From positions 1 through 64,000 of the forward strand of contig CALUQD010000002.1 in NCBI GenBank assembly GCA_944322825.1: a DNA stretch of 64,000 bases. The letters run 5' to 3'. The stretch is from Candidatus Avelusimicrobium pullicaecorum (GTDB lineage Bacteria; Elusimicrobiota; Elusimicrobia; Elusimicrobiales; Elusimicrobiaceae). The notes beneath the pieces were generated by a model, which saw nothing but the letters and a program-made list of their open reading frames with translations, did not search any database and was not told where the DNA came from. Both the position numbers and the translations under genes were made by a program. This document shows, piece after piece, positions 1 to 64,000 of the stretch. Within the stretch, counting starts at the first letter, position 1; each line of letters opens with the position of its first letter.

Positions 1-236
1 TTGGCAAAACTGTTGGACGCCTCGCGGTATTTGGCTTGAGCCATTTCGCTCATTCCGCGGCGCATATCGGTGACGGATTGCTCCAGCATAATGCGGTCCC
101 ACACGGTTTGGGAATAATCGGTTTTTACTTCGGGCTTACGGAAAGAAAAAGGAAAGAACGCATACGATTCCGGCGCGGCGCCCAGCAATAGCCCCGCGGC
201 CAAACAAACGGCAGGAAACAAGCGTTTACAGGTCAT
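1..236 (-). CDS. Exported protein, N-terminal part only
   Basis: Only the first 78 codons lie in the window; the gene runs off the left edge. The start is the ATG at 236. Residues 1-26 form a classical signal peptide (basic MTCKR, hydrophobic core, small residues ending in SYA), so the product is exported. The visible mature part is helical and charged, with AKYREASNSFAK near the edge, which resembles the first helix of a tetratricopeptide repeat; this is weak evidence. It follows the large anchored-protein gene and its terminator, so it is probably transcribed on its own. Function cannot be told from this fragment. Confidence 0.75.
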   Translation of the reverse strand, partial: MTCKRLFPAVCLAAGLLLGAAPESYAFFPFSFRKPEVKTDYSQTVWDRIMLEQSVTDMRRGMSEMAQAKYREASNSFA

Positions 237-372
237 ATGTATATGATAAATAAAAAGCGGGAAACAGCGCAAACAGGTTTACAACTTGGCAAGCGCCTTT
301 CCCGGAGCGCCGCGCGGCAGAAACAGGCGACAAACGCCTCCAAACGCCACAGCCCTGGCGGGATTTTTGCGC

Positions 373-402
373 AAAAAAATCCCCGGGAGGAAACTCCCGG
401 GG
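373..402 (-). terminator. Intrinsic terminator after the 1227-residue gene
   Basis: Read on the minus strand, CCCCGGGAG pairs with CTCCCGGGG across a TTTC loop and is followed by a run of seven T. It starts seven bases after the stop codon of the preceding gene and closes the surface-protein cluster. Confidence 0.9.
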
Positions 403-408
403 AATGTG

Positions 409-3400
409 TTACTTCGTTAAGTTAGTGTCGGTACCGCGTTGGGTGGAGCCCTTAAACTGCTGCGTACAAGCATTGGGGCCGTAGCCGTTATCGGGCTTGG
501 CTTCTTTGCCGTTTACGCAGACACCGCCTACATATTTCAACGCATTGGCAACCGGCATATTGCCAGATAACTGGCAGGAGTCAACCAAGTCACTCAATAC
601 ATTTTGGTACGCACTTGTAAACATATGGCGGTTGTAATCGTCAATCGTACCGTTATACTTTTTCTTCAATTCGTCCACATTGTACGAATCCGCCCGCTGG
701 AACCCAACTGCCTGTGCGATAGGATACAACGGATAGGATTGCGCGCTCCACGCGTTTTCCACCCAACCGCCGTTTTGCAGTCTTCTCAAATACGGGTCAC
801 GCCCACTTTGCCCGCTGCTGGTACCCGTAGCCTGCAATATCTGGCTGCTCAAATCCCCGTTTTGGAATTGGCTCCAGTTATAGCGGCCATAATGATACTT
901 GGCATCAGTCGTCGGTTTGGTAACGGTTTTTCCGCCTTCCACCGCCGTCAAGCAACCAAAGAAGCGCTTATCAATAATGGTATTTCCGCTTCCATCCTGC
1001 ACATACAAAGCAGGATAGTGCGAAGAATCCGGCCCGATGTAAGCCGCAAACGCACCTAACATATTTCTCCAAGCCCGGCTATCGCGCATTGCCGCCGGAG
1101 AGCGGTCAAACGAGTTGTGACCGATGGTTTTACCCAGCGCACACACGACGTTCAAAGGCACCTGGGCACTGGGGTTCATCGTGTAATCAATCGTCATCGC
1201 GTCCACTAACTGCGATACGGTTACATCACCCGTATGTTCAAAGCGCTTCAGAGCCGATTTCAACTCGGGCTTTTGGTTGGCCCGTTCAATCACCTGGCTC
1301 ACATACGCCTGCACATTGGCTTGGTCAAACACTTTAGCCGGCACTTTCACTTTTTGGCTGGCCGCATATCCCACGTCCAAACAATCGCTGAAAGCATTGT
1401 CCAAAGAGGTATGCCCGCCTTTGCCAAACACATCCACGCTGGGGAACTGCAATAACCCGTTGCGCTCGGAGGAATAAAGGTCGTTAATACCGCCTTTTCC
1501 GCTCATATAGTCGGCCAAATACAGCGTATCCGGTTTCGGAGCCTCTTTCTTTTGAGGTTGCGGTTCGGGTTCCTTCTTTTGCAAATCCATCGGAATCCCG
1601 AAGGGCGTCGTGCCGTCTTCGTAAACGCACACTACCTGGCTGACAGTAGAACCCGGTTTATCGGCGCCTTCGATAGATTTCACGTTGCCGTCTTTATCTC
1701 GCAAGGTGATATTGCCACGGTTGCAGCCGCCCTGCGTGATGGAACTGCCGTCTATCAACAAGTCGTTGCACTGGCGGATTTCCCACGTCACCACAACGCG
1801 GTTGTGCTTCGCTTTGAGATCTTGGATGATCGGAGCCGTAGCCACCACTTGGTAATCATTGCCTTCTTTGCCGGGCAAGTCCGTGCGTTCCGTACCGAGG
1901 TTGGTGGTTACAAACCCGGCTCCAGTCGCTTCCTGGTTCCAAGAACCTCTATATGGGCGTACATTCTGGTGCGGGATGGGATACCACTGGCCTTTCGAGG
2001 AATCCGTGGACGTCGAAATCGCAACAGGCTGGGAATTATCCTGCCCTTGCACCGTATACGAAATGAAGAACCGGCTCTTCATTGCATTATAGGCGTTCGG
2101 ACCCACCATACCGTTGGCAAAGCTCAAGTGTGCAAACGGCCAGCCGTTGACCTGTTCACCCGCGGTGCTGGAAACATTGGCGTAGTAGTCGCAGCTTACG
2201 CGCACCAACGGATACGCGCAGCGCGCACCGGTAATCCAGCCTTTGCCCTGTTTGCCGCCTTTGGTGGATTTGGACAAGTTTTCTCTCGCCCCCACCGGGA
2301 CGGCATCGCGGATAACGCCGCCTTCTCTGATGACGTTCAAGAAATCATTGTACTTAGGCAGTTGTTGGTCGCGCACAATGGACACAACCGCTTCCGCTTT
2401 ATCTTTTTCTCCTTCCTTGCTGGAAGAATCTTTGATTTTCTTGTTTTTAATAGCAACACTTTCGATAAACAACGGCACGAAATCCGTGCGTTCTTTAATG
2501 TCGGAGAGGTTGCTGTTGTATTGCGTCCCTTCTCCAATATAACCTACCACCAGCATCTTAGGCTGATGTTCCGCAGGAGTGTTATAATAGGTTTCCAACT
2601 CGTCCGTCGGCACGCCAACTACATAGTGCAGCACAGTCCAGCCGCCGCCTTTGGTGCTGGAGAAATCGGCATAATATACGCCGTTGGTTGCAAAGGTATA
2701 GCAGTCGGCCACTTCTCCAAACGCCCCTTTGTTGGCGCCAAACGCTTTGTTGAACCATCTGTCAAACGCCGCGCCCAAGCCTTCGCTCAAGCAGTCCAAA
2801 CGCTGGCCGATGGGCCCCAAGGTAACTTCGTTGGCATTACCGCCGTCCCAGGGATCTTGCACATCTTTCTGAATGCCAAAACCATAAAGTTCTCGGCAAT
2901 TCTTTTTGTTAAATGCTCTTCCTGGATGAGCTTTTTCCCAATCTTCTTTTTCCAGGCCACCACAAGTTGGAGGGTCACCGGCGCCGGCCTTAGCGCCTAA
3001 AATTTTGCCCATACTGCCGTCGTCCTGTCCGGTAACGATACAGTTGAACAAGCCGCCCAGCACATTCTGCCACAGTTTGTCTTTCCACTTAATCCAGTCC
3101 CATCTGCGGTTGAAATCCGCTTCCCATTCCATCTGGGAGCGTCTTTTCATCATATCCCACCACCAGGGTTCTTTGCCGTTGAAAGCAAACGCGCGTTCCA
3201 ATTTGCCGGCACCGCCGCCCGGAGAAAACGAGCCGCTGCCTAATCCGCCAAATTTACCGGGTTCAATGGGTTTAACCTGCGCGTCCATAAGGGCCTGCAT
3301 GGCATTGGCTTTAGACATCGCGTCTTTAGAGCGTCTGGCTTCGGCCGCCGCCCCGCTGCCGAAATACGTCCGGCTGGGTTTGCCTGCCGCCTGCAACGGC

Positions 3401-4092
3401 TGCAAGGAAACCGGCTTCGGGCTGTTGCGCGGGCCTTCGGCCGCTACTTTTTTGGCAGCGGTTTTTAATCCGCCTCCCCACATACCTACACCCAATTTAC
3501 CGCCGGAACGGCTGGTAAGCCCCGCCGAAGACAACGGATTAATTTTCGTTGCCGCACGGCGGAATGCCGCACGCGTAGCCGCGGGAGCGTTTTGCTTGTA
3601 GATATTCGTATTGTTTTCTTCGACGGTGGTATCATTGTATGACGAAGAATCGTCCATACCACTGCGATCGGTATAGATTTGAGAATCGTACGAATCTTCT
3701 TCCGGCTGGGTCGATTTGGATCCGGTGATAATCCAGCTCAGCGGGTCGCGTCCGGAGAACAAAGCCACCTGCCCATCCGGATCCCCGGTAACTGTATCAA
3801 AACCATACCGTTCGGGATCAAAGATAGACTCCTCACTGCCGGGGGTAACCATTACTTCTTCATTTACTTGGCCGCTGTACTTATACAAAAACGGCAGCAG
3901 AAGCAGCGCAATCAAGGCCGCAATGAAGAACGGCGCATCCCGCTTGGTACGCTCAAAGAGCGTCTTTTTGGGCTTGCCGTTACTCCCGATTTTGGAGGAA
4001 ATACGATTAGCGAAAGATTTAGAGGCAATAGGCTTGCTGTTCTTAATCTTATCGCTAAAGGTAAAACTTTCCTTCTTTTTTTCCTCTGGCAT
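409..4092 (-). CDS. Giant membrane-anchored, cysteine-containing surface protein (unknown family)
   Basis: I do not recognise this 1227-residue protein. The N-terminus is lysine-rich and cytoplasmic (1-53), followed by a single membrane segment at about 54-70, so some 1150 residues should lie outside the inner membrane. Residues about 75-300 are low complexity, rich in Gly, Ser, Ala and Arg, with a LGSGSFSPGGGAG stretch near the end. A tryptophan-rich amphipathic segment follows at about 309-349. The rest looks globular and carries around 16 cysteines, consistent with disulfides. The start is supported by AGGAGG six bases upstream. It has its own promoter and about 170 bases of leader, and lies directly downstream of four similarly built anchored proteins. 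A role in the pilus or cell surface is inferred from context only. Confidence 0.9.
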   Translation of the reverse strand: MPEEKKKESFTFSDKIKNSKPIASKSFANRISSKIGSNGKPKKTLFERTKRDAPFFIAALIALLLLPFLYKYSGQVNEEVMVTPGSEESIFDPERYGFDTVTGDPDGQVALFSGRDPLSWIITGSKSTQPEEDSYDSQIYTDRSGMDDSSSYNDTTVEENNTNIYKQNAPAATRAAFRRAATKINPLSSAGLTSRSGGKLGVGMWGGGLKTAAKKVAAEGPRNSPKPVSLQPLQAAGKPSRTYFGSGAAAEARRSKDAMSKANAMQALMDAQVKPIEPGKFGGLGSGSFSPGGGAGKLERAFAFNGKEPWWWDMMKRRSQMEWEADFNRRWDWIKWKDKLWQNVLGGLFNCIVTGQDDGSMGKILGAKAGAGDPPTCGGLEKEDWEKAHPGRAFNKKNCRELYGFGIQKDVQDPWDGGNANEVTLGPIGQRLDCLSEGLGAAFDRWFNKAFGANKGAFGEVADCYTFATNGVYYADFSSTKGGGWTVLHYVVGVPTDELETYYNTPAEHQPKMLVVGYIGEGTQYNSNLSDIKERTDFVPLFIESVAIKNKKIKDSSSKEGEKDKAEAVVSIVRDQQLPKYNDFLNVIREGGVIRDAVPVGARENLSKSTKGGKQGKGWITGARCAYPLVRVSCDYYANVSSTAGEQVNGWPFAHLSFANGMVGPNAYNAMKSRFFISYTVQGQDNSQPVAISTSTDSSKGQWYPIPHQNVRPYRGSWNQEATGAGFVTTNLGTERTDLPGKEGNDYQVVATAPIIQDLKAKHNRVVVTWEIRQCNDLLIDGSSITQGGCNRGNITLRDKDGNVKSIEGADKPGSTVSQVVCVYEDGTTPFGIPMDLQKKEPEPQPQKKEAPKPDTLYLADYMSGKGGINDLYSSERNGLLQFPSVDVFGKGGHTSLDNAFSDCLDVGYAASQKVKVPAKVFDQANVQAYVSQVIERANQKPELKSALKRFEHTGDVTVSQLVDAMTIDYTMNPSAQVPLNVVCALGKTIGHNSFDRSPAAMRDSRAWRNMLGAFAAYIGPDSSHYPALYVQDGSGNTIIDKRFFGCLTAVEGGKTVTKPTTDAKYHYGRYNWSQFQNGDLSSQILQATGTSSGQSGRDPYLRRLQNGGWVENAWSAQSYPLYPIAQAVGFQRADSYNVDELKKKYNGTIDDYNRHMFTSAYQNVLSDLVDSCQLSGNMPVANALKYVGGVCVNGKEAKPDNGYGPNACTQQFKGSTQRGTDTNLTK

Positions 4093-4267
4093 AAATGCCT
4101 CCTATTAAAATAAAACTGCCTGTTAGGGCTTTTTTAGGCCCCGGAGAGATTTTTCCTTGCCGTCAGAAACATCCCCCCGTCATACATTTTCATAATAAAG
4201 AAATTCGTTGTTCGGAGATGGTCCCCCACTCCGTAACAACTTTCTCTATACATACTTCCTTACTTCT

Positions 4268-4295
4268 ATTATACAATTAAATCGGCGTTTTTCAA
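4268..4295 (-). promoter_or_regulatory. Sigma70-type promoter for the 1227-residue gene, with long leader
   Basis: On the minus strand TTGAAA (4295-4290) is 16 bases from TATAAT (4273-4268). Transcription would start near 4261 and leave about 170 untranslated bases (4093-4261) before the start codon. That leader holds a short GGGC/GCCC hairpin around 4125-4145 but no riboswitch class that I recognise. Confidence 0.75.
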
Positions 4296-4303
4296 GGGGC
4301 TTT

Positions 4304-5977
4304 TTAGTACCACTCCGTTGCGCCCCAATCCGTTTCCGGGAAGAAGTCCCCCGCGTTCGGATCCATTGGGTTATTCCCTACTCCGATATTAAAGGTGCCG
4401 CCGACAAGCCTGGAAATACCCGTTTCGGAACAGCCCCCGCCGTAACAGTCGCCTTCGTTATAATCCGCCGCTTTTTTAATGGCAGCCAAACAATCCTGCT
4501 GCGCCTGCGGGTCCGTCAAAGAAGCGCATTTTTGTTTTTCTTCGGTACAATAGTTGGCATATTGGTCGTAACGGCCTTGCAAATTATTGGTGGTGCACGT
4601 GCCTTCCCGCCCTGCTTTTACCGCCACCCCGCAAGAATTTTTTAAATCCGCATAAGCCCGTTTTACCTGCTCGCATTGGTTGCGCAAAACAGCCAGCCGG
4701 TTTGGAAAATCGCCGTTTACGTCGTCGCACGTCCGAGGGAAAGAACCCGACAGGCTGCTAATCCCGCTTTTGGCCGCTTCCAACTGGTTGACCAAGTTTT
4801 CGCCGGAGGTATTTAAAGCGTTGTTGCATTCTTCTTCTTTTTTCAAGCGCAGTTTAATGTTATCCAAATCCCCCACCACGGCATCAGACGTCAGCCCAAT
4901 GCCCGAGGACATAGACGAATCGAACACCTTACGCGGGATTTCCGCCCCGTTAAAGCCAGCCCCCGCCAGGGTTTTTTTAAGCATAATATCCGACACGCGG
5001 GTAGCCGTACGGCTGGTCAGCCAAGCATAATACATATCCCGCTGGGCTTTATAGCGGCCGGCATCGTCCAACAAAGAAAGCGGCGTCATTCCTCCCTGGG
5101 CGTTCAATTCTTTTACAATGCTTTGTAAATCCGTATCGGTTAAAAAGGCTTTGTCCATCATTTGGCCGAACCAGTCTGTGGGAGAAGCCCCGGAAATATG
5201 CGGATTGGCGATTTTTTTAAGGGAATCTACCGAATTGTACCCGTCCTTCGGGTTGCGCGGCAACGCGCCGGATGATTCCGTTCCAAAAAAAACTTCCGAA
5301 GGCATCGCCTCGTTGGCCTGCGTTTTAGCACTGTTGCCCGTGATACGCGCCGCCGGAGACATATCCCCTTCCTGCGTATCCACCGTATAATACGCCCCGG
5401 CCAAAGCGTCCGCGCGTTTGCCTTGCTTGAGCAAAAACGCATTGACGGCTCGCAAATTGAATAAGCTGGAATCTTTGTCTTTTTCCAACCGCTGATGCGC
5501 CGATATGATGCCGCCGTCCTTGCCAAACACGCCGGTTTCTTCGGGGTCGTCCAATTCGCCGTTCATTAATTGGGAATGCTCGTTCCAGGTAAGCAAAGCC
5601 TTTAAAAAGGAAATGGATTGGGTTTCATCGGGGGAATATCCCATCGCCCACGCCAAATTGCGCAAAAGCGGGATTTTGCCCACCGGCACTACGCCGGTGA
5701 TAATACCCAGCAAAAAAAGCAACAATACCGCCGCCCATACTTTTTTAGAACGCATCCAGCGTTTGTCTGTATCCGGCGCGAGGTTCTTTTCCGGCGGCTG
5801 GGCGGACGGAGCAGGACGCGGCTGTTTTTCCGCCGTCCGCGCGGGAACTTGCTGCGAGCGCGGCGGTTGCTGCGGCGTTTTTTCCTGCGGCTGCGGAGCG
5901 GACGCCCGCGGTTTCTGTTGCTCCTGCGGCGGCCGCTGGTTGCCGTCCTGTGTTTTTTTGGATTCGTTCATATTCAT
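4304..5977 (-). CDS. Membrane-anchored protein with Pro/Gln-rich cytoplasmic tail (unknown family)
   Basis: A 557-residue protein of no family known to me. The first 75 or so residues are Pro, Gln and Arg rich and likely disordered in the cytoplasm; one membrane segment lies at about 80-100; the remainder should be extracytoplasmic. The C-terminal 180 residues contain about a dozen cysteines with spacings such as CYGGGC, pointing to a disulfide-stabilised domain. ATG at 5977 is taken as start; GTG at 5980 is in frame and also possible, and there is no strong ribosome binding site because a 28-base palindrome sits directly upstream. The stop lies just before the promoter of the next gene, so it is the last gene of the block begun at 10902. 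Confidence 0.88.
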   Translation of the reverse strand: MNMNESKKTQDGNQRPPQEQQKPRASAPQPQEKTPQQPPRSQQVPARTAEKQPRPAPSAQPPEKNLAPDTDKRWMRSKKVWAAVLLLFLLGIITGVVPVGKIPLLRNLAWAMGYSPDETQSISFLKALLTWNEHSQLMNGELDDPEETGVFGKDGGIISAHQRLEKDKDSSLFNLRAVNAFLLKQGKRADALAGAYYTVDTQEGDMSPAARITGNSAKTQANEAMPSEVFFGTESSGALPRNPKDGYNSVDSLKKIANPHISGASPTDWFGQMMDKAFLTDTDLQSIVKELNAQGGMTPLSLLDDAGRYKAQRDMYYAWLTSRTATRVSDIMLKKTLAGAGFNGAEIPRKVFDSSMSSGIGLTSDAVVGDLDNIKLRLKKEEECNNALNTSGENLVNQLEAAKSGISSLSGSFPRTCDDVNGDFPNRLAVLRNQCEQVKRAYADLKNSCGVAVKAGREGTCTTNNLQGRYDQYANYCTEEKQKCASLTDPQAQQDCLAAIKKAADYNEGDCYGGGCSETGISRLVGGTFNIGVGNNPMDPNAGDFFPETDWGATEWY

Positions 5978-5983
5978 CACGCA

Positions 5984-6011
5984 GGCAGGGAACGCCTAGG
6001 CGTTCCCTGCC
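5984..6011. repeat. Perfect 28-base palindrome between two surface-protein genes
   Basis: The half site GGCAGGGAACGCCT is followed immediately by its exact reverse complement. It fills nearly the whole gap between the stop of the 490-residue gene and the start of the 557-residue gene. It has no T tract on the minus strand, so it is not a typical terminator; in RNA it would form a strong hairpin just upstream of the start codon. Confidence 0.85.
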
Positions 6012-6018
6012 CTAAAAA

Positions 6019-7491
6019 CTATTTATTCAGTTCTTCTTTAACAGCGGACGCAGCCATATCGGTTCCTTTTTGCAAAGCCACGCCGCCAATGGTTTTAGCA
6101 GCTTTCTTTATCACTTGTCTAAATTTGTCTTCAGCAGCCGCTTTGCCGCGGTTTTTAGCCGCTGCAATGCCGGTCAATGTCATTGCGCCAATAGCACCTG
6201 CACCTAAGATGTACGACATCATAGGCATCATCATTCCGTTGTATTTGGCGTTATAGTCAATACCAAAGCCAATGACAGTAGCGGCATAAGCCATTACCAT
6301 GCCCAAGATGGTCCAGCCCCAAAACACCATCGACAAACCAAACAGGCCTGCCTTGCTCCCTTTGGAAATCAAGCTATACGCAATCGGCATTGCCGCCACG
6401 GCCGCCGCCACGAGCGCCAAAACCATCCACATCAAGCGTTTGCGGGCTTTTTCCTGCTTCTCGGCAAAATCATCTTCTTGGTCCGCCCAATCGTCAATTG
6501 CGCGCAGTTTAGCCGCACGGGCGGGTTCAAAATCGGACGACGCTCCGCCGTTATCCGCCACCACACCGCCTTCCACCGCCATACCGCCGGAATTGCGGGT
6601 GCTGGCTAAGAAAGCACGGGAACCTTCGTTGGCGGCGCGGGTACGGTTGCCGGCCGCATCGGCCGAACGTTTGGCAATATCGCGCAAATCGTTTTTCTCG
6701 CGGAACGAACGGGGCCCCCTTGATGTAGTAGCATACCGTCCGCCGGCCATAAAGGTGGAATTGCCCGCGCCAAAGGCTTGTCCGCCCGCCATAGCGGAAA
6801 CCGCGTTGGAACCGCTGGGCATCGCGCCGGAAAAGTGATAGCCTTCCCCGCTTCCCGCCGCACCGCTGGCGCCGCCGGAGGCAGACGCACTGCGCGTACC
6901 GGAGCCGGACGAAGCAATCGGGCCGGACGCAGCATTAAACGCCGAACCGGACGCCCGCGCCATCGAGGCAGACCCCAACGCCGGGGGCTGCGTAGCCCCG
7001 CCTTGGGCCGCCGCGGCCGCCACACGCCCGCCATTTACAGACGGCAAAGAACTAGCCGCGCGGGGAGCTCCCGCCGGGCCCTGCATAACCGTTTCGTTGG
7101 CGCCCATTCCCAAACCTTCGGTCTGGGCCGACCCCGCGGCCGCGCCGGGGTTCCAATTGGCGATTTGGTTTTCGGTCTGGTCCACCAACTGGCTGGAAAA
7201 ACCGTTTTGCGCCTCCAGGGCCGCGCGTTCTTCGGGCGTGGCCACCTGGTTTAAAGAATCTTTGACGTTAATAGACGTCAGCAATCCGTCTTTTTGCTGG
7301 AGCCCTTCCTGCACGGAAGAACGGGTAATCCCCGACAAGGTGCGGATAGGCGCCTCTTTGCTGGCGTAGGTACTGTCCGTTTCATACGCGCCGTATACGG
7401 CCAGCATCCCCACCCCGGCAATCGCCGCCAGCTGGGGTACGCCCATCACAATTTTCCCTGACGCATTTTTTAATAATTCCAATATCTTCAT
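6019..7491 (-). CDS. Gly/Ala/Ser-rich membrane protein, paralogue of the 524-residue neighbour
   Basis: A 490-residue protein of unknown family. One membrane segment near the N-terminus (about 13-35), then about 230 residues of Gly, Ala, Ser and Asn rich low complexity, then a charged motif KRSADAAGNRTRAANEG, and three membrane segments at about 350-440. The same order and the same motif occur in the gene at 7790-9364, so the two are paralogues. AGGAG lies eight bases before the ATG, over the stop codon of the 90-residue gene, suggesting coupled translation. The layout resembles neither TadB/C nor any transporter I know. It could be a structural or scaffold component of an envelope complex; that is inference from context. 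Confidence 0.9.
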   Translation of the reverse strand: MKILELLKNASGKIVMGVPQLAAIAGVGMLAVYGAYETDSTYASKEAPIRTLSGITRSSVQEGLQQKDGLLTSINVKDSLNQVATPEERAALEAQNGFSSQLVDQTENQIANWNPGAAAGSAQTEGLGMGANETVMQGPAGAPRAASSLPSVNGGRVAAAAAQGGATQPPALGSASMARASGSAFNAASGPIASSGSGTRSASASGGASGAAGSGEGYHFSGAMPSGSNAVSAMAGGQAFGAGNSTFMAGGRYATTSRGPRSFREKNDLRDIAKRSADAAGNRTRAANEGSRAFLASTRNSGGMAVEGGVVADNGGASSDFEPARAAKLRAIDDWADQEDDFAEKQEKARKRLMWMVLALVAAAVAAMPIAYSLISKGSKAGLFGLSMVFWGWTILGMVMAYAATVIGFGIDYNAKYNGMMMPMMSYILGAGAIGAMTLTGIAAAKNRGKAAAEDKFRQVIKKAAKTIGGVALQKGTDMAASAVKEELNK

Positions 7492-7501
7492 ACGTTATCT
7501 C

Positions 7502-7774
7502 CTACCGCCCCAGTGTATCCACCACATTTTGCACTCCGGGCTGAGCGGTTTGGTTCCCCATCGCGGCCCGCCGGTACATTGCTTCCCGGCGCTGCATTTC
7601 TTCTTTGCGCTGGTTTTCCAGCTGCAGTTCGGTCAGCCGCTCTTGCAGGCGGTTTCCTTCCTGGAACAGCACCAATCCCCAAGTAAGCCACAATAACACC
7701 AAGAAAATGGCTATTATGCGGTAAATGCAATTTTTTTTGCTCCAAGGCTCAATAATCAAATTACCAATTTGCAT
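7502..7774 (-). CDS. Small single-pass membrane protein with coiled coil
   Basis: Ninety residues: a short N-terminal stretch, one strong hydrophobic segment (about 18-37), then a Glu, Gln and Arg rich helix (about 40-70) that looks like a short coiled coil, and a polar tail. AGAGGGGG upstream of the ATG at 7774 supports the start. It lies between the two paralogous 490- and 524-residue genes with gaps of about 10-15 bases, so it is co-transcribed and may act as a small assembly partner of them. No family is recognised. The overlapping alternative frame (7488-7745) is discarded because it lacks a ribosome binding site and has shadow-like composition. Confidence 0.8.
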   Translation of the reverse strand: MQIGNLIIEPWSKKNCIYRIIAIFLVLLWLTWGLVLFQEGNRLQERLTELQLENQRKEEMQRREAMYRRAAMGNQTAQPGVQNVVDTLGR

Positions 7775-7789
7775 ACCGGGCCCCCTCTA

Positions 7790-9364
7790 TCAGGTTAAAG
7801 AATTTTTGGTTACGTCCTGCATAATATCCATCGTATCGGCTCCGTCCATACCGGCCTGGCCGATAGCGCCCGCCGTCGGGGCGGCAGTAGAGCCTTCCTT
7901 GGCAATTAAGCCCAACTTTTGGCCCACTTTCGTATACAGTTGTTTAAAAGCTTTAGCCCATACAAACGAAGCCCACACCCCGCCGGTTAAGATAGGCGTA
8001 ATAATCATAATGGCCGTACTCATTCCGGACCCGCCCCAACGGTTGGCAAAATTGGCCGCTTTCACAAAGCCGACCACACAAACCGCCGTGGCCGCCGCCG
8101 CCAAGGCAAGTGCAATAAATAACCCGACAGGAACGCCCAAAATATTGATATTTTTGACCAACGGAATAGCAATCATCGCGGCCAAAGCCACGGCCGTAGC
8201 GGACCACATCCATTTAATCATTGCGTTGCGGTCTTCTTGGCGTTGGATCGCGTCCATATTCGAGTCGGTTGACCAGCCTTGGATCGCGCGCAGCTGGGAA
8301 TCGTATTCTCCGTTAAAATCCGCCGAGCTTTGGCCCTGGCCGGTAGTGACGTTGGCTCCGCTGACCCGCAAGCCGCCGGAAATTTTCGTACTGGCCAAGA
8401 AAGCGCGGGCGCCTTCGTTGGCGGCACGGTTGCGGTTGCCGGCCGCGTCCGCCGAGCGTTTGCGGATAAATTCCAAATCTTTCCCTTCTCGAGCGTTGCG
8501 AAAACCGGCAGCGGTGGCATCCCAATCGGGGTCTAAACCTTGACTGACGCCAAAATTCGCCTGCGCACGCAAGCGCTGGCCTTCCTGCCCGGAAGCCGCC
8601 AGCTGTTCTTGGAATTGCTGCATCACCCGGGCCGCTTGCTCGGGCGTACCGGCGGAAGCGGCGCTCCCGCCGCCTTTTTGGCTGTCCTGCACCACAAAAG
8701 AAGAATTAAAAGCCGTACCGCCACCGCCGCTTAACCCGCGGGTAGCGGCCGAGGAACCCCAATCACGCGAGGCGCTGGCCAAGGCCGGAGCGGCGCCGGC
8801 TGGCTGTCCGCCGGCCGCGGCAGTTCCGTTCTGCCCCTGCCCTGAGCCTTGAGCCTGGGCTTGCGCGCGGGTAATGGCATCCGTCACGCCCGCAATGCTT
8901 TGCTGGGCAAACGCCATCGGATTATTTTTCAAAATTTCTTCATTGGCGAAGTTGCCGCCCATTCCCAACCCTTCGCTTCCGCCCATTTGATAGGCGCCCG
9001 CCAACGCCGGGCTGGAAGGAACGTCATCCACGGGGATGGTGAAAGATTCCGCCGCTTCCTCGGCTTGTTTTTGGGCCAAAGCCTGTTTTTCGGTCATTTC
9101 AATGGCTTTGGAAGGAGTAGCCATAAATGCGGATTGCAACTCACCGTTTTCGTCATAATTTCTCCCGGTTGCACCCGCCACATAAACGACCTCGCCCCGG
9201 TTGCTTTGCCCGCCCAGGTTAAAGGCCGTATTGTCGGTTGGAGTATCTAAAAATTGCCACGCGGCAACACCTGCCACGCCGACTACGGCCGAAAGCCCCA
9301 CCGCCTGCGCGGCAGAGAGAGCGATTTTTCCGCCCCGATCCGTCAGCCATTTAAAGATGTTCAT
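7790..9364 (-). CDS. Gly/Ala/Ser-rich membrane protein, paralogue of the 490-residue neighbour
   Basis: 524 residues, unknown family. It starts with MNIFKWLTDRGGK and one hydrophobic segment (about 15-38), continues with a Gln, Gly and Ala rich linker, the charged motif KRSADAAGNRNRAANEG followed by RAFLAST, and ends with three membrane segments (about 385-490) and a short polar tail. Length, order of parts and motif match the 490-residue protein, so a duplication is clear. AGGAGG precedes the ATG by six bases. It is the second gene after the promoter at 11024. Export of the linker region across the inner membrane is predicted from the topology; the function is unknown. Confidence 0.9.
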   Translation of the reverse strand: MNIFKWLTDRGGKIALSAAQAVGLSAVVGVAGVAAWQFLDTPTDNTAFNLGGQSNRGEVVYVAGATGRNYDENGELQSAFMATPSKAIEMTEKQALAQKQAEEAAESFTIPVDDVPSSPALAGAYQMGGSEGLGMGGNFANEEILKNNPMAFAQQSIAGVTDAITRAQAQAQGSGQGQNGTAAAGGQPAGAAPALASASRDWGSSAATRGLSGGGGTAFNSSFVVQDSQKGGGSAASAGTPEQAARVMQQFQEQLAASGQEGQRLRAQANFGVSQGLDPDWDATAAGFRNAREGKDLEFIRKRSADAAGNRNRAANEGARAFLASTKISGGLRVSGANVTTGQGQSSADFNGEYDSQLRAIQGWSTDSNMDAIQRQEDRNAMIKWMWSATAVALAAMIAIPLVKNINILGVPVGLFIALALAAAATAVCVVGFVKAANFANRWGGSGMSTAIMIITPILTGGVWASFVWAKAFKQLYTKVGQKLGLIAKEGSTAAPTAGAIGQAGMDGADTMDIMQDVTKNSLT

Positions 9365-9387
9365 AAATTCCTCCTAATGCTTCAAAT

Positions 9388-10902
9388 CTATTTGCAAGAG
9401 CAGGTTTCAGTAGTAGAATAGCCACCCGGTTCAGTTTTCGTTACACAGGTCCACGTTTGTCCTGCAGGGCAATCACGGACCTTTCCTCCACTGCTGGAAT
9501 TACTGCCGCCGGGGGGCGCGTCCGTCTTATTTATCGCTTTGCTAATCACATTTGAATTACCCTGTAAACGGCCATAAGCAACCGTGACGGCATTTTCCCG
9601 TTTTTCATTAGCCGCTATATAGGTTGCACTGCTCGTGTCATTTTTATAATACTTTTTCATTCCCGTGTTTCTTGTTTCAGCATCGGTTTTCCCATTAAAA
9701 AAATCTTTTTGGCATTTTTTGCAGTCATTTCCATTCACCCACAGGGCACCCACCGACTGCGTCCCCTGCGTCTCTTTTAAGTTATCCCAATTAATTGCGT
9801 TTCCGTTGCGATCGTTCGGATGAGCCGCTTTCAAAGCGGAAAACTCCTCGGGGGTAAGTTCACTTAAGGATTTACCGAACAGTTGGTCGCTCGAGGACCG
9901 CAACGAATCATTAAAAGCAGAATTGCCTGACATATTGGCCATCCAAACATCCATTTGTTGGTTCAAATAAGCGCTCCCGGCCTTCAACCCGATATCTACT
10001 AATCCGCTCATCAACTGTTCGCCCAGTTTTTCCCAAAAACTTTGCCCCGCTTTTTCAAATTCTTCTTTTTTGTCTTTGGCATCTTTGGCGGCCTCGGCTA
10101 CTTTGTCATCCAAATTGCTTAAATCCGCCGAAGATACCGGCGCATTCGGGTCGATAGCCAATCCGCCGGTTTTGCTCAAATCTACGCCTTTATCGGTGAA
10201 GGCTTCACTGCCTTGCACATAGCCCCCCATCAAGGCTTTTTTAGCGTTGGCGCTTTTGGAATCCCGGAAGCCCGCCGCTGCGCGGCTGCCCTGGGAGAAT
10301 TGGGACAACGCCCGCCGGGCATCCTGGTTTTTAAATTGGACGGGCGTTTCGGAACCTTTTTCCTGGCTCTTATAGGGCGAAAAATCCCCGCCGGGGGATC
10401 CCCACGTGGCGTTCACGCCGCTGCCGCTTGCCGTGCCCATACTGGCGCTGCCCAGCTTGCCCACTTGCGTAGGCGCCGCCGTGCGTCCGCCGCCGCGATA
10501 CCCGCCATAGCCGCTATATCCGCCGGACGCGCCGGCCGATTCCCCCGCCAACGAGGCCGTGTCCTCCTCGCCGGCTTCTTCCGCCGCCGCGGCATCCTCT
10601 TCCTGGCGTTCTTTTTTCTCCTCGGCCGAATAGAGCATTGTCGAATTATTGCCCTGCATATCCGGGTATTTGGAAGCCAACAGGTATTCTTCCGCTTCGT
10701 CATTTAAAAACGGCATCTGGGCCAAATCGTACCCGCGGGTATTGTAGTCTTCAAACGAAGAATCATCCGCATTTCCCAAAAAAGAAGCAAGCGTAAGCAA
10801 CGCCACAAAACAGACCAATACAATCGCTCCTATCGTATAGGCTTGCTTTCGGTCCATTTTGTTAATCTTTTGGAATACATTTCCCGGTTTTAATTTAAAC
10901 AT
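9388..10902 (-). CDS. Membrane-anchored Gly/Ser-rich protein with cysteine-rich end (unknown family)
   Basis: 504 residues. A basic 22-residue N-terminus precedes one membrane segment (about 24-42). Then come an acidic stretch with a Glu/Ala run, a Gly/Tyr/Arg-rich segment (YSGYGGYRGGGR), a linker containing KLGSASMGTASGSGVNA, a helical part, and a C-terminal tail with paired cysteines ending CSCK. The linker string closely matches LGSASMARASGSAFNA in the 490-residue protein. GAGGGG before the ATG supports the start. It is the first gene behind a consensus promoter and leads the block 9388, 7790, 7502, 6019, 4304. Function unknown; extracytoplasmic location inferred. Confidence 0.9.
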   Translation of the reverse strand: MFKLKPGNVFQKINKMDRKQAYTIGAIVLVCFVALLTLASFLGNADDSSFEDYNTRGYDLAQMPFLNDEAEEYLLASKYPDMQGNNSTMLYSAEEKKERQEEDAAAAEEAGEEDTASLAGESAGASGGYSGYGGYRGGGRTAAPTQVGKLGSASMGTASGSGVNATWGSPGGDFSPYKSQEKGSETPVQFKNQDARRALSQFSQGSRAAAGFRDSKSANAKKALMGGYVQGSEAFTDKGVDLSKTGGLAIDPNAPVSSADLSNLDDKVAEAAKDAKDKKEEFEKAGQSFWEKLGEQLMSGLVDIGLKAGSAYLNQQMDVWMANMSGNSAFNDSLRSSSDQLFGKSLSELTPEEFSALKAAHPNDRNGNAINWDNLKETQGTQSVGALWVNGNDCKKCQKDFFNGKTDAETRNTGMKKYYKNDTSSATYIAANEKRENAVTVAYGRLQGNSNVISKAINKTDAPPGGSNSSSGGKVRDCPAGQTWTCVTKTEPGGYSTTETCSCK

Positions 10903-10944
10903 AAAAACCCCTCATATATATAATAAAAACTACCCTTGTTGACC

Positions 10945-10961
10945 CGTATCCGCCGGATACG
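10945..10961 (-). other. Leader hairpin upstream of the 504-residue gene
   Basis: CGTATCC and GGATACG form a 7-base-pair stem with a GCC loop within the roughly 90-base leader between the promoter (10996-11024) and the start codon at 10902. It has no T tract. It might stabilise the message or mark an RNA-processing point. Confidence 0.5.
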
Positions 10962-10995
10962 CTCAAACACAGAGTTCCACTGGCTCGTTACTTTT

Positions 10996-11024
10996 AGTAT
11001 AGGGCCAAAAGCCCCCAATGTCAA
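10996..11024 (-). promoter_or_regulatory. Consensus sigma70-type promoter for the five-gene surface block
   Basis: On the minus strand TTGACA (11024-11019), a 17-base spacer and TATACT (11001-10996). It lies directly after the stop codon of the TadE-like gene, so the block beginning at 10902 can be expressed apart from the pilin and sensor genes upstream. Confidence 0.85.
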
Positions 11025-11038
11025 GGGCGAAAACCGTC

Positions 11039-11584
11039 CTAGCGTCCTTCCGGCCGCTGGTACGGGGCCGGGCGTTCGTTATGCCCCGCATACTTGATTA
11101 CTTTTACCTCGCCGCCTGTTTCACACAAAAAGGCATATCCCTTCCGGCATTTAGCGTCCTGTTCACACACCCGGTCTTTGTTGTAATCGCACAGAAACCG
11201 AATCCGCGGCGGACGCGTGTAGGCCGTCAGCACGACTTTCACCCAGTTGCCGGCCGGGTCGATATCTATCTTCAGCTTATTCAGGTTTAAAAACTTGCGC
11301 ATATCCGGGTTATCAAAGCCCAGGTAATTTTCCACTTTGCGCTGGATATCTTTCTTTAAAAAACGCCGGTCCCAGGTATTGGCGTAATAATCCGTTTCGT
11401 GCGACTGCAGCTGATAGCGCCGCGCCGCGTAATAACCGGCAATTTCCATTTTTTGGTTTAAAATAAGCAATCCGAAAATTTTGATGATGAACAAAATAAA
11501 TATCACAAACAGCGGAAACAACAGCACGACTTCCGTCGTCGCCTGTCCTTTTTTAGCACGCAGAGAAAAAAGTTTGTTTGTCAT
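11039..11584 (-). CDS. tadE: TadE-like pseudopilin
   Basis: 181 residues with the TadE hallmark: a short basic leader ending KKG, then QATTEVVLLFPLFVIF, where Glu at position +5 after Gly is the conserved residue recognised in Flp/TadE prepilins, followed by one membrane helix. The remainder is a charged extracytoplasmic domain with a few cysteines. TadE proteins are minor pseudopilins of the Tad pilus, cleaved by a TadV-type peptidase. Its ATG overlaps the stop of the upstream TadG-like gene (TAATG), so the two are translationally coupled. It is the last gene of the sensor and pilin block before the promoter at 11024. Confidence 0.85.
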   Translation of the reverse strand: MTNKLFSLRAKKGQATTEVVLLFPLFVIFILFIIKIFGLLILNQKMEIAGYYAARRYQLQSHETDYYANTWDRRFLKKDIQRKVENYLGFDNPDMRKFLNLNKLKIDIDPAGNWVKVVLTAYTRPPRIRFLCDYNKDRVCEQDAKCRKGYAFLCETGGEVKVIKYAGHNERPAPYQRPEGR

Positions 11585-12702
11585 TATGGATCCAGCGTTA
11601 CGCTATATTTGGGCAGCGGGTTCGGCCACACGCAATTGTTGTTGGAACGCGGGCACGAAAGCACTACCGTATTACGCACATAGGGTTTATATTTTTGTTC
11701 CAAGTTGATATTAAAATAGTTTTTAGGCAATTTAAAAGGCTGTTTCAGTTTCACCCCGCGACTCAGCGTGCGCAAGCGGCTGCGGGAGTTGCCGTCCACA
11801 TAGGCAAACTGGAACAAGTGGCTGCCGTTGGGCAAAATTTCCGACGCGGCAAAATCAATGTTATAGGCGCCGCCGTGTTCGCCGCTCATACCGGAATCCG
11901 ACGCGTAAAAACGCAGTTTATTTAATTCAAACGGTTCCAAATTAATCGATAAAAACCGCCGCAGCTGTGCCGCACTCTGCCGGGCACAGTCCGATTTTTT
12001 GCAATCATTGGTATTCAAAAAATACCCAGTGCGAAACGCCACCGCGTTTTTGGTTTCCTGCTTGTAAATATATTCCTGGGATTCAAAAATGTTGCCCGTG
12101 GTGGCAAAAGTGGTCAAATAGTTTTTAATCACTTCCACCCCGTAGCGAAGCGCCGGGAAATAATAATCATTCACTAACGCGCGGCTCATCACCGGCACCG
12201 GTTCCTCCGCATCGGGTTTGCGGGGCTGTTCTTTTTCCCAATCGCCGCGGGGAAACTCTTGAATGGACGAATCGTAGCGGAGCCCCCAGTCGTTAGAATC
12301 CGCACTCGGCGGCGGGTTGATGCCCGTATCGTAATCGGGGCCGATGGCCGGGATACCGCCCCCGTGGTAGAAGAGTTCAAACACGCTCACCGGCTGGCTG
12401 CCGGATTGCTGAGCGGTAGCTTTAGGGGTCACCTTCATATCTTTGTAATACAGCATAACGCGGTAGGGGAGCGGTCCGTTAATCATCGCCACGGCATTTA
12501 AGTAGGTGCTCAGTACGGACACTTGCGTATAGGCTGCATTATCCAGCGCAAACTGCTGGCGGACCTTGGTCATAGATACTTTGGCCATTTCAAACAGCAA
12601 ATAGACGACCAAAATAAAAATAGGCGCCAAAAGCACCGCCGGCAGCAAAATTTGTGCTTGGCGGTCCTTTAGCTTCCAAACGGTCCGGTGTAAGATAGAC
12701 AT
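11584..12702 (-). CDS. TadG-like minor pilus protein
   Basis: 372 residues. The N-terminus (RQAQILLPAVLLAPIFILVV) gives one membrane helix followed by a segment ending in QQFALDNAAYTQV, close in pattern to the start of TadG/TadE proteins, where the helix runs into an LQNAADAAALA-like stretch. The remainder is extracytoplasmic, with four or five cysteines. TadG-type proteins help assemble or cap Tad pili. It sits between a Flp pilin (2 bases upstream) and a TadE-like gene (overlapping), which supports the assignment. The start has no clear ribosome binding site and probably relies on coupling to the pilin gene. Confidence 0.75.
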   Translation of the reverse strand: MSILHRTVWKLKDRQAQILLPAVLLAPIFILVVYLLFEMAKVSMTKVRQQFALDNAAYTQVSVLSTYLNAVAMINGPLPYRVMLYYKDMKVTPKATAQQSGSQPVSVFELFYHGGGIPAIGPDYDTGINPPPSADSNDWGLRYDSSIQEFPRGDWEKEQPRKPDAEEPVPVMSRALVNDYYFPALRYGVEVIKNYLTTFATTGNIFESQEYIYKQETKNAVAFRTGYFLNTNDCKKSDCARQSAAQLRRFLSINLEPFELNKLRFYASDSGMSGEHGGAYNIDFAASEILPNGSHLFQFAYVDGNSRSRLRTLSRGVKLKQPFKLPKNYFNINLEQKYKPYVRNTVVLSCPRSNNNCVWPNPLPKYSVTLDP

Positions 12703-12704
12703 AA

Positions 12705-12881
12705 TTAATTGGGTGATACCAACTGCCCCACAAACGTAAAGAAAAAACGCACAATATCGGTATGAAACGCCGTCAAAAAAGCCGACAAAATCACCACCAC
12801 CGTGGCCAGCATCAGCACGTATTCGATAGTAGCCTGCCCCCGGCGGCGCCCAAACGGTAAAGCCGGCTTTTGGGTGCGCAT
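12705..12881 (-). CDS. flp: Flp-family pilin (third copy)
   Basis: A 58-residue prepilin. After a basic leader (RTQKPALPFGRRRG) comes QATIEYVLMLATVVVIL, with Gly before the cleavage site, Glu at +5 and Tyr at +6, exactly as in Flp pilins, then a hydrophobic helix. The start at 12881 is chosen because GGAG lies nine bases upstream; the longer frame beginning at 12905 would overlap the response-regulator gene. Two more Flp pilins are encoded about 15 kb upstream (27451 and 27703), and this copy differs from both in leader and tail, so it may be a minor or condition-specific subunit. Its place right behind a two-component system suggests regulated expression. Confidence 0.85.
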   Translation of the reverse strand: MRTQKPALPFGRRRGQATIEYVLMLATVVVILSAFLTAFHTDIVRFFFTFVGQLVSPN

Positions 12882-12885
12882 TTCG

Positions 12886-13578
12886 TTATTCTCCGTCGTT
12901 TTCATCGGGAACGATTGTCCCTTCCGAAGAAATCAATCCCTTTTCAATCGCTTTGACCACCGCTTCCGTACGGCTGCTTACGCCCAGTTTATGGAAAGCG
13001 CTGTTCAAATGGTTTTTGATGGTTTTCACACTGCAATTGAGTTCTTTGGCCAATTCTTTATTGCTCAGCCCTTTGCCCAAGAAATCCATCACTTTAATTT
13101 CGGTTTTGGTCAGCGTGGCCTGGGAAGGCATCCCGCTGTTGCCCATTTTGCGCAGGCCGTGAAGCAATTTGCCCATCAGCTGCTGCGGAATCATCAAGCC
13201 TTCGCTGGTAAAGGTTTTAATGGAGTTGACCAGCTCGGCAGCCGGCAGCATTTTGGACAAATAACCGTTCGCCCCCGCTTGGATGGCGTCCAACACATGG
13301 GCTTCGTCCTCAAAGCTGGAAAGCATCAGCACATTTACTTCCGGGCAGGATTGGCGGATTTGCCGGGTGGCGTTAATGCCGTCCATCTTCGGCAGTTTGA
13401 TATCCATCAGCACCACGTCCGGTTTTAATTTTTTGGCTTTGGCAACCGCTTCAATTCCGTCGGCGGCTTCGCCCACCACTTCAATCCATTTTTCCCCGGT
13501 CAGTACATCTTTAATGCCTTCCCGGAACAATGTTTGGTCATCGGCAATCAGTACGGTCACTTTTTTCTTTTTATTCAT
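12886..13578 (-). CDS. NarL/LuxR-type response regulator
   Basis: 230 residues. A receiver domain (about 1-120) with the acidic pair in LIADDQ, the phosphoryl-acceptor Asp in VVLMDIKLP and the conserved Lys in YLSKML; then a LuxR-type helix-turn-helix (about 145-210) with LSNKELAKELNCSVKTIKNH. It should bind DNA as a dimer when phosphorylated. ATG at 13578 has GGAG seven bases upstream; ATG at 13584 is also in frame. The gene follows two histidine kinases and precedes a Flp pilin, TadG-like and TadE-like genes, so it likely controls pilus or surface genes. Confidence 0.9.
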   Translation of the reverse strand: MNKKKKVTVLIADDQTLFREGIKDVLTGEKWIEVVGEAADGIEAVAKAKKLKPDVVLMDIKLPKMDGINATRQIRQSCPEVNVLMLSSFEDEAHVLDAIQAGANGYLSKMLPAAELVNSIKTFTSEGLMIPQQLMGKLLHGLRKMGNSGMPSQATLTKTEIKVMDFLGKGLSNKELAKELNCSVKTIKNHLNSAFHKLGVSSRTEAVVKAIEKGLISSEGTIVPDENDGE

Positions 13579-13608
13579 TGGCATACTCCCCTCGCGATGT
13601 AAAAACGG

Positions 13609-14730
13609 TTAAGAATTTGTAATGGGCAATGTAAAATTAAACGAGGCGCCTTTGCCCAAGCCTTCGCTGTGCGCCCAAATCCGCCCGCCGTGGTTTATAA
13701 CAATATCCTTGGCGATGGACAGCCCCAACCCCAGCCGGCCCACGCGGCTCTTGTCGCCCACTTGGGTAAAGCTGGTAAATAGGTTTGGGGCCTGCTCGGG
13801 GTCAATGCCGTCCCCGGAGTCCGTTACCGACACTTTAGCATTTTTTTCATCTATTTTGCTAACGACAATTTCAATCGTTCCGTTATCCGGCGTATGACGG
13901 ACGGCGTTTTCCAAAATGTTGGAAATCACCTGCCGGATGCGTTTCTCGTCGGCAAACACGGGCACCGCCCCGCAGCTTTCGAACGTCACGCGGATGTTAC
14001 GCTTGGCGCCTTTGGCGCGGAAAATTTCGGCGGTTTTCTTTAAACTTTCCGTCAGTTCAAAACGGGTTTTTTCGATACGCAGTTTGCCTTTTTCAATGGC
14101 GGCCCAGTCCACCAGGTCTTTGATTAAATGCTCAATCTGGCTGATCGACTCGTCCATAAACATCATCTTTTTCTTTTGGTCCTCGTCCGGGGTGAGCTTT
14201 TTCTTGAGCATATCAAAGCTCATTTTAAGCGTCATCAGCGAGTTGGACAAATCGTGCGAAACGATGGAAAAGAATTTGGATTTCATATTGTTGAGTCGGT
14301 CCAAATCCTCGTTACGGGTTTTGAGCTGGGCGAGCAAGTCTTTATTGCTTTGTTCCAAGAAATACTTGTCCAGCGCGCGGTTGATGGTGCGTTTGAGATA
14401 GTCGAAATCCACCGGTTTCATTAAAAAATCGTATACCGACTCCTGCATCGCTTCCATAATGGCGTTTAACGAAGCGTAGGCGGTAATCATAATAATTTGG
14501 GTATCTTGGTTAAACGAGCGGATTTTGCGGATTAAGTCCAGCCCCGTTTCGCCGGGCAGGTTATAATCCATCAAAATCACGTTAAAAAACTCGTTGGCGC
14601 AAATATCCAAACATTCGGTGGCGTTCCCCGCCTGGTACACCTTGTAGCCTTCAATTTCCAACAAATCCACCAGCGTTTCGCGCAGGTTATTATCGTCGTC
14701 CACTACCAAGATTTTAACTTGATTCTCCAT
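13609..14730 (-). CDS. Receiver-histidine kinase hybrid (cytoplasmic)
   Basis: 373 residues, no membrane segment. Receiver domain 5-120 with the acceptor Asp55 in VILMDYNLP and Lys in LMKP; a coiled linker; a HisKA domain with His159 in FSIVSHDLSNSL; and an ATPase domain with the N box ILENAVRHTP, G1 box DSGDGI and G2 box GLGLSIAK. A receiver at the N-terminus implies that phosphorylation of Asp55, probably by the upstream kinase, controls its kinase activity. The H box reads HDLSNSL instead of the usual HDLRTPL. The start overlaps the upstream kinase gene by 17 bases. With the LuxR-type regulator downstream it forms a three-gene signalling unit inside the pilus cluster. Confidence 0.92.
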   Translation of the reverse strand: MENQVKILVVDDDNNLRETLVDLLEIEGYKVYQAGNATECLDICANEFFNVILMDYNLPGETGLDLIRKIRSFNQDTQIIMITAYASLNAIMEAMQESVYDFLMKPVDFDYLKRTINRALDKYFLEQSNKDLLAQLKTRNEDLDRLNNMKSKFFSIVSHDLSNSLMTLKMSFDMLKKKLTPDEDQKKKMMFMDESISQIEHLIKDLVDWAAIEKGKLRIEKTRFELTESLKKTAEIFRAKGAKRNIRVTFESCGAVPVFADEKRIRQVISNILENAVRHTPDNGTIEIVVSKIDEKNAKVSVTDSGDGIDPEQAPNLFTSFTQVGDKSRVGRLGLGLSIAKDIVINHGGRIWAHSEGLGKGASFNFTLPITNS

Positions 14731-16603
14731 AGTTGGTATCTCCTGGTTTTCTGTAAATTTTTAAATAAATCTGAAAGCACGTTCCTTTACCGGGTTTACT
14801 TTGAATAAACAGTTTCCCTTTGTGGCGGCTGATGGCTTTGCCCACCACCGCCAATCCCAGCCCCGTGCCGCGGGCTTTGGTGGTAAAAAAGGGCGCAAAC
14901 ATTTTGCGGCGCACTTCATCGGTAATGCCCGGGCCTTGGTCCGCAATATAGATACACACCAAGCGCTTCCCCACTTTGGTTCCTACCGTCAGCGTACCGC
15001 CGTTGGGCATAGCTTCAATCGCGTTAGACACCACATTGCGGATAGCCTGTTTGATTTCTTCCGCATCCACTTTGATGCGTACGCTTTCCGCGTCCAGTTC
15101 TTCTTTAAGCGTAATGCCGGGAATGAACGGATACGAAAGCAGCAATTCCCGCAAATAGCTGTTTAAATCCACCGTAGTCAAAATCAAATCCCGCGTGCGG
15201 GCATACCCCAGCACCTCGCTGATGATGCTGTTGGCCTGTTTGATTTCCGCATCAATAATGCCAAATTGCTTGGTGAGTTTCGGGTCCGGCGACGTAACCA
15301 ACATTTTGATAAGGCGCGTAGCGTTACTGATAACCGCCAGCGGGTTGCGGATTTCGTGGCTGATGATGGACGCCATCTGCCCGATAGCCGCCAACCGTTC
15401 CGCCTTTACCAATTCGCTGCTGGCGTTTTTCAGTTCGCGGGTACGTTCTTCCACCCGCTTTTCCAACGCCTGGTTTACCTGCGCCAACTCCGCCTGCGCG
15501 CGGATGAGCTCCTGCCGGCGCATATGCAGCGCCGTGGACATATCCACAAAGGCAGACGCCAGCTCGCCGATTTCGTTATTGGGGATTTCCACATCATTGT
15601 GATGAACGACGAAATCATCATTTTCCCGTTGCAAAATGGCCGCTTTTCGGAGGCGCTCCAACGGGCGGGTGATGGGTTTAATGACCCAATAACTTACCAC
15701 CAGCACAAACGCCAGCATCACCAACAACAGCACCAATACATCCCAAAAGGAATGGAATGTGCTTTCCACAAACAGCTGCGCCGCCACATTGGCCGGCTGG
15801 TCCACATACACCTTCCAGCCCGGCAAAGACAGGTTAGCCACCGCCACCAGCACCCGCTCCCCGTTAGGCAATTCCACTTCGCCGCTGCGGCTGTACCCCA
15901 ACTGGCTATTAATGGCCAGTACCTTCTGCGTCATTTCCGGCTGCGGCTCTTGGGCCAAACCGTCCGGCGCCCCATTGTAGGAAATAATTTCCCCCTCATC
16001 CGTGGCGATAATGGCGTTCATATCCAGCGGATACGCCTGCGAAAGGGATTCCCCCATCTCCTGCAAATTCATTTCCGCCACCAGAATGCCGGTTACCTGT
16101 ACTTCGTCCAAGTGCTGGCGTACCGGAAATGCCATCAGTACAAACAGTCCTCCCGGCATTTGGTATACGTCGCTGATATATTCTTCGCCTTTTTCCACAC
16201 AAGCGCGCAGAATGTCGGGCGCAATTTTTTTGTAATTAATGGACGCCGCCGCCTGCCCCGCCGAAAGCAATTGCTGGCCTTGGGGGCTCAATACCGCCAA
16301 ATAAAAAATAGAAGGATTCCGCGCCAGCAGGTAGTGTAAATCTTGCTGGTTGACAAAATCGTGCCCGCCGAAATCGGTATGCAAGTCCACAAAGATAGAA
16401 AACATTTGGGCCTTGCGGCTGATGTGCGCCCGCGCTACCGAAGCCAGCCGGCTGGCTACGGTTTGCTGCTTTTGCAAAATTTCATTTTTTAGCACGCGGC
16501 TGTCCACGCCCATTACGTGGTAACCGATAATCAGCACCGGCACGATGGAAATTAAAATCAGCACCAAAACCGCTTTGGCAAATAAGCCGTTTAACCGTTT
16601 CAT
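14714..16603 (-). CDS. Membrane sensor histidine kinase (dCache-HAMP)
   Basis: 629 residues: first membrane helix about 9-29, an extracytoplasmic region of about 255 residues with the length and pattern of a double Cache ligand domain, second helix about 287-308, HAMP about 308-360, a coiled coil, HisKA with His416 in IISHEIRNPL, and an ATPase domain ending with GTGLGLAVVGK. It should sense a small external ligand and autophosphorylate. It overlaps the receiver-kinase gene and is the first gene after the terminator at 16685-16720, so it starts a separate unit. The ligand cannot be told from sequence. Confidence 0.93.
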   Translation of the reverse strand: MKRLNGLFAKAVLVLILISIVPVLIIGYHVMGVDSRVLKNEILQKQQTVASRLASVARAHISRKAQMFSIFVDLHTDFGGHDFVNQQDLHYLLARNPSIFYLAVLSPQGQQLLSAGQAAASINYKKIAPDILRACVEKGEEYISDVYQMPGGLFVLMAFPVRQHLDEVQVTGILVAEMNLQEMGESLSQAYPLDMNAIIATDEGEIISYNGAPDGLAQEPQPEMTQKVLAINSQLGYSRSGEVELPNGERVLVAVANLSLPGWKVYVDQPANVAAQLFVESTFHSFWDVLVLLLVMLAFVLVVSYWVIKPITRPLERLRKAAILQRENDDFVVHHNDVEIPNNEIGELASAFVDMSTALHMRRQELIRAQAELAQVNQALEKRVEERTRELKNASSELVKAERLAAIGQMASIISHEIRNPLAVISNATRLIKMLVTSPDPKLTKQFGIIDAEIKQANSIISEVLGYARTRDLILTTVDLNSYLRELLLSYPFIPGITLKEELDAESVRIKVDAEEIKQAIRNVVSNAIEAMPNGGTLTVGTKVGKRLVCIYIADQGPGITDEVRRKMFAPFFTTKARGTGLGLAVVGKAISRHKGKLFIQSKPGKGTCFQIYLKIYRKPGDTNYGESS

Positions 16604-16647
16604 AAACTGTACCCGCCTTGCTGGGTATTTCCAGGAACTTCCAGGTC

Positions 16648-16668
16648 ATGGGCCGTATGCCGGCCCAT
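16648..16668. repeat. Intergenic hairpin upstream of the sensor kinase gene
   Basis: ATGGGCCG and CGGCCCAT form a perfect 8-base-pair stem with a 5-base loop. A direct repeat TTCCAGG-AAC-TTCCAGG lies beside it at about 16629-16645. Either element could be a regulator site for the kinase operon or an RNA structure in its leader. Confidence 0.6.
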
Positions 16669-16684
16669 CATCCAGACGCTTCTG

Positions 16685-16720
16685 AAAACGGGGGCCGGGA
16701 TACGCCCCAGCCCCCGTTTT
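16685..16720 (-). terminator. Intrinsic terminator after the DsbA-like gene
   Basis: AAAACGGGGGC pairs with GCCCCCGTTTT around a 14-base loop; on the minus strand the stem ends in TTTT. It lies 18 bases after the stop codon at 16739 and ends the main Tad operon. Confidence 0.8.
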
Positions 16721-16738
16721 GGCTTAAAAAAGGAATTG

Positions 16739-17689
16739 TTAGCAGCTGCCAACCGGGGCCGCCGCAGCGGAATTATTCGCCGCGTTCGGGTTCAAGAACG
16801 AAAACCCTTCCAGCTGCGAAGCCGTCCCAAAATCCAGCTGCACCTTACCTTCCCACAGGAAGGTGGGCGAAGCGCTTACGCCGTATTCCTGGCCATATTT
16901 GGCTTCTTCTTTGAGAAGTTCAACGCCTTCCTTATCAAACTTCTTCATAATTTTGTTTACATTGATGCCCGCTTCTTCCATCGCTTTATCCCAGCGGCTG
17001 GAGCGATAGTCTTTGTTGCGGATTTCCAAATACTTCCAGAATTTTTTAGGATAGTACTTGGCAATTAACAGCTGGCGGATGTTTTCTTCCCATTCGGCGG
17101 AACCGTGCAAGCTGGAAAAACCATTCTTTTCATCGTAGCTCACCACATAGCGGATTTTGATTTCTTTATCCGCCGGCAGTTTGCCGTCTTTCTGCGCCTG
17201 CAGCACCAAGCCCTCGGCCATCACGCCATAGGGGCACTGGGACATTACAAAAATTTCCATTACGCCGGGCTTAGCCGTTTTGTTGGTAAATACGCCCGTG
17301 CGGGTTTGATGCGGCAAAATGATAAAATCTTCATTTTCCTGGGCATAGCCGTACTGCAAATGCTTTTCCAATTTGGCGCGGATGTCATCCGTCTTTTTAA
17401 TTAGATAAAGCGGCAGGAAGCTATAATCCAAGTTGGCCAATTTCGGATCGGCCGCGGCGTCTTTATGGGACACTTTGGTTACAGTCGGTTCCGCATTTAA
17501 AAACTGGGAAATGCCCGCCGTCAACAGCGGATCTTCCTTACCGGCATCATATTCATCGGATTCCACTACGATAAATTCCGCTTTCGTCTTGGCCGGAGCC
17601 TTGGCTTTGGCGGCTTTTTTAGCCGGAGCCGCGGCAAAAGCAAACCCCGCCACGGCGCAAATGAGCAAAATACTTACTAGTTTTTTCAT
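16739..17689 (-). CDS. Exported DsbA-fold thioredoxin-like protein
   Basis: 316 residues. A signal peptide (1-20) is followed by a Lys/Ala-rich linker, an N-terminal region of about 120 residues without clear family, and a thioredoxin-fold part from about 140 with EIFVMSQCPYGVMAE. The active site is CPYG, with one cysteine where DsbA has CPHC, and a cis-proline loop follows at SASPTF. One extra cysteine is the last residue. Proteins with MSQCPYG occur in the GILT/DsbA-like group. It may reduce, isomerise or shuttle disulfides in the cysteine-rich exported proteins of this cluster; this is inferred. It is the last gene of the operon and ends before a terminator. Confidence 0.8.
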   Translation of the reverse strand: MKKLVSILLICAVAGFAFAAAPAKKAAKAKAPAKTKAEFIVVESDEYDAGKEDPLLTAGISQFLNAEPTVTKVSHKDAAADPKLANLDYSFLPLYLIKKTDDIRAKLEKHLQYGYAQENEDFIILPHQTRTGVFTNKTAKPGVMEIFVMSQCPYGVMAEGLVLQAQKDGKLPADKEIKIRYVVSYDEKNGFSSLHGSAEWEENIRQLLIAKYYPKKFWKYLEIRNKDYRSSRWDKAMEEAGINVNKIMKKFDKEGVELLKEEAKYGQEYGVSASPTFLWEGKVQLDFGTASQLEGFSFLNPNAANNSAAAAPVGSC

Positions 17690-17703
17690 TACCCCATTTC
17701 TCC

Positions 17704-17973
17704 TTATTTATCTTCTAAATCCACCCGTACTCCGCGGATGCCCAACGCACACAGCCAGTTATAAGCCAGCAAAAACACCACCGTAGACACCAAAAACAAC
17801 AAAGTGCCTTGGATAGCACGCATTACCAGCCCCATAATATAGGCGGCGCTAATGACCACGTCCGGGTTAAAAATTTCCATAAAAGCGCTCAGCAGCATTA
17901 CCACAAACACAGCCAGCGGAAAAACGGAAAACAACACCGTTAAAATGCCAATTTTTTTAATTTCTACTCTCAT
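17704..17973 (-). CDS. Small DUF3566-like membrane protein
   Basis: 89 residues with two long hydrophobic segments (about 9-33 and 55-75) and a C-terminal YNWLCALGIRGVRVDLED. That ending resembles the YNxxAxxxGGIxVxLED tail of small DUF3566-type membrane proteins; the match is by eye and tentative. GGAG upstream of the ATG supports the start. It lies between the HAMP sensor and the DsbA-like gene with gaps of about 15-25 bases, so it belongs to the Tad operon, but no pilus protein of this type is known to me. Confidence 0.75.
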   Translation of the reverse strand: MRVEIKKIGILTVLFSVFPLAVFVVMLLSAFMEIFNPDVVISAAYIMGLVMRAIQGTLLFLVSTVVFLLAYNWLCALGIRGVRVDLEDK

Positions 17974-17998
17974 ATTTAGTCTCCTAAAACAAGGTCCC

Positions 17999-19108
17999 TT
18001 ATTTCTCGGGTTCCAGCACCAACACGATGCGGTTTTTCCCGGCGTCGTCCGGCAGCTGAACAGCTTTCACCACACATTTTACATTTTTATTCATTACCGT
18101 GCCGCGCAAAACTTTAGCCGGGTTTTCCAGTGCTTCCCCTACCACCTGGATGATTTCCTGCTGTCTGCCGTCGAAAATATCCAGCAAATGCACTTTTTCC
18201 TTACCCGGCACCTGCAACTCAAAGTTGGTGTACAAAATGTTGTTGTTCTCATCAATCACAAGAGCGCGGGACCCTTTGGGCACCGTAACGGCCAAAATGG
18301 TTTTCCACCAGCGCTGTTCTTTTTCCAGGGACATAATTTCCACATTTTCCAAACTCTTAATATCTTCCTGGATTTTGGCCAACAGCCCCCCAATCGCCGT
18401 CGCCACTTCGCCAATTTCATCTTGCCGAGGCGGGAACGAAAGCTTCAAATTATTCAACGAAACCGCATCTACACTGTCCCGCAGCGATTCTAACGGACGC
18501 AAAATTTTAAGCAGCAGGAACAAATACAACACCCCGCCGATAAGCAAAATCATAATAAATGCGCCGATAGCATACCGAACCATCGAAGAGTGAATGAGAT
18601 TTTTGGCGTTTTCGCGCGAAACGGTTACATTCACCACCCCCGCCACGGTGTTTCCTTTGGCCAACAGCGGGATCGCCATATCGTAATAATCGCCGTTTCC
18701 GGCCAAGATGGCGCGGGGCAGGCCGTCGCGGATGGCCTGTACGACGGCATTCGTATCGAAACCGACGGAATTATTATAATCGGCATACGACATACGCAAA
18801 AATTTCGTATTCTCGTGCCAGCGGATGGAACCGTCGTAGTTCAAGTACACCAAACTTTTAATGCGGTCATCGTTGCGCTGCAAGCCTTTCATAATTTCCG
18901 CTTCGCGGAAAGTGGCTTCCCCTTTCGGGCGGGAGGCCAGCCACTGCACCAATGTCGGCGCACGGAAACGGACCATTTCCACCATTTCATTTTGCAGCTT
19001 TTTATCGAACACGAATTTAAACAAATTGTAATAAAACAGTCCGCCGATGACGGAAGCGTATACCGTCACCAATACGAACCACAACAGCCATTTGGAAGTT
19101 AGTTTCAT
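17999..19108 (-). CDS. HAMP-containing membrane sensor without an output kinase
   Basis: 369 residues: first helix about 8-28, an extracytoplasmic sensor-like domain (about 29-175), second helix about 180-203, HAMP (KILRPLESLRDSVDAV onward), a helical linker and a C-terminal PAS-like domain containing VIDENNNILYTNFEL. No histidine kinase, GGDEF, phosphatase or methyl-accepting region follows. It could pass a signal by direct contact, for example to the kinases encoded downstream or to the pilus machinery; this is inference. AGGAG precedes the ATG. It sits between the TPR gene and the small membrane protein in the Tad operon. Confidence 0.85.
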   Translation of the reverse strand: MKLTSKWLLWFVLVTVYASVIGGLFYYNLFKFVFDKKLQNEMVEMVRFRAPTLVQWLASRPKGEATFREAEIMKGLQRNDDRIKSLVYLNYDGSIRWHENTKFLRMSYADYNNSVGFDTNAVVQAIRDGLPRAILAGNGDYYDMAIPLLAKGNTVAGVVNVTVSRENAKNLIHSSMVRYAIGAFIMILLIGGVLYLFLLLKILRPLESLRDSVDAVSLNNLKLSFPPRQDEIGEVATAIGGLLAKIQEDIKSLENVEIMSLEKEQRWWKTILAVTVPKGSRALVIDENNNILYTNFELQVPGKEKVHLLDIFDGRQQEIIQVVGEALENPAKVLRGTVMNKNVKCVVKAVQLPDDAGKNRIVLVLEPEK

Positions 19109-19117
19109 ACCATGCTC

Positions 19118-20527
19118 CTATTTCATCAATTCTTCCACTTTACGCAAGCCCAAATCGGCATCGCTGTTGCCCGGATCCAGCTGTTTAGCCACAATCCAAG
19201 CCTGGCGGGCGCGTTCATAATCGTCTTGGTTGAAAGCGTCCAGCCCTTCAATGTATTTGGCACGGGAAGCGGCGCTGGCCTCCGGCGATACGCGGTTAAC
19301 CGTTCCGCCCAAGGTGGGCAGCGTTTCGTTGGCACCTACGGCCCCGACGGAAGTACCTATACCGCCAGTCGCCCCCGGAATGAGGGTATTATCCACCGTC
19401 ACCGTTTCAATCGGTTCTTCCTGAGCCGTTTCTTCCGCTTTTTGGGCGGCCTCTTCGGCTTTTTGGGCGGCTTCTTCCGCCTTCTGGGCCGCTATTTCGG
19501 CTTGCTGTGCCCGTTCCTGCTTCACGCGCAGGTGGTTTTCTTTGGCGTTGCGGGCCCGTTTAATCAAAGCATCCATCGTGCCGGAATCGGCCCCCCATTT
19601 CTTTGCATTGGTCCAGTAAGAAATGGCTTGGTCAAACCGGTTCGAATTATACGATTTATTCCCCGCGTTATAGTATCCCGCCGCAATCTCGTTTTTCAGT
19701 TGGGACATATATTTCTGCACCCGCGGGTCGCCGGGTTGAATTTTGGTAATCCGTTCAAATACGGCATACGATTCCACAAACTGCCCTTTGTTGTAAAAAT
19801 CCAAAGCCTGTTTCATCGAATCGGCCACTTGCTGTTTGCGCAATTTGTTTTCCGTTTCGGAAATTTTGGCTAACAATTTTGGGTCGTCCTTGCGCATCAG
19901 CAAGGCGTTATACCACGCGTCCAAGGCGTCCTGGTAATCTCCCTGCTCGTACGCCACATCGCCGCGGCGGGTATATTCTTTGGCAATGTCGTAATCGATT
20001 TTGCGCTTCCAGGCCTGGGCCTTGGAGTTGCCGGGCTGAATGGTTAAAATCTCATTCAATTTATCGTTGGCTTCCACCAAACGTCCGCTGTCGTAGAGGC
20101 GGATGGTTTCCTGGAATTTGGCTTCAATTACTTGGGCTTCCGAAATCGTGCCGTAAGTACCCATATGCTGGGCTTGTTTTGCCAACGTCTGAGCTTGTTT
20201 AAAATTAGGGTCAATGCTTAAAATGGTTTGAGCCATTTCCTGCGCGCGCTGATAATCGCCGTGCTTATAGAGCGTGTAGGCGTTTTCGTACACCATACGC
20301 AAGGTATAGTTTTGGATGCGCTGTTTTTCCAGCTGGACGGTGGAAAGATATTGTTTCTTTTCTTCCACATCGTTTAACGTACCCATAGAAATCTTGCTCA
20401 AATCCAGCAGCATTCCTTCTTCCTTGCCATGCTGGCGAACCGGAATTTCTTTGCGGAAACTGGCCGCCGCATACACCTGCAGCGCCGCCAGCAACAGGAA
20501 CGAAATAAAAACAAGGTTCTTTTTCAT
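19118..20527 (-). CDS. Exported TPR protein of the Tad operon
   Basis: 469 residues with a signal peptide (1-20, ending VYAAA) and at least six tetratricopeptide-like helix pairs, for example YKHGDYQRAQEMAQTIL, YDSGRLVEANDKL, YEQGDYQDALDAWYNAL, YNKGQFVESYAVF and a last one near the C-terminus (FNQDDYERARQAW). Between them lies an Ala/Glu/Lys repeat helix (about 345-375) and a Gly/Thr/Pro linker. TPR proteins such as TadD act in Tad pilus assembly, often as lipoproteins that help the secretin; this one lacks a lipobox. It directly follows TadC, 10 bases away, so a TadD-like scaffold role is likely. Confidence 0.85.
   Translation of the reverse strand: MKKNLVFISFLLLAALQVYAAASFRKEIPVRQHGKEEGMLLDLSKISMGTLNDVEEKKQYLSTVQLEKQRIQNYTLRMVYENAYTLYKHGDYQRAQEMAQTILSIDPNFKQAQTLAKQAQHMGTYGTISEAQVIEAKFQETIRLYDSGRLVEANDKLNEILTIQPGNSKAQAWKRKIDYDIAKEYTRRGDVAYEQGDYQDALDAWYNALLMRKDDPKLLAKISETENKLRKQQVADSMKQALDFYNKGQFVESYAVFERITKIQPGDPRVQKYMSQLKNEIAAGYYNAGNKSYNSNRFDQAISYWTNAKKWGADSGTMDALIKRARNAKENHLRVKQERAQQAEIAAQKAEEAAQKAEEAAQKAEETAQEEPIETVTVDNTLIPGATGGIGTSVGAVGANETLPTLGGTVNRVSPEASAASRAKYIEGLDAFNQDDYERARQAWIVAKQLDPGNSDADLGLRKVEELMK
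19422..19493 (-). repeat. 21-base tandem repeat in the TPR gene
   Basis: Three near-identical 21-base units encode KAEEAAQ repeated in tandem (the last one KAEETAQ). The units differ at third positions, so the repeat is not recent, but slippage could still change the length of the helix. Confidence 0.8.
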
Positions 20528-20538
20528 AAGTTTATCCT

Positions 20539-21426
20539 CTAAAAGCCCATCCCCCCGTTGATTAAACCGCTAATCATCGGAGCTAAAATTAAAATAAAAA
20601 TCGTTGGGAAAATAAACATAAACATCGGGAAAAGCATCTTGGTAGAGGCCTGCGCCGCCAATTTTTCAGCCCGGCTTAAACGGGTGGAACGCAAATCCGA
20701 CGAGAAGTTGCGCAGCAAATCCACCAAGCTGGTACCGAGTTCATCGGACTGGATAATCAAACTCACCAGCGAACGCACTTCCGCTACCCCCGTACGAGCC
20801 GAAAACCGTTCCAAGGCTTCACGGCGGGAATAACCCAGCTTAATTTCATTAATGGTTTTATCCAATTCTTCTTCCAGTACAGTTTTTACCTTGGCCACTT
20901 TGATAATTCTTTCAAACGCCGTCAAATAATCCAAACCGGATTCGATAATCAACGCCGCCAAGTCTACCGTAGTGGAGAAATTTCCTAAAATTTCCGCTTG
21001 GCGTTTTTGAATTTTACTTTTGATAATCACATCCGGCACCATAAAACACACCGGCACAAATATCACCGGCCACACCGACTGAAACAACAGCATTATCGCG
21101 GCCGGAATGGCCAAGGCGGCGATAATTTTAGAATATAAAATATCCACCGGCTGCGGGTTATCCGGGCTGCCCAGCTGCATATGCATCGTTTCCAAACTTT
21201 TTTCCAAATGGAAATTATGCAGGCAGAACACCGCCAGCCGGTCCATCAGTTTTTCTTCAGGTTTTAAACGCGCAAAGCTGGACGCGGACTTAAAACGGCG
21301 CACGTCCACATCCACGATTTTCTCTTTTTCTTCTTTTGCCGCAAGCAGGTTAAACACGGCAAAAAACATACAAACCGCGCCCAGCAACACTAACAACTTT
21401 AATCCCAAGGTCAAAGTTACGCTCAT
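20539..21426 (-). CDS. tadC: TadC inner-membrane platform protein
   Basis: 295 residues of the type II secretion F family. An N-terminal helix (about 8-28), a cytoplasmic stretch, a pair of helices (about 95-130), the GspF-type cytoplasmic domain with NFSTTVDLAALIIESGLD and LGTSLVDLLRNFS, and a C-terminal helix near 265-290 match TadC. TadB and TadC form the inner-membrane platform on which the TadA motor works. It starts 2 bases after the TadB stop, in the usual tadB-tadC order. Confidence 0.92.
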   Translation of the reverse strand: MSVTLTLGLKLLVLLGAVCMFFAVFNLLAAKEEKEKIVDVDVRRFKSASSFARLKPEEKLMDRLAVFCLHNFHLEKSLETMHMQLGSPDNPQPVDILYSKIIAALAIPAAIMLLFQSVWPVIFVPVCFMVPDVIIKSKIQKRQAEILGNFSTTVDLAALIIESGLDYLTAFERIIKVAKVKTVLEEELDKTINEIKLGYSRREALERFSARTGVAEVRSLVSLIIQSDELGTSLVDLLRNFSSDLRSTRLSRAEKLAAQASTKMLFPMFMFIFPTIFILILAPMISGLINGGMGF

Positions 21427-21428
21427 AA

Positions 21429-23048
21429 TTATACCCGCACTTCTCCCATTTTCTTAAGCACTTTCATACCGATACCAATCCAGATGATACAGAACAGGAA
21501 CACAAACATTCCCACCGGGCTCGTATAGAACGAAATCATCTGCGTCGGGTTGAAAATGAACATTACAAACATCATCACAAACGGCATAATGCTGACGACG
21601 ATGGACTGGATTTTCTGCTGGGCCGTCATCGCCTGCAGTTTTTCTTCCAGTTTGCTTTCCTCGCGGATATTTTCCACCAAACGGGCGAAAATAACCGTCA
21701 AGTTACCGCCGACCTGCCGTTGGATGATAATTGCTTTAATAATATACGAAAGCATCCGGCTTTCCACGCGGTCGGATAAACCGTCCAGCGCTTTTTCGAA
21801 AGGGGTGCCCAGCTGATAGTTTTTAAGAACCAATCCAAATTCATCCGAAATAGGCGGCAGCATATCCCGGGATACCAGTTCAAACCCCTGCACGATATCC
21901 ATCCCCGAGCGCAGGGAGTTGGAAAGCAAAATCAGCGCGTCCATCAACTGTTTGTTAACGCGTTTGCCGCGGCTCTTTTTCAGCGCGTCCAACACGGCCA
22001 TCGGCATACGAATGCTTACCACCCCGCCCAAAAACACCACCAGCAGGAAGATAAACACCCCCGTAAATCCGCCAATCATCAGCCCAAAAATCAACCCCAT
22101 CACCGCAAATAAGCCCACGGTGCCAAACACAATATATTTGATGTCAATTGTTACAAACTGACGGTTAAAATCTTCGGCCCATACTTCGCTTTTTTGCTTG
22201 TACTCCGCCACCATTTTCAAAATATCATCGCGTTTGTTTTCCAACAGCAAATAAACCGCCAATCCCGTCAGCGACGCCCCCAGCAACAGCATAAATAAAT
22301 GGATGGCCCGGTCGGCCGTCGTCGTCCGGTAAATTTTGGGGTCCGGGGGATTCATCGGAATAGATGTGCCTAAAAATTGCGAAAACAAATGGTTCGAAAG
22401 CACCACCACCGCCATCACCGACTGGCGGTATTTATTTTCCCGCTGGGAAATCGGGCTGGACAAGGACTCAATCGTGCTGAAAAATTCGCTGTTAATCAAT
22501 TCGAAGGTGGCCAGCATCGAGCGCGCACGCCCATCCATGCTGTCCTTCATAATCAACAGCTGCTGCCCGCGCAGCAAATCCTTATTCAACCGGTCCAGGG
22601 TGGCCATCAAGTTAATACGGTTTCCCACAAACCCGCGGGTGAGCTGCTCCATCACCACCGGCTTGTTTGGGTCGAGCGAATCCGCCGCCCGCTGCAAGTA
22701 TAAATACACATTCGAAAACGCCTGGCGCCACAAATCCACTTCGCTGTACGTGCCTTGATCCGGCACGTAAACAACTTTATTTTTTTCCATCCGGTCCAGT
22801 TCCGCTTCAAACCATTCGGGCATTTTTACGGTTTTTCCGGCCGCGGCGCCGCAAACATTCGGCAGGGTGTAGTCCTGCTTGGGCGTATTGACGTTAAAAA
22901 ATTCCGCCATTATTTGCATTTTGGCTTGAGCGCACTGGATGCGCGCCAAATCTTGCTTTCCCAACGCGCGGGCAGCCGCCGCGGACGGCACTGTTAAGGC
23001 CGCCGCACACAAAATGCTCCAAATGAACCATTGAATTTGTTTCGTCAT
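21429..23048 (-). CDS. tadB: TadB inner-membrane platform protein with exported N-terminal domain
   Basis: 539 residues; TadB is usually about 300-330. The C-terminal 300 residues are a typical TadB: helices about 305-350, a GspF-type cytoplasmic domain with LMDALILLSNSLRSGMDI and IIIQRQVGGNLTVIF, and two final helices. In front are a signal peptide (1-25) and about 225 residues of helical, soluble sequence with two cysteines, then a helix at about 250-268. The extra part should therefore lie in the periplasm, where it could contact the secretin or the pilus. It is in frame and continuous, so this is a genuine fusion or extension. Confidence 0.93.
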   Translation of the reverse strand: MTKQIQWFIWSILCAAALTVPSAAAARALGKQDLARIQCAQAKMQIMAEFFNVNTPKQDYTLPNVCGAAAGKTVKMPEWFEAELDRMEKNKVVYVPDQGTYSEVDLWRQAFSNVYLYLQRAADSLDPNKPVVMEQLTRGFVGNRINLMATLDRLNKDLLRGQQLLIMKDSMDGRARSMLATFELINSEFFSTIESLSSPISQRENKYRQSVMAVVVLSNHLFSQFLGTSIPMNPPDPKIYRTTTADRAIHLFMLLLGASLTGLAVYLLLENKRDDILKMVAEYKQKSEVWAEDFNRQFVTIDIKYIVFGTVGLFAVMGLIFGLMIGGFTGVFIFLLVVFLGGVVSIRMPMAVLDALKKSRGKRVNKQLMDALILLSNSLRSGMDIVQGFELVSRDMLPPISDEFGLVLKNYQLGTPFEKALDGLSDRVESRMLSYIIKAIIIQRQVGGNLTVIFARLVENIREESKLEEKLQAMTAQQKIQSIVVSIMPFVMMFVMFIFNPTQMISFYTSPVGMFVFLFCIIWIGIGMKVLKKMGEVRV

Positions 23049-23069
23049 ATCTACCTTTTGCTTATATGC

Positions 23070-25385
23070 TCATTGCTGCACCGGCCCCGCAGGCGGAGCA
23101 GGCGGCACATTCTTGCCCGCCAACTCTTGCTGCAAACGGGCAACGGCCTGTTTGTCTGGTTCGCCGGTTGCATCCAGCGGAACCGCATTTTTTAAGAAAA
23201 CATCTTTATCCACCGGCTGGCCTTTGGCCTCAAATTCGTCAAAGAAAGTCGGCAACTGGCCCGTAGGGGCAAACACGCCCTGCACTTTGCCGTTTTCGTC
23301 CACGCCGGTCTGCACGTAGCGGAACAAATCCGTAGACTGGATTTCCCCGTCTTTCTGGCCGTGCATTTCGGTAATATAGGTTACCTTTCTGGACCCGTCC
23401 GAAAAACGCGACAGCTGCACAATCATATTCACCGCCGAGGAAATCATCTCGCGGATGACATACACCGGCAATTCGGCCCCCGTCTGCATACACATCGCTT
23501 CCAAGCGGGACAGCCCGTCGCGCGGCGTGTTGGCGTGAATGGTGGTCAGCGAACCTTCGTGCCCCGTGTTCATCGCCTGCAACATATCCAGCGCTTCGCC
23601 GCCGCGGCACTCCCCCACCACAATCCGGTCCGGGCGCATACGCAAGCAGTTTTTCACCAAATCCTGGATGGTGATGGCGCCTTTGCCTTCCACGTTTGGC
23701 GGACGGCTTTCCAGCGACACCCAGTGCGGCTGCTGCAAGCGCAATTCCGCGGTATCTTCTACGGTGATGATACGTTCGTCGTTGGCAATGTAACCGGAAA
23801 TAGCGTTTAAGAAAGTGGTTTTACCGGTACCCGTACCGCCGCATACAATGATATTCTTACGAATACGAACGCATTTTTCAATAAACGCCATACATTCGGG
23901 GCTGATGGTGCCAAAGCGGTAATAATCTTCCGGTCCGAACGGTTTCTGCGAGAAACGGCGGATTGTCAGCGTCGGGCCGGACACAGCCAACGGCGCGATG
24001 ATAGCGTTTACGCGGGAACCGTCTTTCAAGCGGGCGTCCACGAGTGGCACCGATTCGTCGATACGGCGGCCCAGCGGCGCCACGATGCGTTTAATCACCT
24101 GCACCACTTGGTCGTTGTTGCGGAATTTATATTTGGTCAGCGTCAATTTACCTTTTTGTTCGATAAAAATTTTGTCAAACGCATTGACCATAATTTCGGT
24201 GACAGCCGGATCGCGCATTAAAACTTCCAACGGCCCCAAACCCAAAATTTCGTCCAATAATTCCGACGAAAAGCGCGTGCGCTGGTCACGCGAGAACTGC
24301 AAATTCGGCTGTTTCTGCAAAATATCGTCCACAATTGCCGCCACGCGTTTGCGGGTCTGTTCGCTGGCGGTATTTTCATCGCTTACCACGATGTGTTCAA
24401 TTTCCAGCGTATGCACCACTTCTTTGTGGATTTTTTGCTTTAAATCGTCCCAAAAAGAGAGTTTTGTTTTGGAACCTTCTTCTTCGGTCGCCACATGCTC
24501 GGCAACGCTGGTTGTTTTGCCGTCGTCAAACAGCAGCGGGCTCCAAATGTCTTTAGCGGCTTGGGTAAATTCTTCATCCGTTACCGACGCCACCCAATCT
24601 TTCGGGGCCGGTTTTAAATCGCGGATTTTGGCCAACACCAAACGCAGCCCTTTTACCCACTCCGACTGCGGATTAGTGATAATTTCCACCTCTTTGCGGT
24701 TCGACGTGGCCATCACGTCATCATCCCACGGCAGGAACACGTCGATTTCGCGCCCCAAGGACGAATAAAACCGTTCCACTTCTTCATACGGGATGGAACC
24801 CGGCATATCGTACGCGTTGCAAATAATGCTCACACGGTCCATCGGGTAGCGCTGTTCTTTGTAATCGTTAAAAAGCTGTACGGTGGAATTCAAATGCGTG
24901 CGAGTGGCCTGGGAAACCCAAAAAACTTTGTCCGCAATATCAAAGGCAAACGCCTGCATGGGAAAACTGGAATCCACATCCAAAAAGATATCAAAAGTCT
25001 GCGAAAGGCGCGATAATATAGGAATTAAAATTTTTGGGCTGATAGCCGACACCTGTGCGCGCGTGTTGCCCAGCGGCAATACGCCTACCCCCCACTGGGA
25101 CATCGAAATCTTCCCGCGCAGCAGGCCGCCCACTACGGCAATAGAGGTATTGCCCAAGGTACGCAGAATGTCCGAAACGCTGACCGGCTTTTTAATATCC
25201 AAATAGAAACTATGTTCCTGCCGGGCCAAGGGGTCCAGCGGCACAATCAGCACCGGGCGTTTTTGAATACCCGCCCAGCCCAACGCCAAGTTCAGCACAA
25301 GCGTCGTTTTTCCGGCTCCTTCTTTCGGGCCGGAAAACGCAATGATCTTTGCCTCTGACTTTTGGATTTCGTTTTCTTCTGCCAT
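23070..25385 (-). CDS. tadA: TadZ-TadA fusion: MinD-like ATPase joined to the Tad pilus motor
   Basis: 771 residues with two ATPases. Residues 12-260 are a MinD/ParA-fold domain of the TadZ/CpaE type: a deviant P-loop PKEGAGKTTL (20-29, with the signature Lys21) and FDIFLDVDS at about 131-139. Residues about 305-700 are a complete CpaF/TadA secretion ATPase with Walker A GGTGTGKTT (516-524), the Asp box ITVEDTAELRL, Walker B RIVVGECRGGEALD and the His box HEGSLTTIHAN. A Pro/Ala-rich tail ends the protein. TadZ normally is a separate protein that localises the pilus, while TadA powers it. Joining them would tie localisation to the motor. Neighbours are the secretin and TadB. Confidence 0.95.
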   Translation of the reverse strand: MAEENEIQKSEAKIIAFSGPKEGAGKTTLVLNLALGWAGIQKRPVLIVPLDPLARQEHSFYLDIKKPVSVSDILRTLGNTSIAVVGGLLRGKISMSQWGVGVLPLGNTRAQVSAISPKILIPILSRLSQTFDIFLDVDSSFPMQAFAFDIADKVFWVSQATRTHLNSTVQLFNDYKEQRYPMDRVSIICNAYDMPGSIPYEEVERFYSSLGREIDVFLPWDDDVMATSNRKEVEIITNPQSEWVKGLRLVLAKIRDLKPAPKDWVASVTDEEFTQAAKDIWSPLLFDDGKTTSVAEHVATEEEGSKTKLSFWDDLKQKIHKEVVHTLEIEHIVVSDENTASEQTRKRVAAIVDDILQKQPNLQFSRDQRTRFSSELLDEILGLGPLEVLMRDPAVTEIMVNAFDKIFIEQKGKLTLTKYKFRNNDQVVQVIKRIVAPLGRRIDESVPLVDARLKDGSRVNAIIAPLAVSGPTLTIRRFSQKPFGPEDYYRFGTISPECMAFIEKCVRIRKNIIVCGGTGTGKTTFLNAISGYIANDERIITVEDTAELRLQQPHWVSLESRPPNVEGKGAITIQDLVKNCLRMRPDRIVVGECRGGEALDMLQAMNTGHEGSLTTIHANTPRDGLSRLEAMCMQTGAELPVYVIREMISSAVNMIVQLSRFSDGSRKVTYITEMHGQKDGEIQSTDLFRYVQTGVDENGKVQGVFAPTGQLPTFFDEFEAKGQPVDKDVFLKNAVPLDATGEPDKQAVARLQQELAGKNVPPAPPAGPVQQ

Positions 25386-25390
25386 AAAAA

Positions 25391-26137
25391 TTATTCCACA
25401 ATTTCAACCGTAATAAACAGGAATAAAGAACGCTGTTCTTCCGTCACGTCTTTGTTTTTAAACAACAAGCCAATCAGCGGAATGCGTCCCAAGAAAGGAA
25501 CCCGGTCTTCAGACACGTTGCGCGAGCTGCTCTTTAACCCGCCGATAACCAACGTTTCGCCGCTGTTAAGCTCCACGTGGGTTTCCACGTCGCGGTTGGT
25601 GAAAGAAGGCGCCGTGGCCGTACCAATCACCACCGTTCTGGAATAGTCCACCGTAGAAACCGACAGCTGCACCTGCAAATCGATGATGTTATTGCGTTCG
25701 GGAATAATCGTAGGCAATACGTTAAGCAAAATACCGTATTCTTCCAGCTGGGAACCAACCCCCTGGTTGTTGACAATCGGTATCGGCACCTTGCCGCCGA
25801 CTGTAATCTTGGCGCTGTTGCCGGAAGAAGTAACAATCTTCGGGTTGGATAATACTTGCGCCCGGCCTTCCGTTTCCATCAAGCGAAGACGCGTGGTTAC
25901 GGCCGTTTTGCGTTCAAACTCGCCCAAGGACAATATGCCGGGGATAGAGGCTTCCTCAAAATCAAACAGCTGGTTCCACGAAAACCCTTTTACGCTCTGC
26001 ATGGTCCCGCTGATTTCCACCACGTCGGCGCTGACGGCCACCAAGCGCGTTTTTTTGGCAAAAGCGCACGACGGCATCAGCACGCTGAAAAGCAATACCG
26101 CGAGGGATACATTAGCTATAAACTTTTTATTCGTCAT
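25391..26137 (-). CDS. cpaC: Short CpaC/RcpA-type secretin
   Basis: 248 residues, about half the usual CpaC length. After a signal peptide (1-27) and about 60 residues comes a full secretin C-terminal domain: RAQVLSNPKIVTSSGNSAKI, then GKVPIPIV, a YGILLNVLPTI strand, VELNSGETLVIGGL, and the closing VPFLGRIPLIGLLF with FLFITVEIVE. The N0/BON-type periplasmic domains of CpaC are missing. It would form the outer-membrane gate for the pilus; the missing domains may be replaced by the exported N-terminal part of TadB or by CpaB, which is an inference. It lies between CpaB and the motor gene as in other tad operons. Confidence 0.9.
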   Translation of the reverse strand: MTNKKFIANVSLAVLLFSVLMPSCAFAKKTRLVAVSADVVEISGTMQSVKGFSWNQLFDFEEASIPGILSLGEFERKTAVTTRLRLMETEGRAQVLSNPKIVTSSGNSAKITVGGKVPIPIVNNQGVGSQLEEYGILLNVLPTIIPERNNIIDLQVQLSVSTVDYSRTVVIGTATAPSFTNRDVETHVELNSGETLVIGGLKSSSRNVSEDRVPFLGRIPLIGLLFKNKDVTEEQRSLFLFITVEIVE

Positions 26138-26151
26138 ATTCGTCCTGTACG

Positions 26152-26907
26152 TTATTGAAATAATTTTTCAAAAGTAGCGATTTCCATCAAGTAGTTGGTC
26201 ACATCGCCAGGCGTACGCAAGATGACGGAAATATCACCTTCCGCTTGGGCTAACGCCAGATACTGCGCATCCCGCGGCGAAAGCGCCAAAGACAAGGCGG
26301 AACTGTCGGAATAAGCCGCCGCGTCTTCGTCTTTATCTTTCATTGCGTTGGCGGATTTGGCATCCAAGCCCTGGCCCAAATCGGCCCCTACGCCCAACAC
26401 TTTTACGTTCTGTAAGAGCGTTACCGTCACTTTCTGGCGGGAACCGCTTTTCATCACCGCTTCAAACGTCAGCAAAATATCCACGTTGTCATCGGGTTTA
26501 ATCATACTGGCAGTCGCCAGGGGAATGTTATTGATGATAAAACCCCTCATCTGAACCGGAATTTTGCTTGATAAGCCGGCCTCGGGAGACAGCGAGGTCA
26601 CGGCATACTTGGAAATCTGGTTCCCTTTCGGAATTTGGATACGCGCCACGGCATTTTCGATGGCTTTCAAGTCGGCATCCGTCGTATACGTAAAAGCGTC
26701 CTTCTGCAAGTAAGCAGCCGGCACCGGCACGGTTTTGATGTAATCGCGCTTGATGACTTCGCGTTCTTTAATGTCGCGCACCGGCACAAACACCTGTTTG
26801 ATGTTTTTAGACGCGTTAAGTTTTTTGGACGCGTTATTGACAATAATTCCATATATGATGGCCGCCAACAAGGCAATCACCAACGGAAGAAAGTATCCTT
26901 TTTTCAT
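26152..26907 (-). CDS. cpaB: CpaB/RcpC periplasmic pilus assembly protein
   Basis: 251 residues. One N-terminal helix (about 5-22), then an SAF-type domain with QVFVPVRDIKEREVIKRD followed by beta-rich sequence including GKNQ-like IPKGNQISKYAV, and a C-terminal RcpC-like region with PDDNVDILLTFE. CpaB/RcpC proteins connect the secretin to the inner-membrane platform and may bind peptidoglycan. The gene directly precedes the secretin gene (14-base gap), the standard order. Confidence 0.9.
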   Translation of the reverse strand: MKKGYFLPLVIALLAAIIYGIIVNNASKKLNASKNIKQVFVPVRDIKEREVIKRDYIKTVPVPAAYLQKDAFTYTTDADLKAIENAVARIQIPKGNQISKYAVTSLSPEAGLSSKIPVQMRGFIINNIPLATASMIKPDDNVDILLTFEAVMKSGSRQKVTVTLLQNVKVLGVGADLGQGLDAKSANAMKDKDEDAAAYSDSSALSLALSPRDAQYLALAQAEGDISVILRTPGDVTNYLMEIATFEKLFQ

Positions 26908-26950
26908 TTTGTCTCCTTACGAACCAACTTTTTAAATTAACAAATCCAAA

Positions 26951-27439
26951 TTATTTGGTATCCGAACTCAGATACGCCTTTTCAATCGGCATCCGGGCAG
27001 TTGCCTTTATTTTGCGGATCCCCTCTTTGCGGGGCTCGCTGGCCAGTACATAACTGGTGCCCGGAAACATCAAATGCACGGGATAGGTTACTGTAACAAC
27101 CACATCTTCGTGGCGGTGCTTTTTATACATCGGGTCGGTGCCGGTCGTTTCCACTTTCACGTTTACGGCAATTCCGCCCGCTTTCGTGCCAAACACTTTT
27201 TGCTTGGCTTGGTTTATCTTTTGCGTTATTACTGTTCTGTCCGGCCGGCCGCTGGGTTTTTTGACGGCTACCAGCGAGCCGATACGGGCAAACTCATAGG
27301 AAGCGTGGTTGGCGATAATCGTGTGGTAGGCGATGTTGCCGTATTCAAGGACGAAAAAAATCATCAACATAAATACCGGCAAGATGAGCATCAGCTCCGC
27401 CGTAACCTGCCCGCCACACTTCCTACGAAATTTGTTCAT
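26951..27439 (-). CDS. tadE: TadE-like pseudopilin (second copy)
   Basis: 162 residues. The leader MNKFRRKCGG is followed by QVTAELMLILPVFMLMIFFV, with Gly before the site and Glu at +5, then a membrane helix and a charged domain of about 120 residues. This is the TadE pattern. It differs strongly from the TadE-like protein at 11039, so the locus encodes two separate pseudopilins. It lies between the two Flp pilins and CpaB. Confidence 0.88.
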   Translation of the reverse strand: MNKFRRKCGGQVTAELMLILPVFMLMIFFVLEYGNIAYHTIIANHASYEFARIGSLVAVKKPSGRPDRTVITQKINQAKQKVFGTKAGGIAVNVKVETTGTDPMYKKHRHEDVVVTVTYPVHLMFPGTSYVLASEPRKEGIRKIKATARMPIEKAYLSSDTK

Positions 27440-27450
27440 GCGCCCTCAAA

Positions 27451-27672
27451 TTACATTTCGCCCATTTTGCCGGTGATTTTGCCTTTGATTTGCTCAAACA
27501 ATTCCGGCATATAGTTCTTAATCAACACACCGGCCAACCCGGCCACGCCCACGACCACTACGAGCATCAACACGTATTCAATCGTGTTCTGGCCTTCTTT
27601 TTTCTTCAGGCAGCCCAAAGCTTGCGCTTTCAAGGCGTCCATTTTGTTTTGCAAAGCAACGATAAACTTCAT
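27451..27672 (-). CDS. flp: Flp-family pilin
   Basis: 73 residues. A helical basic leader of about 27 residues ends in KKKEG; the mature part starts QNTIEYVLMLVVVVGVAGL with Glu at +5 and Tyr at +6, then a hydrophobic helix and a Lys/Gly-rich tail. This is a typical Flp prepilin and, being next to the assembly genes, probably the major subunit. A TadV/CpaA prepilin peptidase should cleave after the Gly; no such gene is in the window. Confidence 0.92.
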   Translation of the reverse strand: MKFIVALQNKMDALKAQALGCLKKKEGQNTIEYVLMLVVVVGVAGLAGVLIKNYMPELFEQIKGKITGKMGEM

Positions 27673-27702
27673 ATGAGAATCCTCCTGATTTTTTAAAATT
27701 TT

Positions 27703-27888
27703 TCAGTCTGCGTCATAGTCCGACAAAACGACTTTGGCCCCTTCGTCAAACTGCTGCGGAACCATATACGAGTAAAGCACATAAAACGAAATAATCGCCG
27801 TCAAAAGCCCCGCCGCTATCACCATATATTCTACCGCGGTTTGGCCTTTATTATTTAACCATTTTTTCGTTTTAGCTCCGTTCTTCAT
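27703..27888 (-). CDS. Flp-like pilin (variant)
   Basis: 61 residues. The leader ends LNNKG, followed by QTAVEYMVIAAGLLTAI with Glu at +5 and Tyr at +6, one membrane helix and an acidic tail (VVLSDYDAD). It is clearly Flp-like but shorter and more divergent than the next gene, with an acidic rather than basic end. It starts 3 bases after the PorV-family gene ends and may be a minor pilin. Confidence 0.85.
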   Translation of the reverse strand: MKNGAKTKKWLNNKGQTAVEYMVIAAGLLTAIISFYVLYSYMVPQQFDEGAKVVLSDYDAD

Positions 27889-27891
27889 ACC

Positions 27892-28863
27892 TTAAAATTG
27901 AATGGCCAACGCAATCTGCTGCGAAGTGCCCAACGCCCCAAACGGCGTGACGGCGTAGTCAATCGAAGCGCCATAGCCGAACAGTTCCGAGCTGTAAATG
28001 CCGAACCCGAACGACACTTTAGACGTTTCTTCCAGCCCTAAGCTGTCCACCCAATCCTCGGTGCTGATACCCGTATTATCGCGGGTGTAATAGCCCACGC
28101 GCAAATCAAAGCGGGCTACTTGGAGCAAATCTTCGGGGATGTGGATTTCCAACCCTACGCCGTAGCGGGCTTTATCGTCGCGGTATTTCATATATTCACC
28201 GGAAATGGTGAAATAGCGCGTATTCAAATCCGCGCCCAAGCGCAAACCGCGGGGCATTTCTTCGCGGTCGCCGATGTTCACCAGCGCACCGCCCAATCCC
28301 AGCCAGTTCACCAAGCGCAGTTTAGCGCCCACGTCAAAACCGACGTTGTTGTAGTGGTCCGAGTCCAACTTTTCCGAAATATATTTGGCCGTACCGCCGA
28401 TTTGGAGTTTCTGGTCGAAAAACCCGCGCGCGATAGACAAGCCGCCCACAAAGTTCTGCACCGGCGTGCCGACTTCCGGCCGCAGCGAACCGTCATCCCC
28501 GCGGAAATCGAACCCATCCATATCCATATAGTTCAGCGTCACGCCGATAATGGTTTTGCCGATTGGCTGCAAATAAGCCAAGGTGCGCGCTTTATACCCT
28601 TGCAAATAATCCAGGTACGAAAACTGGAGTTCGCGCGTAGTGGCCGAAGCCGCGCCGGCCGGGTTCCAAAACAGCGCTTCCGGCCCATCGGCAATAGACA
28701 CATAGGCATTACCTAAGGCCTGGGCTCTGGGGGAGCCGGCGTCAATCTTTAAAAACGCACTGGCGCTGGTACCGGCATAGGAATCAATCGAAGAAGCCGA
28801 CGCGCTGGCGCTTACCAGACCGACTGTTAAACAAGCAATTAAAACTTTTAATCTTATATTCAT
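27892..28863 (-). CDS. PorV/PorQ-family (UPF0164-like) outer membrane protein
   Basis: 323 residues with a signal peptide (1-23) and a beta-barrel pattern throughout. The hallmark of the PorV/PorQ family is present near the start: FLKIDAGSPRAQALGNAYVS followed by ADGPEALFWNPAGAA. The C-terminus ends in aromatic IALAIQF, as expected for an outer membrane barrel. In Bacteroidota PorV shuttles type IX cargo to the surface attachment step. Here it directly follows the giant FlgD-like protein, whose tail resembles a type IX sorting domain, so the pair may work together. Its place before the pilins also links it to the Tad operon. Confidence 0.88.
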   Translation of the reverse strand: MNIRLKVLIACLTVGLVSASASASSIDSYAGTSASAFLKIDAGSPRAQALGNAYVSIADGPEALFWNPAGAASATTRELQFSYLDYLQGYKARTLAYLQPIGKTIIGVTLNYMDMDGFDFRGDDGSLRPEVGTPVQNFVGGLSIARGFFDQKLQIGGTAKYISEKLDSDHYNNVGFDVGAKLRLVNWLGLGGALVNIGDREEMPRGLRLGADLNTRYFTISGEYMKYRDDKARYGVGLEIHIPEDLLQVARFDLRVGYYTRDNTGISTEDWVDSLGLEETSKVSFGFGIYSSELFGYGASIDYAVTPFGALGTSQQIALAIQF

Positions 28864-28878
28864 AAATTTCGTTTTCTG

Positions 28879-28967
28879 CCGGACTTATCCGGGCTTTTAG
28901 TTAAGTTCCGGCCCCACGGGCCCCTGCAACAACTACAACGCCCTTGGGGGGCTAAGCCCCCCTTGGG
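28879..28967 (-). repeat. Strong hairpins between the giant surface gene and the PorV-family gene
   Basis: GGGGGGC and GCCCCCC pair around a three-base loop (28946-28962), with CCC/GGG flanks; a second stem CCGGA/TCCGG lies at 28879-28892. No T tract follows on the minus strand, so they look like message-stabilising or partial-termination structures that could set the ratio between the giant protein and the downstream pilus genes. Confidence 0.65.
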
Positions 28968-28968
28968 T

Positions 28969-31900
28969 TTACGGCACCAAAATTTTGACTACTTTTTGGC
29001 AGTGTTCGCGTCCGTTCTGGGCTTTAAAGTCCACCAGACCGAAGTACACGCCGCGGGCCACTTTTTTGCCGTGTTGGTTGGTGCGGTCCCAGCGGCAGCG
29101 CAGCGCGGCGTTGCGGATGTTGGGGAACGCGGCCAAATCGTCGCCCGTCATTTGGGTAGAGCCTTCCGGCGTATTATCCGGGTTGAACTGCAGGCTGCTG
29201 CCCATCGTTACCTGGTAGTTATTGGCGTCCACGCAGGTATAGTTGCTGTCGCGCACCAAATCGCCCGCCAGGTTGAAGAACTTAATAGACACCGTGCCCG
29301 GCACCGGCATTTTGGTAATTTCCAGCGTACCTTTGGAAGCGTCGCGCAGCGGGTTCGGGTAGAAGAACACCGTTTTCTCCCAGTCTTCGCAGACGAAGCG
29401 CCCGTCGCCGATGGCAATCGTTGCCTTGTGCAGGTTCTGGTACTGATACGTATCGGCCACTTTTTCCACGCTCCACAGCTGGCTGTTGGTGCTGGAATCG
29501 TCGCTGCCCAGGATTTCGCCGGTTACGCTGTCGATATCGGCGGAATTGAGCGCCGTTACGAAGCGGAACGGATAGGTTCCGTCCGGCACTTCCTGCTGGG
29601 CATAGTCGCGGCCGTCCCACAGTTCTTCAATCAGCGTGGTAGCCGGGCGGATACCCACAATAGCTCTTACCAATACTTCGCGGATATCCTGCACTTCGGT
29701 ACCCGTAGTCGGGTTACGCAGCGTACCTTTTTGATAATCATAAATGGTGGTACCGGGTTTGAAAATCTGAATGGCTACTTTCATCGGCACGGAAATTTGA
29801 TAGCCGATTTTCATATCCGTACCACGCTGGGAGATGGCATAGCCGTCGGCTTCCAGCAAGTCGAACACTTTTAAGAGGTCCGCATTGACGGTGACGCTCT
29901 TAACCGTTTCCTGGTACAAGCCCGGATCGGGGTAGTTCTTGGCCGTCAAGCGGATTTCGTAGATACCCGGTTTGACGTAAATACCGTTATTGTCGGTGCC
30001 GTCCCAGTAGATTTTGCGAACGATGTTCGGGTCAAAATCGCTAGTGTTGATAATCGTCATTGTAGAGAGGTATTTACACACCTGGCCCGCAGCCGTGTTG
30101 CGCTGGGTAAGCGTGCCGGTGGTGCCGTAGCACATATTGGGCTGCAAAGCCACTACGGCGACTTCTACGGTAGACGCGCGGGACACCGCAAAATTGATTT
30201 CGTACGGCGGAATGAATACCGGGCCCGAAGACGCGTTGAACAACTGCGGCGCATTCGGATACACCACTACGGAGCCGTCCAAGAAGTACACGGGCCCACG
30301 GGTGACGTTAATTTTGCTGACCGGTTTTTCCGTGGCGTACAGGTAATTCTGCTGTACCACTTCGGCCGCCGTTTTGAACGGAGCGCCCGGCAAGTAGGTG
30401 GCTTGCGGATTGCTGCCCGCAATGATTTCGCCGCCGTTGGCATAGTAGCGGTTGAACGCTTCGTCCGAGCGGGCCGAGATAAAGAACGGATACTGTCCGT
30501 CCGGCACCATTTCGTAGGGGCACTCTTTAAGGTCCGTCGCGCCCGTGCAGGCGGCAATTTCTTCCTGCGTGTGGCGTTCGGCAGACGGCGTCGGGTTGTA
30601 GAAATAGAGCGCGTCCCATTCTTCGGTAATCAGCATACCTTCGCCCGCTTTGGTAGCGGAGCGGTCAAATGTTTTGACGGGCTGCAAGCGCACATCCACC
30701 ACGCCCGAGGCCGCTTCAGCCGCCGTGGCCGGGTAGTTGGTGAACGTCGTATCGTTCACATAGATACAAGCGTTGGCCGAGGTGACGCGGGAAGGCACCA
30801 CATAATCCACCAACGCGGCAGAACACGTACCCGCCGCACCGCCGGTACCTTCCGTCCACGTAGCGTTCGCCGGGCAGAATAACTTGGCATCGGTCGTCTG
30901 ATCGCAGATGCGGGGCGGCCACGTGGTCGTGGTATTGGTGGTGATATCCACCTGCTCCCGTTTGAGCGAAACGGTATACTGCGATTCTTCCGCCACTGCG
31001 GAACCCGCTACATAATTCGGGTTTTCAGCTACCGTGATGGTATCGCGGTAGTACACAGTTTCGCCGCTGACAACCGCAGTATTAAGCTGGACTTGCGTAC
31101 CCAACGCCAAGCCGGTCAAAGCAATGGGCGTCGTTTGGCCTTGTTCGTATACGTTGGCCGTTGTTACATCGTTCGTGTAACCCGTAGCGACCTGGGTGGA
31201 AATAACGGTGTAATCGTTATAATCGCCGGTGGTATCGTTGTACGCCGGGATGACGACATCCTTATTATAGATGTTCACCTGGACGTTCATCGCCTTGGAG
31301 AGCATATAGGAAATAGTAGCCTTGGCTTCACTATCGCCATACACATCGGTAGTCGACACGTCCACCACGTGGTACATATCCACGGGGAACACCGCCGAGG
31401 CTTTGTTGGTTACCGCCGGGAACATCGCGTCCTTGGTTTGCACCGTAAACATATAGGTGCCGGGGGTGACCATACGGCCCTGGTCGTCGCGGCCGTCCCA
31501 CGACAGCGTATTAAGCTGTTGGGAAACCTGGGTGACGCCTTCTTCGGGCGTTAAGTACTTGACCGGCACGCCGGCGGAGTTTTCCACCCGGGCAATCACC
31601 GTAGAATCACGCGCGATAGAGTATTTAAAGATGAACGGATCCAAACCGTAAGCCGTCGGGCTGGAGCCGACCGTGGAATAGCTGACGGGCTGAATGGTAA
31701 TATCCACCAGTCCGCGTTCCACCGGCAGCTGCCCAACGGAATAGTTCAGCGTTTTAACAGCAGTGTAACATTGGCCGTTGGTTTCGTTAGCTAAATCGTT
31801 GCTATTTTGACTTTGTCCTTCTGAATTTTTTCCTAACGCACCACAAACAACACCGCTATAAAAAGCTGGTGTACCGTCGCCGCCCACCGCATTTATATAT

Positions 31901-33894
31901 TTACCGTTGTACGGAATTTCCGCCCACAGCACATATACATAGTTGCCGTCCGGCATCGGGGCGCCATACGCAAACGTTTCGGTACAACTATCCTGCGTAC
32001 AAACCGTACCGTCGGACATTTTTTCATTTACCGTATAAGTACGAGTACACCCACCATTTTCGCTAACTGTGTAATAATAACATTTCTCAGAACCCGCACC
32101 GCAAGTTCCAGTCAGAGGATTTCCCTGCCCGTCGACAGCCCCCGCCGGGAAATCGTCCCCATTATCAATAACCGATAAAGTCTGCAAAGAACCGGGTTTA
32201 ATACCGCACAGGCCGTCCCATTTGGACGTATAATTCATCCGGCCGGAGCGGTCCTCGGACGAGCGGTACACCAACGTGCCGCCCTGCGGTACCGGACCGG
32301 TACCCGTGGGGGTGGAAGAATCCGTCAGCACATTGGTTGTGGCGCCGGAACCGCTAAAAGTGGTACCGGGAGTATAGATTTCCCAATACACGGTAGAGGC
32401 TTCCGTCGGCACATAATTAATAGAAGCATACGCCGTGGACTTTTTGTTGAGCCCCGTAGAAGTGATATCCGTCAGTTTCAAGGGGTCCAGCGACACTTGG
32501 CGCGTAACGGCGCGGGAGAAATCCACCCCCGGCCATTCGTCCTGCGCTTTCGCCTGGATAGCCGCCACATAGTTCCCCGCGGGCAAGAGCAACCCATCAT
32601 CGTTGCGTCCGTCCCACGAGTCAAATTCTACAATCTGCTTATCGCTTTCGGTGCCTTTCATTCCTTCGCCCACGCGCGGCTGCCAATCCACCAGCGTGCG
32701 CACCAAAGCGGTATTTACTTTATTAGAATCGCCTGTACCAGTGCCAATATCTCCAGTATTCTCGTCACTCCCATAGTCAAGATCATCTCCGTTGGAAGCG
32801 TCAAAAATGGCCACGCGGACATTGGAGTCTTTACTTAAGCGGTATGCAAACGTATACGGTTGCGCGGACACAGCGGTAATATCGCCCACCACCGTCGGAG
32901 TGCTGCGCACGGAGTGCACGTTCGTCACGTCCACCTGTATCGGGATTTGGTTCATACCCGGGTAGGCAATGGTAGAGTTAAATTCAATTTTATCGGTAAT
33001 GATTTGGTCGCCGGGGAAGTCCGTCGCCACGGTAGCGCGGAAAGCAAAATCCCCGTTGGATTTGCCGAATTCACCGCCGATTTCATACGAGCCGTCCCAC
33101 GCCGCGCAGAACGTAATAGGATCGCCGGAAGGAGTGCCGTCATCATTAAAAATGACATAAGGGCATACATCGTTGGGGCAGTTTGCATAGTTGCCATTGG
33201 AATCTTTAGATCCCAATTGGCAATTTGAGATAGTAGTAGTTGATTGATCTGAAATCCGAATACATTGGCCACCCCGCAACTCATATGTGGGGGCAGGACA
33301 AGTAAGGCCCTCATCCGGACCGCCCGGACAGCGATACGACCCGCATTTTGTGCTGTCCGTATCGGGATACAAATCAATCGTGCGGATAGCGGGCGTTTCG
33401 TCCGGATTCTCGATATTCTTGCCGTTATAGTATTTAACAATGTCAAACTTAATTTGCTGCAACGGGAAAGAAATAGAATAAGTACTCTGCGCCATTGGTC
33501 TGTTAGTACAGACAACATCCATACACAACGCCAAGCAGTGGTTCGGATAGTTGTTTTTTGCCGGAGTAGTAGACGGATAGGGTTGGTCGTACTCAATCAA
33601 GGCGGAGCTCACCCACGGGTCCGTTTGGTTGGCATTGCCGTCCGGCGCGGGCGAGGTGACAAAACTGCGGTTGTATCCGTTTCTACTATTCACCAATTCA
33701 TCTAATCCTTCTGCACTCCAATCGCAATACATACCGTTGGTAGTGGTAGATGGCCTATAATACACGCCCGCGTTGCGGACCTCGGCCGTTTGGGCAAACA
33801 GCGGCGCACCCGCCGCGAGGAGTAATGCAGTTAAAACGGCGCAGTACGCCGCTTTACCCAGGAAAACCCGAAGTAAACTGTTTATTTTTTTCAT
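28969..33894 (-). CDS. Giant secreted FlgD-like repeat protein with type IX-like C-terminal tail
   Basis: 1641 residues. ATG at 33894 is chosen because it begins a clear signal peptide (MKKINSLLRV, hydrophobic core, ending LFAQ); an in-frame start at 33996 would add 34 residues with no ribosome binding site. Along the protein a FlgD-like Ig motif recurs: WDGRNDDG near residue 425, WDGRDDQG near 800, WDGTDNNG near 1300, WDGRDYAQ near 1430 and WDRTNQHG near 1600, each followed by a PxGxY strand. The last 130 residues read FFYPNPLRDASKG, FFNLAGDLV, ARGVYFGLVD and end KVVKILVP, the order seen in type IX (type A) sorting domains. It should be exported and surface exposed. It contains many cysteines. 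It is the first gene before PorV and the pilins. Confidence 0.92.
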   Translation of the reverse strand: MKKINSLLRVFLGKAAYCAVLTALLLAAGAPLFAQTAEVRNAGVYYRPSTTTNGMYCDWSAEGLDELVNSRNGYNRSFVTSPAPDGNANQTDPWVSSALIEYDQPYPSTTPAKNNYPNHCLALCMDVVCTNRPMAQSTYSISFPLQQIKFDIVKYYNGKNIENPDETPAIRTIDLYPDTDSTKCGSYRCPGGPDEGLTCPAPTYELRGGQCIRISDQSTTTISNCQLGSKDSNGNYANCPNDVCPYVIFNDDGTPSGDPITFCAAWDGSYEIGGEFGKSNGDFAFRATVATDFPGDQIITDKIEFNSTIAYPGMNQIPIQVDVTNVHSVRSTPTVVGDITAVSAQPYTFAYRLSKDSNVRVAIFDASNGDDLDYGSDENTGDIGTGTGDSNKVNTALVRTLVDWQPRVGEGMKGTESDKQIVEFDSWDGRNDDGLLLPAGNYVAAIQAKAQDEWPGVDFSRAVTRQVSLDPLKLTDITSTGLNKKSTAYASINYVPTEASTVYWEIYTPGTTFSGSGATTNVLTDSSTPTGTGPVPQGGTLVYRSSEDRSGRMNYTSKWDGLCGIKPGSLQTLSVIDNGDDFPAGAVDGQGNPLTGTCGAGSEKCYYYTVSENGGCTRTYTVNEKMSDGTVCTQDSCTETFAYGAPMPDGNYVYVLWAEIPYNGKYINAVGGDGTPAFYSGVVCGALGKNSEGQSQNSNDLANETNGQCYTAVKTLNYSVGQLPVERGLVDITIQPVSYSTVGSSPTAYGLDPFIFKYSIARDSTVIARVENSAGVPVKYLTPEEGVTQVSQQLNTLSWDGRDDQGRMVTPGTYMFTVQTKDAMFPAVTNKASAVFPVDMYHVVDVSTTDVYGDSEAKATISYMLSKAMNVQVNIYNKDVVIPAYNDTTGDYNDYTVISTQVATGYTNDVTTANVYEQGQTTPIALTGLALGTQVQLNTAVVSGETVYYRDTITVAENPNYVAGSAVAEESQYTVSLKREQVDITTNTTTTWPPRICDQTTDAKLFCPANATWTEGTGGAAGTCSAALVDYVVPSRVTSANACIYVNDTTFTNYPATAAEAASGVVDVRLQPVKTFDRSATKAGEGMLITEEWDALYFYNPTPSAERHTQEEIAACTGATDLKECPYEMVPDGQYPFFISARSDEAFNRYYANGGEIIAGSNPQATYLPGAPFKTAAEVVQQNYLYATEKPVSKINVTRGPVYFLDGSVVVYPNAPQLFNASSGPVFIPPYEINFAVSRASTVEVAVVALQPNMCYGTTGTLTQRNTAAGQVCKYLSTMTIINTSDFDPNIVRKIYWDGTDNNGIYVKPGIYEIRLTAKNYPDPGLYQETVKSVTVNADLLKVFDLLEADGYAISQRGTDMKIGYQISVPMKVAIQIFKPGTTIYDYQKGTLRNPTTGTEVQDIREVLVRAIVGIRPATTLIEELWDGRDYAQQEVPDGTYPFRFVTALNSADIDSVTGEILGSDDSSTNSQLWSVEKVADTYQYQNLHKATIAIGDGRFVCEDWEKTVFFYPNPLRDASKGTLEITKMPVPGTVSIKFFNLAGDLVRDSNYTCVDANNYQVTMGSSLQFNPDNTPEGSTQMTGDDLAAFPNIRNAALRCRWDRTNQHGKKVARGVYFGLVDFKAQNGREHCQKVVKILVP

Positions 33895-34030
33895 TGTGCA
33901 AGTATCCATTTTGGGGACCAATTCCCTTCTAAAAATTAAGTTTGTACAAATCTTTTGCGCTCCCAAAAAAATGCGCGCAAGTAGGCGGCTGCTCATATAA
34001 TATAGACAGACGCCGACATAATACTCTTAA

Positions 34031-34059
34031 ATTCTTGCAACTTTTGGGGCGATTGTCAA
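34031..34059 (-). promoter_or_regulatory. Likely promoter for the giant surface gene and Tad operon
   Basis: TTGACA (34059-34054) is 17 bases from AAGAAT (34036-34031), a four of six match to the -10 consensus, on the minus strand. It lies in the 243-base gap before the giant gene and would leave about 130 bases of leader. The part of the gap nearer 34138 holds GC-rich inverted repeats after the diguanylate cyclase stop, without a T tract. A second possible -10 (TATATT) lies near 34000. Confidence 0.5.
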
Positions 34060-34137
34060 CTATTTTTTGCAATTTTTTCCGTCTTACCGCGTGGTAACAG
34101 CCCGGCGGAGCCGGACGCATCCGCCGCCCCAAACGCC

Positions 34138-35634
34138 TTACGCCACCTGTTCGGCCACTTCGCGGTAGACGGCAAAACTGCCGCGCCCGTTCTGTTTGAC
34201 GACGTACAACGCTTTGTCGGCCTTTTCCAAAAGCACATCCGGCGTCGTGCCGTCAAACGGGAAGGACGATATCCCTTGGCTGATGCTCAAATGCACTTCT
34301 TTGCCTTCGGTATACCGCTCCGGCAGCGTAATGGCGCCGATGCGGTCTTTGAGGCGTTTGGCGATGATTTTGGCTTCCTCGCCGTTGGTGCGCGGCAGCA
34401 TAATCACCATTTCGTCCCCGCCGAAGCGGCACGGAACGTCCGTCTGGCGCAGGCTGGTGCGAATGACGCGGCTGACTTCTTTTAACGCCCAATCGCCAAT
34501 TTGGTGCCCATACCCGTCGTTGATTTGTTTGAACCAATCGATATCCATAATGATTAACGAAAGCGTCAAATCAAAACGTTTGGAACGGTAGATTTCTTCG
34601 GCGAATTTTTCGTTGAAGTACCGGCGGACCGGCAATTTGGTCAGTTCATCGTAGTTGGAAAGTTCCTGCACGCGTTCAAACAGGCGGGCGTTGTCGATAG
34701 ACAGCGCCATCTGCGACGCAAACTGCTGCAAGGAAATAAAATCCATATACCCAATGCGGCGGCGGGAGAGGATATTGTCAAACGCCAAAAACCCCACTTT
34801 GTTGCGCTGCACTTTTAACGGAATGTAAATCACGCTGCGGGTGGAGCGGTACGCGGCGGCGGAATCGAACACTTCTTTGAGTAAATTTTCTTCCCCTTGG
34901 GGCAGGGTTTTGCCGTCCTGCTGGGTTACTTTGCCCGAAATATCCACCCCCAGCACCGACTTAATTTTGCTCCCTTCCGCATCCGTCAAATACAGCCGCA
35001 CGCGGTCAAACCGAAAGTAGCGCTGCACGCCTTTTAAAATCAGTTCCAAGCCGTCGTTTAACCGCAAGGACGAAGCAAAAATAGTGGACAAATCATTGAG
35101 CGCGGTGGAAATGTTTAACCGCTGGTTTTTGGCCTGGTCAATTTCCGTATTGCGCAAATTGTGCGAAATTTCCTCCCCCAGCGCCTTGATGAGTTCTTTT
35201 TCCTCGTTGGAAAACACACGGTTCTTGCGGAAGCGTTCCAAGCGCAGCACGCCGACTTTGTCCTGCATAAAGTTGTGTATTTCCCCCGCTTTGAGTTCCA
35301 CGCTGGGGCGTTCCCAGCGCACCAACACATAAATGGCGGGATAGCTTAAATCCGTCGTTTCGGCCAATCCGTCCTGCAGGAGTTGTTTTAAAAATACGGG
35401 TTCGTTTAAAACGGATATATCTTCCTGCATATCCATACAGTATTCTTTTTTGCACATCATTTTTAAAGACAGCAACGCCCGTTCCTGCTGCCAGTCAAAA
35501 AAGTACACGCGGTCCAGCCTAAACAAATTGCGAAGCGCCGGCAAAGCGCATTCCAATAGTTCCCGCTTGTTTTGAAAGGATTGGTTTAATTGTTTGTGAA
35601 ATTTATACAGCGTATACGATTTTTTATCAAACAT
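34138..35634 (-). CDS. GAF-GGDEF diguanylate cyclase
   Basis: 498 residues, no membrane segment. Two GAF-like regions (about 20-170 and 180-325) precede a GGDEF domain (about 335-490) with YDELTKLPVRRYF, the substrate loop DIDWFKQINDGYGH and the active-site motif FGGDEM. The GG(D/E)E core is intact with Met in the last place, so it should make cyclic di-GMP from two GTP. The start at 35634 has AGGGG seven bases upstream; the frame continues further but overlaps the previous gene. It begins 4 bases after the stop of a cytoplasmic solute-binding-protein-like gene, so that protein may feed it a signal. It ends the 12-gene operon and precedes the pilus locus, a plausible target of cyclic di-GMP. 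Confidence 0.93.
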   Translation of the reverse strand: MFDKKSYTLYKFHKQLNQSFQNKRELLECALPALRNLFRLDRVYFFDWQQERALLSLKMMCKKEYCMDMQEDISVLNEPVFLKQLLQDGLAETTDLSYPAIYVLVRWERPSVELKAGEIHNFMQDKVGVLRLERFRKNRVFSNEEKELIKALGEEISHNLRNTEIDQAKNQRLNISTALNDLSTIFASSLRLNDGLELILKGVQRYFRFDRVRLYLTDAEGSKIKSVLGVDISGKVTQQDGKTLPQGEENLLKEVFDSAAAYRSTRSVIYIPLKVQRNKVGFLAFDNILSRRRIGYMDFISLQQFASQMALSIDNARLFERVQELSNYDELTKLPVRRYFNEKFAEEIYRSKRFDLTLSLIIMDIDWFKQINDGYGHQIGDWALKEVSRVIRTSLRQTDVPCRFGGDEMVIMLPRTNGEEAKIIAKRLKDRIGAITLPERYTEGKEVHLSISQGISSFPFDGTTPDVLLEKADKALYVVKQNGRGSFAVYREVAEQVA

Positions 35635-35638
35635 AACG

Positions 35639-36844
35639 CTACCCCTGGTAAATGGAAAGCAGGTATTCGATTTCTTTGGCGGCCAAATCCAGCTCCCGGT
35701 CCAAAGAAGCCTGCGTAAAACGTTCCTCCACAATTTGCGTGGCGCACACGGCCAAAATGCGTTTTAAAATTTCCATAATGGTGCCCGTAATGGTGATGTT
35801 GGGCAAGGTGCGGGCCGAGGCCAAAATGTTGCTGTACGTCTGCAAGCGTTGGGAAGAAGAAAAAATGAATTGTTCAAAAGCGTCTTCAAAGGCGGGGAAG
35901 GCGTCAATCATCGCGGCGTAGCGCAGCTGATTTTCCGGGCGGGCGCAAAACTTGATAAATTTAAGCGCGTTCTTTTTTTCCTGCGACAATTTGTTGATAA
36001 ACAAGTTCATCCCCGACAAATACGAATAATAGGTAGTCCCCGTCGTGGGCACCGGCAGCGTGCGCAGGCGGATGCCGCGGTGCGCATTGAGGGAACTGAC
36101 GCCCTGCTTGCGGGAAATCAGTATACTGGCTTTGCCGGAAATCACCGTCCCCAGCGAGCCGCGCTCGCGCAAAATGGGCATATAATTTTTAAGCGCCAGG
36201 TTTACGTAATCGCGTATGCCGTCTTTAAAGGCTTTCGTACCCACGAGTGTGGTGCCTAAATCGGCCGACAGCAAATCCCCGCCGCGGCCCCAAATGCAAG
36301 GAAGGGCGTTGCGCATTGAAAGCGAACCGCGCCAATCGCTGTTTTGCATCGGGTAATAGCCAGGCGTGTCTTTAAACTGCTCGCGCAGGGCTTGGCACAC
36401 ATTTAAAAGGCCTTCCCAGGTGGCCAAATCGTGTTCCGGCTTGGCGGTGACTAATTTCAGATGGTCGGCCCGGTAGTGGAGCGCGCTTAAGTCAAACCAC
36501 CACGGATAGGAATAAATGTCTTTCGTGCCCGGCTGATAGCAGTGCGGCTTTAACGGAACCAAACAGTTGGCCAGCGAAAGGCCCGGGTCCAGCTGGGACA
36601 AATTTTCCGCCACGCCTTCACGCACCAACAGGGCCGTCCAATAATGCGGGATTTGAATCAAATCCGGCACTTCTTCTTCGTGCGTAGGGTGTTTGATGGT
36701 AAAAATCCGCCGCCACAGCACGTTGCGCGTAAACACCCGTACGGAAACGTCTATGGAAGGATTTTCTTTTTTAAAGAGTTCAACCAATGCGGCGTAATCT
36801 TCTTTGGTTCTGTCGCCCGAATCGGGCATGGCCCACAAAATCAT
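35639..36844 (-). CDS. Solute-binding-protein-like protein without signal peptide
   Basis: 401 residues with the fold signature of family 1 extracellular solute-binding proteins (ABC sugar type): LVELFKKENPSIDVSVRVF near the start, PDLIQIPHYW, an aromatic-rich middle (YSYPWWFDLSALHYR), GKASILISRKQG and ALKFIKFCARPENQLRYA. The start is fixed by AGGAG five bases before ATG 36844, and the first strand begins at residue 2, so there is no signal peptide or lipobox. It should stay in the cytoplasm. No ABC permease or ATPase for it lies nearby; instead a diguanylate cyclase follows 4 bases on. A ligand-sensing partner of the cyclase is the simplest inference. Confidence 0.85.
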   Translation of the reverse strand: MILWAMPDSGDRTKEDYAALVELFKKENPSIDVSVRVFTRNVLWRRIFTIKHPTHEEEVPDLIQIPHYWTALLVREGVAENLSQLDPGLSLANCLVPLKPHCYQPGTKDIYSYPWWFDLSALHYRADHLKLVTAKPEHDLATWEGLLNVCQALREQFKDTPGYYPMQNSDWRGSLSMRNALPCIWGRGGDLLSADLGTTLVGTKAFKDGIRDYVNLALKNYMPILRERGSLGTVISGKASILISRKQGVSSLNAHRGIRLRTLPVPTTGTTYYSYLSGMNLFINKLSQEKKNALKFIKFCARPENQLRYAAMIDAFPAFEDAFEQFIFSSSQRLQTYSNILASARTLPNITITGTIMEILKRILAVCATQIVEERFTQASLDRELDLAAKEIEYLLSIYQG

Positions 36845-36857
36845 TTAAGCTCCTAGG

Positions 36858-37877
36858 CTAATCCCAGCTGCGCACTTTCATATTGGGATTGATGTCTATA
36901 TTCTTTTTGACCGGCTTGCCGGTTTTTTCGGCGTGTTCCAATTTTTTATAAGCCGCCAGGGCAATCATCGCGGCGTTGTCGGAAGACAACTTTCGCTCCA
37001 CGAAATGGACGGCAATGCCGTCTTTTTCGGCCGCTTGCTGCATCCGCTCGCGCAAAAGCGTGTTGGCGGCTACCCCGCCGCCGACCGCAATGTGACGCAC
37101 CTTATATTTTTTGGCGGCCCACAAAGTTTTGGTTACCAGCGTTTCCACCATGGCTTCTTCGAAACTGGCGCATACATCCGGGACGCTGACGTCTTTATGG
37201 TCGCGCAGGTAATAGCTGACGGCCGTTTTAATGCCGCTGAAAGAAAATTCCCACGTGCCAGGCATGAGCGGCCGCGGGAAATGAATGGCATCCCGCCGCC
37301 CTAAAAGCGCCTGCTTGGAAACCTGCGGTCCGCCCGGATAAGCCAACCCTAACAGCTTGGCCACTTTATCAAAAGCTTCGCCGGCGGCGTCGTCGCGCGT
37401 TTTGCCGAGGACTTTGTATTCCCCGTATCCTTTCACGTACCACAATTCGGTATGCCCCCCCGAAACCACCAACGCCACCAGCGGGAATTGCAGGCGATTT
37501 TTGACTTCCGTCCCCTCAAAATCGCACGCAAAAATATGCCCCTCGAGGTGGTTAATACCTAGTATAGGGACTTTTTTAAAATTTGCAAGCGTTTCCGCCG
37601 CCACGCGCCCGACCATCAGCCCGCCGGGCAGCCCGGGGCCGCTGGCAAAAGCCACATAGTCGATGGGGTTGCTTCCCAGCGCCTCGGAAATGACGGTGGC
37701 AATCTTGGCGGCGTGGGCACGGCTGGCCAGCTCGGGCACGACGCCGTGGTATTTTTTATGTTCGTCAATTTGGGAATAAATCACGTTAGTAACAATTTCC
37801 TTCCCCCCTTTTAACAACGCGGCGGAAGTTTCATCGCACGTAGATTCGATACCCAAAATCATTAAATCTTTCTTCAT
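36858..37877 (-). CDS. tsaD: TsaD, tRNA threonylcarbamoyladenosine transferase subunit
   Basis: 339 residues, the normal length. LGIESTCDETSAAL at the start, the metal-binding HLEGHI, VSGGHTELW, and GGVAANTLLRERM near the end are the standard TsaD (Gcp/YgjD) motifs. It transfers the threonylcarbamoyl group to A37 of ANN-decoding tRNAs, with TsaB and TsaE, which are not in the window. It starts 3 bases after ctpA. Confidence 0.97.
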   Translation of the reverse strand: MKKDLMILGIESTCDETSAALLKGGKEIVTNVIYSQIDEHKKYHGVVPELASRAHAAKIATVISEALGSNPIDYVAFASGPGLPGGLMVGRVAAETLANFKKVPILGINHLEGHIFACDFEGTEVKNRLQFPLVALVVSGGHTELWYVKGYGEYKVLGKTRDDAAGEAFDKVAKLLGLAYPGGPQVSKQALLGRRDAIHFPRPLMPGTWEFSFSGIKTAVSYYLRDHKDVSVPDVCASFEEAMVETLVTKTLWAAKKYKVRHIAVGGGVAANTLLRERMQQAAEKDGIAVHFVERKLSSDNAAMIALAAYKKLEHAEKTGKPVKKNIDINPNMKVRSWD

Positions 37878-37880
37878 AAG

Positions 37881-39365
37881 TTACTTCCCTTTTTCCGTTT
37901 TGCCGGAAGCGTCTTTGGCCGGCGCGTTGGAAACGGCCGATTTCTCTTTTTGGGCGGATTCTTTTTTATCAGTTTTTGAAGAAGTTTCTTTTTTTACATC
38001 CGTCTTATCCGTTTTAGAAGCAGTTGTTTTCTTTTTTTCGGCTTCTTTTTTTGCTTTGCGCTCGGCCGCGGCCTGCTGGGATTTTTCCTTGGCTTCTTCC
38101 AGCGAAATTTTACCCGTTAAAATTTCCACCGCTTTATCCAACACCGGGTCCTTGGCGGTAAATTTCATTTTCGGCGTTTCTTTGCCCGGAGTATAGACGA
38201 TGTCGTTATATTGCATAAACACTTTGGCCTCTTCTTCCGGTTCAACCCACACTTCCACATCCGGGAAAATGCCCCCTTCGTCCGCCTTGGATTTATCGCG
38301 GTAGTCGCGCTGGATAAGGCGGCCGGAGGGCGTGTAATAATGAGCAATCGTCAAGCGCAGGCCTGCCCCGCCCGAAAGCGGCATCACCTGCTGGACGCTG
38401 GCTTTGCCAAACGTACGCTGGCCCACCACAAAAGCGCGGGCATTGTCCTGCAACGCGCCGGAAACGATTTCGCTGGCGCTGGCGGAACCTTGGTTGACGA
38501 GCACCGCCATCGGCACGCTGGGATAGTCCGGCTTGGAAGAAGTTTTAAATTCCTGGTAATACTCCGGCTTGCGGCCTTGGGTATACACAATCATCTGGCC
38601 TGGCTGCAAGAACAGCTTGGCTATATCCACCGCCCCGGTCAGCAGGCCGCCGGGGTTAAAGCGCAAGTCGAGCACCAGGGATGTCATTCCTTGTTTTTGC
38701 AAATCGGCCAAGGCTTTTTTGACTTCTTCGGTGCTGTGGCCGGAAAAATCCACCATATATAAGTAGCCCACCTGGTCCGGCAGCATCCGGTAGTAGACGA
38801 CTTCCGGCACAATTTTGGCGCGTTTTAAAGTGATATCCGGTATGGTTTGATAATCGCCGTTTTTATCTTTGCGGCTCAGCGTCAGTTTTACTTTGCTTCC
38901 GGCCGGCCCGCGCATCAGTTCCACGGCGTCGTCCAACTTCATTTCGGTAATGTCTTTATCATCTACAAACAAAATCCGGTCCCCGGGCATTACCCCCGCT
39001 TTAAAAGCCGGCGTGCCGGGCATCGGGGTCATTACGGTTACAAACCCGTCCACTTTTTGCAAGCGGATGCCAATCCCGCCGAAATCGCCCCGGGTATCGT
39101 TCTTTAATTCTTTATAATCTTTGGGCTCCAAATACTGGGAAAAATCGTCCAATTCATTCACCACGCCTTTAATGGCGCCGGAGATGAGCTTGTCGGTATC
39201 CGTTGTTTCCACATAATTTTCTTTTACAAATTCCAGCACGTCCACAAAGGTACGCAGTTGTTTTAAGCTGGTATCCGCCGCCGCATAGGCGTACGGGAAC
39301 AGCGTCCCCACAAAAAATACAACCGCCGCAAAAACGGCTACACGACTCAATTTTTTTGATTTCAT
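37881..39365 (-). CDS. ctpA: S41-family carboxy-terminal processing protease
   Basis: 494 residues. Signal peptide (1-29), an N-terminal helical part, a PDZ domain (about 95-165) with VTVMTPMPGTPAFKAG, and the S41 protease core with LDLRFNPGG, NQGSASASEI and GQRTFGKASVQ. By the usual spacing the Ser/Lys pair is Ser296 and Lys321. After the core comes an unusual tail (about 420-494) made almost only of Lys, Glu, Ala, Ser and Thr, probably disordered. It should trim C-termini of periplasmic proteins. It lies right after the envC-like gene, a common pairing. Confidence 0.95.
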   Translation of the reverse strand: MKSKKLSRVAVFAAVVFFVGTLFPYAYAAADTSLKQLRTFVDVLEFVKENYVETTDTDKLISGAIKGVVNELDDFSQYLEPKDYKELKNDTRGDFGGIGIRLQKVDGFVTVMTPMPGTPAFKAGVMPGDRILFVDDKDITEMKLDDAVELMRGPAGSKVKLTLSRKDKNGDYQTIPDITLKRAKIVPEVVYYRMLPDQVGYLYMVDFSGHSTEEVKKALADLQKQGMTSLVLDLRFNPGGLLTGAVDIAKLFLQPGQMIVYTQGRKPEYYQEFKTSSKPDYPSVPMAVLVNQGSASASEIVSGALQDNARAFVVGQRTFGKASVQQVMPLSGGAGLRLTIAHYYTPSGRLIQRDYRDKSKADEGGIFPDVEVWVEPEEEAKVFMQYNDIVYTPGKETPKMKFTAKDPVLDKAVEILTGKISLEEAKEKSQQAAAERKAKKEAEKKKTTASKTDKTDVKKETSSKTDKKESAQKEKSAVSNAPAKDASGKTEKGK

Positions 39366-39381
39366 AATAACCTCGTTAAAT

Positions 39382-40548
39382 CTATTTCAGCCAATTCAAG
39401 GGGTCGACCGCGGTGGTGCCTTGGCGGATTTCAAAATACACCGCGCTTTGGCCCGTGCCGGAGGAAGACTGCGTATCCTTTCCTGCCGTGCCCAATACAC
39501 CTTGCTGCGGGAGTTTATCTCCCACCGCCGCGCTGATTTGCTGTAAAAACCCGTAAATGGTAAAGAAGCCTTTTCCGTGGTCCATAATCACCACATTGCC
39601 ATAGGAGCGGAACGGACCGGCGTAAATCACGCTGCCTTCCGCCACCGTACGCACCGGCGCACCGTAGCGGGCGGCGATTTTGATACCGTCGCGGAAAATC
39701 CAAGTATTTAAATCCGAACGGTATTCCTTGCCAAACTTGCTAAGCACCTTGCCGGTAAGCGGCCACGGGAGCGAATTTCTGGGCACGTCGATTTTCGGCC
39801 CGGAAGTTTTTTTGGATGACGTTTTAGAAGCGGATGATTTTTTAGCGTCATCGGCTTTGCGTTTGCGTTCAAATTTGGCCAGCAGCTGGTTCAATTCCGC
39901 CGCTGATTTATTTAACTCATTGATTTCCTTGCGCACCGCATCGGCCTTGCGTTTGGTGACGTCCAAATCTTTTTTCTTTCTGTTAAAAGACTGCGAAATA
40001 ATGGCCTGTTCTTTTTTGATTTGACTGCTCTTCGCCAGCAATTGCTTATTACGTTCTTCAAACGAGTGAATCCGTTTTTTGGCTTCGGCATTTTCTTTTT
40101 TCAGTTCGGCGGCAAACACGGCTTTGTGCGTTAGCATCCGGTCCACAAAGATTTCCTGTTCCAGGCTGTATCCGCCGGGGCAATACGGGCAGGAAGGCGT
40201 AAAATAATAATTTTCCAGTTCTTCGCTCACTACCCCCTGCCACATCGGCATACTGCGTTCCAGCGCGGCGCGTTTATCTTCGATAGACAACAAATTTTGC
40301 TCCACATAGGTAATGTCCGACTCCACCTTGTTTTTAAGCTGTTCCGCGCGGGCTTTTTGGGTTTCCAGGGCGGAAATCTCTTTGGAAATTTTCTTTTCCT
40401 GCTCGCGGTATTTTTTTAGTTCCTGTTCTTTTTGAGCGGCTTCTTTTTTCAGCTTTTCGATTTCGCGTTTACGGTCGGCGGCTTCGTCGCAAAAAAGCGG
40501 CGAAGCACAAAACAGAAGCGCCAAAAGTACACTTAGAATTTTTGCCAT
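39382..40548 (-). CDS. envC: EnvC-like murein hydrolase activator
   Basis: 388 residues. The start at 40548 begins a clear signal peptide (MAKILSVLLALLFCAS); it overlaps ftsX by 16 bases. A long coiled coil (about 25-250) is followed by a LytM/M23 domain (about 285-388). The zinc ligands of active M23 enzymes are gone: GIKIAARYG in place of HxGxD, DHGKGFFTIYG in place of the HxH strand, and YFEIR in place of HFEIR. This matches EnvC, which is inactive and activates amidases when pulled by FtsEX. Its position right after ftsX supports the same role in cell division. FtsE is not in the window. Confidence 0.93.
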   Translation of the reverse strand: MAKILSVLLALLFCASPLFCDEAADRKREIEKLKKEAAQKEQELKKYREQEKKISKEISALETQKARAEQLKNKVESDITYVEQNLLSIEDKRAALERSMPMWQGVVSEELENYYFTPSCPYCPGGYSLEQEIFVDRMLTHKAVFAAELKKENAEAKKRIHSFEERNKQLLAKSSQIKKEQAIISQSFNRKKKDLDVTKRKADAVRKEINELNKSAAELNQLLAKFERKRKADDAKKSSASKTSSKKTSGPKIDVPRNSLPWPLTGKVLSKFGKEYRSDLNTWIFRDGIKIAARYGAPVRTVAEGSVIYAGPFRSYGNVVIMDHGKGFFTIYGFLQQISAAVGDKLPQQGVLGTAGKDTQSSSGTGQSAVYFEIRQGTTAVDPLNWLK

Positions 40549-41339
40549 TTTGATAACGTCCACCCAAACAACCCGCAAAAAGCCAACATCAACAGCTGGC
40601 GACCGACGGTGGTAAACTGCCCCGCCGCCTGCACCAAAAACCCGGTGGGAAACACCAGCACGGCAAAGAACGCGCACGACGCCAAACCCGCCAATATGCC
40701 CGACACCGCACCGCCCAGGTAATGGGCACGCACTTCGTTAGACGGATACGCCTCCACCAAGAACATAAACGCCAAAAACGCCAACAAAGCAAAAATCACA
40801 GCAATATGGAACAACTTGGCGCACAGCCCCGTAAAGAACAACAGCCGCGCGTGTTGGAAGTTGTAGTGCGGGGTTAAGGCCGGATATTCCGTAGCCAAAT
40901 TATCCATAAACGGACGGATGTTGTTGATGGCTTTGTAATTGAGTTTTAATTCAAAATATGCGGGCATTTTGTTTTTGCCCATCAGCAGCAGGGCTTCGGT
41001 CAGCTGCGGGTTTTGGCGTCTGACGGTTTCCAATGCATCCTGCGGGGAGAACAAGCGAACCGAGGTAATATCTTTTTTTTGGCTTAACGACTTGCCTATT
41101 TCTTCCAATTTTTGGTTGTCGTTTTCGCCGTTTACCGTCAGCAGTACTTTAAAATTCTCATCCATTTCCCGGTAGTAGCTGCCCAAGCGCATATCCACAA
41201 ACACCACACTCTGCAAAAGCACTGCCACGGCAAACACCAGTAAAAACAGGCGGCGGTGCAGGCGGAACACGTGTTTGGATTCAGCCGCGGTTTTTTTCTT
41301 TTTTCCTTCAAAAAATTCGTTTAACTCTTTTTCCTTCAT
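40533..41339 (-). CDS. ftsX: FtsX-like cell division permease
   Basis: 268 residues. One helix after a basic cytoplasmic stretch (about 28-48), an extracytoplasmic domain (about 49-170) with LFSPQDALETV, typical of FtsX, and three helices at the end, one less conserved. Its ATG overlaps the phosphatase stop (ATGA), and GGAG six bases upstream fixes the start. FtsX works with the ATPase FtsE to control septal murein hydrolysis through EnvC. FtsE normally sits directly upstream; here the upstream gene is a phosphatase and no ftsE is in the window. Confidence 0.9.
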   Translation of the reverse strand: MKEKELNEFFEGKKKKTAAESKHVFRLHRRLFLLVFAVAVLLQSVVFVDMRLGSYYREMDENFKVLLTVNGENDNQKLEEIGKSLSQKKDITSVRLFSPQDALETVRRQNPQLTEALLLMGKNKMPAYFELKLNYKAINNIRPFMDNLATEYPALTPHYNFQHARLLFFTGLCAKLFHIAVIFALLAFLAFMFLVEAYPSNEVRAHYLGGAVSGILAGLASCAFFAVLVFPTGFLVQAAGQFTTVGRQLLMLAFCGLFGWTLSKWQKF

Positions 41340-42715
41340 TTTTCGCTCCAACCCAAAGCCTTTTTCATCCGGGGCAGGATATCGGTATTGTGATACACGC
41401 CGGTAAATTCATCGGCCTGCGGGCCGTAAGCCGCGCTTAAAATCGGCAGCGACGAATGGCTCGGCGTAGCCCAGAACAACCCGCGGGATTCGTTTAATTG
41501 GGTAAACAACCCGCTTACATCAGTTAAATTTTCAAATTGGGTGATATCAATTTCTTCGCCCAACGCCTCGCTGAAACGCTTTTGCAGGTATTCGGGGGTT
41601 AATTTTTCGGCGGGCAATTTCTTCAGTTCTTCTTCCAAATAATACAAACTGCTTTTTTGTTTTTCCAACCGGGCAAACACGCCGAAAGAGGCATAGTCCA
41701 CATCTCCGCCGTAGAGCACTTCGCCCTGGGCGGTTTTTTCCATTGCTTTTTGTTTGCCCAGGTGGCGGTAGGCAAACGCGCCCAGGCCGGTATCGTGGTC
41801 GGCGTTCAAATAAACCAACGTTTCGCCGTTTTTATCGGCATAGGCCTGCGCGTATTTAAGCACTTCGTCGAGCGCTTTCATTTCATAGAACCAGGCGCCC
41901 GTGTCGTGTGCGTGGGCGGCCCAGTCAATTTTACCGGCTTCCACAATCAAAACAAACCCGTTTTTATTTTGGCTTAACAGTTCCACCGCTTTTTGGGTTT
42001 GTTCCGCCAAAGTGGGCATTTTGGGATAGCGGTGCATTTCCACCGCCATCGGCATAGCCTCGTCGGCAAATAAGCCCAGCACGCGGCCGGACTTAACGGC
42101 GGCCAACTCTTTTTTATTTTTAGCTACGCGGTAGCCTTCTTTTTGGGCCGTATTTAATAGTTTTTTATTTTCCCCCGTCGAAAAATACTTTAAACCGCCG
42201 CCTAAAATAACTTCCGGCCCGAAAGCAACCATCTGGCGGGCAATTTCCATTTTTTCTTTGCGGTTTTTGACGTGCGCCGTAAACGCGGCGGGTGTAGCGT
42301 CCGCCACATACGCGTCGGAAATGATGCCAATGGCCTTACCTTGTTTGCGGGCCAATTCCAGCAAATTTTCCACCGGCTGTCCGTTGTAATCCACGCCAAT
42401 AAATTCCGGGCGCGAGAGCTGCCCTGTGGCCATTTGGGTTCCGGCCGCGGCGGAATCGGTCACCACCGTATCATAGGTATTATTAAAAAACAATCCCCAT
42501 TGGGCGTTTTGCAAAAACTGTTCCAGGTAGGAAACTTTTTCCGGGTAATCTTTCAGCCCGCCGTAGCGAACGCCCTGCATAAAAAACCCTATGGCATCCG
42601 GCCCCATTCCGTCCCCGATAATCCAAATGACGTTTTTTGCCTCGCTGGCCTGCAGCGTGCCTGCCAAAAACAAGCAGGCAAACATCAACCCCAAAGCACG
42701 ATAAAATTTCTTCAT
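41336..42715 (-). CDS. phoA: PhoA-type alkaline phosphatase
   Basis: 459 residues with a signal peptide (1-22). WIIGDGMGPD binds metal, TDSAAAGTQMATG carries the catalytic Ser, and VEAGKIDWAAHAHD, LNADHDTG and TPSHSS hold the further metal ligands, all in the right order. It should release phosphate from monoesters in the periplasm. AGGAG lies five bases before the ATG; the longer frame to 42919 runs into glgA and is not used. The position between glgA and ftsX is not a usual pairing. Confidence 0.94.
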   Translation of the reverse strand: MKKFYRALGLMFACLFLAGTLQASEAKNVIWIIGDGMGPDAIGFFMQGVRYGGLKDYPEKVSYLEQFLQNAQWGLFFNNTYDTVVTDSAAAGTQMATGQLSRPEFIGVDYNGQPVENLLELARKQGKAIGIISDAYVADATPAAFTAHVKNRKEKMEIARQMVAFGPEVILGGGLKYFSTGENKKLLNTAQKEGYRVAKNKKELAAVKSGRVLGLFADEAMPMAVEMHRYPKMPTLAEQTQKAVELLSQNKNGFVLIVEAGKIDWAAHAHDTGAWFYEMKALDEVLKYAQAYADKNGETLVYLNADHDTGLGAFAYRHLGKQKAMEKTAQGEVLYGGDVDYASFGVFARLEKQKSSLYYLEEELKKLPAEKLTPEYLQKRFSEALGEEIDITQFENLTDVSGLFTQLNESRGLFWATPSHSSLPILSAAYGPQADEFTGVYHNTDILPRMKKALGWSEK

Positions 42716-42722
42716 ATAGCTC

Positions 42723-44171
42723 CTAATTAATGGTTTTGCGGTAAAGTTCCAAATAAGCCTGGGCGGACTTATCCCAAGACAAATCCTGCCGCATCGCGTT
42801 ACGCACGAGGCGCGTCCAAAGCTGTCGGTCATTAAAAACGCGCAGGACGCTGTCCACCGTAGCATAAATGCCGTTTTCGTTAAATTCTTCAATAAAGAAC
42901 CCGGTGGCGGTATCTTCATTTCCGGGGCGGTATCCGCGCACGGTATCCACCAAGCCGCCCACTTTAGACACCACCGGCAATGTACCGTATTTCATAGCAA
43001 TTAACTGCGAAAGCCCACACGGTTCAAAGCGCGACGGCATTAAGAAAATATCCGCCCCCGCATAAATGCGGTGGGCCAAATCTTCGTCCAAGCGGCCGTT
43101 GTAGCTGACGCTGGCGGGATTATTGCGCGCCAGGCTTTGGTAGGCTTTTTCGAGCATTGGGTCGCCCATTCCCAGCACCACAAACTGCGCCCGGTCTTTC
43201 AAGCGTTCAATCAGGCTGACGACAACGTCCAACCCTTTTTGATAGTCCAGCCGCGACACGATGCCAATCAGCGGTTTATCGGGGTCTTGCGCCAGTTTGC
43301 ACTGCTGCTGCAGGGCCAGTTTGGCGGCAAGTTTGCCTTTTACCACTTCGCTGGCGTCGTAGCCGATGGGGAGCACCGGGTCGATTTCCGGGTCCCACAC
43401 GTCGGTATCGATACCGTTGACGATACCGCAGAAATTCTTGCTGCGGTATCGCAGAAGTCCTTCCAATCCAAACCCCATCGCCGGGTCCGTTTGGACCTCG
43501 CGGGCATAATTGGGGCTGACGGTATTGATGTTATCGGCAAACACAATGCCGCTTTTCAAAAAGCTGATGCCTCCGTAGTATTCAAATTTGTCGGGCGTAT
43601 AATCCACCGGGTGGAAGCCGGCTTTTTTAAAGGAAGAATACGGGTAATGCCCTTGGTAGGCAATGTTATGAATGGTATACAAACTGCGGGTGCGGGTATA
43701 GAACGCGTCCAGTTTATAGACGGTTTTCAAATACGCGGGGATTAACCCGGTCTGCCAGTCGTGGCAGTGGATTAAGTCGGGGCGGAAGCCGATAAATTTG
43801 CAGCCTTCCAGCACCGCACGGCTAAAGAGGATAAACCGTTCGTCGTTGTCGGGGTACTCGCCGGATTTGGTACGGTAAAGTTCGGGGCGGTCAAAATACT
43901 TGCGGCTTCCCACAAAAAACACCAGCACATTGCCCCAATTGATATAGGAAAGGGAAACTTGTTCGATGCGGTCGCCAATCGGGATTAAATACACGCCGGG
44001 TACTACTTTTAAGGAAGACACCCGCACGATGTTGCGGTAATGCGGCAGGAACAACAACACTTTGTTGCCTTTGCGCATAGCAAATTGTTGGCAAAGGGCG
44101 CCGACCACATCGGCCAGACCGCCGGTTTTACAAAAAGGGAATGCTTCGCTTGCGGCTAAAACGATATTCAT
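42723..44171 (-). CDS. glgA: Glycogen synthase
   Basis: 482 residues, full length for a GT5 glycogen synthase. The ADP-glucose site KTGGLADVVGAL is at the start, HDWQTGLIPAYL follows, and FLMPSRFEPCGLSQL with the catalytic Glu and GLVDTVRGY are near the end. It extends alpha-1,4-glucan from ADP-glucose, so this organism stores glycogen. No other glg gene is in the window. It lies 2 bases after scpB. Confidence 0.97.
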   Translation of the reverse strand: MNIVLAASEAFPFCKTGGLADVVGALCQQFAMRKGNKVLLFLPHYRNIVRVSSLKVVPGVYLIPIGDRIEQVSLSYINWGNVLVFFVGSRKYFDRPELYRTKSGEYPDNDERFILFSRAVLEGCKFIGFRPDLIHCHDWQTGLIPAYLKTVYKLDAFYTRTRSLYTIHNIAYQGHYPYSSFKKAGFHPVDYTPDKFEYYGGISFLKSGIVFADNINTVSPNYAREVQTDPAMGFGLEGLLRYRSKNFCGIVNGIDTDVWDPEIDPVLPIGYDASEVVKGKLAAKLALQQQCKLAQDPDKPLIGIVSRLDYQKGLDVVVSLIERLKDRAQFVVLGMGDPMLEKAYQSLARNNPASVSYNGRLDEDLAHRIYAGADIFLMPSRFEPCGLSQLIAMKYGTLPVVSKVGGLVDTVRGYRPGNEDTATGFFIEEFNENGIYATVDSVLRVFNDRQLWTRLVRNAMRQDLSWDKSAQAYLELYRKTIN

Positions 44172-44173
44172 AC

Positions 44174-45313
44174 TTATTTTTCCTCCTGGGATACGTCCTG
44201 GTTTTGCAGCTGGTCCGGCGGGGCCGGGTTTTCCGGCGTGGTTTGGGCAGCAACGGCGGTGGCTGCTTTTTCGTCCGTTTCCGCCGCTTCATTCGGTTCG
44301 GCCGAGGCAGCCGGTTGGGCGTCCTGCGTTGGGGCAAAAGCGTCCGGCTGGGCCGAGGGTTGCTCCGGTTCGGCAGGTGAACCGAAGAAATCACCTTTAT
44401 TATAACTGTTGCGCGTAAAGAACGGGTCCGCCGACGAATCCAGCGCTTCCAGGCGTTCCTCTCCTTCCAGCTCATCCAGCGGGATGATAGCCGGTTCGGC
44501 CAGCGGCGGCAAGGGCTCGCCGAAGGGTAAATCTTCCTGTTTTTCACGCAGGGATTTGGCGGCAAATACTTGCAAATCGGGCAATTCGGAAATTTTATTA
44601 AGGCCAAACATCCGCAAAAACTCGTCCGTTGTGCCGTATACCATCGGGCGGCCGACGGTGTCCTTCTTGCCTACCACCCGCACGAGCGAGCGCTCCAACA
44701 GGCGTTCGAGCGGGCCGGCCACGTCCACGCCGCGGATGGCTTCCATTTCGGCGCGGGTAATCGGTTGCTTGTACGCCACAATGGCCAACGTTTCCAACGC
44801 GGCGTTGGAAAGTTTGGTGGTCATTTTTTCGTTGTACAGGCGGCGCACCCAACGGCCGTATTCGGGCTTGGTAGACATTTGAAACCCGCCGCCCACTTCC
44901 ACCACCTGGATGGCGCTGTTGCGGCAGAGGTAATCGTCCTGGATTTCCAAAATCATTTCGCGCACGCGGCGCGCGTCCACGCCGTCGATAACATCGGCGA
45001 TGCGGGTGGGTTTTAACGGGCGGTCCGTAATAAATAAAAGCGTTTCCACGATTTGTTTAAACTCGCTGGTGGGCACGAGTTCAAAGGGTTTATCGGCTTC
45101 ATCGGGGTTTTGCGGAGCGGACGGCTCTTCCGCTTTTACCTGGGCCAGCTCTTCCGCTTCCTCCTGTGAAGCGGCAACAGCTGCCGTTTCCGGCGTAGCC
45201 CCGTCAGCGGCCGCAGGGGCGGAGGAAAGCGTTTCGGCGGCCGGTTCCTGCACGGCGTCCGGCTGCATTTCAGAAACGGTGGCTTGGTTTTGCAGTTGTT
45301 CTTCAGTTGGCAT
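44174..45313 (-). CDS. scpB: ScpB, condensin subunit, with long tails
   Basis: 379 residues; ScpB is usually about 190. The core (about 75-255) holds two winged-helix domains with VETLLFITDRPLKPTRIADVI and LETLAIVAYKQPITRAEME, clear ScpB motifs. Both ends carry low-complexity tails rich in Ala, Glu, Pro and Gln: about 75 residues before and about 120 after the core. ScpB binds ScpA and the SMC ATPase in chromosome compaction. It follows scpA by 18 bases. Confidence 0.95.
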   Translation of the reverse strand: MPTEEQLQNQATVSEMQPDAVQEPAAETLSSAPAAADGATPETAAVAASQEEAEELAQVKAEEPSAPQNPDEADKPFELVPTSEFKQIVETLLFITDRPLKPTRIADVIDGVDARRVREMILEIQDDYLCRNSAIQVVEVGGGFQMSTKPEYGRWVRRLYNEKMTTKLSNAALETLAIVAYKQPITRAEMEAIRGVDVAGPLERLLERSLVRVVGKKDTVGRPMVYGTTDEFLRMFGLNKISELPDLQVFAAKSLREKQEDLPFGEPLPPLAEPAIIPLDELEGEERLEALDSSADPFFTRNSYNKGDFFGSPAEPEQPSAQPDAFAPTQDAQPAASAEPNEAAETDEKAATAVAAQTTPENPAPPDQLQNQDVSQEEK

Positions 45314-45331
45314 AAAAATTCCTCCGGGCGG

Positions 45332-46093
45332 CTATTTTTCTTCGCCGTGCATTAAGGTTTTAAAATCTTTGTCTTTATTTTCCGGGTTTAAATAAATCCG
45401 GATTTGGCCCAGTTTTTCGTCCTGGCGGGCGATGAGTTTTTTAATTTTCATCAGTTCCAACAGAGCCATAAAACAGGTGATAATCCCGCGTTTTTTGGTT
45501 TCCCCCACAAAGATATCATCCAACAACACCCATTCGCGCCGCGCCAACATATTTACCACTTTCTCCATCTTCATTTCGATAGGGAATTCTTCCACCTTGA
45601 GCAGTTCAATGCGTTTGCGTTCGTCCAACCGTTCAAACGCGCGCTTGACGGCGGAAAGCAAATCAAACATTTGCAGGTTGATGACTTTTTCGCCATTGTC
45701 AAAAATGGGGGCGGAACGGTAAAAATTATCTTTGTTTTCTTCAAACTTCTGTTCCAAAAATTTGCTGGCTTCTTTGTATTTTTGGTATTCCACCAGCTTG
45801 GCCACCAATTCTTTGACGGGATTTGGCCCTTCGTCCTCCGTCGTAGGAGCTTGGGAAGGAAGCAGCGTTTTGGCCTTAATTTGCATCAGCGTGCTGGCCA
45901 TCACCAAAAATTCGCCCGCCACTTCCAGGTTCAGCTCCTTCATCACGTTTAAATAATCCAAATACTGCTGGGTGATTTCCGCGATGTTAATGTCGCAAAT
46001 GTCCAAGTTGTCTTTTTTAATCAAGTGCAAAAGCAGGTCCATCGGACCTTCGAACACGTTGATATGAACATTTATCGGCGCAGGAGCTAGCAT
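45332..46093 (-). CDS. scpA: ScpA, kleisin subunit of condensin
   Basis: 253 residues. FEGPMDLLLHLIKKDNLDI at the start and FLVMASTLMQIKAKTLLP are the standard ScpA signature, and the C-terminal winged helix has AKKRGIITCFMALLEL-like sequence. ScpA bridges the SMC heads with ScpB. It lies between trpS and scpB with short gaps. Confidence 0.96.
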   Translation of the reverse strand: MLAPAPINVHINVFEGPMDLLLHLIKKDNLDICDINIAEITQQYLDYLNVMKELNLEVAGEFLVMASTLMQIKAKTLLPSQAPTTEDEGPNPVKELVAKLVEYQKYKEASKFLEQKFEENKDNFYRSAPIFDNGEKVINLQMFDLLSAVKRAFERLDERKRIELLKVEEFPIEMKMEKVVNMLARREWVLLDDIFVGETKKRGIITCFMALLELMKIKKLIARQDEKLGQIRIYLNPENKDKDFKTLMHGEEK

Positions 46094-46102
46094 AAAATCC
46101 TC

Positions 46103-47158
46103 TTAATGCATCAGACGCATTGCTTTCTTGACGGCGGCCAAAGTTTTGGCGGCGTTTTCTTGGGCGCGTTCTTTGCCTTCGGCCACGATTTTTTCGAGCT
46201 GGGCTTTGTCGTCTTCAAACGTTTTGCGGCGTTCGGAAAACGCTTTGAGTTCCGGCTCCATCAGTGCGAACAACTCTTTTTTGCACGCCACACAGCCCAA
46301 GGCGCCGGCTTTGCATTCTTCGCAGCGTTTGGCGGCGTTGGGATTATAAATCTGGTGGAAGGCGTACACGACACAGCCTTCGGGGTTGGCGGGGTCGTTG
46401 GCTTTTTTCTTGTTCGGGTCGGTGAACATCGTCATCACTTTTTTGCGCACGGAATCCAACTCTTCGCCCAAGCTGATAGCATTGTTGTAGGATTTGGACA
46501 TTTTCCGCCCGTCGATGCCCGGCACGCGGGCCACGTTGGTGTACAAGGGGGCCGGTTCGGTGAATACTTCTACGCCGTACACTTCGGCAAAGCGGCGGGC
46601 CAAATCGCGCGCGATTTCCAGGTGGGCGGTTTGGTCCTTTCCCACGGGAACGTAGGAAGCCTGCTGGATTAAAATATCCGTCGCCATCAGCACGGGATAA
46701 CCCAAAAAGCCAAAAGAAGATATTTCTTCGTCCCCGGCAATGGAATTTACTTTTTCCGCCAAGGATTTTTCATCCAGCTGGCCGGCGTATTTTTGTTTCA
46801 ACAGTTCCTGGATTTGTTCTTTGTAGGTCGGGTTTCTAAGCAGCCAGCCCAAGGGGGTAATCATCCCCAACAGGGTATTGAGTTCGCTTACCTGCGGCAC
46901 GTCGGACTGCACAAAAATGGTGCATTTTTGGGGGTCCAGCCCGGCGGTCAGCCAATCCACCAGCATTTGCCGGCTGTTTTCGGCCAGGTTTTCGGTGTGC
47001 TCGTAAGCGGTGGTTAACGAGTGCAAATCCGCCACGAAGAAATAGCAGTTGTACTTATCCTGCAGGGCCACCCAATTTTTAAGCGCCCCGTGAAAGTTGC
47101 CCAAGTGCAGTTTGCCCGTCGGACGCATACCGGAAAGTACAATTTTATCAGTTGCCAT
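46103..47158 (-). CDS. trpS: Tryptophanyl-tRNA synthetase
   Basis: 351 residues. A class I synthetase with the HIGH-like GKLHLGNFHGALKNW, the KMSKS motif in GRKMSKSYNN, and tryptophan-pocket sequence such as MATDILIQQASYVPVGKDQ. A cysteine pair set (CEECKAGALGCVACKKE) near residue 280 likely binds zinc, as in some TrpRS. It charges tRNA-Trp. Confidence 0.97.
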   Translation of the reverse strand: MATDKIVLSGMRPTGKLHLGNFHGALKNWVALQDKYNCYFFVADLHSLTTAYEHTENLAENSRQMLVDWLTAGLDPQKCTIFVQSDVPQVSELNTLLGMITPLGWLLRNPTYKEQIQELLKQKYAGQLDEKSLAEKVNSIAGDEEISSFGFLGYPVLMATDILIQQASYVPVGKDQTAHLEIARDLARRFAEVYGVEVFTEPAPLYTNVARVPGIDGRKMSKSYNNAISLGEELDSVRKKVMTMFTDPNKKKANDPANPEGCVVYAFHQIYNPNAAKRCEECKAGALGCVACKKELFALMEPELKAFSERRKTFEDDKAQLEKIVAEGKERAQENAAKTLAAVKKAMRLMH

Positions 47159-47170
47159 AGAAACCTCTTA

Positions 47171-47806
47171 TTACATTAAAAATTTGGAAAAAATCCCCAC
47201 CAACAGCATCGTAGGCGGCAGCAGGAGATATTTCACACCGCCGGTCAAAATCAAAAACAGCACCACATACATTCCGTACCGGCCGAAAAAGCCATCGTAC
47301 TTCAGCGCGGCCCGCACGGGCAGCAGGGCCGTCACGATGCGCCCGCCGTCCAACGGCGGGATGGGGATTAAATTAAATACGGCCAAAAAGATATTGATAA
47401 ACATCGCATACTGCAAAAACACAAACAGCTGTTGCAGCGTTTGGGGTGCGAAAGACGCCTGCAGAAGGATAAAAATTTTCATCACCAGCACGCACAGCAC
47501 CGCCAATAACAGATTGGAAGCCGGCCCCGCAAAGGCCACTTTGCCCATATCTTTACGAGGAGACGGCATCCGCAGCGGATTAATCGGCACCGGTTTGGCC
47601 CAGCCAAAAAGCGGCAGCCCCACCAGCCAGCAGAAGGCCGGCACGGCCAAGGTACCAATAGGGTCCACGTGATGCAAGGGGTTTAACGTCAGGCGTCCGC
47701 TTAGGTAAGCGGTGTCATCGCCCAGGCGGTATGCGGCCAAGCCGTGCGCGAACTCGTGCAGCACAATGGAGAAAAATAAAATGGGTATAAATACGATTAC
47801 TTCCAT
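47171..47806 (-). CDS. M50-family site-2-type membrane protease
   Basis: 211 residues with about six hydrophobic segments. The zinc site is complete: HEFAHG (HExxH) near residue 17, and NPLHHVDPIGT with a later DGGRIV supplying Asp, the typical M50B layout. Such proteins cut substrates within the membrane; the substrate is unknown. It is the first gene of a 12-gene run ending at 34138; the gap before it shows no strong promoter, so it may also be read through from the export operon upstream. Confidence 0.92.
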   Translation of the reverse strand: MEVIVFIPILFFSIVLHEFAHGLAAYRLGDDTAYLSGRLTLNPLHHVDPIGTLAVPAFCWLVGLPLFGWAKPVPINPLRMPSPRKDMGKVAFAGPASNLLLAVLCVLVMKIFILLQASFAPQTLQQLFVFLQYAMFINIFLAVFNLIPIPPLDGGRIVTALLPVRAALKYDGFFGRYGMYVVLFLILTGGVKYLLLPPTMLLVGIFSKFLM

Positions 47807-47869
47807 ACATTACCATTTTACTAATTTATCCCCATTCCTGCACGCGCGCGCACAGGGGGCGGCAAACGG

Positions 47870-48985
47870 CTAGTTAAGTTTGGATTTGAAGTTTTTGTAC
47901 GCCGCGGTGCACAGTACGACGGAAAGCACCGCCAGCCACAGGCAGTTCTGCCAAAAGAAGCCGGCATCGCCCCCCTTTAGGATAATAGCACGGAAGTTAA
48001 GTACGGAATACATCATTGGGTTCAAGTAGCACAGCCAGCGGAAAACAGCCGGGATGTTGGCCACCGGGAAAAACACCCCGGAAAGCAAAATAGCCGGCAT
48101 TAAATACAGCACGCTGGCCATCATGGCCTGCTGCTGGGTATGGACGACGGTGCTGATAAGCAGGGCGCAGGCCAGGGCGGAAACCGTAAACAGCACCGAA
48201 TTGACGGCAATCTGCCATAAATCGCCGCGGAACGGAATGCCAAACCCCGCCACCCCGATAAATAAAATCAGCCCCACAATACACAGCCCAATCACAAAAT
48301 ACGGCAAGGTTTTGCCCACCATAATTTCTTCCACACTGCAAGGAGATACGATTAATTTTTCCATTGTGCCGGTTTCTTTTTCCTTGGCGAGCGACATTCC
48401 CCCCACCACCAGCAGCACGATGAATGTGGACATCACTAGCAACGCCGGAATCATATACGACGTCGTATCCATATAGTGGTTAAACAGCACGCGCATATCC
48501 AGGGAGATAAGCCCGCCGCCCAAGTTGTATCCGTTTTCGCGGGCGACTTCGGCCACAATTTGCTGGACATATCCGTTTACCTGCTGAGCGCGCTGGGCGT
48601 TGGTGGCGTTTAACAGCAGCTGGATAGGGCTCGAACCGCGTTCCAGGGCTTTTTCAAACCCTTCGGGCGGAGCCACCAGCACGGCTTCGGCTTTATGGGA
48701 AGCGATGAGCTCCTCCGGGTCGGGCACCTGCGCGCCGTTTATGCCGGACACTTTGGTAAACCAGCCCGAAGCCAGCGCGCGGCTTTCCAGCTCCTGCGCG
48801 ATTTTGCCCGGCTTGGAAACGACCACAAACTTGATGTTTTTTACTTCGCTGGTCAGCGCCAGGCCAAACATAATGGTCTGCATCACGGGAATAAAGAAAA
48901 TGGCCATAATCATTTTCGGGTCCCGCAGAATTTGGATGATTTCTTTAACAAAAAATCCTTTTATGGTACGTGCGCGCAATTTCAT
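47870..48985 (-). CDS. ABC-2 type permease (YbhR-like)
   Basis: 371 residues: a helix near the start (about 22-42), a large extracytoplasmic loop (about 43-165), then five helices. The layout and LAKEKETGTMEKLIVSP are those of ABC-2 drug-export permeases such as YbhR. Its start overlaps the previous permease (ATGA), and it is the last gene of the TetR-regulated operon. Confidence 0.92.
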   Translation of the reverse strand: MKLRARTIKGFFVKEIIQILRDPKMIMAIFFIPVMQTIMFGLALTSEVKNIKFVVVSKPGKIAQELESRALASGWFTKVSGINGAQVPDPEELIASHKAEAVLVAPPEGFEKALERGSSPIQLLLNATNAQRAQQVNGYVQQIVAEVARENGYNLGGGLISLDMRVLFNHYMDTTSYMIPALLVMSTFIVLLVVGGMSLAKEKETGTMEKLIVSPCSVEEIMVGKTLPYFVIGLCIVGLILFIGVAGFGIPFRGDLWQIAVNSVLFTVSALACALLISTVVHTQQQAMMASVLYLMPAILLSGVFFPVANIPAVFRWLCYLNPMMYSVLNFRAIILKGGDAGFFWQNCLWLAVLSVVLCTAAYKNFKSKLN

Positions 48986-50139
48986 GGTTCCACATCCGTT
49001 TTAAATTTATGCACGGCAAGCAAAATCATCGCCGCGGCAAACAGTCCAATCGCGCCGAAGGCCGCAGCCAGGGTGGCGGGGGCGGCGTCGCTTAAAAACA
49101 CGGTTCGGCTGATGAGCAAAAACCACCGCTGCGGGAAAAGCGCCGTGAAATACTGGAAAAACGCGGGCATATTTTCAATCGGAAAAATAAACCCGGAGAA
49201 AATAAACGACGGCAGCAATCCCACCGCAAACGCAAACTGAATGGCCGCCTGTTGCTGGCGGGTGACGACGGAAATCACCAGCCCCAGCGCCAACGCGCCC
49301 GTGATATACACCCAACACGCCGCCATATAGAACAGGAAACTCCCCAAAAACGGAATGCGGAACACATACACCGCCAGCACAAATACGACCAGCACGTCTA
49401 AAAAAGTCAGCACAAAATACGGCACCAGCTTGCCCAGCACGATTTCGGACGGACGAACCGGCGTGGATAAAAGCAGTTCCATCGACCCGTTTTCCCACTC
49501 TTTGGCTACGGTAAGGGCCGTCAGCACGATGGCCAAAAAGCCGATGATAATCGTGCTCAGCGCGGGCACGATAAACCAGCGGCTGTTGAGCTCGGGGTTG
49601 AACAAAAACCGGCTGCGGATTTGCCCGCCCGCCAAACGGGCGGCACCCTCCGCGCCGCCGGCGAGTTCCGGGTTATCGCGCATAAAAACGGCATTGGCTT
49701 TTTGCACCACACCCTGCATATAACTGCCCATAATACTAGCCTGCACGTTATCGGTACCGTCGGCCAGCAGCTGCACTTGGGCGGGCTTTTCGGGGTTGGC
49801 GGCGCGGATGTTGCGCCCGAAGCCGCGCTTGATAACCAGCAGGGCGGGGCTTGCATTTTGTTCAAGTGCACGGTCGGCCGCGGCGGGCGTATGGACGGGC
49901 GACAAATCAAAATATCCGGAAGAGGCCATCTCCTGCAAAAAACGGCGGGAAACGCTGGTTTGGTCGTTGTCGCGGACGGCTACGCGCATATGCTTATAAT
50001 CCAAATCAATCACAAAGCCAAACATTCCCACAAAAATCATCGGCAAGATGAGCGTCACGGCCAGCGTAAACGGGTCGCGCAGGATGTGTTTGTACTCTTT
50101 GTAAGCCACGCTCTTGGCGCGCCGCCAGGAAAAGTTCAT
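48982..50139 (-). CDS. ABC-2 type permease (YbhS-like)
   Basis: 385 residues with the same plan as its neighbour: one N-terminal helix, a large extracytoplasmic domain, and five C-terminal helices, with VAKEWENGSMELLLSTP as the ABC-2 signature. The pair should form the membrane channel as a heterodimer. ATGA overlap on both sides ties it to the ATPase and the other permease. Confidence 0.92.
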   Translation of the reverse strand: MNFSWRRAKSVAYKEYKHILRDPFTLAVTLILPMIFVGMFGFVIDLDYKHMRVAVRDNDQTSVSRRFLQEMASSGYFDLSPVHTPAAADRALEQNASPALLVIKRGFGRNIRAANPEKPAQVQLLADGTDNVQASIMGSYMQGVVQKANAVFMRDNPELAGGAEGAARLAGGQIRSRFLFNPELNSRWFIVPALSTIIIGFLAIVLTALTVAKEWENGSMELLLSTPVRPSEIVLGKLVPYFVLTFLDVLVVFVLAVYVFRIPFLGSFLFYMAACWVYITGALALGLVISVVTRQQQAAIQFAFAVGLLPSFIFSGFIFPIENMPAFFQYFTALFPQRWFLLISRTVFLSDAAPATLAAAFGAIGLFAAAMILLAVHKFKTDVEP

Positions 50140-51062
50140 TTGTTTTCCCTCCCGCTTACGGCCTGCAGGAACACGTCTTCGAGCGTGGGCGGCACTTCGC
50201 GCACGTCAAACTGGCCCGCAAACGGGGCGCAGGCGCGGTCCAAAACGGCGCGGTCCGATGCGCGCACGCGCAAATTGTTGCCAAACACGGCCGACACAAT
50301 CCCCGCCTGTTTAAGCGCTTCGCGCAGTTCGTGCTGTACGGTCGCGCTGAAGGAGATTTCCAACGGTTTGACGGGGAAGAATTCTTCTTTCAGTTCCTGC
50401 GGCGTGCCCAGCGCAATGATTTTGCCGCGCTCCATCAGCGCAATTCGCCCACAGTATTCGGCTTCATCCATATAGTGGGTGGTTACGAAAACGGTTTTGC
50501 CCATTTCGGCCAAGCGGCGGATGAGCGCCCAAAACGCCGCGCGCGTCTGCGGCGACGTGCCGGCCGTCGGCTCGTCCAAAAACACGAGTTCCGGGTCGTG
50601 CAGCAGAGCGGAAGCCAGCGCCGCCATTTGCTTGACCCCGCCGGAAAGATGACTGACCGGGTCCGGCAGATTTTGCGGCAGGCCGATAAATTCCATCAGT
50701 TTGCGGGAACGTTCGTCAATTTGTTTGGGGCTCATAGCATAGAGGCTGCCGGCAAAGCGCATATTTTCGTGCACCGTTAAATCGGGGTATAAGGTAAATT
50801 TTTGGGACATATACCCAATGCGCGGCTTTAGCACGGCCGTGGAGCGGGACACATCCTGCCCGTCCACCGTTACGGAGCCTGCCGACGGATTTAAAATACC
50901 GCAAATGGTGCGGATGGTAGTGGTTTTGCCGGCGCCGTTGGCGCCCAAAAAACCGAAAATTTCGCCGCGGTGCACGTCAAAACTCACGCCGTCTACAGCT
51001 TTAAAAGAGCCGAACGACACCGTCAAATCTTTTACGCTGATAACTATATCGGTTTTATTCAT
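50136..51062 (-). CDS. ABC transporter ATPase (C-terminal YbhF half equivalent)
   Basis: 308 residues. Walker A GANGAGKTTT, signature LSGGVKQMAAL and Walker B LVFLDEPTAG are intact, and the C-terminal tail matches drug-export ATPases. In E. coli the YbhF protein carries two such domains in one chain; here the two are separate genes, overlapping by 8 bases. Confidence 0.94.
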   Translation of the reverse strand: MNKTDIVISVKDLTVSFGSFKAVDGVSFDVHRGEIFGFLGANGAGKTTTIRTICGILNPSAGSVTVDGQDVSRSTAVLKPRIGYMSQKFTLYPDLTVHENMRFAGSLYAMSPKQIDERSRKLMEFIGLPQNLPDPVSHLSGGVKQMAALASALLHDPELVFLDEPTAGTSPQTRAAFWALIRRLAEMGKTVFVTTHYMDEAEYCGRIALMERGKIIALGTPQELKEEFFPVKPLEISFSATVQHELREALKQAGIVSAVFGNNLRVRASDRAVLDRACAPFAGQFDVREVPPTLEDVFLQAVSGRENK

Positions 51063-51774
51063 TTTTCAAAAATATCTCGGCAAAATCCGTCACGCCAAAA
51101 TGCGCCATCACTTCCTGCGGCGCACCGGAAGCCAGCATCCGCCCGCCGCTAAGCACGTGCACCTGGCCGCAGCGGCCGGCTTCGTCCATATAGGACGTAC
51201 TGACGATAACCGTCATTTCTTTCCCGGCAAAACCGTATACCAAATCCCACAATTCCTGCCGGCTGACGGGGTCCACCCCGATGGTGGGTTCATCCAACAA
51301 CAACAGTTTGGGGCGGTTTAACAGCACGCACATCAGCCCCAATTTTTTATACATTCCGCCCGACAGTTTGCCGGCGGGACGCTCTGTAAACGGGGTCATC
51401 CCCGTAGCATACAGCAGTTCCTCGGCGCGGCGTTCAAAAGGGGCTTGCGGCAAATCGTACAAATCGCGGAAAAATTCCAAATGTTCCCGGCACGTCAAAT
51501 CGGGGTAGAGGCTGGGCTCCTGCGGGAAATACCCCGTTACGCGTTTGACGTCCGCGGCGGACAACGGCTGCCCGTTCTCGTCATACGCCACGCTCCCTTC
51601 GTCCGGCTGCAAAAGCCCGGCCAGCACGCGGATGAGCGTTGTTTTGCCGGCGCCGTTTGGGCCGATAATGCCGTGCACCTGCCCCGCGCCGAACCCCGCG
51701 CTGACCTGCCTAAGCGCCTGCGCGCGGCCCATTTTTTTGCTTACTTGGCGGACGTCGGCGCGCAAGGCGGGCAT
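51055..51774 (-). CDS. ABC transporter ATPase (N-terminal YbhF half equivalent)
   Basis: 239 residues. Walker A GPNGAGKTTL, signature LSGGMYKKLGL and Walker B LLLLDEPTIG are intact. It should pair with the next ATPase to drive the two permeases. It begins 1 base after the adaptor gene. Confidence 0.94.
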   Translation of the reverse strand: MPALRADVRQVSKKMGRAQALRQVSAGFGAGQVHGIIGPNGAGKTTLIRVLAGLLQPDEGSVAYDENGQPLSAADVKRVTGYFPQEPSLYPDLTCREHLEFFRDLYDLPQAPFERRAEELLYATGMTPFTERPAGKLSGGMYKKLGLMCVLLNRPKLLLLDEPTIGVDPVSRQELWDLVYGFAGKEMTVIVSTSYMDEAGRCGQVHVLSGGRMLASGAPQEVMAHFGVTDFAEIFLKNE

Positions 51775-51775
51775 A

Positions 51776-52507
51776 TTATCTAGCCTCCGGGAATTTCACT
51801 TCCACCGTCATCCCCGATTTAAGCGTGCGGGCCGCATCGTTGTGAAAGCGCGTTTTAACGCCGTATACCAGCCGTTCGCGCTCGCGGCGGGTTTGCACGT
51901 TTTTGGGGGTAAATTCGGCTTCGTCGCTGATGCTCAAAATCGTTCCCTGGAACGTTTGGCCCGTTTCGGGCAGCAAGGCGGTTACGTTATCCCCCACCGC
52001 CAGGCGGGCCAGCAAATCGTGTTCCACATACACCCACACGTCCACCTCGGCCATATCGGCCACGGTTACGAGCTTGCGTCCGGCGGCGATAAATTCCCCC
52101 GGCTCGTAGTACTTATAAAGTACCTTGCCCGAAAGGGGGCTGGTGATGTCGCACCAGCTTTCGTACAGGGCGGCTTGATCGCTTTGATGCTTTTTCAAGT
52201 CGTAATTTTCGCGCGAACCGGCGGTGGTTTTTAACAGCGTATCGGCGCGTTTAAATTCTTTTTGGGCGATGGCGGCTTTCAGGCGCGTATCGCGGCAGTC
52301 CAGGCGGGCGAGCACTTCGCCCTTTTCCACGGGGCTTCCTTCCTGTACGTTTAGCTCGCTAATCGTGTCGGACAGGCGGCTGGGCACATCCACTTCCACC
52401 GCTTCCACCACGCCGCTGTACGCAAACGGGGTGCGCCGCAGGAACAAAAGCCCCACGATGACTAGGATAATTAAAATAACGGCTGCAACAGAAATTAATT
52501 TTTTCAT
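51776..52507 (-). CDS. HlyD-type membrane fusion protein
   Basis: 243 residues, short for the family. One helix (about 5-23), a lipoyl-like half (VEVDVPSRLSDTISELNVQEG, SPVEKGEVLA), a short helical hairpin, the second lipoyl half (ITSPLSGKVLYKYYEPGE) and a beta domain. It links the inner-membrane pump to TolC, like YbhG. Confidence 0.93.
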   Translation of the reverse strand: MKKLISVAAVILIILVIVGLLFLRRTPFAYSGVVEAVEVDVPSRLSDTISELNVQEGSPVEKGEVLARLDCRDTRLKAAIAQKEFKRADTLLKTTAGSRENYDLKKHQSDQAALYESWCDITSPLSGKVLYKYYEPGEFIAAGRKLVTVADMAEVDVWVYVEHDLLARLAVGDNVTALLPETGQTFQGTILSISDEAEFTPKNVQTRRERERLVYGVKTRFHNDAARTLKSGMTVEVKFPEAR

Positions 52508-52514
52508 AAATCAC

Positions 52515-53846
52515 CTATTTCCCTAAACTGTCCAATACGGCCAAGCCGTTCAGACGGCGGATATTGAGTTCGTTTAACATAATCCGGCTTTGCAAAGCGG
52601 AGAGGTTGGCGTCGTCCACTTCCAAAAACGTCACGGCGCCGGCGTTATACGCCTGGTACGTCAAATCGGCGGACTGAGAAGATTTCTCCGCCAACCGCCG
52701 GGCCAAACCGCTTTCTATATCCAGTGCGCCCAGCGAATCTTTGGCCGACAGGAAAAGCGCTTTTAGCGCTTCCTGCGTTTCGTGCTTTTGTTCGCGCGCG
52801 GCGTCGGCGGCCCGTTCTTTAGCCTGGGCCTGGCTGCGGTTCTTTTTCCCTTCAAACAAGGGCAGGCGCAGGGAAAGCCCCGCTTTGCCCAAGAAAACGT
52901 CCTCTTGGATGGGCCCGTTGGGATATTGCGCGTATGCGCCGGCGCTTACTCCCACCCGCGGCCACACGGCGGCCGCATAGCCGCGCGCGGCGTATTCGTA
53001 CGATTTAATCACCCCATCGTACGCGGCCAGACGCGGGGTATCTTCATCAAAAGTCAGTTGGGCAAACGGTGCGAATTGCCGCACCGTTTGGGCGGGGTCG
53101 TCGGCGCGGATGACGGCGGAAGTATTCCCTTCCAGTTTTTCGCGCACGCGCCAGTCCAACGGGTAGTGCGGGTCAATGCCAAAATCGGTTCCTGTCAGCT
53201 TGAAAAGTTCGCGCAAATCGCGCGCCAGTTCGGCGCGGGCGGCGCTGGCGTCCACGGCGGCGCGAAGGGCTTGCTTCTCGGCCAACAGCACATCGCGGCG
53301 GCTTTTGGCCCCCGCCTGATACGCCGACTGTACATCCGCCAACTGCTTGCGGGCTACTTTTAATTGTTCAGACAGCAAAAACAAATTTTCCAAATCGCGC
53401 TGGATGGAAAAATACGCCTGGCGCACCTGCAAAAGCGCCTGTTTGCGGGCCAAGTCGTACTCGGCCAATTTGCTTTGATACGCTTCCTGCGCGCTTTTGG
53501 CGGCAGAGGAACGCGCGCCGTTGTCAAACAACACATATTCCAGCGTCGGCCCGACGGAATAGCCCCATTCGCTGCCGAACTCAAACAGCTGCGGCCCTAC
53601 TTGCATCTGCGGCACTTCCGAGGTCCAGCTGCCCGCCGCGTCCAAATATAAAGACGGATACAAATTGCCCCGCGTGCTCTCGTACGCGGCTTGGGCCGAA
53701 GCGGCCTGCGCCTGCGCCGCTTTGACCGCCGGCGAAAATTCCAGCGCGGCCGACTCGCACGCGCGGAGCGGCAACTCTTTCACCTCGGCCGCCCACACCC
53801 CTGCACTGGCACATAAGATTAAAAAGACCCCCAGGCACTTTTTCAT
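52515..53846 (-). CDS. TolC-family outer membrane factor
   Basis: 443 residues with a signal peptide (1-19) and two TolC repeats of long helices and strands, for example ALEFSPAVKAAQAQAASAQAAY and later LRLPLFEGKKNRSQAQAKE. It should form the outer-membrane exit of the pump. Its ATG overlaps the TetR stop. Confidence 0.94.
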   Translation of the reverse strand: MKKCLGVFLILCASAGVWAAEVKELPLRACESAALEFSPAVKAAQAQAASAQAAYESTRGNLYPSLYLDAAGSWTSEVPQMQVGPQLFEFGSEWGYSVGPTLEYVLFDNGARSSAAKSAQEAYQSKLAEYDLARKQALLQVRQAYFSIQRDLENLFLLSEQLKVARKQLADVQSAYQAGAKSRRDVLLAEKQALRAAVDASAARAELARDLRELFKLTGTDFGIDPHYPLDWRVREKLEGNTSAVIRADDPAQTVRQFAPFAQLTFDEDTPRLAAYDGVIKSYEYAARGYAAAVWPRVGVSAGAYAQYPNGPIQEDVFLGKAGLSLRLPLFEGKKNRSQAQAKERAADAAREQKHETQEALKALFLSAKDSLGALDIESGLARRLAEKSSQSADLTYQAYNAGAVTFLEVDDANLSALQSRIMLNELNIRRLNGLAVLDSLGK

Positions 53847-54475
53847 TTTCCCCCCTTAAAGACGGCATTAACCAATACTTTAATTCGTTCCTCGGCGCCT
53901 TTGTCCGAAAACAACGCCGTTACCGACGGGCGCACACGCCCCTTCCACGGCAGCGGCACCCGTTCGTCCAACCCGGCCACCAACTGCGGGAACACCACCG
54001 GCACCGCCAGCACCAAAGCGGCGTTGGCGGCGTCTTTTAAAACCAACCCTCCTTCTTTTTCGGCCCGTTCCAGTTGGGCCAAAAGCAGGGAAATATGGTG
54101 CGTAAAATTGCGGCCGATAAAATCAATAATTTTGGCGTTGCCGCTGAACACATCCCCCGCCAGCGAAGAAAGCATCCGGCGGTTTTCGCGCACAAAGCGT
54201 TGAATGGCCAACAGAATGCTCAGTACATTTTCCCGCGCGGACTGTTTTTCCGACACTTCCAAACGGATATTTTTCATCAAAGTTTCGTACAGGCTGCTTA
54301 ACAAAGCCTGGTCGAAATTGTCTTTATTGGTAAAGTAATAATGAAACATCCCCAAATTCACCCGGCTCCGCGCGCACACTTCCCGCACGGTAAACCCGCC
54401 CAGCCCTTTAGCCCGGGCCAGCTGTATGCCCGCACGCAGCAGTTTTTCATCGTTTCCGGCAGCAGTCCTTCCCAT
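53843..54475 (-). CDS. TetR-family regulator of the export operon
   Basis: 210 residues. The helix-turn-helix is at about 20-55 (GGFTVREVCARSRVNLGMFHYYF), followed by a helical ligand-binding part. ATG 54475 has AAAGGAG seven bases upstream; the frame to 54595 is not used. It is the first gene of the operon and should bind the palindrome at its own promoter, so it is self-regulated. The order TetR, pump genes matches E. coli cecR-ybhGFSR. Confidence 0.95.
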   Translation of the reverse strand: MGRTAAGNDEKLLRAGIQLARAKGLGGFTVREVCARSRVNLGMFHYYFTNKDNFDQALLSSLYETLMKNIRLEVSEKQSARENVLSILLAIQRFVRENRRMLSSLAGDVFSGNAKIIDFIGRNFTHHISLLLAQLERAEKEGGLVLKDAANAALVLAVPVVFPQLVAGLDERVPLPWKGRVRPSVTALFSDKGAEERIKVLVNAVFKGGK

Positions 54476-54498
54476 AAGCGCTCCTTTCTTACACACTT

Positions 54499-54535
54499 GT
54501 ATAAAAATTATACGAGCGTATAATAATTTTGTCAA
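54499..54535 (-). promoter_or_regulatory. Perfect sigma70 promoter overlapped by a TetR-type palindromic operator
   Basis: Minus strand TTGACA (54535-54530), 17 bases, TATAAT (54512-54507), both perfect. The palindrome TTATACG-AG-CGTATAA covers 54508-54523, and a third half site makes GTATAA-AAA-TTATAC at 54499-54513. A repressor bound here would block the -10 element. The transcript would start about 25 bases before tetR. Confidence 0.9.
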
Positions 54536-54581
54536 GCCTTCTTTTATATTACTCCGGATTCCGACTAGTCCGAAAAACAAC

Positions 54582-54610
54582 AAGACAAATGCCACGCATT
54601 AAACTATACT
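54582..54610 (+). promoter_or_regulatory. Promoter of the thioredoxin gene
   Basis: AAGACA (54582-54587), 17 bases, TATACT (54605-54610). A TTATAC half site like those of the TetR operator overlaps its end (54610-54615), so the same repressor could weakly affect this divergent gene. Confidence 0.6.
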
Positions 54611-54626
54611 TATACAAGGGGAATAT

Positions 54627-54950
54627 ATGGATACAAAATTAACGGTAACAAAAGCGTCTTTTGAAGCAGCCTATAAAAAATTTGAACGGGCGGAAATGGT
54701 GGAATTTGCGGCTTCGTGGTGCCCGCACTGCCATCATATGCAGGCGCTGATAGACAAATTGGCGAAAGACTACCAGGATAAAATCGCTTTTTTAGTGATA
54801 GATGTAGAGCAGGCGCCTGCGGTGGCGCGCAAATTTGGCGTAAGCGGGGTGCCGTCTTTCGTGTTTGTAAAGGAAGGGCAAATTGTGCACCGAATGGCGG
54901 GCGTATTTTCCGAAGCGGATTTGCGCAAACACTTGGACAGTTTGCTTTAA
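54627..54950 (+). CDS. Thioredoxin-like protein with CPHC active site
   Basis: 107 residues, one thioredoxin domain. EFAASWCPHCHHM holds the active site CPHC, the DsbA dipeptide instead of the CGPC of thioredoxin, and VSGVPSFVFVKEGQ has the cis-Pro. There is no signal peptide, so it is cytoplasmic. GGGGA precedes the ATG. It may be a reductase or have a more oxidising potential than classic thioredoxin. It is divergent from the TetR operon. Confidence 0.92.
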   Translation: MDTKLTVTKASFEAAYKKFERAEMVEFAASWCPHCHHMQALIDKLAKDYQDKIAFLVIDVEQAPAVARKFGVSGVPSFVFVKEGQIVHRMAGVFSEADLRKHLDSLL

Positions 54951-54985
54951 AAAAATAACAGGATTAAAAATATAACGCCAAACAC

Positions 54986-55008
54986 AAAACCGGATTTAAT
55001 CCGGTTTT
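54986..55008. terminator. Bidirectional terminator between thioredoxin and cinA
   Basis: AAAACCGGATT and AATCCGGTTTT form an 11-base-pair stem with A and T flanks. It serves the converging genes 54627 (plus) and 55046 (minus). Confidence 0.85.
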
Positions 55009-55045
55009 AAAACGTTACGAATCTTTTCCTCCGCTTAGCGGCGCT

Positions 55046-56287
55046 TTACTTAGCCGTGTTACGTTCCATTTCCGCCAACAGCAGCTGCAACGCTTTTACC
55101 GACGACCGCCCGATGTTGCGCTCGCGCGTGTGGGAAAACACAAATTTTTGCGCCTTCGCCCCGTGCGGCCCGGCCACGCCAATCCATACGGTGCCGACGG
55201 GTTTTTCGGGCGTGCCGCCGTCCGGCCCGGCTACGCCGGTGGTGGACACCGCCCACTGCGCCCCCGTCACCCGCCGCGCGCCTTGCGCCATTTGCACGGC
55301 TACGGCCTCGCTGACGGCGCCGTATTTTTCCAAATCTTCTGCGCGTACGCCCAGCACATTCTTTTTTACCTCATCGGAATACGCCACTATACCGCCCAAA
55401 AAGTAAGCCGACGCGCCGGGAACCGACGTAATCAAATGCGCAATGTTTCCCCCCGTGCAGCTTTCAGCACAGGCCACGGTTTGCCCTGTTTGGCGCAAGC
55501 GGCGGGCGATATCTTCTTCCGTCGTTTGGCCTTGTTGTTCTTCGTACGGAAGGCCGGTCAGTTCTTTAAGCAAGGTTTCAAAATAGGGGTTCAATCGCTC
55601 TACGGCTTCATCTTTGGCGGTTAAGCGTAAACGCACAAATCCCGCAGACGGCAAATAAGCCAGCGACATATGAAACGGGAGTTTTTTTTCAAAATCAGCC
55701 AGCTTCATCGCCAGTTCGGCTTCCGGGATGTCGTACACGATCACCATTCGGTAGCGCAGCAAAAGCCCGTGAAACTTTGCTTTTAACCGCGGCAAAACTT
55801 CCGCCGGGAACAAGTATTCCGTTTCAAACGGAACACCCGGCAGGGATACCAACACTTTGCCGTCTTTTTCAAACCACATTCCACTGGCGGTTCCTTTTAA
55901 ATTGCGAAGCGGCACGCACGCCTTGGGCAGCCAGGCTTGGGATTTATTATAATCGTTCAAGCGTTTGGGGTCGGCGGCAAAAATTTCTTCCAACCACGCG
56001 TATACCTGCGGGTTAAAAGCCAACTCCGTGCCGAAATAATCCGCCAATACCTTTTTGGTTAAATCGTCCTTCGTAGGGCCCAGCCCGCCGGTTACAAACA
56101 CGGCATCGGCTTGGCGCAGGGCTTCGTCCACGGCGTGCCGGATGGCGTCTTTTTCGTCGGACACGGAACGCATTTGCACCGTTTGTGCCCCCAGCTTAGC
56201 CAACTCCCGCGCCATAAAGCGGGAATTGGTATCCAAAATTTGTCCAAGTAAAATTTCATCCCCAATGGTCAGAATAGCGGCTTTCAT
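55046..56287 (-). CDS. cinA: CinA-family protein with nicotinamide mononucleotide deamidase
   Basis: 413 residues. N-terminal MoCF-like domain (1-170) with TIGDEILLGQILDTNS and VTGGLGPTKDDLT; C-terminal PncC domain (about 255-413) with CAESCTGG, STTGVAGPDGG and PVGTVWIG. It cleaves the amide of NMN in NAD recycling and can hydrolyse ADP-ribose. GGAGG five bases before ATG 56287 fixes the start; the longer frame is not used. Confidence 0.96.
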   Translation of the reverse strand: MKAAILTIGDEILLGQILDTNSRFMARELAKLGAQTVQMRSVSDEKDAIRHAVDEALRQADAVFVTGGLGPTKDDLTKKVLADYFGTELAFNPQVYAWLEEIFAADPKRLNDYNKSQAWLPKACVPLRNLKGTASGMWFEKDGKVLVSLPGVPFETEYLFPAEVLPRLKAKFHGLLLRYRMVIVYDIPEAELAMKLADFEKKLPFHMSLAYLPSAGFVRLRLTAKDEAVERLNPYFETLLKELTGLPYEEQQGQTTEEDIARRLRQTGQTVACAESCTGGNIAHLITSVPGASAYFLGGIVAYSDEVKKNVLGVRAEDLEKYGAVSEAVAVQMAQGARRVTGAQWAVSTTGVAGPDGGTPEKPVGTVWIGVAGPHGAKAQKFVFSHTRERNIGRSSVKALQLLLAEMERNTAK

Positions 56288-56366
56288 CGTTTCCTCCGGC
56301 ACAGGCACCGGACAGTCCTTTTGGGGGCCGATTGCGGGCCTGGGTATGGATATTTTATCACTTTTC

Positions 56367-56397
56367 TTGTCCCAAAAGCGGAAAAGTGTTATATAAT
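56367..56397 (+). promoter_or_regulatory. Possible promoter of the alcohol dehydrogenase gene
   Basis: TATAAT (56392-56397) is perfect; TTGTCC (56367-56372) is a weak -35 with a 19-base spacer. It lies in the divergent gap between cinA and the dehydrogenase. Confidence 0.5.
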
Positions 56398-56428
56398 AAA
56401 CTTCTATTAACGGTTGAAGGAGAACGCT

Positions 56429-57613
56429 ATGCGGGACTTTACTTTTTATGCTCCGACGGAAATTATGTTTGGCTCCCACGCCGAAGAACGCGCCGGGAGC
56501 GCCATCCAAAAATACGGCGGCACGCGCGTGCTGGTGCTATACGGCGGGAAAAGCGCCGCCAAAAGCGGCCTGCTGGCGCGGGTAGAAAAATCGCTGTTGG
56601 ACGCAGGATTATCCGTTAAACTCCTAGGCGGCGTGCAGCCCAACCCCACCCTGTCGTTTGCCCGCCAAGGCATACAGACGGCCCGAGAGATGGGGGCCGA
56701 TTTTGTGTTGGCCATCGGCGGCGGCAGCGTGATTGACACGGCCAAAGCCGTAGCCATCGGCGCCGCCAACCCGCGCACGGATATTTGGGATTACTGGCTG
56801 GGCAAAGAAAGCGTCACCCGGGCCCTGCCCGTGGGATGCGTGTTGACCCTTTCCGCCGCCGGCAGCGAAACGAGCGACTCCGCCGTGCTGACCGACGATT
56901 CCCGCAAGGACAAGCGCGGCCTCAACACGCCCTTTAACCGCCCGCGCTTTGCGCTGATGAACCCGGAATTGACGTTTACCCTTTCCCCCAAACAAATTGC
57001 CTGCGGCGTAACCGATATTTTAATGCACACGCTGGACCGCTATTTTACCCCGATGCAGGGCAACGAACTGACCGACGCGCTGGCCGAAGCGCTGATGCGC
57101 ACGGTCATACACTACGGGCCTATGGCTGTGCAAAATCCGGCCGATTATCAAGCCCAAAGCGAACTGATGTGGGCGGGCAGTCTTTCGCACAACAACCTAA
57201 CGGGATTGGGCGCCGAAAAAGAATTTGCCATCCACCAGCTGGGGCACGAACTGAGCGGCCGCTTTGGCGTGGCGCACGGAGAAAGTTTGTCCGCTATGTG
57301 GAAAGCCTGGGCTTTGTATGTGTACAAAGAGGACCCGGCCCGTTTTGCACGCTACGCGTGTAATGTATGGCGGCTGGAAACAATGACCGATATTGATACC
57401 GCCGCCCGCGAAGGGATAGAAACTACCGTGCGGTTTTTTTCCTCGCTGGGAATGCCGGTCAGCCTGCCGCAGCTAATGGGGCGGCCGCTGACCTTTGAAG
57501 AACTCCACGAACTGGCCGACCGGTGCAGCCGCGGCGGCACCCGCACCCTCAGTAAACTAAAACCGCTGGCCAAAGAAGACATCTTGCGCATTTACGCCGC
57601 CGCCAACCAATAG
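56429..57613 (+). CDS. Iron-containing alcohol dehydrogenase (YqhD/BdhA-like)
   Basis: 394 residues. GGGSVIDTAKAVAIGA binds NAD(P)H, and the metal ligands are in GVTDILMHTLDRY and HQLGHELSGRFGVAHGESL, all present. It likely reduces aldehydes to alcohols during fermentation. GGAG seven bases before ATG 56429 fixes the start; a TTG at 56414 is in frame but lies over the ribosome binding site. Confidence 0.95.
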   Translation: MRDFTFYAPTEIMFGSHAEERAGSAIQKYGGTRVLVLYGGKSAAKSGLLARVEKSLLDAGLSVKLLGGVQPNPTLSFARQGIQTAREMGADFVLAIGGGSVIDTAKAVAIGAANPRTDIWDYWLGKESVTRALPVGCVLTLSAAGSETSDSAVLTDDSRKDKRGLNTPFNRPRFALMNPELTFTLSPKQIACGVTDILMHTLDRYFTPMQGNELTDALAEALMRTVIHYGPMAVQNPADYQAQSELMWAGSLSHNNLTGLGAEKEFAIHQLGHELSGRFGVAHGESLSAMWKAWALYVYKEDPARFARYACNVWRLETMTDIDTAAREGIETTVRFFSSLGMPVSLPQLMGRPLTFEELHELADRCSRGGTRTLSKLKPLAKEDILRIYAAANQ

Positions 57614-57644
57614 TACGGAAATATACGGAGAAAACCTTTGTTTT

Positions 57645-57674
57645 TTCGCACTTTTTCTCCGCAAAATGTATAAT
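57645..57674 (+). promoter_or_regulatory. Likely promoter of the nhaC gene
   Basis: TTCGCA (57645-57650), 18 bases, TATAAT (57669-57674). Transcription would start near 57682 and leave a leader of about 72 bases that contains the hairpin below. Confidence 0.65.
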
Positions 57675-57693
57675 ATAGATAGACATCTTAACT

Positions 57694-57745
57694 TGTGCCG
57701 TCCGCCGGACGCATTTTTCCCGGCGGATTTATTTTGCCCGGCACA
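57694..57745 (+). other. Structured leader hairpin of nhaC
   Basis: TGTGCCG (57694-57700) pairs with CGGCACA (57739-57745), and inside it TCCGCCGG (57701-57708) pairs with CCGGCGGA (57720-57727), with one 11-base side bulge. This makes 15 base pairs ending exactly where the GGAG of the ribosome binding site begins. It could be an ion-responsive RNA, an RNA thermometer or a plain stabilising stem; no known class was matched. Confidence 0.65.
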
Positions 57746-57753
57746 GGAGCATT

Positions 57754-59070
57754 ATGAAACAGGAACCCATTACCCCTAATCCGCTGGCCCTTATTCCCTT
57801 GGCGGTGTTTTTAGTATCTTATTTGGCCGTATCGCTGGCGGCCGGAGATTTTTACAAAATGCCCATCACTGTGGCCTTTGTCTTGTCCTCCGTGGTAGCT
57901 ATTTGGATGAGCAAAGGTGCCACCCTGCATAACCGCATTGAGCTGTTTTGCAAAGGGGCCGCCAACTCCAACATTATGCTGATGGTACTGATTTTTATCC
58001 TGGCAGGCGCGTTTGCGCAAACAACCAAAGCAATGGGCGCGGTGGATGCAACCGTCAATTTGACGCTGTCTATCCTGCCGGGCAACGTGCTGGCGGCGGG
58101 CGTATTTTTGGCGGCGTGCGTGATATCGGTATCGGTGGGAACATCGGTAGGAACCATTGTGGCGCTCACGCCGGTGGCGGCGGGGCTTTCGGCGCAGACG
58201 GGCATTTCCCCGGCGTTAATGAGTGCGGTAGTGGTCAGCGGGGCAATGTTCGGCGACAACCTTTCTTTCATTTCCGACACCACCATCGTGGCCACCCGCA
58301 CACAGGGCTGCAAAATGGCGGATAAATTTAAGACCAATTTCCATATCGTTATGCCGTTTGCCGTTTTGACCACCATTCTGTATATTCTGTTGGGAAGCAG
58401 CGCCCAAAGCTCTTTTGCGGCGGGTGATATTTCGTGGGTAAAAGTGCTGCCGTATTTTATCGTATTGGCCGCCGCAGTGATGGGCGTAAATGTGATGGTG
58501 GTGCTTTTGGGCGGAACGATATTGTGCGGCGTGATAGGGATGCTCACCGGCGCGTTTGACATATGGGGATGGACAACCTCTATGGGGGCCGGCATCAACG
58601 GGATGGGCGAGCTCATCATCGTAACCATTTTAGCAGGCGGAATGCTGGAAATGATCCGCTACAACGGCGGCCTGGCGTGGATTATCCAAAAAATGACGGC
58701 CAAAATCCGCTCGCGCAAAGGGGCCGAACTAAGCATTGCCGGCGTGGTAAGTTTTGCCAACCTCTGCACGGCCAACAACACCATTGCGCTTATTATGGCG
58801 GGCCCGATTGCCAAAGAAATCGCCCAGCGCTTTCACATTGCGCCCAACCGCGCGGCCAGCCTGCTGGATATTTTTTCGTGCTTTGTACAAGGGATTATCC
58901 CCTACGGCGCACAGCTGTTAATGGCGGCCAGCTTATCGGGTATATCCCCGGTACAGATTATGAAATACCTGTACTATCCGTATTTGCTGGGGGTGAGTGC
59001 GCTCTTGGCCATTTGGCTGGGTTTCCCGCGCAAATACACCGCCCAAACCGATACGCCGATGGAAGCCTAG
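57754..59070 (+). CDS. nhaC: NhaC-family Na+/H+ antiporter
   Basis: 438 residues with about 11 membrane helices. SVGTSVGTIVALTPVAAGLS and FGDNLSFISDTTIVATRTQG are hallmarks of the NhaC family, and PYGAQLLMAA is near the end. It should exchange Na+ for H+. AGGAG precedes the ATG. It follows the dehydrogenase but has its own promoter and leader. Confidence 0.93.
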   Translation: MKQEPITPNPLALIPLAVFLVSYLAVSLAAGDFYKMPITVAFVLSSVVAIWMSKGATLHNRIELFCKGAANSNIMLMVLIFILAGAFAQTTKAMGAVDATVNLTLSILPGNVLAAGVFLAACVISVSVGTSVGTIVALTPVAAGLSAQTGISPALMSAVVVSGAMFGDNLSFISDTTIVATRTQGCKMADKFKTNFHIVMPFAVLTTILYILLGSSAQSSFAAGDISWVKVLPYFIVLAAAVMGVNVMVVLLGGTILCGVIGMLTGAFDIWGWTTSMGAGINGMGELIIVTILAGGMLEMIRYNGGLAWIIQKMTAKIRSRKGAELSIAGVVSFANLCTANNTIALIMAGPIAKEIAQRFHIAPNRAASLLDIFSCFVQGIIPYGAQLLMAASLSGISPVQIMKYLYYPYLLGVSALLAIWLGFPRKYTAQTDTPMEA

Positions 59071-59116
59071 TTCCCCGACGCGCAGAATTTTGATAAAATA
59101 GAAGAAACAGATTTGC

Positions 59117-59188
59117 GCGCTCGTAGTTCAATGGATAGAGCGTCAGCCTCCGAAGCTGGAAATGTGGGTTCGACTCCCGCCGAGCGCA
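59117..59188 (+). tRNA. tRNA-Arg (anticodon CCG)
   Basis: The acceptor stem GCGCTCG pairs with CGAGCGC; D arm, T arm (GTGGGTTCGACTCCCGC) and the anticodon loop CTCCGAA are canonical. Anticodon CCG reads CGG. Discriminator base A at 59188; CCA is not encoded. It lies 46 bases after nhaC. Confidence 0.95.
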
Positions 59189-59200
59189 TTTCGCTATACA

Positions 59201-59231
59201 AGCTCCTTTTAGCAATAGAAGGGGCTTTTTT
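59201..59231 (+). terminator. Terminator after tRNA-Arg
   Basis: AGCTCCTT pairs with AAGGGGCT around a 10-base loop, followed by TTTTT on the plus strand. Confidence 0.85.
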
Positions 59232-59335
59232 ATGTCCATTTTCCCTATACACGAAAGGAAATAATCGGAAATGAAAAGAAGCACAAAGAATATGTTTTTT
59301 AAATGAAAAACGCTACCAGTTTTCCCTCCCAAAAA

Positions 59336-59361
59336 CAAGCCCGCTTTTAAAAGCGGGCTTG
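59336..59361. terminator. Perfect palindromic terminator after the outer membrane gene
   Basis: CAAGCCCGCTTTT is followed by its exact complement, with A5 on the left and T5 on the right. It ends the minus-strand gene at 59386 and can also stop plus-strand transcription from the tRNA side. The stretch between the two terminators (59232-59335) shows no gene. Confidence 0.85.
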
Positions 59362-59385
59362 TTTTTGCAAATACAATCGTTTTCC

Positions 59386-60135
59386 TTACAGATACAGCAA
59401 TTTAAATCCTACGCCAAAGCTCCAATCTTTGGTTTTCCAGTTGCCGGCAGCGTGCGTACTGGCATTGGCATAAAAAGCCGTCCCGTCGTTTACCAAGGTA
59501 CCCACTTCCAATTCCGGGATAAATTCCGCCATCCCGCTGTTTTCGTAATCCACGTAATAATATAAGTTTGTCAGCACCCACCACTGGTTTGGGGAAGTAT
59601 AGCCGATATTGGCGCGCCAGCGGCCCATATTGATATCCGCACGGGCGTGATCCCCCACCACGGAAACATAATGTTTATATCCCACCGCGCCGTAAAACCC
59701 GCCTGGAAAAGCCAACAGCACAAACGCCGAGGGGCTTGCCTGCAATTGGCCGGACCCCAACCGTTTATCGGTAGCCGTCGGCAGGAAAAATTCCATCTTA
59801 GCGCCGAAGCCAAACAGGTTCTCGGCGGGCAGCGTCCAGGTGATGTTGGCTAAGATGTCCCCCAACCCATTGACCGACTTATCCGGCGACTCATACCTAA
59901 CCAACGGTACTTCCACCCCCCAGTTGAAACGTTCGTTAATCACGTGATACGTTTTCAGCGTCAGCTGGGTGGAAGAAATGCCGGCACTGTCATCCACCGC
60001 AGTGATGGAAGGGTTCACTTCAAACGTGGTGATGTTTTCCGTCGGCACCACACCATAATGATACGTCCGCTGGATTTGTGCCTGCAGCGGAGCAAACGCC
60101 AATAACGCTACACACAACATGGTCCACTTTCGCAT
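59386..60135 (-). CDS. Outer membrane beta-barrel protein (MetA-type phenol-degradation family-like)
   Basis: 249 residues with a signal peptide (1-19) and alternating strands ending in WSFGVGFKLLYL, typical of an outer membrane barrel. The pattern (YGVVPTENITTFEVNPSI, GLGDILANITW, EFFLPTATDKRLGSG) resembles the Phenol_MetA_deg group; the match is tentative. Those proteins are general barrels of unclear function. It stands alone. Confidence 0.8.
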   Translation of the reverse strand: MRKWTMLCVALLAFAPLQAQIQRTYHYGVVPTENITTFEVNPSITAVDDSAGISSTQLTLKTYHVINERFNWGVEVPLVRYESPDKSVNGLGDILANITWTLPAENLFGFGAKMEFFLPTATDKRLGSGQLQASPSAFVLLAFPGGFYGAVGYKHYVSVVGDHARADINMGRWRANIGYTSPNQWWVLTNLYYYVDYENSGMAEFIPELEVGTLVNDGTAFYANASTHAAGNWKTKDWSFGVGFKLLYL

Positions 60136-60205
60136 ACACTCTCCCTTATGGCGAATATATGTTTACTCTAATTGTCTTTTATCTAAAAATCAAGTACCCC
60201 GCACG

Positions 60206-60994
60206 CTATTTGCGCACCGGGCATACGACACTGCCCGATGGGCAGGAAACCGGCATTTTGCGTGAAACGGGGCGGGCCGTAAATAATAAAAATCTCCCTC
60301 CGGAGGCAAAAGACGCGGTCGTAATTTTTCCGCCGCAGATGCGCAGCAGGGAATCTTTCCCGCAGCAAATCTGTTCCTCTTCTCCGAACCACACCTTCCC
60401 GCCGAACACATAAACAAAAGAAGTGTTTTCTTTAGGGACGGTATACTCAAAAGATCCGCCCGGCAGAAGCGTCACATCCAAGAGGGTGGTACCCAAAGGG
60501 TGCTGGGCAATAGCGCCCTCGCGGTGCTGGTATTGGCCGCACAGCACGCGCACTTCGGCCCCGGAGGTACGCACCAGCGGCACATGCTCGCTTTCAAACT
60601 CCCAGCGTTTGCCGCCGCCGTCCGTCCCGGGGATGACGCGCATCCACAGTTCCATATTCAGCACATACACGCTTTGGGTGGGCGAAAGTTGCTTGAGGCC
60701 GCCCACTACGCTCACCCAGCGCGAAGTAGTGGCCGCGCCCATTTGTTCATCTTCCAAATCGGGCGGGTCCACCAGCCCGGTGACCAGATAGTTTAGCGTT
60801 TCGCGGTCTTCTTGCACGGGGGGCGGGATGATGTCGGCCCGGTCAAATTCCGGGCTGCAATAGCAAACCGCCAGCCACGAAAAAGGGTCAAACGCCGTGT
60901 GATTATGCCGGTTAATCAACCGTTTAAGCAACATACACGGCCCGGCGGCAGAAAGTTCCCACCACACGGAACGGCTTTCTTGTTTTTCTTGCAT
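60206..60994 (-). CDS. Pirin-like bicupin lacking metal ligands
   Basis: 262 residues. The C-terminal half matches pirin well (VRVLCGQYQHREG, LLDVTLLPGGSFEYTVP, FVYVFGGKVWFGEEEQ, GGRFLLFTARPV). The N-terminal half keeps the order (LLKRLINRH, FDPFSWL, ETLNYLVTG, ELWMRVIPG) but reads PPPVQEDRETLNY where pirins have PHPHRGFETVTY, so the His ligands for iron are lost. No frame break is seen. It probably has lost the quercetinase-type activity. Confidence 0.75.
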   Translation of the reverse strand: MQEKQESRSVWWELSAAGPCMLLKRLINRHNHTAFDPFSWLAVCYCSPEFDRADIIPPPVQEDRETLNYLVTGLVDPPDLEDEQMGAATTSRWVSVVGGLKQLSPTQSVYVLNMELWMRVIPGTDGGGKRWEFESEHVPLVRTSGAEVRVLCGQYQHREGAIAQHPLGTTLLDVTLLPGGSFEYTVPKENTSFVYVFGGKVWFGEEEQICCGKDSLLRICGGKITTASFASGGRFLLFTARPVSRKMPVSCPSGSVVCPVRK

Positions 60995-61131
60995 ATATCG
61001 GCTCCTGCGCGTGCGGACACAAAAAACACCTTACCCCGAAAAACCTTTTCCGCGAAGTTATGCGCTACTTCTATTGTACACGAACCAACGCCTTTGCGTA
61101 TAGGCAGAATTAGATTAGTTTTTCAGCCCAT

Positions 61132-61157
61132 AAAAAAAGCTCCGCCAAACCGGAGCC
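61132..61157 (-). terminator. Second of two tandem terminators after the Sel1 gene
   Basis: On the minus strand GCTCCG pairs with CGGAGC around a 6-base loop, followed by seven T. It lies behind a first hairpin that overlaps the gene end. The gap 60995-61131 before it shows no gene. Confidence 0.8.
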
Positions 61158-61166
61158 GCCTCCCAG

Positions 61167-61192
61167 AAAAAAACGCCGTGATTAAGGCGTTT
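61167..61192 (-). terminator. First terminator, overlapping the Sel1 gene end
   Basis: AAACGCC and GGCGTTT form a 7-base-pair stem that includes the stop codon, followed by a run of T on the minus strand. Together with 61132-61157 it makes a tandem pair. Confidence 0.75.
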
Positions 61193-61607
61193 CTTTTCCC
61201 AATTTATCACGCAATTGCTGGATTTGTTCCTGGATATAGTTGGCCGCTTCGACGGAAAAAGGAGAGTCCTTACCTAGCATAATATGCAACGAAAGGGAAC
61301 GCTCAAACCACAGCAAGGCTTTTTCGTCGTTGGGCGGGACGCCGTGCCCGGCGGCGTACATTTCGGCGGCTTGGAGCATTACGCCGCAGTCTTCGCCTTG
61401 GTTAGCCACGGCCACAGTCCATTTGAACACCAACGGATAATACTCCGGGCCTTCGTCATAATAAAGCATCAGCAATTTATAACGGGCATTCTGGTCCCCG
61501 TTAGCAGCTTGCTCATCCAATTTTTGGTATAAGGCGCGGCGGCGGGCTTTACGATTAAAAAAATTTTTCAGCCAATCCCACCATGATCCTTCCGCTGGCG
61601 AAAGCAT
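61182..61607 (-). CDS. Small Sel1-repeat protein
   Basis: 141 residues, no signal peptide. Two Sel1-like helix pairs: DQNARYKLLMLYYDEGPEY and AEMYAAGHGVPPNDEKALLW, the latter close to the Sel1 consensus. Such repeats mediate protein contacts. GGAG seven bases before the ATG supports the start. Divergent from the radical SAM gene. Confidence 0.85.
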   Translation of the reverse strand: MLSPAEGSWWDWLKNFFNRKARRRALYQKLDEQAANGDQNARYKLLMLYYDEGPEYYPLVFKWTVAVANQGEDCGVMLQAAEMYAAGHGVPPNDEKALLWFERSLSLHIMLGKDSPFSVEAANYIQEQIQQLRDKLGKETP

Positions 61608-61669
61608 TTTGTTCTCCTTTTTTAGATATTGTACACTATATAATCATATTTCGCCAGGGAAACACTGTT

Positions 61670-62494
61670 ATGATCAACATCGCTACTGCACCTGTCAAAA
61701 CCTACCTGTCAAAATCCAAAATTCCGGGGTTTGATTACGTCATCAACCCTTATGTAGGCTGCCCGCACAAATGCGTGTATTGCTATGCCGAATATATGCG
61801 CAAATTTACCGGCCACTGCGAAGAATGGGGCGATTTTTTGGATGTCAAACTCTGCGACATTCCCCTCCGCCCAGCCAAATTATTCCGAACACGCGTAATG
61901 CTCAGTTCCGTAACCGACCCCTACAACCCCTACGAAAAACAGTACGAGCTCACCCGCCGCCTGCTTAAACAACTGCTTTTCTGCCAAGCGCAAGTATATA
62001 TTTTGACCAAATCCCCGTTGGTCCTGCGGGATTTGGATTTACTCAAACAATTTCCGACTTGCGAAGTGGCTTTTTCCTATTCTTCGGCAGATGAATCTTT
62101 CCGCCAATTGGCCGAACCGGGCGCCGGCAGCGTCGCGGACAAAACAAACGCGTTAAAAACCTTGCACGAGGCCGGTATTAAAACCGCGGTAATGGGAGCG
62201 CCGCTTTTCCCGGGGATCAGCGACTGGAAAGCCCTTATCGAACTCACCCGCCCCTACACGGACCGCTACGGCTTTGACAGTTTAAATATGCGCCCCGCTT
62301 ACCAGCGCAAAGTATTGGCTTTTGTCACCCAGCACTATCCGCAATATATGCCGCTCTACACCGAGGTCTTTTTGCAGGAAGAACCCACCGATTATTGGCA
62401 AAAACTCGGCCAAGAAATCCAAACCTATTGCGCGCAGGAGAGCATCCGGGCGGACATTTATTTTGGTTCATCCCGTTCATACTCAGGCGGCTGA
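61670..62494 (+). CDS. Radical SAM protein (SplB/Rv2578c-like)
   Basis: 274 residues. The iron-sulfur site CPHKCVYCYA has the Cx3Cx2C pattern (Cys31, 35, 38), after GFDYVINPYVG. SSVTDPYNPYEKQYELTR is typical of the spore photoproduct lyase-like group. No HhH or DNA-binding part is seen, so the substrate is unknown. ATG 61670 is preferred; a TATAAT at 61639-61644 could be its -10 but no -35 is clear. Confidence 0.9.
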   Translation: MINIATAPVKTYLSKSKIPGFDYVINPYVGCPHKCVYCYAEYMRKFTGHCEEWGDFLDVKLCDIPLRPAKLFRTRVMLSSVTDPYNPYEKQYELTRRLLKQLLFCQAQVYILTKSPLVLRDLDLLKQFPTCEVAFSYSSADESFRQLAEPGAGSVADKTNALKTLHEAGIKTAVMGAPLFPGISDWKALIELTRPYTDRYGFDSLNMRPAYQRKVLAFVTQHYPQYMPLYTEVFLQEEPTDYWQKLGQEIQTYCAQESIRADIYFGSSRSYSGG

Positions 62495-62512
62495 AAGGGC
62501 TCAGCCCTCCAT

Positions 62513-62540
62513 AAAAAACCCCGCCTGCAAGCGGGGTTTT
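62513..62540. terminator. Bidirectional terminator between the radical SAM and PTS genes
   Basis: AAAACCCCGC and GCGGGGTTTT pair around CTGCAA, with A and T flanks, between two converging genes. A second stem GGCTGA/TCAGCC sits at the very end of the radical SAM gene (about 62489-62506). Confidence 0.88.
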
Positions 62541-62547
62541 GGCAAAA

Positions 62548-63954
62548 TTAGTTTTCTTCCTCGTTGGGCGGGTCGTCAAAGCCCAATTTCCAGGTGATGA
62601 GAAACCCGGCCACAAGCGACACCAAAAAACCCACACCGTAAAAAATGACGCTGTGCAAATTGGAAAGCGCCAAGAACAGCACCACGCCCGACACGCCAAA
62701 CGGAATGGCGGAAGTAACGTGGCACGCGGCAATCACCGCACCGCCGCAGGCGGCCCCCAAACACGCGCCGATAAACGGCTTGAAAAGCGGCAGGGTTACG
62801 CCGTAAATCAACGGTTCACCCACGCCCAAAATACCCACGGGCAGCGCATTTTTGACAATCGTTTTCAAACGGTTGTTTTTGGTCTTCAAGAGCACGGCCA
62901 AACTAGCCCCCACTTGCCCCGCGCCGGCCATACACAAAATAGGGAACAGCGGGTTTGCGCCCAAAGTATCCACCAATTGCTGGTGAATGGGCACCAAACT
63001 TTGGTGAATGCCCATCATCACCAGCGGCAAGAATGTGCCGCCCAAAAGCGCGCCGGCAATCACGCCGCCGTGCTTTAAGGCGTTTTGCGTTTGCAGGGCC
63101 AATTGGTCCGACAGCCACCCGGCAATCGGCTGAATAAGCAAGAGGGAAACAAACCCCACCACCAACACGGTAAGCGTAGGCGTAAGGAACATTTCCGCAC
63201 TGCCTTTTATCCGCGCGCGCAGCCGTTTTTCAAACCAGCTGCCCGCCCAACATACGAGCAGCACGGCAATCACGCCGCCTTTGCCCGGCACGAAAGTTTG
63301 GCCAAACAGCGTTACATTGGAAAGCGCGGGCATATTCAAAATACCGGCAAACGCCACGCCCAAAGCCGGCGTGCCGCCAAATTCTTTATTGGCGTTGTAG
63401 CCGACGATGGCGTTTAAATAAAAGAAAATTCCGTTTCCAAATACGCCAAGCAGCGCCGTCAGGTTCGGGTCGTTTACCAAAAGCGTCTTGGACAGGATGT
63501 TCGTAATCCCCAAGATCAGCCCGCAGCCAATATACGCCGGAATCAGCGGCAAAAAGATATTGCCAATCACCGCGCAGACGCGGCTGATGCGGCTGGAATA
63601 CTTTTTACGCACGGCCTTTTTGTTGGCTTTTACATCGCCCACGGACGGGGTTTCCTCGGTCGGGGGCGGTACATAAACGCCCGACACATTCAGCGGTGCA
63701 AACGCGTGGCGTTCGTTGAAATAAGCCGCCAGCTTGCCCGCCGTAGAAGGCCCCACAATCAACTGGTGCTGGGAACCGGAATAAAAATATCCCGCCACAT
63801 CTTTCACCCGGCGCAAAGCCTCCGGGGAAACGAGCGCCTCGTCTTTTACCGTAAAGCGCAGGCGCGTCATACAGCAACCTAACGTGGTGATATTTTCCGC
63901 ACCGCCGCAAGCCGCCAAAATACCTTCATACATTGCTTTTAAATCAGCCGGCAT
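62548..63954 (-). CDS. murP: MurP-like PTS enzyme IIBC
   Basis: 468 residues. The EIIB domain (1-75) has LGCCMTRLRFTV, where the Cys before MTRLR is the phosphoacceptor; the EIIC domain has about ten helices with FPILCMAGAGQVGASLAV and GVGEPLIYGVTLPLFKPF, very close to E. coli MurP. It takes up and phosphorylates N-acetylmuramic acid or a related sugar, pointing to cell-wall recycling or scavenging. There is no EIIA domain, as in MurP. GGAGG suits ATG 63954 (4 bases) better than ATG 63957. A neighbouring murQ was not seen; the sequence ends 40 bases upstream. Confidence 0.88.
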   Translation of the reverse strand: MPADLKAMYEGILAACGGAENITTLGCCMTRLRFTVKDEALVSPEALRRVKDVAGYFYSGSQHQLIVGPSTAGKLAAYFNERHAFAPLNVSGVYVPPPTEETPSVGDVKANKKAVRKKYSSRISRVCAVIGNIFLPLIPAYIGCGLILGITNILSKTLLVNDPNLTALLGVFGNGIFFYLNAIVGYNANKEFGGTPALGVAFAGILNMPALSNVTLFGQTFVPGKGGVIAVLLVCWAGSWFEKRLRARIKGSAEMFLTPTLTVLVVGFVSLLLIQPIAGWLSDQLALQTQNALKHGGVIAGALLGGTFLPLVMMGIHQSLVPIHQQLVDTLGANPLFPILCMAGAGQVGASLAVLLKTKNNRLKTIVKNALPVGILGVGEPLIYGVTLPLFKPFIGACLGAACGGAVIAACHVTSAIPFGVSGVVLFLALSNLHSVIFYGVGFLVSLVAGFLITWKLGFDDPPNEEEN

Positions 63955-64000
63955 CATTCCTCCGTTTCAATAAAAATCCATTTATTTTGAACGGCATCAT

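What the first reader, a model, noticed from the sequence alone, without database searches (positions are those of the whole stretch)
409..10902. Block of six unrecognised membrane-anchored proteins beside a Tad pilus locus
Five consecutive genes (504, 524, 90, 490, 557 residues) and a promoter-separated 1227-residue one share a plan: a membrane helix near the N-terminus and, in the long ones, Gly/Ser/Ala-rich linkers, with cysteine-rich exported ends in three of them. None matches a family known to me. They follow pilins, TadG/TadE-like proteins and a two-component system. They could build an undescribed envelope machine or a pilus-linked surface structure. The sequence shows topology and composition; the joint function is inference.
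Basis: partly seen in the sequence, partly recalled or inferred. Interest (0 to 1): 0.82.

Follow-up and report, generated by a model that had tools for sequence, protein, structure and literature searches.

The report
Tad-linked inner-membrane module of Elusimicrobia
Next to the genes for a bacterial adhesion pilus lies a set of related membrane proteins, not matching any family in the databases searched here, that is kept throughout one class of Elusimicrobiota and is probably an extra scaffold of that pilus machine crossing the cell envelope.

Summary
In detail: six genes (A 504, B 524, C 90, D 490, E 557, F 1227 aa) follow tadG-tadE on the minus strand, and none matches a Pfam or NCBIfam family. 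The genes are not lineage orphans. A, B/D, E and F have profile-level counterparts in the same order in another order of the class and, away from tad, in a sister family. They arose largely by duplication: B and D are full-length paralogs, A and E are related to them, F more weakly. A strong TadB match occurs in 86 of 199 genomes; F's N-terminus is in 81 of those and in none of the other 113. Linkage to tad is ancestral-looking but lost in some genomes; E. minutum keeps all parts in separate loci. The Tad secretin is short here. F's C-terminal head is swapped between lineages: OmpA-like in Elusimicrobium; in this genus two Ig-like domains plus a confidently predicted domain with no structural match found. 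A near-invariant hairpin leader precedes F. Best reading: an undescribed Tad accessory module, a trans-periplasmic scaffold or anchor. Function and physical contact are inferred.

The parts
9388..10902 (-). Gene A (504 aa): N-in helix, conserved RGYDLAxMPFxNDEAExYLLASKYPDM block, Gly/Ser linker, helical SRAAAG..NAK.A motif, variable Cys-containing C-terminus
   Evidence: profile match to the f2/f7 counterpart prob 96.8
7790..9364 (-). Gene B (524 aa): N-terminal helix, GLGMG, KRSADAAGN..RAANEGARAFLAS motif, 3-4 C-terminal helices; paralog of D
   Evidence: hhalign B-D prob 100, E 6e-49 over 435 columns
7502..7774 (-). Gene C (90 aa): single helix plus charged coiled-coil-like tail; small counterparts at the same place in relatives
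   Evidence: E. minutum counterpart L141:11210-11458
6019..7491 (-). Gene D (490 aa): paralog of B; 3-4 C-terminal helices
   Evidence: match to f2/f7 BD1 prob 94.6 over 373 columns
4304..5977 (-). Gene E (557 aa): Pro-rich cytoplasmic tail, one helix, VPVGKIPxLRNLAxAMGY block, 10 C-terminal Cys
   Evidence: match to f2/f7 E prob 95.6
4207..4240 (-). Near-invariant hairpin in the F leader (GUUGUUACGGAGUGG-GGGA-CCAUCUCCGAACAAC)
   Evidence: found once per genome, before F, in 11 of 41 genomes searched; 23 distinct copies aligned; z -4.7
4268..4295 (-). Sigma-70-like promoter TTGAAA-16-TATAAT between E and F
   Evidence: conserved in the 17 same-genus leaders compared
409..4092 (-). Gene F (1227 aa): conserved cytoplasmic tail and helix (1-130), linker to about 345, two Ig-like domains (454-628, 629-829), C-terminal domain 850-1227 with no structural match found
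11039..11584 (-). TadE-like minor pilin directly before A
   Evidence: PF07811
11584..12702 (-). TadG/TadE-like protein (372 aa)
   Evidence: weak PF07811/PF13400; syntenic class-wide
16739..17689 (-). DsbA-like exported thioredoxin-fold protein of the tad locus
   Evidence: PF01323 E 0.0015, under the curated cut-off; conserved in position
25391..26137 (-). Short secretin RcpA (248 aa): only the secretin domain matches Pfam
   Evidence: PF00263 at 87-248, no other Pfam match; 248-259 aa also in E. minutum, f2 and f7

Best explanation
A-F are an accessory module of the Tad pilus machine of class Elusimicrobia. Shown: they form a conserved gene set, kept with Tad and built largely by duplication of one inner-membrane protein plan (cytoplasmic tail, membrane helix, flexible Gly/Ser/Ala periplasmic linker, a short conserved helical motif, then a membrane bundle in B/D or a Cys-rich exported end in A, E and F). 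Inferred: B, D and C form a membrane scaffold around the TadB-TadC platform; A, E and F reach from it across the periplasm through their linkers and fix the machine to cell wall or outer envelope with exchangeable C-terminal heads. This would make up for a Tad secretin that appears to lack the usual periplasmic N-terminal domain, and would take the place of anchors such as the OmpA-like CpaD of Caulobacter. F has its own promoter and a hairpin leader, so its amount can be set apart from A-E. The DsbA-like protein would form the disulfides in the exported ends.
For: Order TadG-TadE-A..F in 15 of 17 same-genus loci. Counterparts of A, B/D, E, F in the same order downstream of tadE in another order of the class (G165, G151) and in G135; profile matches A 96.8, D 94.6, E 95.6, F 98.3, all above composition-preserving shuffles. 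F in 81 of 86 genomes with strong TadB and 0 of 113 others. In f2, where the block is away from tad, a paralog of its first gene still sits behind tadE (prob 95.3). E. minutum keeps A, B/D-like, C-like, E and F although scattered. Secretin with no N-terminal domain match in Pfam; canonical CpaC has an N-terminal beta-sandwich, CpaD is an OmpA-like anchor and RcpC contacts the secretin N-domain (PMC13170226, PMC12307814). F heads of E. minutum and G007 match OmpA weakly (E 0.004; for E. minutum also 1.8e-5 with a YiaD-type NCBIfam model).
Against: No interaction, localisation or mutant data. Linkage to tad is absent in f2, E. minutum, G042, G097, G013 and G019, so co-occurrence could reflect shared ancestry alone. 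OmpA matches are below curated cut-offs and are absent in this genus. That the secretin lacks an N-domain rests on missing Pfam matches. RcpC, the known Tad alignment ring, is present, so a further periplasmic conduit is not strictly needed.
Confidence: 0.5

Rival explanations
1. The module is an envelope machine of its own (for example a cell-wall or surface-protein scaffold) that is inherited with Tad in this class but does not physically belong to the pilus machine.
For: Intact block on a locus without Tad in family f2, beside dnaX/recR-like genes; split loci in E. minutum and g2 genomes; separate promoter for F.
Against: Same position behind tadE in two orders of the class; no genome with F but without strong TadB; an A-family member stays behind tadE in f2.
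Confidence: 0.27
2. F, and perhaps A and E, are displayed or secreted through the Tad apparatus as adhesins or effectors, with B-D as their export platform; fast-changing heads reflect different partners on the outside.
For: F head changes between lineages and diverges several times faster than its N-terminus; Ig-like domains; Cys-rich ends; Tad tips with variable domains are known in Myxococcus (PMC12075869).
Against: N-terminal anchor with a conserved cytoplasmic tail, no TadE-type pilin match, no release site seen; purifying selection throughout F (dN/dS at most about 0.6 per segment).
Confidence: 0.15
3. Fast-evolving low-complexity membrane proteins with no common task; conserved only because they sit in a long operon.
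For: Much of the length is Gly/Ser/Ala-rich, and similarity between A, B/D, E and F is detectable only with profiles.
Against: Gene set kept where the operon is broken; F N-terminus recognised across the class at E 1e-12 or better in nearly all genomes that have it; profile scores well above shuffles.
Confidence: 0.05

Closest known systems
Tad (Flp) pilus machine of Caulobacter / Pseudomonas / Aggregatibacter
   Same: TadA-like ATPase, TadB, TadC, RcpC/CpaB, secretin, TadE/TadG-like proteins and Flp-like pilins are all in the window.
   Different: TadA is fused to a MinD-like domain, the secretin is 248 aa with no N-terminal domain match, and A-F have no counterpart among the components described in the passages read.
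CpaD (OmpA-like secretin/peptidoglycan anchor of Caulobacter Tad)
   Same: F heads in E. minutum and G007 match OmpA-type models weakly.
   Different: CpaD is an outer-membrane lipoprotein of 225 aa (PMC13170226); F is inner-membrane anchored and over 1200 aa, and in this genus has no OmpA match.
RcpC/CpaB alignment complex
   Same: Single N-terminal helix with a periplasmic part, encoded in the same locus.
   Different: A separate rcpC gene is present (26152-26907, PF16976); A-F have no RcpC match.
Kil pilus with exchangeable TadEFG-type tips (Myxococcus, PMC12075869)
   Same: Tad system with large, lineage-variable heads.
   Different: Kil tips are minor pilins; A-F lack any TadE-type pilin match.

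Membership tests
Tad pilus locus (the window locus as a whole) | TadA-type T2SSE ATPase, two T2SSF platform proteins, secretin, RcpC and TadE | tested here: met
   PF00437 E 6e-62, PF00482 twice, PF00263 E 3e-42, PF16976 E 7e-17, PF07811
Tad pilus locus (the window locus as a whole) | Secretin with a periplasmic N-terminal domain below the secretin domain | tested here: inconclusive
   RcpA is 248 aa; only PF00263 at 87-248 matches Pfam at E 0.01; no structure was predicted
TadE/TadF/TadG minor pilins (for A-F) | TadE/Tad Pfam domain at the N-terminus | tested here: not met
   No PF07811 or PF13400 match for A-F at E up to 1
CpaD/OmpA-like anchors (for F) | OmpA-like peptidoglycan-binding domain | tested here: inconclusive
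   Window F none; E. minutum and G007 homologs E 0.004, below the cut-off; E. minutum 1.8e-5 in NCBIfam, also below the cut-off
RcpC/CpaB (for A-F) | PF16976 domain | tested here: not met
   No match for A-F; a separate rcpC is present
Any described family (A-F) | Match above a curated cut-off in Pfam or NCBIfam | tested here: not met
Ig-like beta-sandwich proteins (F 454-829) | Two Ig/FnIII-type domains | tested here: inconclusive
   VIA Z up to 7.2, Foldseek best E 0.027: a common fold, not membership
Part of the assembled Tad machine (for A-F) | Physical contact with Tad components | not testable with these tools
   needs co-purification or cryo-ET

The most novel reading that the evidence does not exclude
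Class Elusimicrobia builds a separate kind of Tad machine: a duplicated family of inner-membrane proteins replaces the secretin's periplasmic part and the usual anchors, carrying lineage-swapped heads, one of which is a new protein fold.
Probability: 0.25. Interest if true: 0.82.

Novelty: new variant of a known kind. Interest (0 to 1): 0.62.

Why it matters
Recent structural work describes Tad pili as a fairly complete, conserved set of parts. Here an additional set of four to five large proteins has stayed with Tad through much of a bacterial class without entering any family library searched here. If it belongs to the machine, it shows that Tad pili can be built with a different periplasmic section, and it gives testable roles to unassigned genes in Elusimicrobium minutum, which can be cultured, and in gut Elusimicrobiaceae. 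F's C-terminal domain is a candidate new fold, and the F leader hairpin a candidate new regulatory RNA or operator.

Tried and rejected
Pfam and NCBIfam scans of A-F: no match over any cut-off; weak hits (Promethin, HlyE, T4SS_pilin, SLATT, FliL) mostly follow membrane helices and were discarded. Profiles of F 296-1227 and E against PDB sequences: nothing below E 0.3. F's C-terminal domain in Foldseek PDB: best E 0.5, probability 0.01; VIA-align: no Z of 2 or more among 351 chains; viral library best E 0.73. A missing match does not prove a new fold. Pfam scan of 38 members of that domain: only single scattered hits. Diversifying selection on F's head: rejected, dN/dS below 1. Motif-only comparison of E and F with B/D: weak, and for F not above shuffles, so F's kinship rests on the A-F comparison and the f2/f7 profiles. 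Rfam search of the F leader: nothing at E up to 5; a CsrA site was considered and dropped because GGA is lost from the loop in some copies. Sigma-54 sites before F: none. Literature: no paper found on these genes; only the presence of Tad systems in Elusimicrobia is noted (PMC6668835). Distribution outside the phylum could not be searched.

Full report
What is there. The six ORFs are at the stated places on the minus strand. A, E and F carry Cys-rich exported ends; B and D have, besides the N-terminal helix, three to four helices near the C-terminus. None matches Pfam or NCBIfam above a cut-off. The neighbourhood is a Tad locus: two Flp-like pilins, TadE, RcpC, a short secretin, a MinD-TadA fusion, TadB, TadC, a TPR protein, a HAMP protein, a DsbA-like protein, two histidine kinases, a response regulator, TadG-like and TadE.

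Distribution. With window F as query, 49 of 199 phylum genomes match, among them 37 of 38 of the own genus. The exception, G143, has its tad contig broken inside tadG. In the own genus TadG-TadE-A-B-C-D-E-F is found in 15 of 17 loci with enough upstream sequence (C in two of them by position only) and a variant order A-B-D-C-E-F in four more. In one exception (L055) the large FlgD-type gene and the PorV-like gene, which precede the pilus genes in the window, follow F instead, so the block appears to lie on the other side of tad; G019 has block and tad about 210 kb apart.

Class-wide conservation. Reading the tad loci of relatives showed the same gene order from tadC to tadE in most of them, followed in another order of the class (family f7) and in G135 by a chain of anchored Gly/Ser-rich proteins ending in an E-like and an F-like protein. 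In family f2 the chain is complete but on another locus. Profile comparison supports these as counterparts: A 96.8, D 94.6, E 95.6, F 98.3 percent probability, each at about twice the best shuffled score or more. A profile of F's first 130 residues finds it in 81 of 199 genomes, all in families f1, f2, f7 and f8. Those families are the ones with a strong TadB match (300 bits or more in 86 genomes, counted by me): 81 of 86 against 0 of 113. Related genomes are not independent, so this count shows shared inheritance, not contact. In f2 an A-type protein still sits behind tadE and is a full-length relative of the first gene of the distant block (prob 95.3). E. minutum (G034, identified by its 1,643,562-bp contig, own knowledge) keeps A, a B/D-like and a C-like gene together, with E and F elsewhere and tad at 1.30 Mb; the B/D-like gene there was assigned by position and topology, since the B/D profile did not reach it.

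One family, several members. B and D are paralogs over 435 columns (E 6e-49). A matches D (95.3) and F's N-terminal part (86.3), with shuffled controls at most 17.5. In f2/f7, A matches B/D (93.8) and B/D matches E (96.9). F's link to the others is the weakest (61 in f2/f7). Shared elements are a Leu-Ser-Ala-Ser-rich stretch and a short helical motif (KRSADAAGN..RAANEGARAFLAS in B and D).

F's heads. F's N-terminal part is conserved (dN 0.02-0.13 for residues 1-130 in full-length pairs) while the rest diverges faster (dN up to 0.66) under purifying selection. In this genus AlphaFold2 gives two Ig-like domains and a C-terminal domain of 378 residues with mean pLDDT 93.9 and pTM 0.94. That domain has no match in Foldseek or VIA-align, which makes it a candidate new fold, not a proven one. 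In E. minutum and G007 the head matches OmpA-type models weakly. In f2 and f7 the heads are different again.

F's leader. Between E and F lie a sigma-70-like promoter and a near-invariant hairpin (23 distinct copies; one pair varies between G-U, G-C and A-U; z -4.7). In 41 genomes searched it occurs in 11 of the genus, once each, and in none of the family f2 genomes. No Rfam family matches.

How it may work. Canonical Tad machines use a secretin with an N-terminal periplasmic domain, an RcpC ring that contacts it, and in Caulobacter an OmpA-like anchor CpaD (PMC12307814, PMC13170226). The secretin here is 248 aa with only the secretin domain recognised, and is 248-259 aa in E. minutum, f2 and f7. 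The simplest reading is that the module supplies extra periplasmic scaffolding and anchoring. This step is inference. Rivals are an independent envelope machine co-inherited with Tad, and display of F through Tad.

Verdict. A real, class-wide and apparently undescribed module, most likely a Tad accessory. It is a new variant of a known kind of machine with new protein families; function is untested.

Noticed in passing
window 4207-4295 (minus strand): Promoter plus near-invariant hairpin (GUUGUUACGGAGUGG-loop-CCAUCUCCGAACAAC, U-rich tail) before F; single copy per genome where found, no Rfam match. Candidate regulatory RNA, attenuator or operator.
   Followed up: partly
window 25391-26137; also in L143, L144 and L124:3861-4640: Tad secretin RcpA is only 248-259 aa in all four class members looked at, with only the secretin domain recognised in the window copy.
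   Followed up: partly
window 23070-25385: TadA ATPase carries an N-terminal CbiA/MinD-like domain, so TadZ and TadA look fused in one 771-aa protein.
   Followed up: no
L082, L080, L084: gene directly after tadE: An FtsH-like AAA/M41 protease follows tadE, ahead of the A-type gene where one is present, in f7 and some f2 genomes.
   Followed up: partly
L074:3559-4808: Four tandem copies of the small membrane protein (s89 type) in the tad locus of G129; one copy in most other tad loci.
   Followed up: no
window 27892-33996: PorV/UPF0164-like protein and a 1675-aa FlgD-Ig/CHU_C-type protein upstream of the Flp-like pilins; similar-looking genes flank the tad genes in E. minutum.
   Followed up: no
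L079 and L081, gene after the A-type gene (reverse-complement coordinates 15025-16158 and 15716-16837): PDZ/S41-protease-like lipoprotein follows the A-type gene at the tad locus of family f2; family assigned by eye only.
   Followed up: no

What the first reader, a model, noticed from the sequence alone, without database searches (positions are those of the whole stretch)
28969..33894. Giant FlgD-like repeat protein with a type IX-like tail beside a PorV-family gene
The C-terminus has PNP, LAGDLV, GVYxG and KVVKILVP in the order seen in type A sorting domains, and the next gene is PorV/PorQ-like. In type IX secretion PorV handles such tails. Here no PorK/L/M/N or SprA homologue is seen, and the neighbours are Tad pilus genes. 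A minimal or alternative surface-attachment route is possible. FlgD-like Ig repeats have a similar fold, which weakens the argument.
Basis: partly seen in the sequence, partly recalled or inferred. Interest (0 to 1): 0.7.

Follow-up and report, generated by a model that had tools for sequence, protein, structure and literature searches.

The report
One-cargo type IX-like export pair
In a gut bacterium of the phylum Elusimicrobiota, a giant surface-type protein carries the C-terminal address tag of the Bacteroidota type IX secretion system next to the gene of its likely carrier, and the matching outer-membrane channel is also in the genome; the usual motor and sortase of that system were not found in the phylum (one genome has a sortase-type domain), so this looks like a stripped-down, cargo-specific version of it tied to a Tad pilus.

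Summary
The 1,646-1,675 aa protein ends in a diverged type A (type IX) sorting domain, followed by a PorV/PorQ-family gene in a Tad pilus operon conserved, as far as each contig reaches, in the 32 fetched Elusimicrobiaceae loci and in three further genera. The tail matches a profile of Elusimicrobiota sorting tails (hhalign 98%, E 2e-14) far better than the internal FlgD-Ig repeats do; in Pfam, 25 of 30 orthologous tails match Por_Secre_tail, 3 of 30 FlgD_ig. SprA homologues are in 209 of 248 Elusimicrobiota genomes, type A tails in 168, and the two co-occur. Tailed genes are often followed directly by a PorV paralogue (16 of 30). Models of GldL, GldM, GldN and PorU (C25) find nothing convincing (one genome has C25). 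The window's genome has one SprA, one PorV and one recognisable tailed protein. Best reading: a type IX-like, substrate-specific SprA/PorV export route without recognisable motor or sortase, reduced here to one cargo and tied to a Tad pilus. No function was tested, and a diverged motor could have escaped the models.

The parts
33793..33909 (-). predicted Sec signal peptide, cleavage read as LFA|QTAEV (read by eye)
   Evidence: sequence; conserved AQTAE/AQTAD/GQAQAD site in orthologues
31429..31596 (-). best internal FlgD_ig repeat (others near 32542-32619, 29935-30015, 29563-29622)
28972..29382 (-). C-terminal type A-like sorting domain (YPNP ... LAGDLV ... insertion ... WDRTNQHGKKVARGVYF ... 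QKVVKILVP)
28946..28962 (-). 7-bp G+C hairpin between giant and PorV genes; terminator-like sites in the region are no more frequent than in shuffles (10 found, 10.5 expected)
27892..28863 (-). PorV/PorQ-family outer-membrane barrel, likely cognate shuttle of the giant
27703..27888 (-). Flp-like small pilin 1 (61 aa), starts 3 bp after the PorV stop codon
   Evidence: Flp_Fap 21.1 bits, below cut-off
27451..27672 (-). Flp-like small pilin 2 (73 aa)
   Evidence: Flp1_like 16 bits, below cut-off
26951..27439 (-). TadE-like minor pilin
26152..26907 (-). CpaB/RcpC
25391..26137 (-). secretin of only 248 aa (signal peptide plus secretin domain)
23070..25385 (-). CpaE(MinD-like)-CpaF fusion ATPase
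21429..23048 (-). TadB with long N-terminal extension
20539..21426 (-). TadC
19118..20527 (-). TPR protein at the end of the conserved gene run
34031..34059 (-). promoter-like site upstream of the giant gene (10 of 12, TG before -10); promoter-like sites in the region are no more frequent than in shuffles

Best explanation
The giant protein is a surface adhesin-type cargo of a type IX-like outer-membrane export route. It crosses the inner membrane by Sec. Its C-terminal Ig-like domain is then bound by the neighbouring PorV-family barrel, docked in the SprA homologue encoded elsewhere in the genome, and the protein is drawn to the outside and stays anchored through that shuttle. The PorV paralogue acts as a dedicated carrier for this one cargo, as SprF does for SprB in Flavobacterium, although the tail is of type A. 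Because the pair heads a Tad operon, the giant most likely acts with the Tad pilus as a surface adhesin or docking protein. Shown here: homologies, gene order, co-occurrence, and failure to find motor and sortase. Inferred: translocation, pairing specificity, anchoring, energy source, and the link with the pilus.
For: Tail: hhalign to Elusimicrobiota sorting tails 98.3%, E 2e-14; internal repeats give 95.5% at best and much lower scores. All 30 orthologous tails hit the PorZ and PorU models, 28 hit TIGR04183; 25 hit Por_Secre_tail, 3 FlgD_ig. The tail model's top structural matches are PorZ (Foldseek) and the PorU C-terminal domain (VIA Z 8.2). SprA: 1885-aa ORF on contig C27, 99 bits to TIGR04189, colinear profile match to solved SprA E 3e-31, C-terminal end ending in Phe as in outer-membrane barrels. 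Phylum: SprA in 209/248, tails in 168/248; co-occurrence without the window's genus 156/6/10/29, odds ratio 75, p 9e-21. Plus-strand tails checked end 0-8 aa before the stop, and all 30 were placed at gene ends; 16 of 30 have PorV downstream, against 2.5% of genes in a background sample, p 2e-18. Giant-PorV-Tad linkage in the fetched loci and in three further genera of the family. The own genome has one PorV proper; the other hits look FadL-like and TraF-like. With the phylum tail profile the listed own-genome matches lie in the giant, and in the window only the giant matches.
Against: No function was tested. SprA, PorV and the tail all score below the curated cut-offs of the Bacteroidota models in this genome. 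In F. johnsoniae, energy from the motor is thought to pull PorV with its cargo out of SprA (PMC10994853), and no motor gene was recognised here, so the driving force is unexplained. The structural match of the tail is marginal (Foldseek E 1e-3; next VIA rows tied within Z 1). The PorV model is tied with FadL/TodX by structure, and a profile of the window's PorV clade alone finds no PDB relative. The co-occurrence test ignores shared ancestry. The tail sample was one top-scoring tail per genome, not random.
Confidence: 0.6

Rival explanations
1. The giant is a Tad pilus part (tip or outer-membrane docking protein) that reaches the surface through the Tad machine; the PorV-like barrel is a Tad accessory and SprA serves other cargo.
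For: Tight conserved linkage with Tad genes; Tad tips made of large multidomain minor pilins are known (PMC12075869); the Tad operon here has TadE but no recognised TadG.
Against: The giant has a Sec-type signal peptide and no class III pilin N-terminus (by eye); it ends in the same kind of tail that sits next to PorV paralogues in many other Elusimicrobiota loci, for example a second, non-Tad tail-PorV pair in the same family (L182); in the window's genome it is the only recognisable tailed protein, which would leave SprA without known cargo.
Confidence: 0.22
2. A complete type IX secretion system is present, with PorK/L/M/N and sortase genes too diverged for the models used.
For: SprA itself is found only below its curated cut-off, so other parts may be beyond reach; 8 of 248 genomes give weak GldL hits (best E 1.8e-5).
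Against: GldM, GldN and GldL never reach their cut-offs and the weak hits are scattered in 1-8 of 248 genomes, while SprA is seen in 209; C25 in 1 of 248. SprA's conserved neighbours are lptF/lptG-like and comF-like genes, not motor genes.
Confidence: 0.18
3. The tail is only the last FlgD-type Ig repeat of a periplasmic or surface structural protein, and the PorV neighbour is an ordinary FadL-like porin.
For: The fold is similar; internal FlgD_ig repeats exist; TIGR04183 is below cut-off; the PorV model is structurally tied with FadL.
Against: Tail and internal repeats differ strongly against the sorting-tail profile; in Pfam 3 of 30 tails hit FlgD_ig while 25 hit Por_Secre_tail; PorV_fam 88.7 bits with full-length coverage and 21 of 21 orthologues; the tail-PorV pairing recurs across the phylum.
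Confidence: 0.07

Closest known systems
Type IX secretion system of Bacteroidota (SprA/Sov translocon, PorV shuttle, type A C-terminal domains)
   Same: Homologous translocon, PorV-family barrel and C-terminal Ig-like sorting tail with a conserved Lys near the C-terminus
   Different: GldL/M/N and C25 sortase not recognised; in the window's genome one recognisable cargo and one PorV; PorV paralogues encoded next to their cargo; a recent review places T9SS in the Fibrobacteres-Bacteroidetes-Chlorobi superphylum (PMC11205867)
Type B substrate / SprF (PorP-like) pairs of Flavobacterium johnsoniae (PMC12618676)
   Same: Cargo gene directly followed by its dedicated outer-membrane shuttle gene; large adhesin cargo
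   Different: Here tail and shuttle are of the type A / PorV kind, not type B / SprF; specificity is inferred from gene order only
Tad pilus operons
   Same: CpaF, TadB, TadC, CpaB/RcpC, TadE and Flp-like pilins together
   Different: Headed by the giant-PorV pair; secretin of 248 aa without the usual N-terminal domains; CpaE fused to CpaF
FlgD flagellar hook cap (FlgD_ig)
   Same: Ig-like repeat domain shared by the internal repeats
   Different: No flagellar genes among those examined here; the tail matches sorting-domain models better than FlgD_ig

Membership tests
Type IX secretion system | SprA/Sov translocon in the genome | tested here: met
   1885-aa homologue, TIGR04189 99 bits, profile to 6h3i/6h3j E 3e-31, colinear; below the curated equivalog cut-off of 200
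Type IX secretion system | PorV-family shuttle | tested here: met
   NF033709 88.7 bits (cut-off 90) in the window protein, 21/21 orthologues match; over the cut-off in 150 of 248 Elusimicrobiota genomes
Type IX secretion system | C-terminal sorting domain on cargo | tested here: met
   Tail profile match E 2e-14, top fold matches PorZ and PorU; TIGR04183 over cut-off in 158/248 related genomes, but not in the window protein itself
Type IX secretion system | GldL/GldM motor and GldN ring (PorL/M/N) | tested here: not met
   No match over cut-off in 248 genomes; weak scattered hits only; GldK not tested; the 14 control genomes gave no positive control for model sensitivity
Type IX secretion system | PorU-type C25 sortase | tested here: not met
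   C25 in 1 of 248 genomes, not in the window's genome
Type IX secretion system | Tail-dependent export across the outer membrane | not testable with these tools
   needs experiment
Tad pilus | CpaF ATPase, TadB/TadC platform, CpaB/RcpC, TadE | tested here: met
   Pfam T2SSE, T2SSF x2, RcpC, TadE over cut-off
Tad pilus | Flp pilin | tested here: inconclusive
   two small pilin-like ORFs, Pfam hits below cut-off
FlgD family (as the identity of the tail) | tail matches FlgD_ig | tested here: not met
   FlgD_ig in 3 of 30 tails, best E 0.008, against 25 of 30 for Por_Secre_tail

The most novel reading that the evidence does not exclude
Elusimicrobiota have, phylum-wide, an SprA/PorV export route for tailed proteins that needs neither the GldL/M rotary motor nor the PorU sortase and uses cargo-specific PorV paralogues; in the gut genus it has shrunk to one translocon, one shuttle and one cargo, wired into a Tad pilus operon.
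Probability: 0.4. Interest if true: 0.85.

Novelty: new variant of a known kind. Interest (0 to 1): 0.7.

Why it matters
Type IX secretion is described as a system of the Bacteroidota and their relatives that is driven by a rotary motor. Homologues of its translocon, shuttle and sorting tail in most of another phylum, without recognisable motor or sortase, would suggest that the core is older or more mobile than thought and can work on another energy source. The one-channel, one-shuttle, one-cargo state in gut Elusimicrobiota would be a very simple natural setting in which to ask what drives cargo through SprA.

Tried and rejected
TIGR04183 on the own genome alone gave nothing and would have misled; the domain is split by a loop of about 45 residues. 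Single-sequence PDB search with the SprA-like protein found no SprA where the profile succeeded. The two other PorV-model hits of the own genome look FadL-like and TraF-like by their sequence and were set aside. The weak FlgD_ig hit on C4 was not followed. PDB search with the tail profile by sequence gave only chance-level hits. A single-sequence and a clade-only PorV search find no PDB relative. Structure does not separate PorV from FadL/TodX. Literature: of the PubMed Central papers found by T9SS or type IX secretion plus Elusimicrobi-, three were searched without finding such a report; the others appear by title to be about other matters and were not opened.

Full report
What is there. ORF 28969-33996 on the minus strand encodes 1675 aa. 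The protein has a Sec-type signal peptide (by eye), four FlgD_ig stretches and a C-terminal domain with YPNP, LAGDLV, GVYFGL and KVVKILVP in order. Related genes in genome contigs come from records titled Elusimicrobiales, Elusimicrobium, Elusimicrobiaceae or similar, or 'uncultured bacterium'. In the 32 loci, as far as each contig reaches, the order is CtpA - TsaD - solute-binding protein - GAF/GGDEF - giant - PorV - TadE - CpaB - secretin - CpaF - TadB - TadC - TPR; in the window two Flp-like small pilins lie between PorV and TadE. The giant-PorV-Tad order also holds in three further genera of the family, including a single-contig 1.64-Mb genome whose size fits Elusimicrobium minutum (identity inferred from size, from memory).

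The tail is a sorting tail, not just an Ig repeat. TIGR04183 finds nothing in the own genome. A profile built from 21 tails of other Elusimicrobiota (A3) matches a profile of 30 orthologous giant tails at 98.3%, E 2e-14. Internal repeats of the giant reach 95.5% at best and much lower scores. Scanned one by one, all 30 tails hit the PorZ and PorU models and 28 hit TIGR04183; in Pfam 25 hit Por_Secre_tail, 23 CHU_C and 3 FlgD_ig. For the window's tail all are below curated cut-offs: the domain is split by a loop of about 45 residues, and profile hits fall in two colinear halves. The real tail scores 48.3 bits against 5.8 for the best of 2000 shuffles. The AlphaFold2 model (mean pLDDT 70) has PorZ as best Foldseek match (E 1.3e-3) and the PorU C-terminal part, residues 1054-1156, as best VIA match (Z 8.2, rmsd 2.8, 100 aligned); the next rows are tied within Z 1, so this supports but does not prove. 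Lys residues near the C-terminus are invariant in both tail sets, as in Bacteroidota type A tails (PMC10994853).

The translocon exists. The SprA model finds an ORF of 1885 aa on contig C27 of the same genome, with 99 bits as a protein. A profile of 21 Elusimicrobiota homologues matches solved SprA (6h3i, 6h3j) with E 3e-31 in colinear stretches, and the aligned homologues all end in Phe, as outer-membrane barrels do. The gene is found in 209 of 248 Elusimicrobiota genomes, 165 of 177 good ones, near LptF/LptG-like genes in 19 of 21 and a ComF-like gene in 15 of 21 sampled loci (names from sequence, not from a family search). The stability of this neighbourhood suggests long vertical inheritance (inference).

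A phylum-wide pattern. Type A tails occur in 168 of 248 genomes, over cut-off in 158, often about 20 or more per genome. Plus-strand tails checked end 0-8 residues before the stop codon, and all 30 fetched tails were placed at the ends of genes. PorV-family proteins occur in 219 of 248 genomes, with tens of candidates in many. SprA and tails co-occur: without the window's genus 156 have both, 6 SprA only, 10 tails only, 29 neither (odds ratio 75, p 9e-21); shared ancestry is not corrected for. Of 30 tailed genes, the best-scoring one from each of 30 genomes, 16 have a PorV gene downstream (one of them 799 bp away, the rest within 264 bp or overlapping); among 242 genes of SprA neighbourhoods 6 match the PorV profile, giving p 2e-18 under a binomial null. 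This resembles the type B substrate / SprF pairs of F. johnsoniae (PMC12618676), but with type A tails and PorV-family shuttles. In the window's genus the listed tail matches lie mostly in frames of the giant's size, and the own genome has one PorV proper, so the route appears reduced to one cargo there.

What is missing. GldM is over cut-off nowhere, with 3 weak hits; GldL nowhere, with 8 weak hits; GldN nowhere, with 1 weak hit; peptidase C25 occurs in 1 of 248 genomes. GldK, type B tails and PorP/SprF were not tested. The own genome is 87% complete, but the phylum-wide result does not depend on it. The control set gave no positive control for these models, so their sensitivity at this distance is unproven, and since SprA itself falls below its cut-off a diverged motor cannot be excluded.

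How it most likely works. Sec export, capture of the tail by the PorV paralogue inside SprA, extraction to the surface, and retention by the shuttle. In Flavobacterium the extraction step is attributed to the motor (PMC10994853); here the driving force is unknown, and the Tad ATPase or a Tol/Exb-type motor would be guesses. The link with the Tad pilus rests on gene order only. Since motor and sortase were tested and not met, this is not filed as a type IX secretion system proper; it is described as type IX-like in its parts and probably in its action.

Noticed in passing
window 25391-26137 (-): The Tad secretin is only 248 aa: signal peptide plus secretin domain, without the usual N-terminal domains; similar in the orthologues (about 244-269 aa).
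   Followed up: partly
window 23070-25385 (-): CpaF carries an N-terminal MinD/CpaE-like domain, that is a CpaE-CpaF fusion, conserved in size in the family.
   Followed up: partly
window 21429-23048 (-): TadB has an N-terminal extension of about 370 residues with a signal-peptide-like start.
   Followed up: no
window 34138-35733 (-): A GAF-GGDEF (diguanylate cyclase) gene directly precedes the giant gene in the window's genus and in two other genera, hinting at c-di-GMP control of the Tad operon.
   Followed up: partly
L175:4764-13210: In one related genome the giant gene is duplicated in tandem (1367 and 1380 aa) upstream of a single PorV gene.
   Followed up: no
L045:7692-14759 and L078-L097: The SprA homologue lies beside LptF/LptG-like genes and often a ComF-like gene across the phylum; in the own genome a secreted trypsin-like protease gene sits directly upstream.
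   Followed up: partly
L136, L137 (G006): One genome of 248 has two C25 peptidase matches, the only PorU/gingipain-type domain found in the phylum.
   Followed up: no
alignment A1 members: Six of 21 SprA homologues also give a match to a phage tail tube model (NF052337, best E 1.5e-6); unexplained.
   Followed up: no
family f12, genus g41: Small genomes of one genus (possibly endosymbionts) tend to lack SprA, tails and PorV together.
   Followed up: partly
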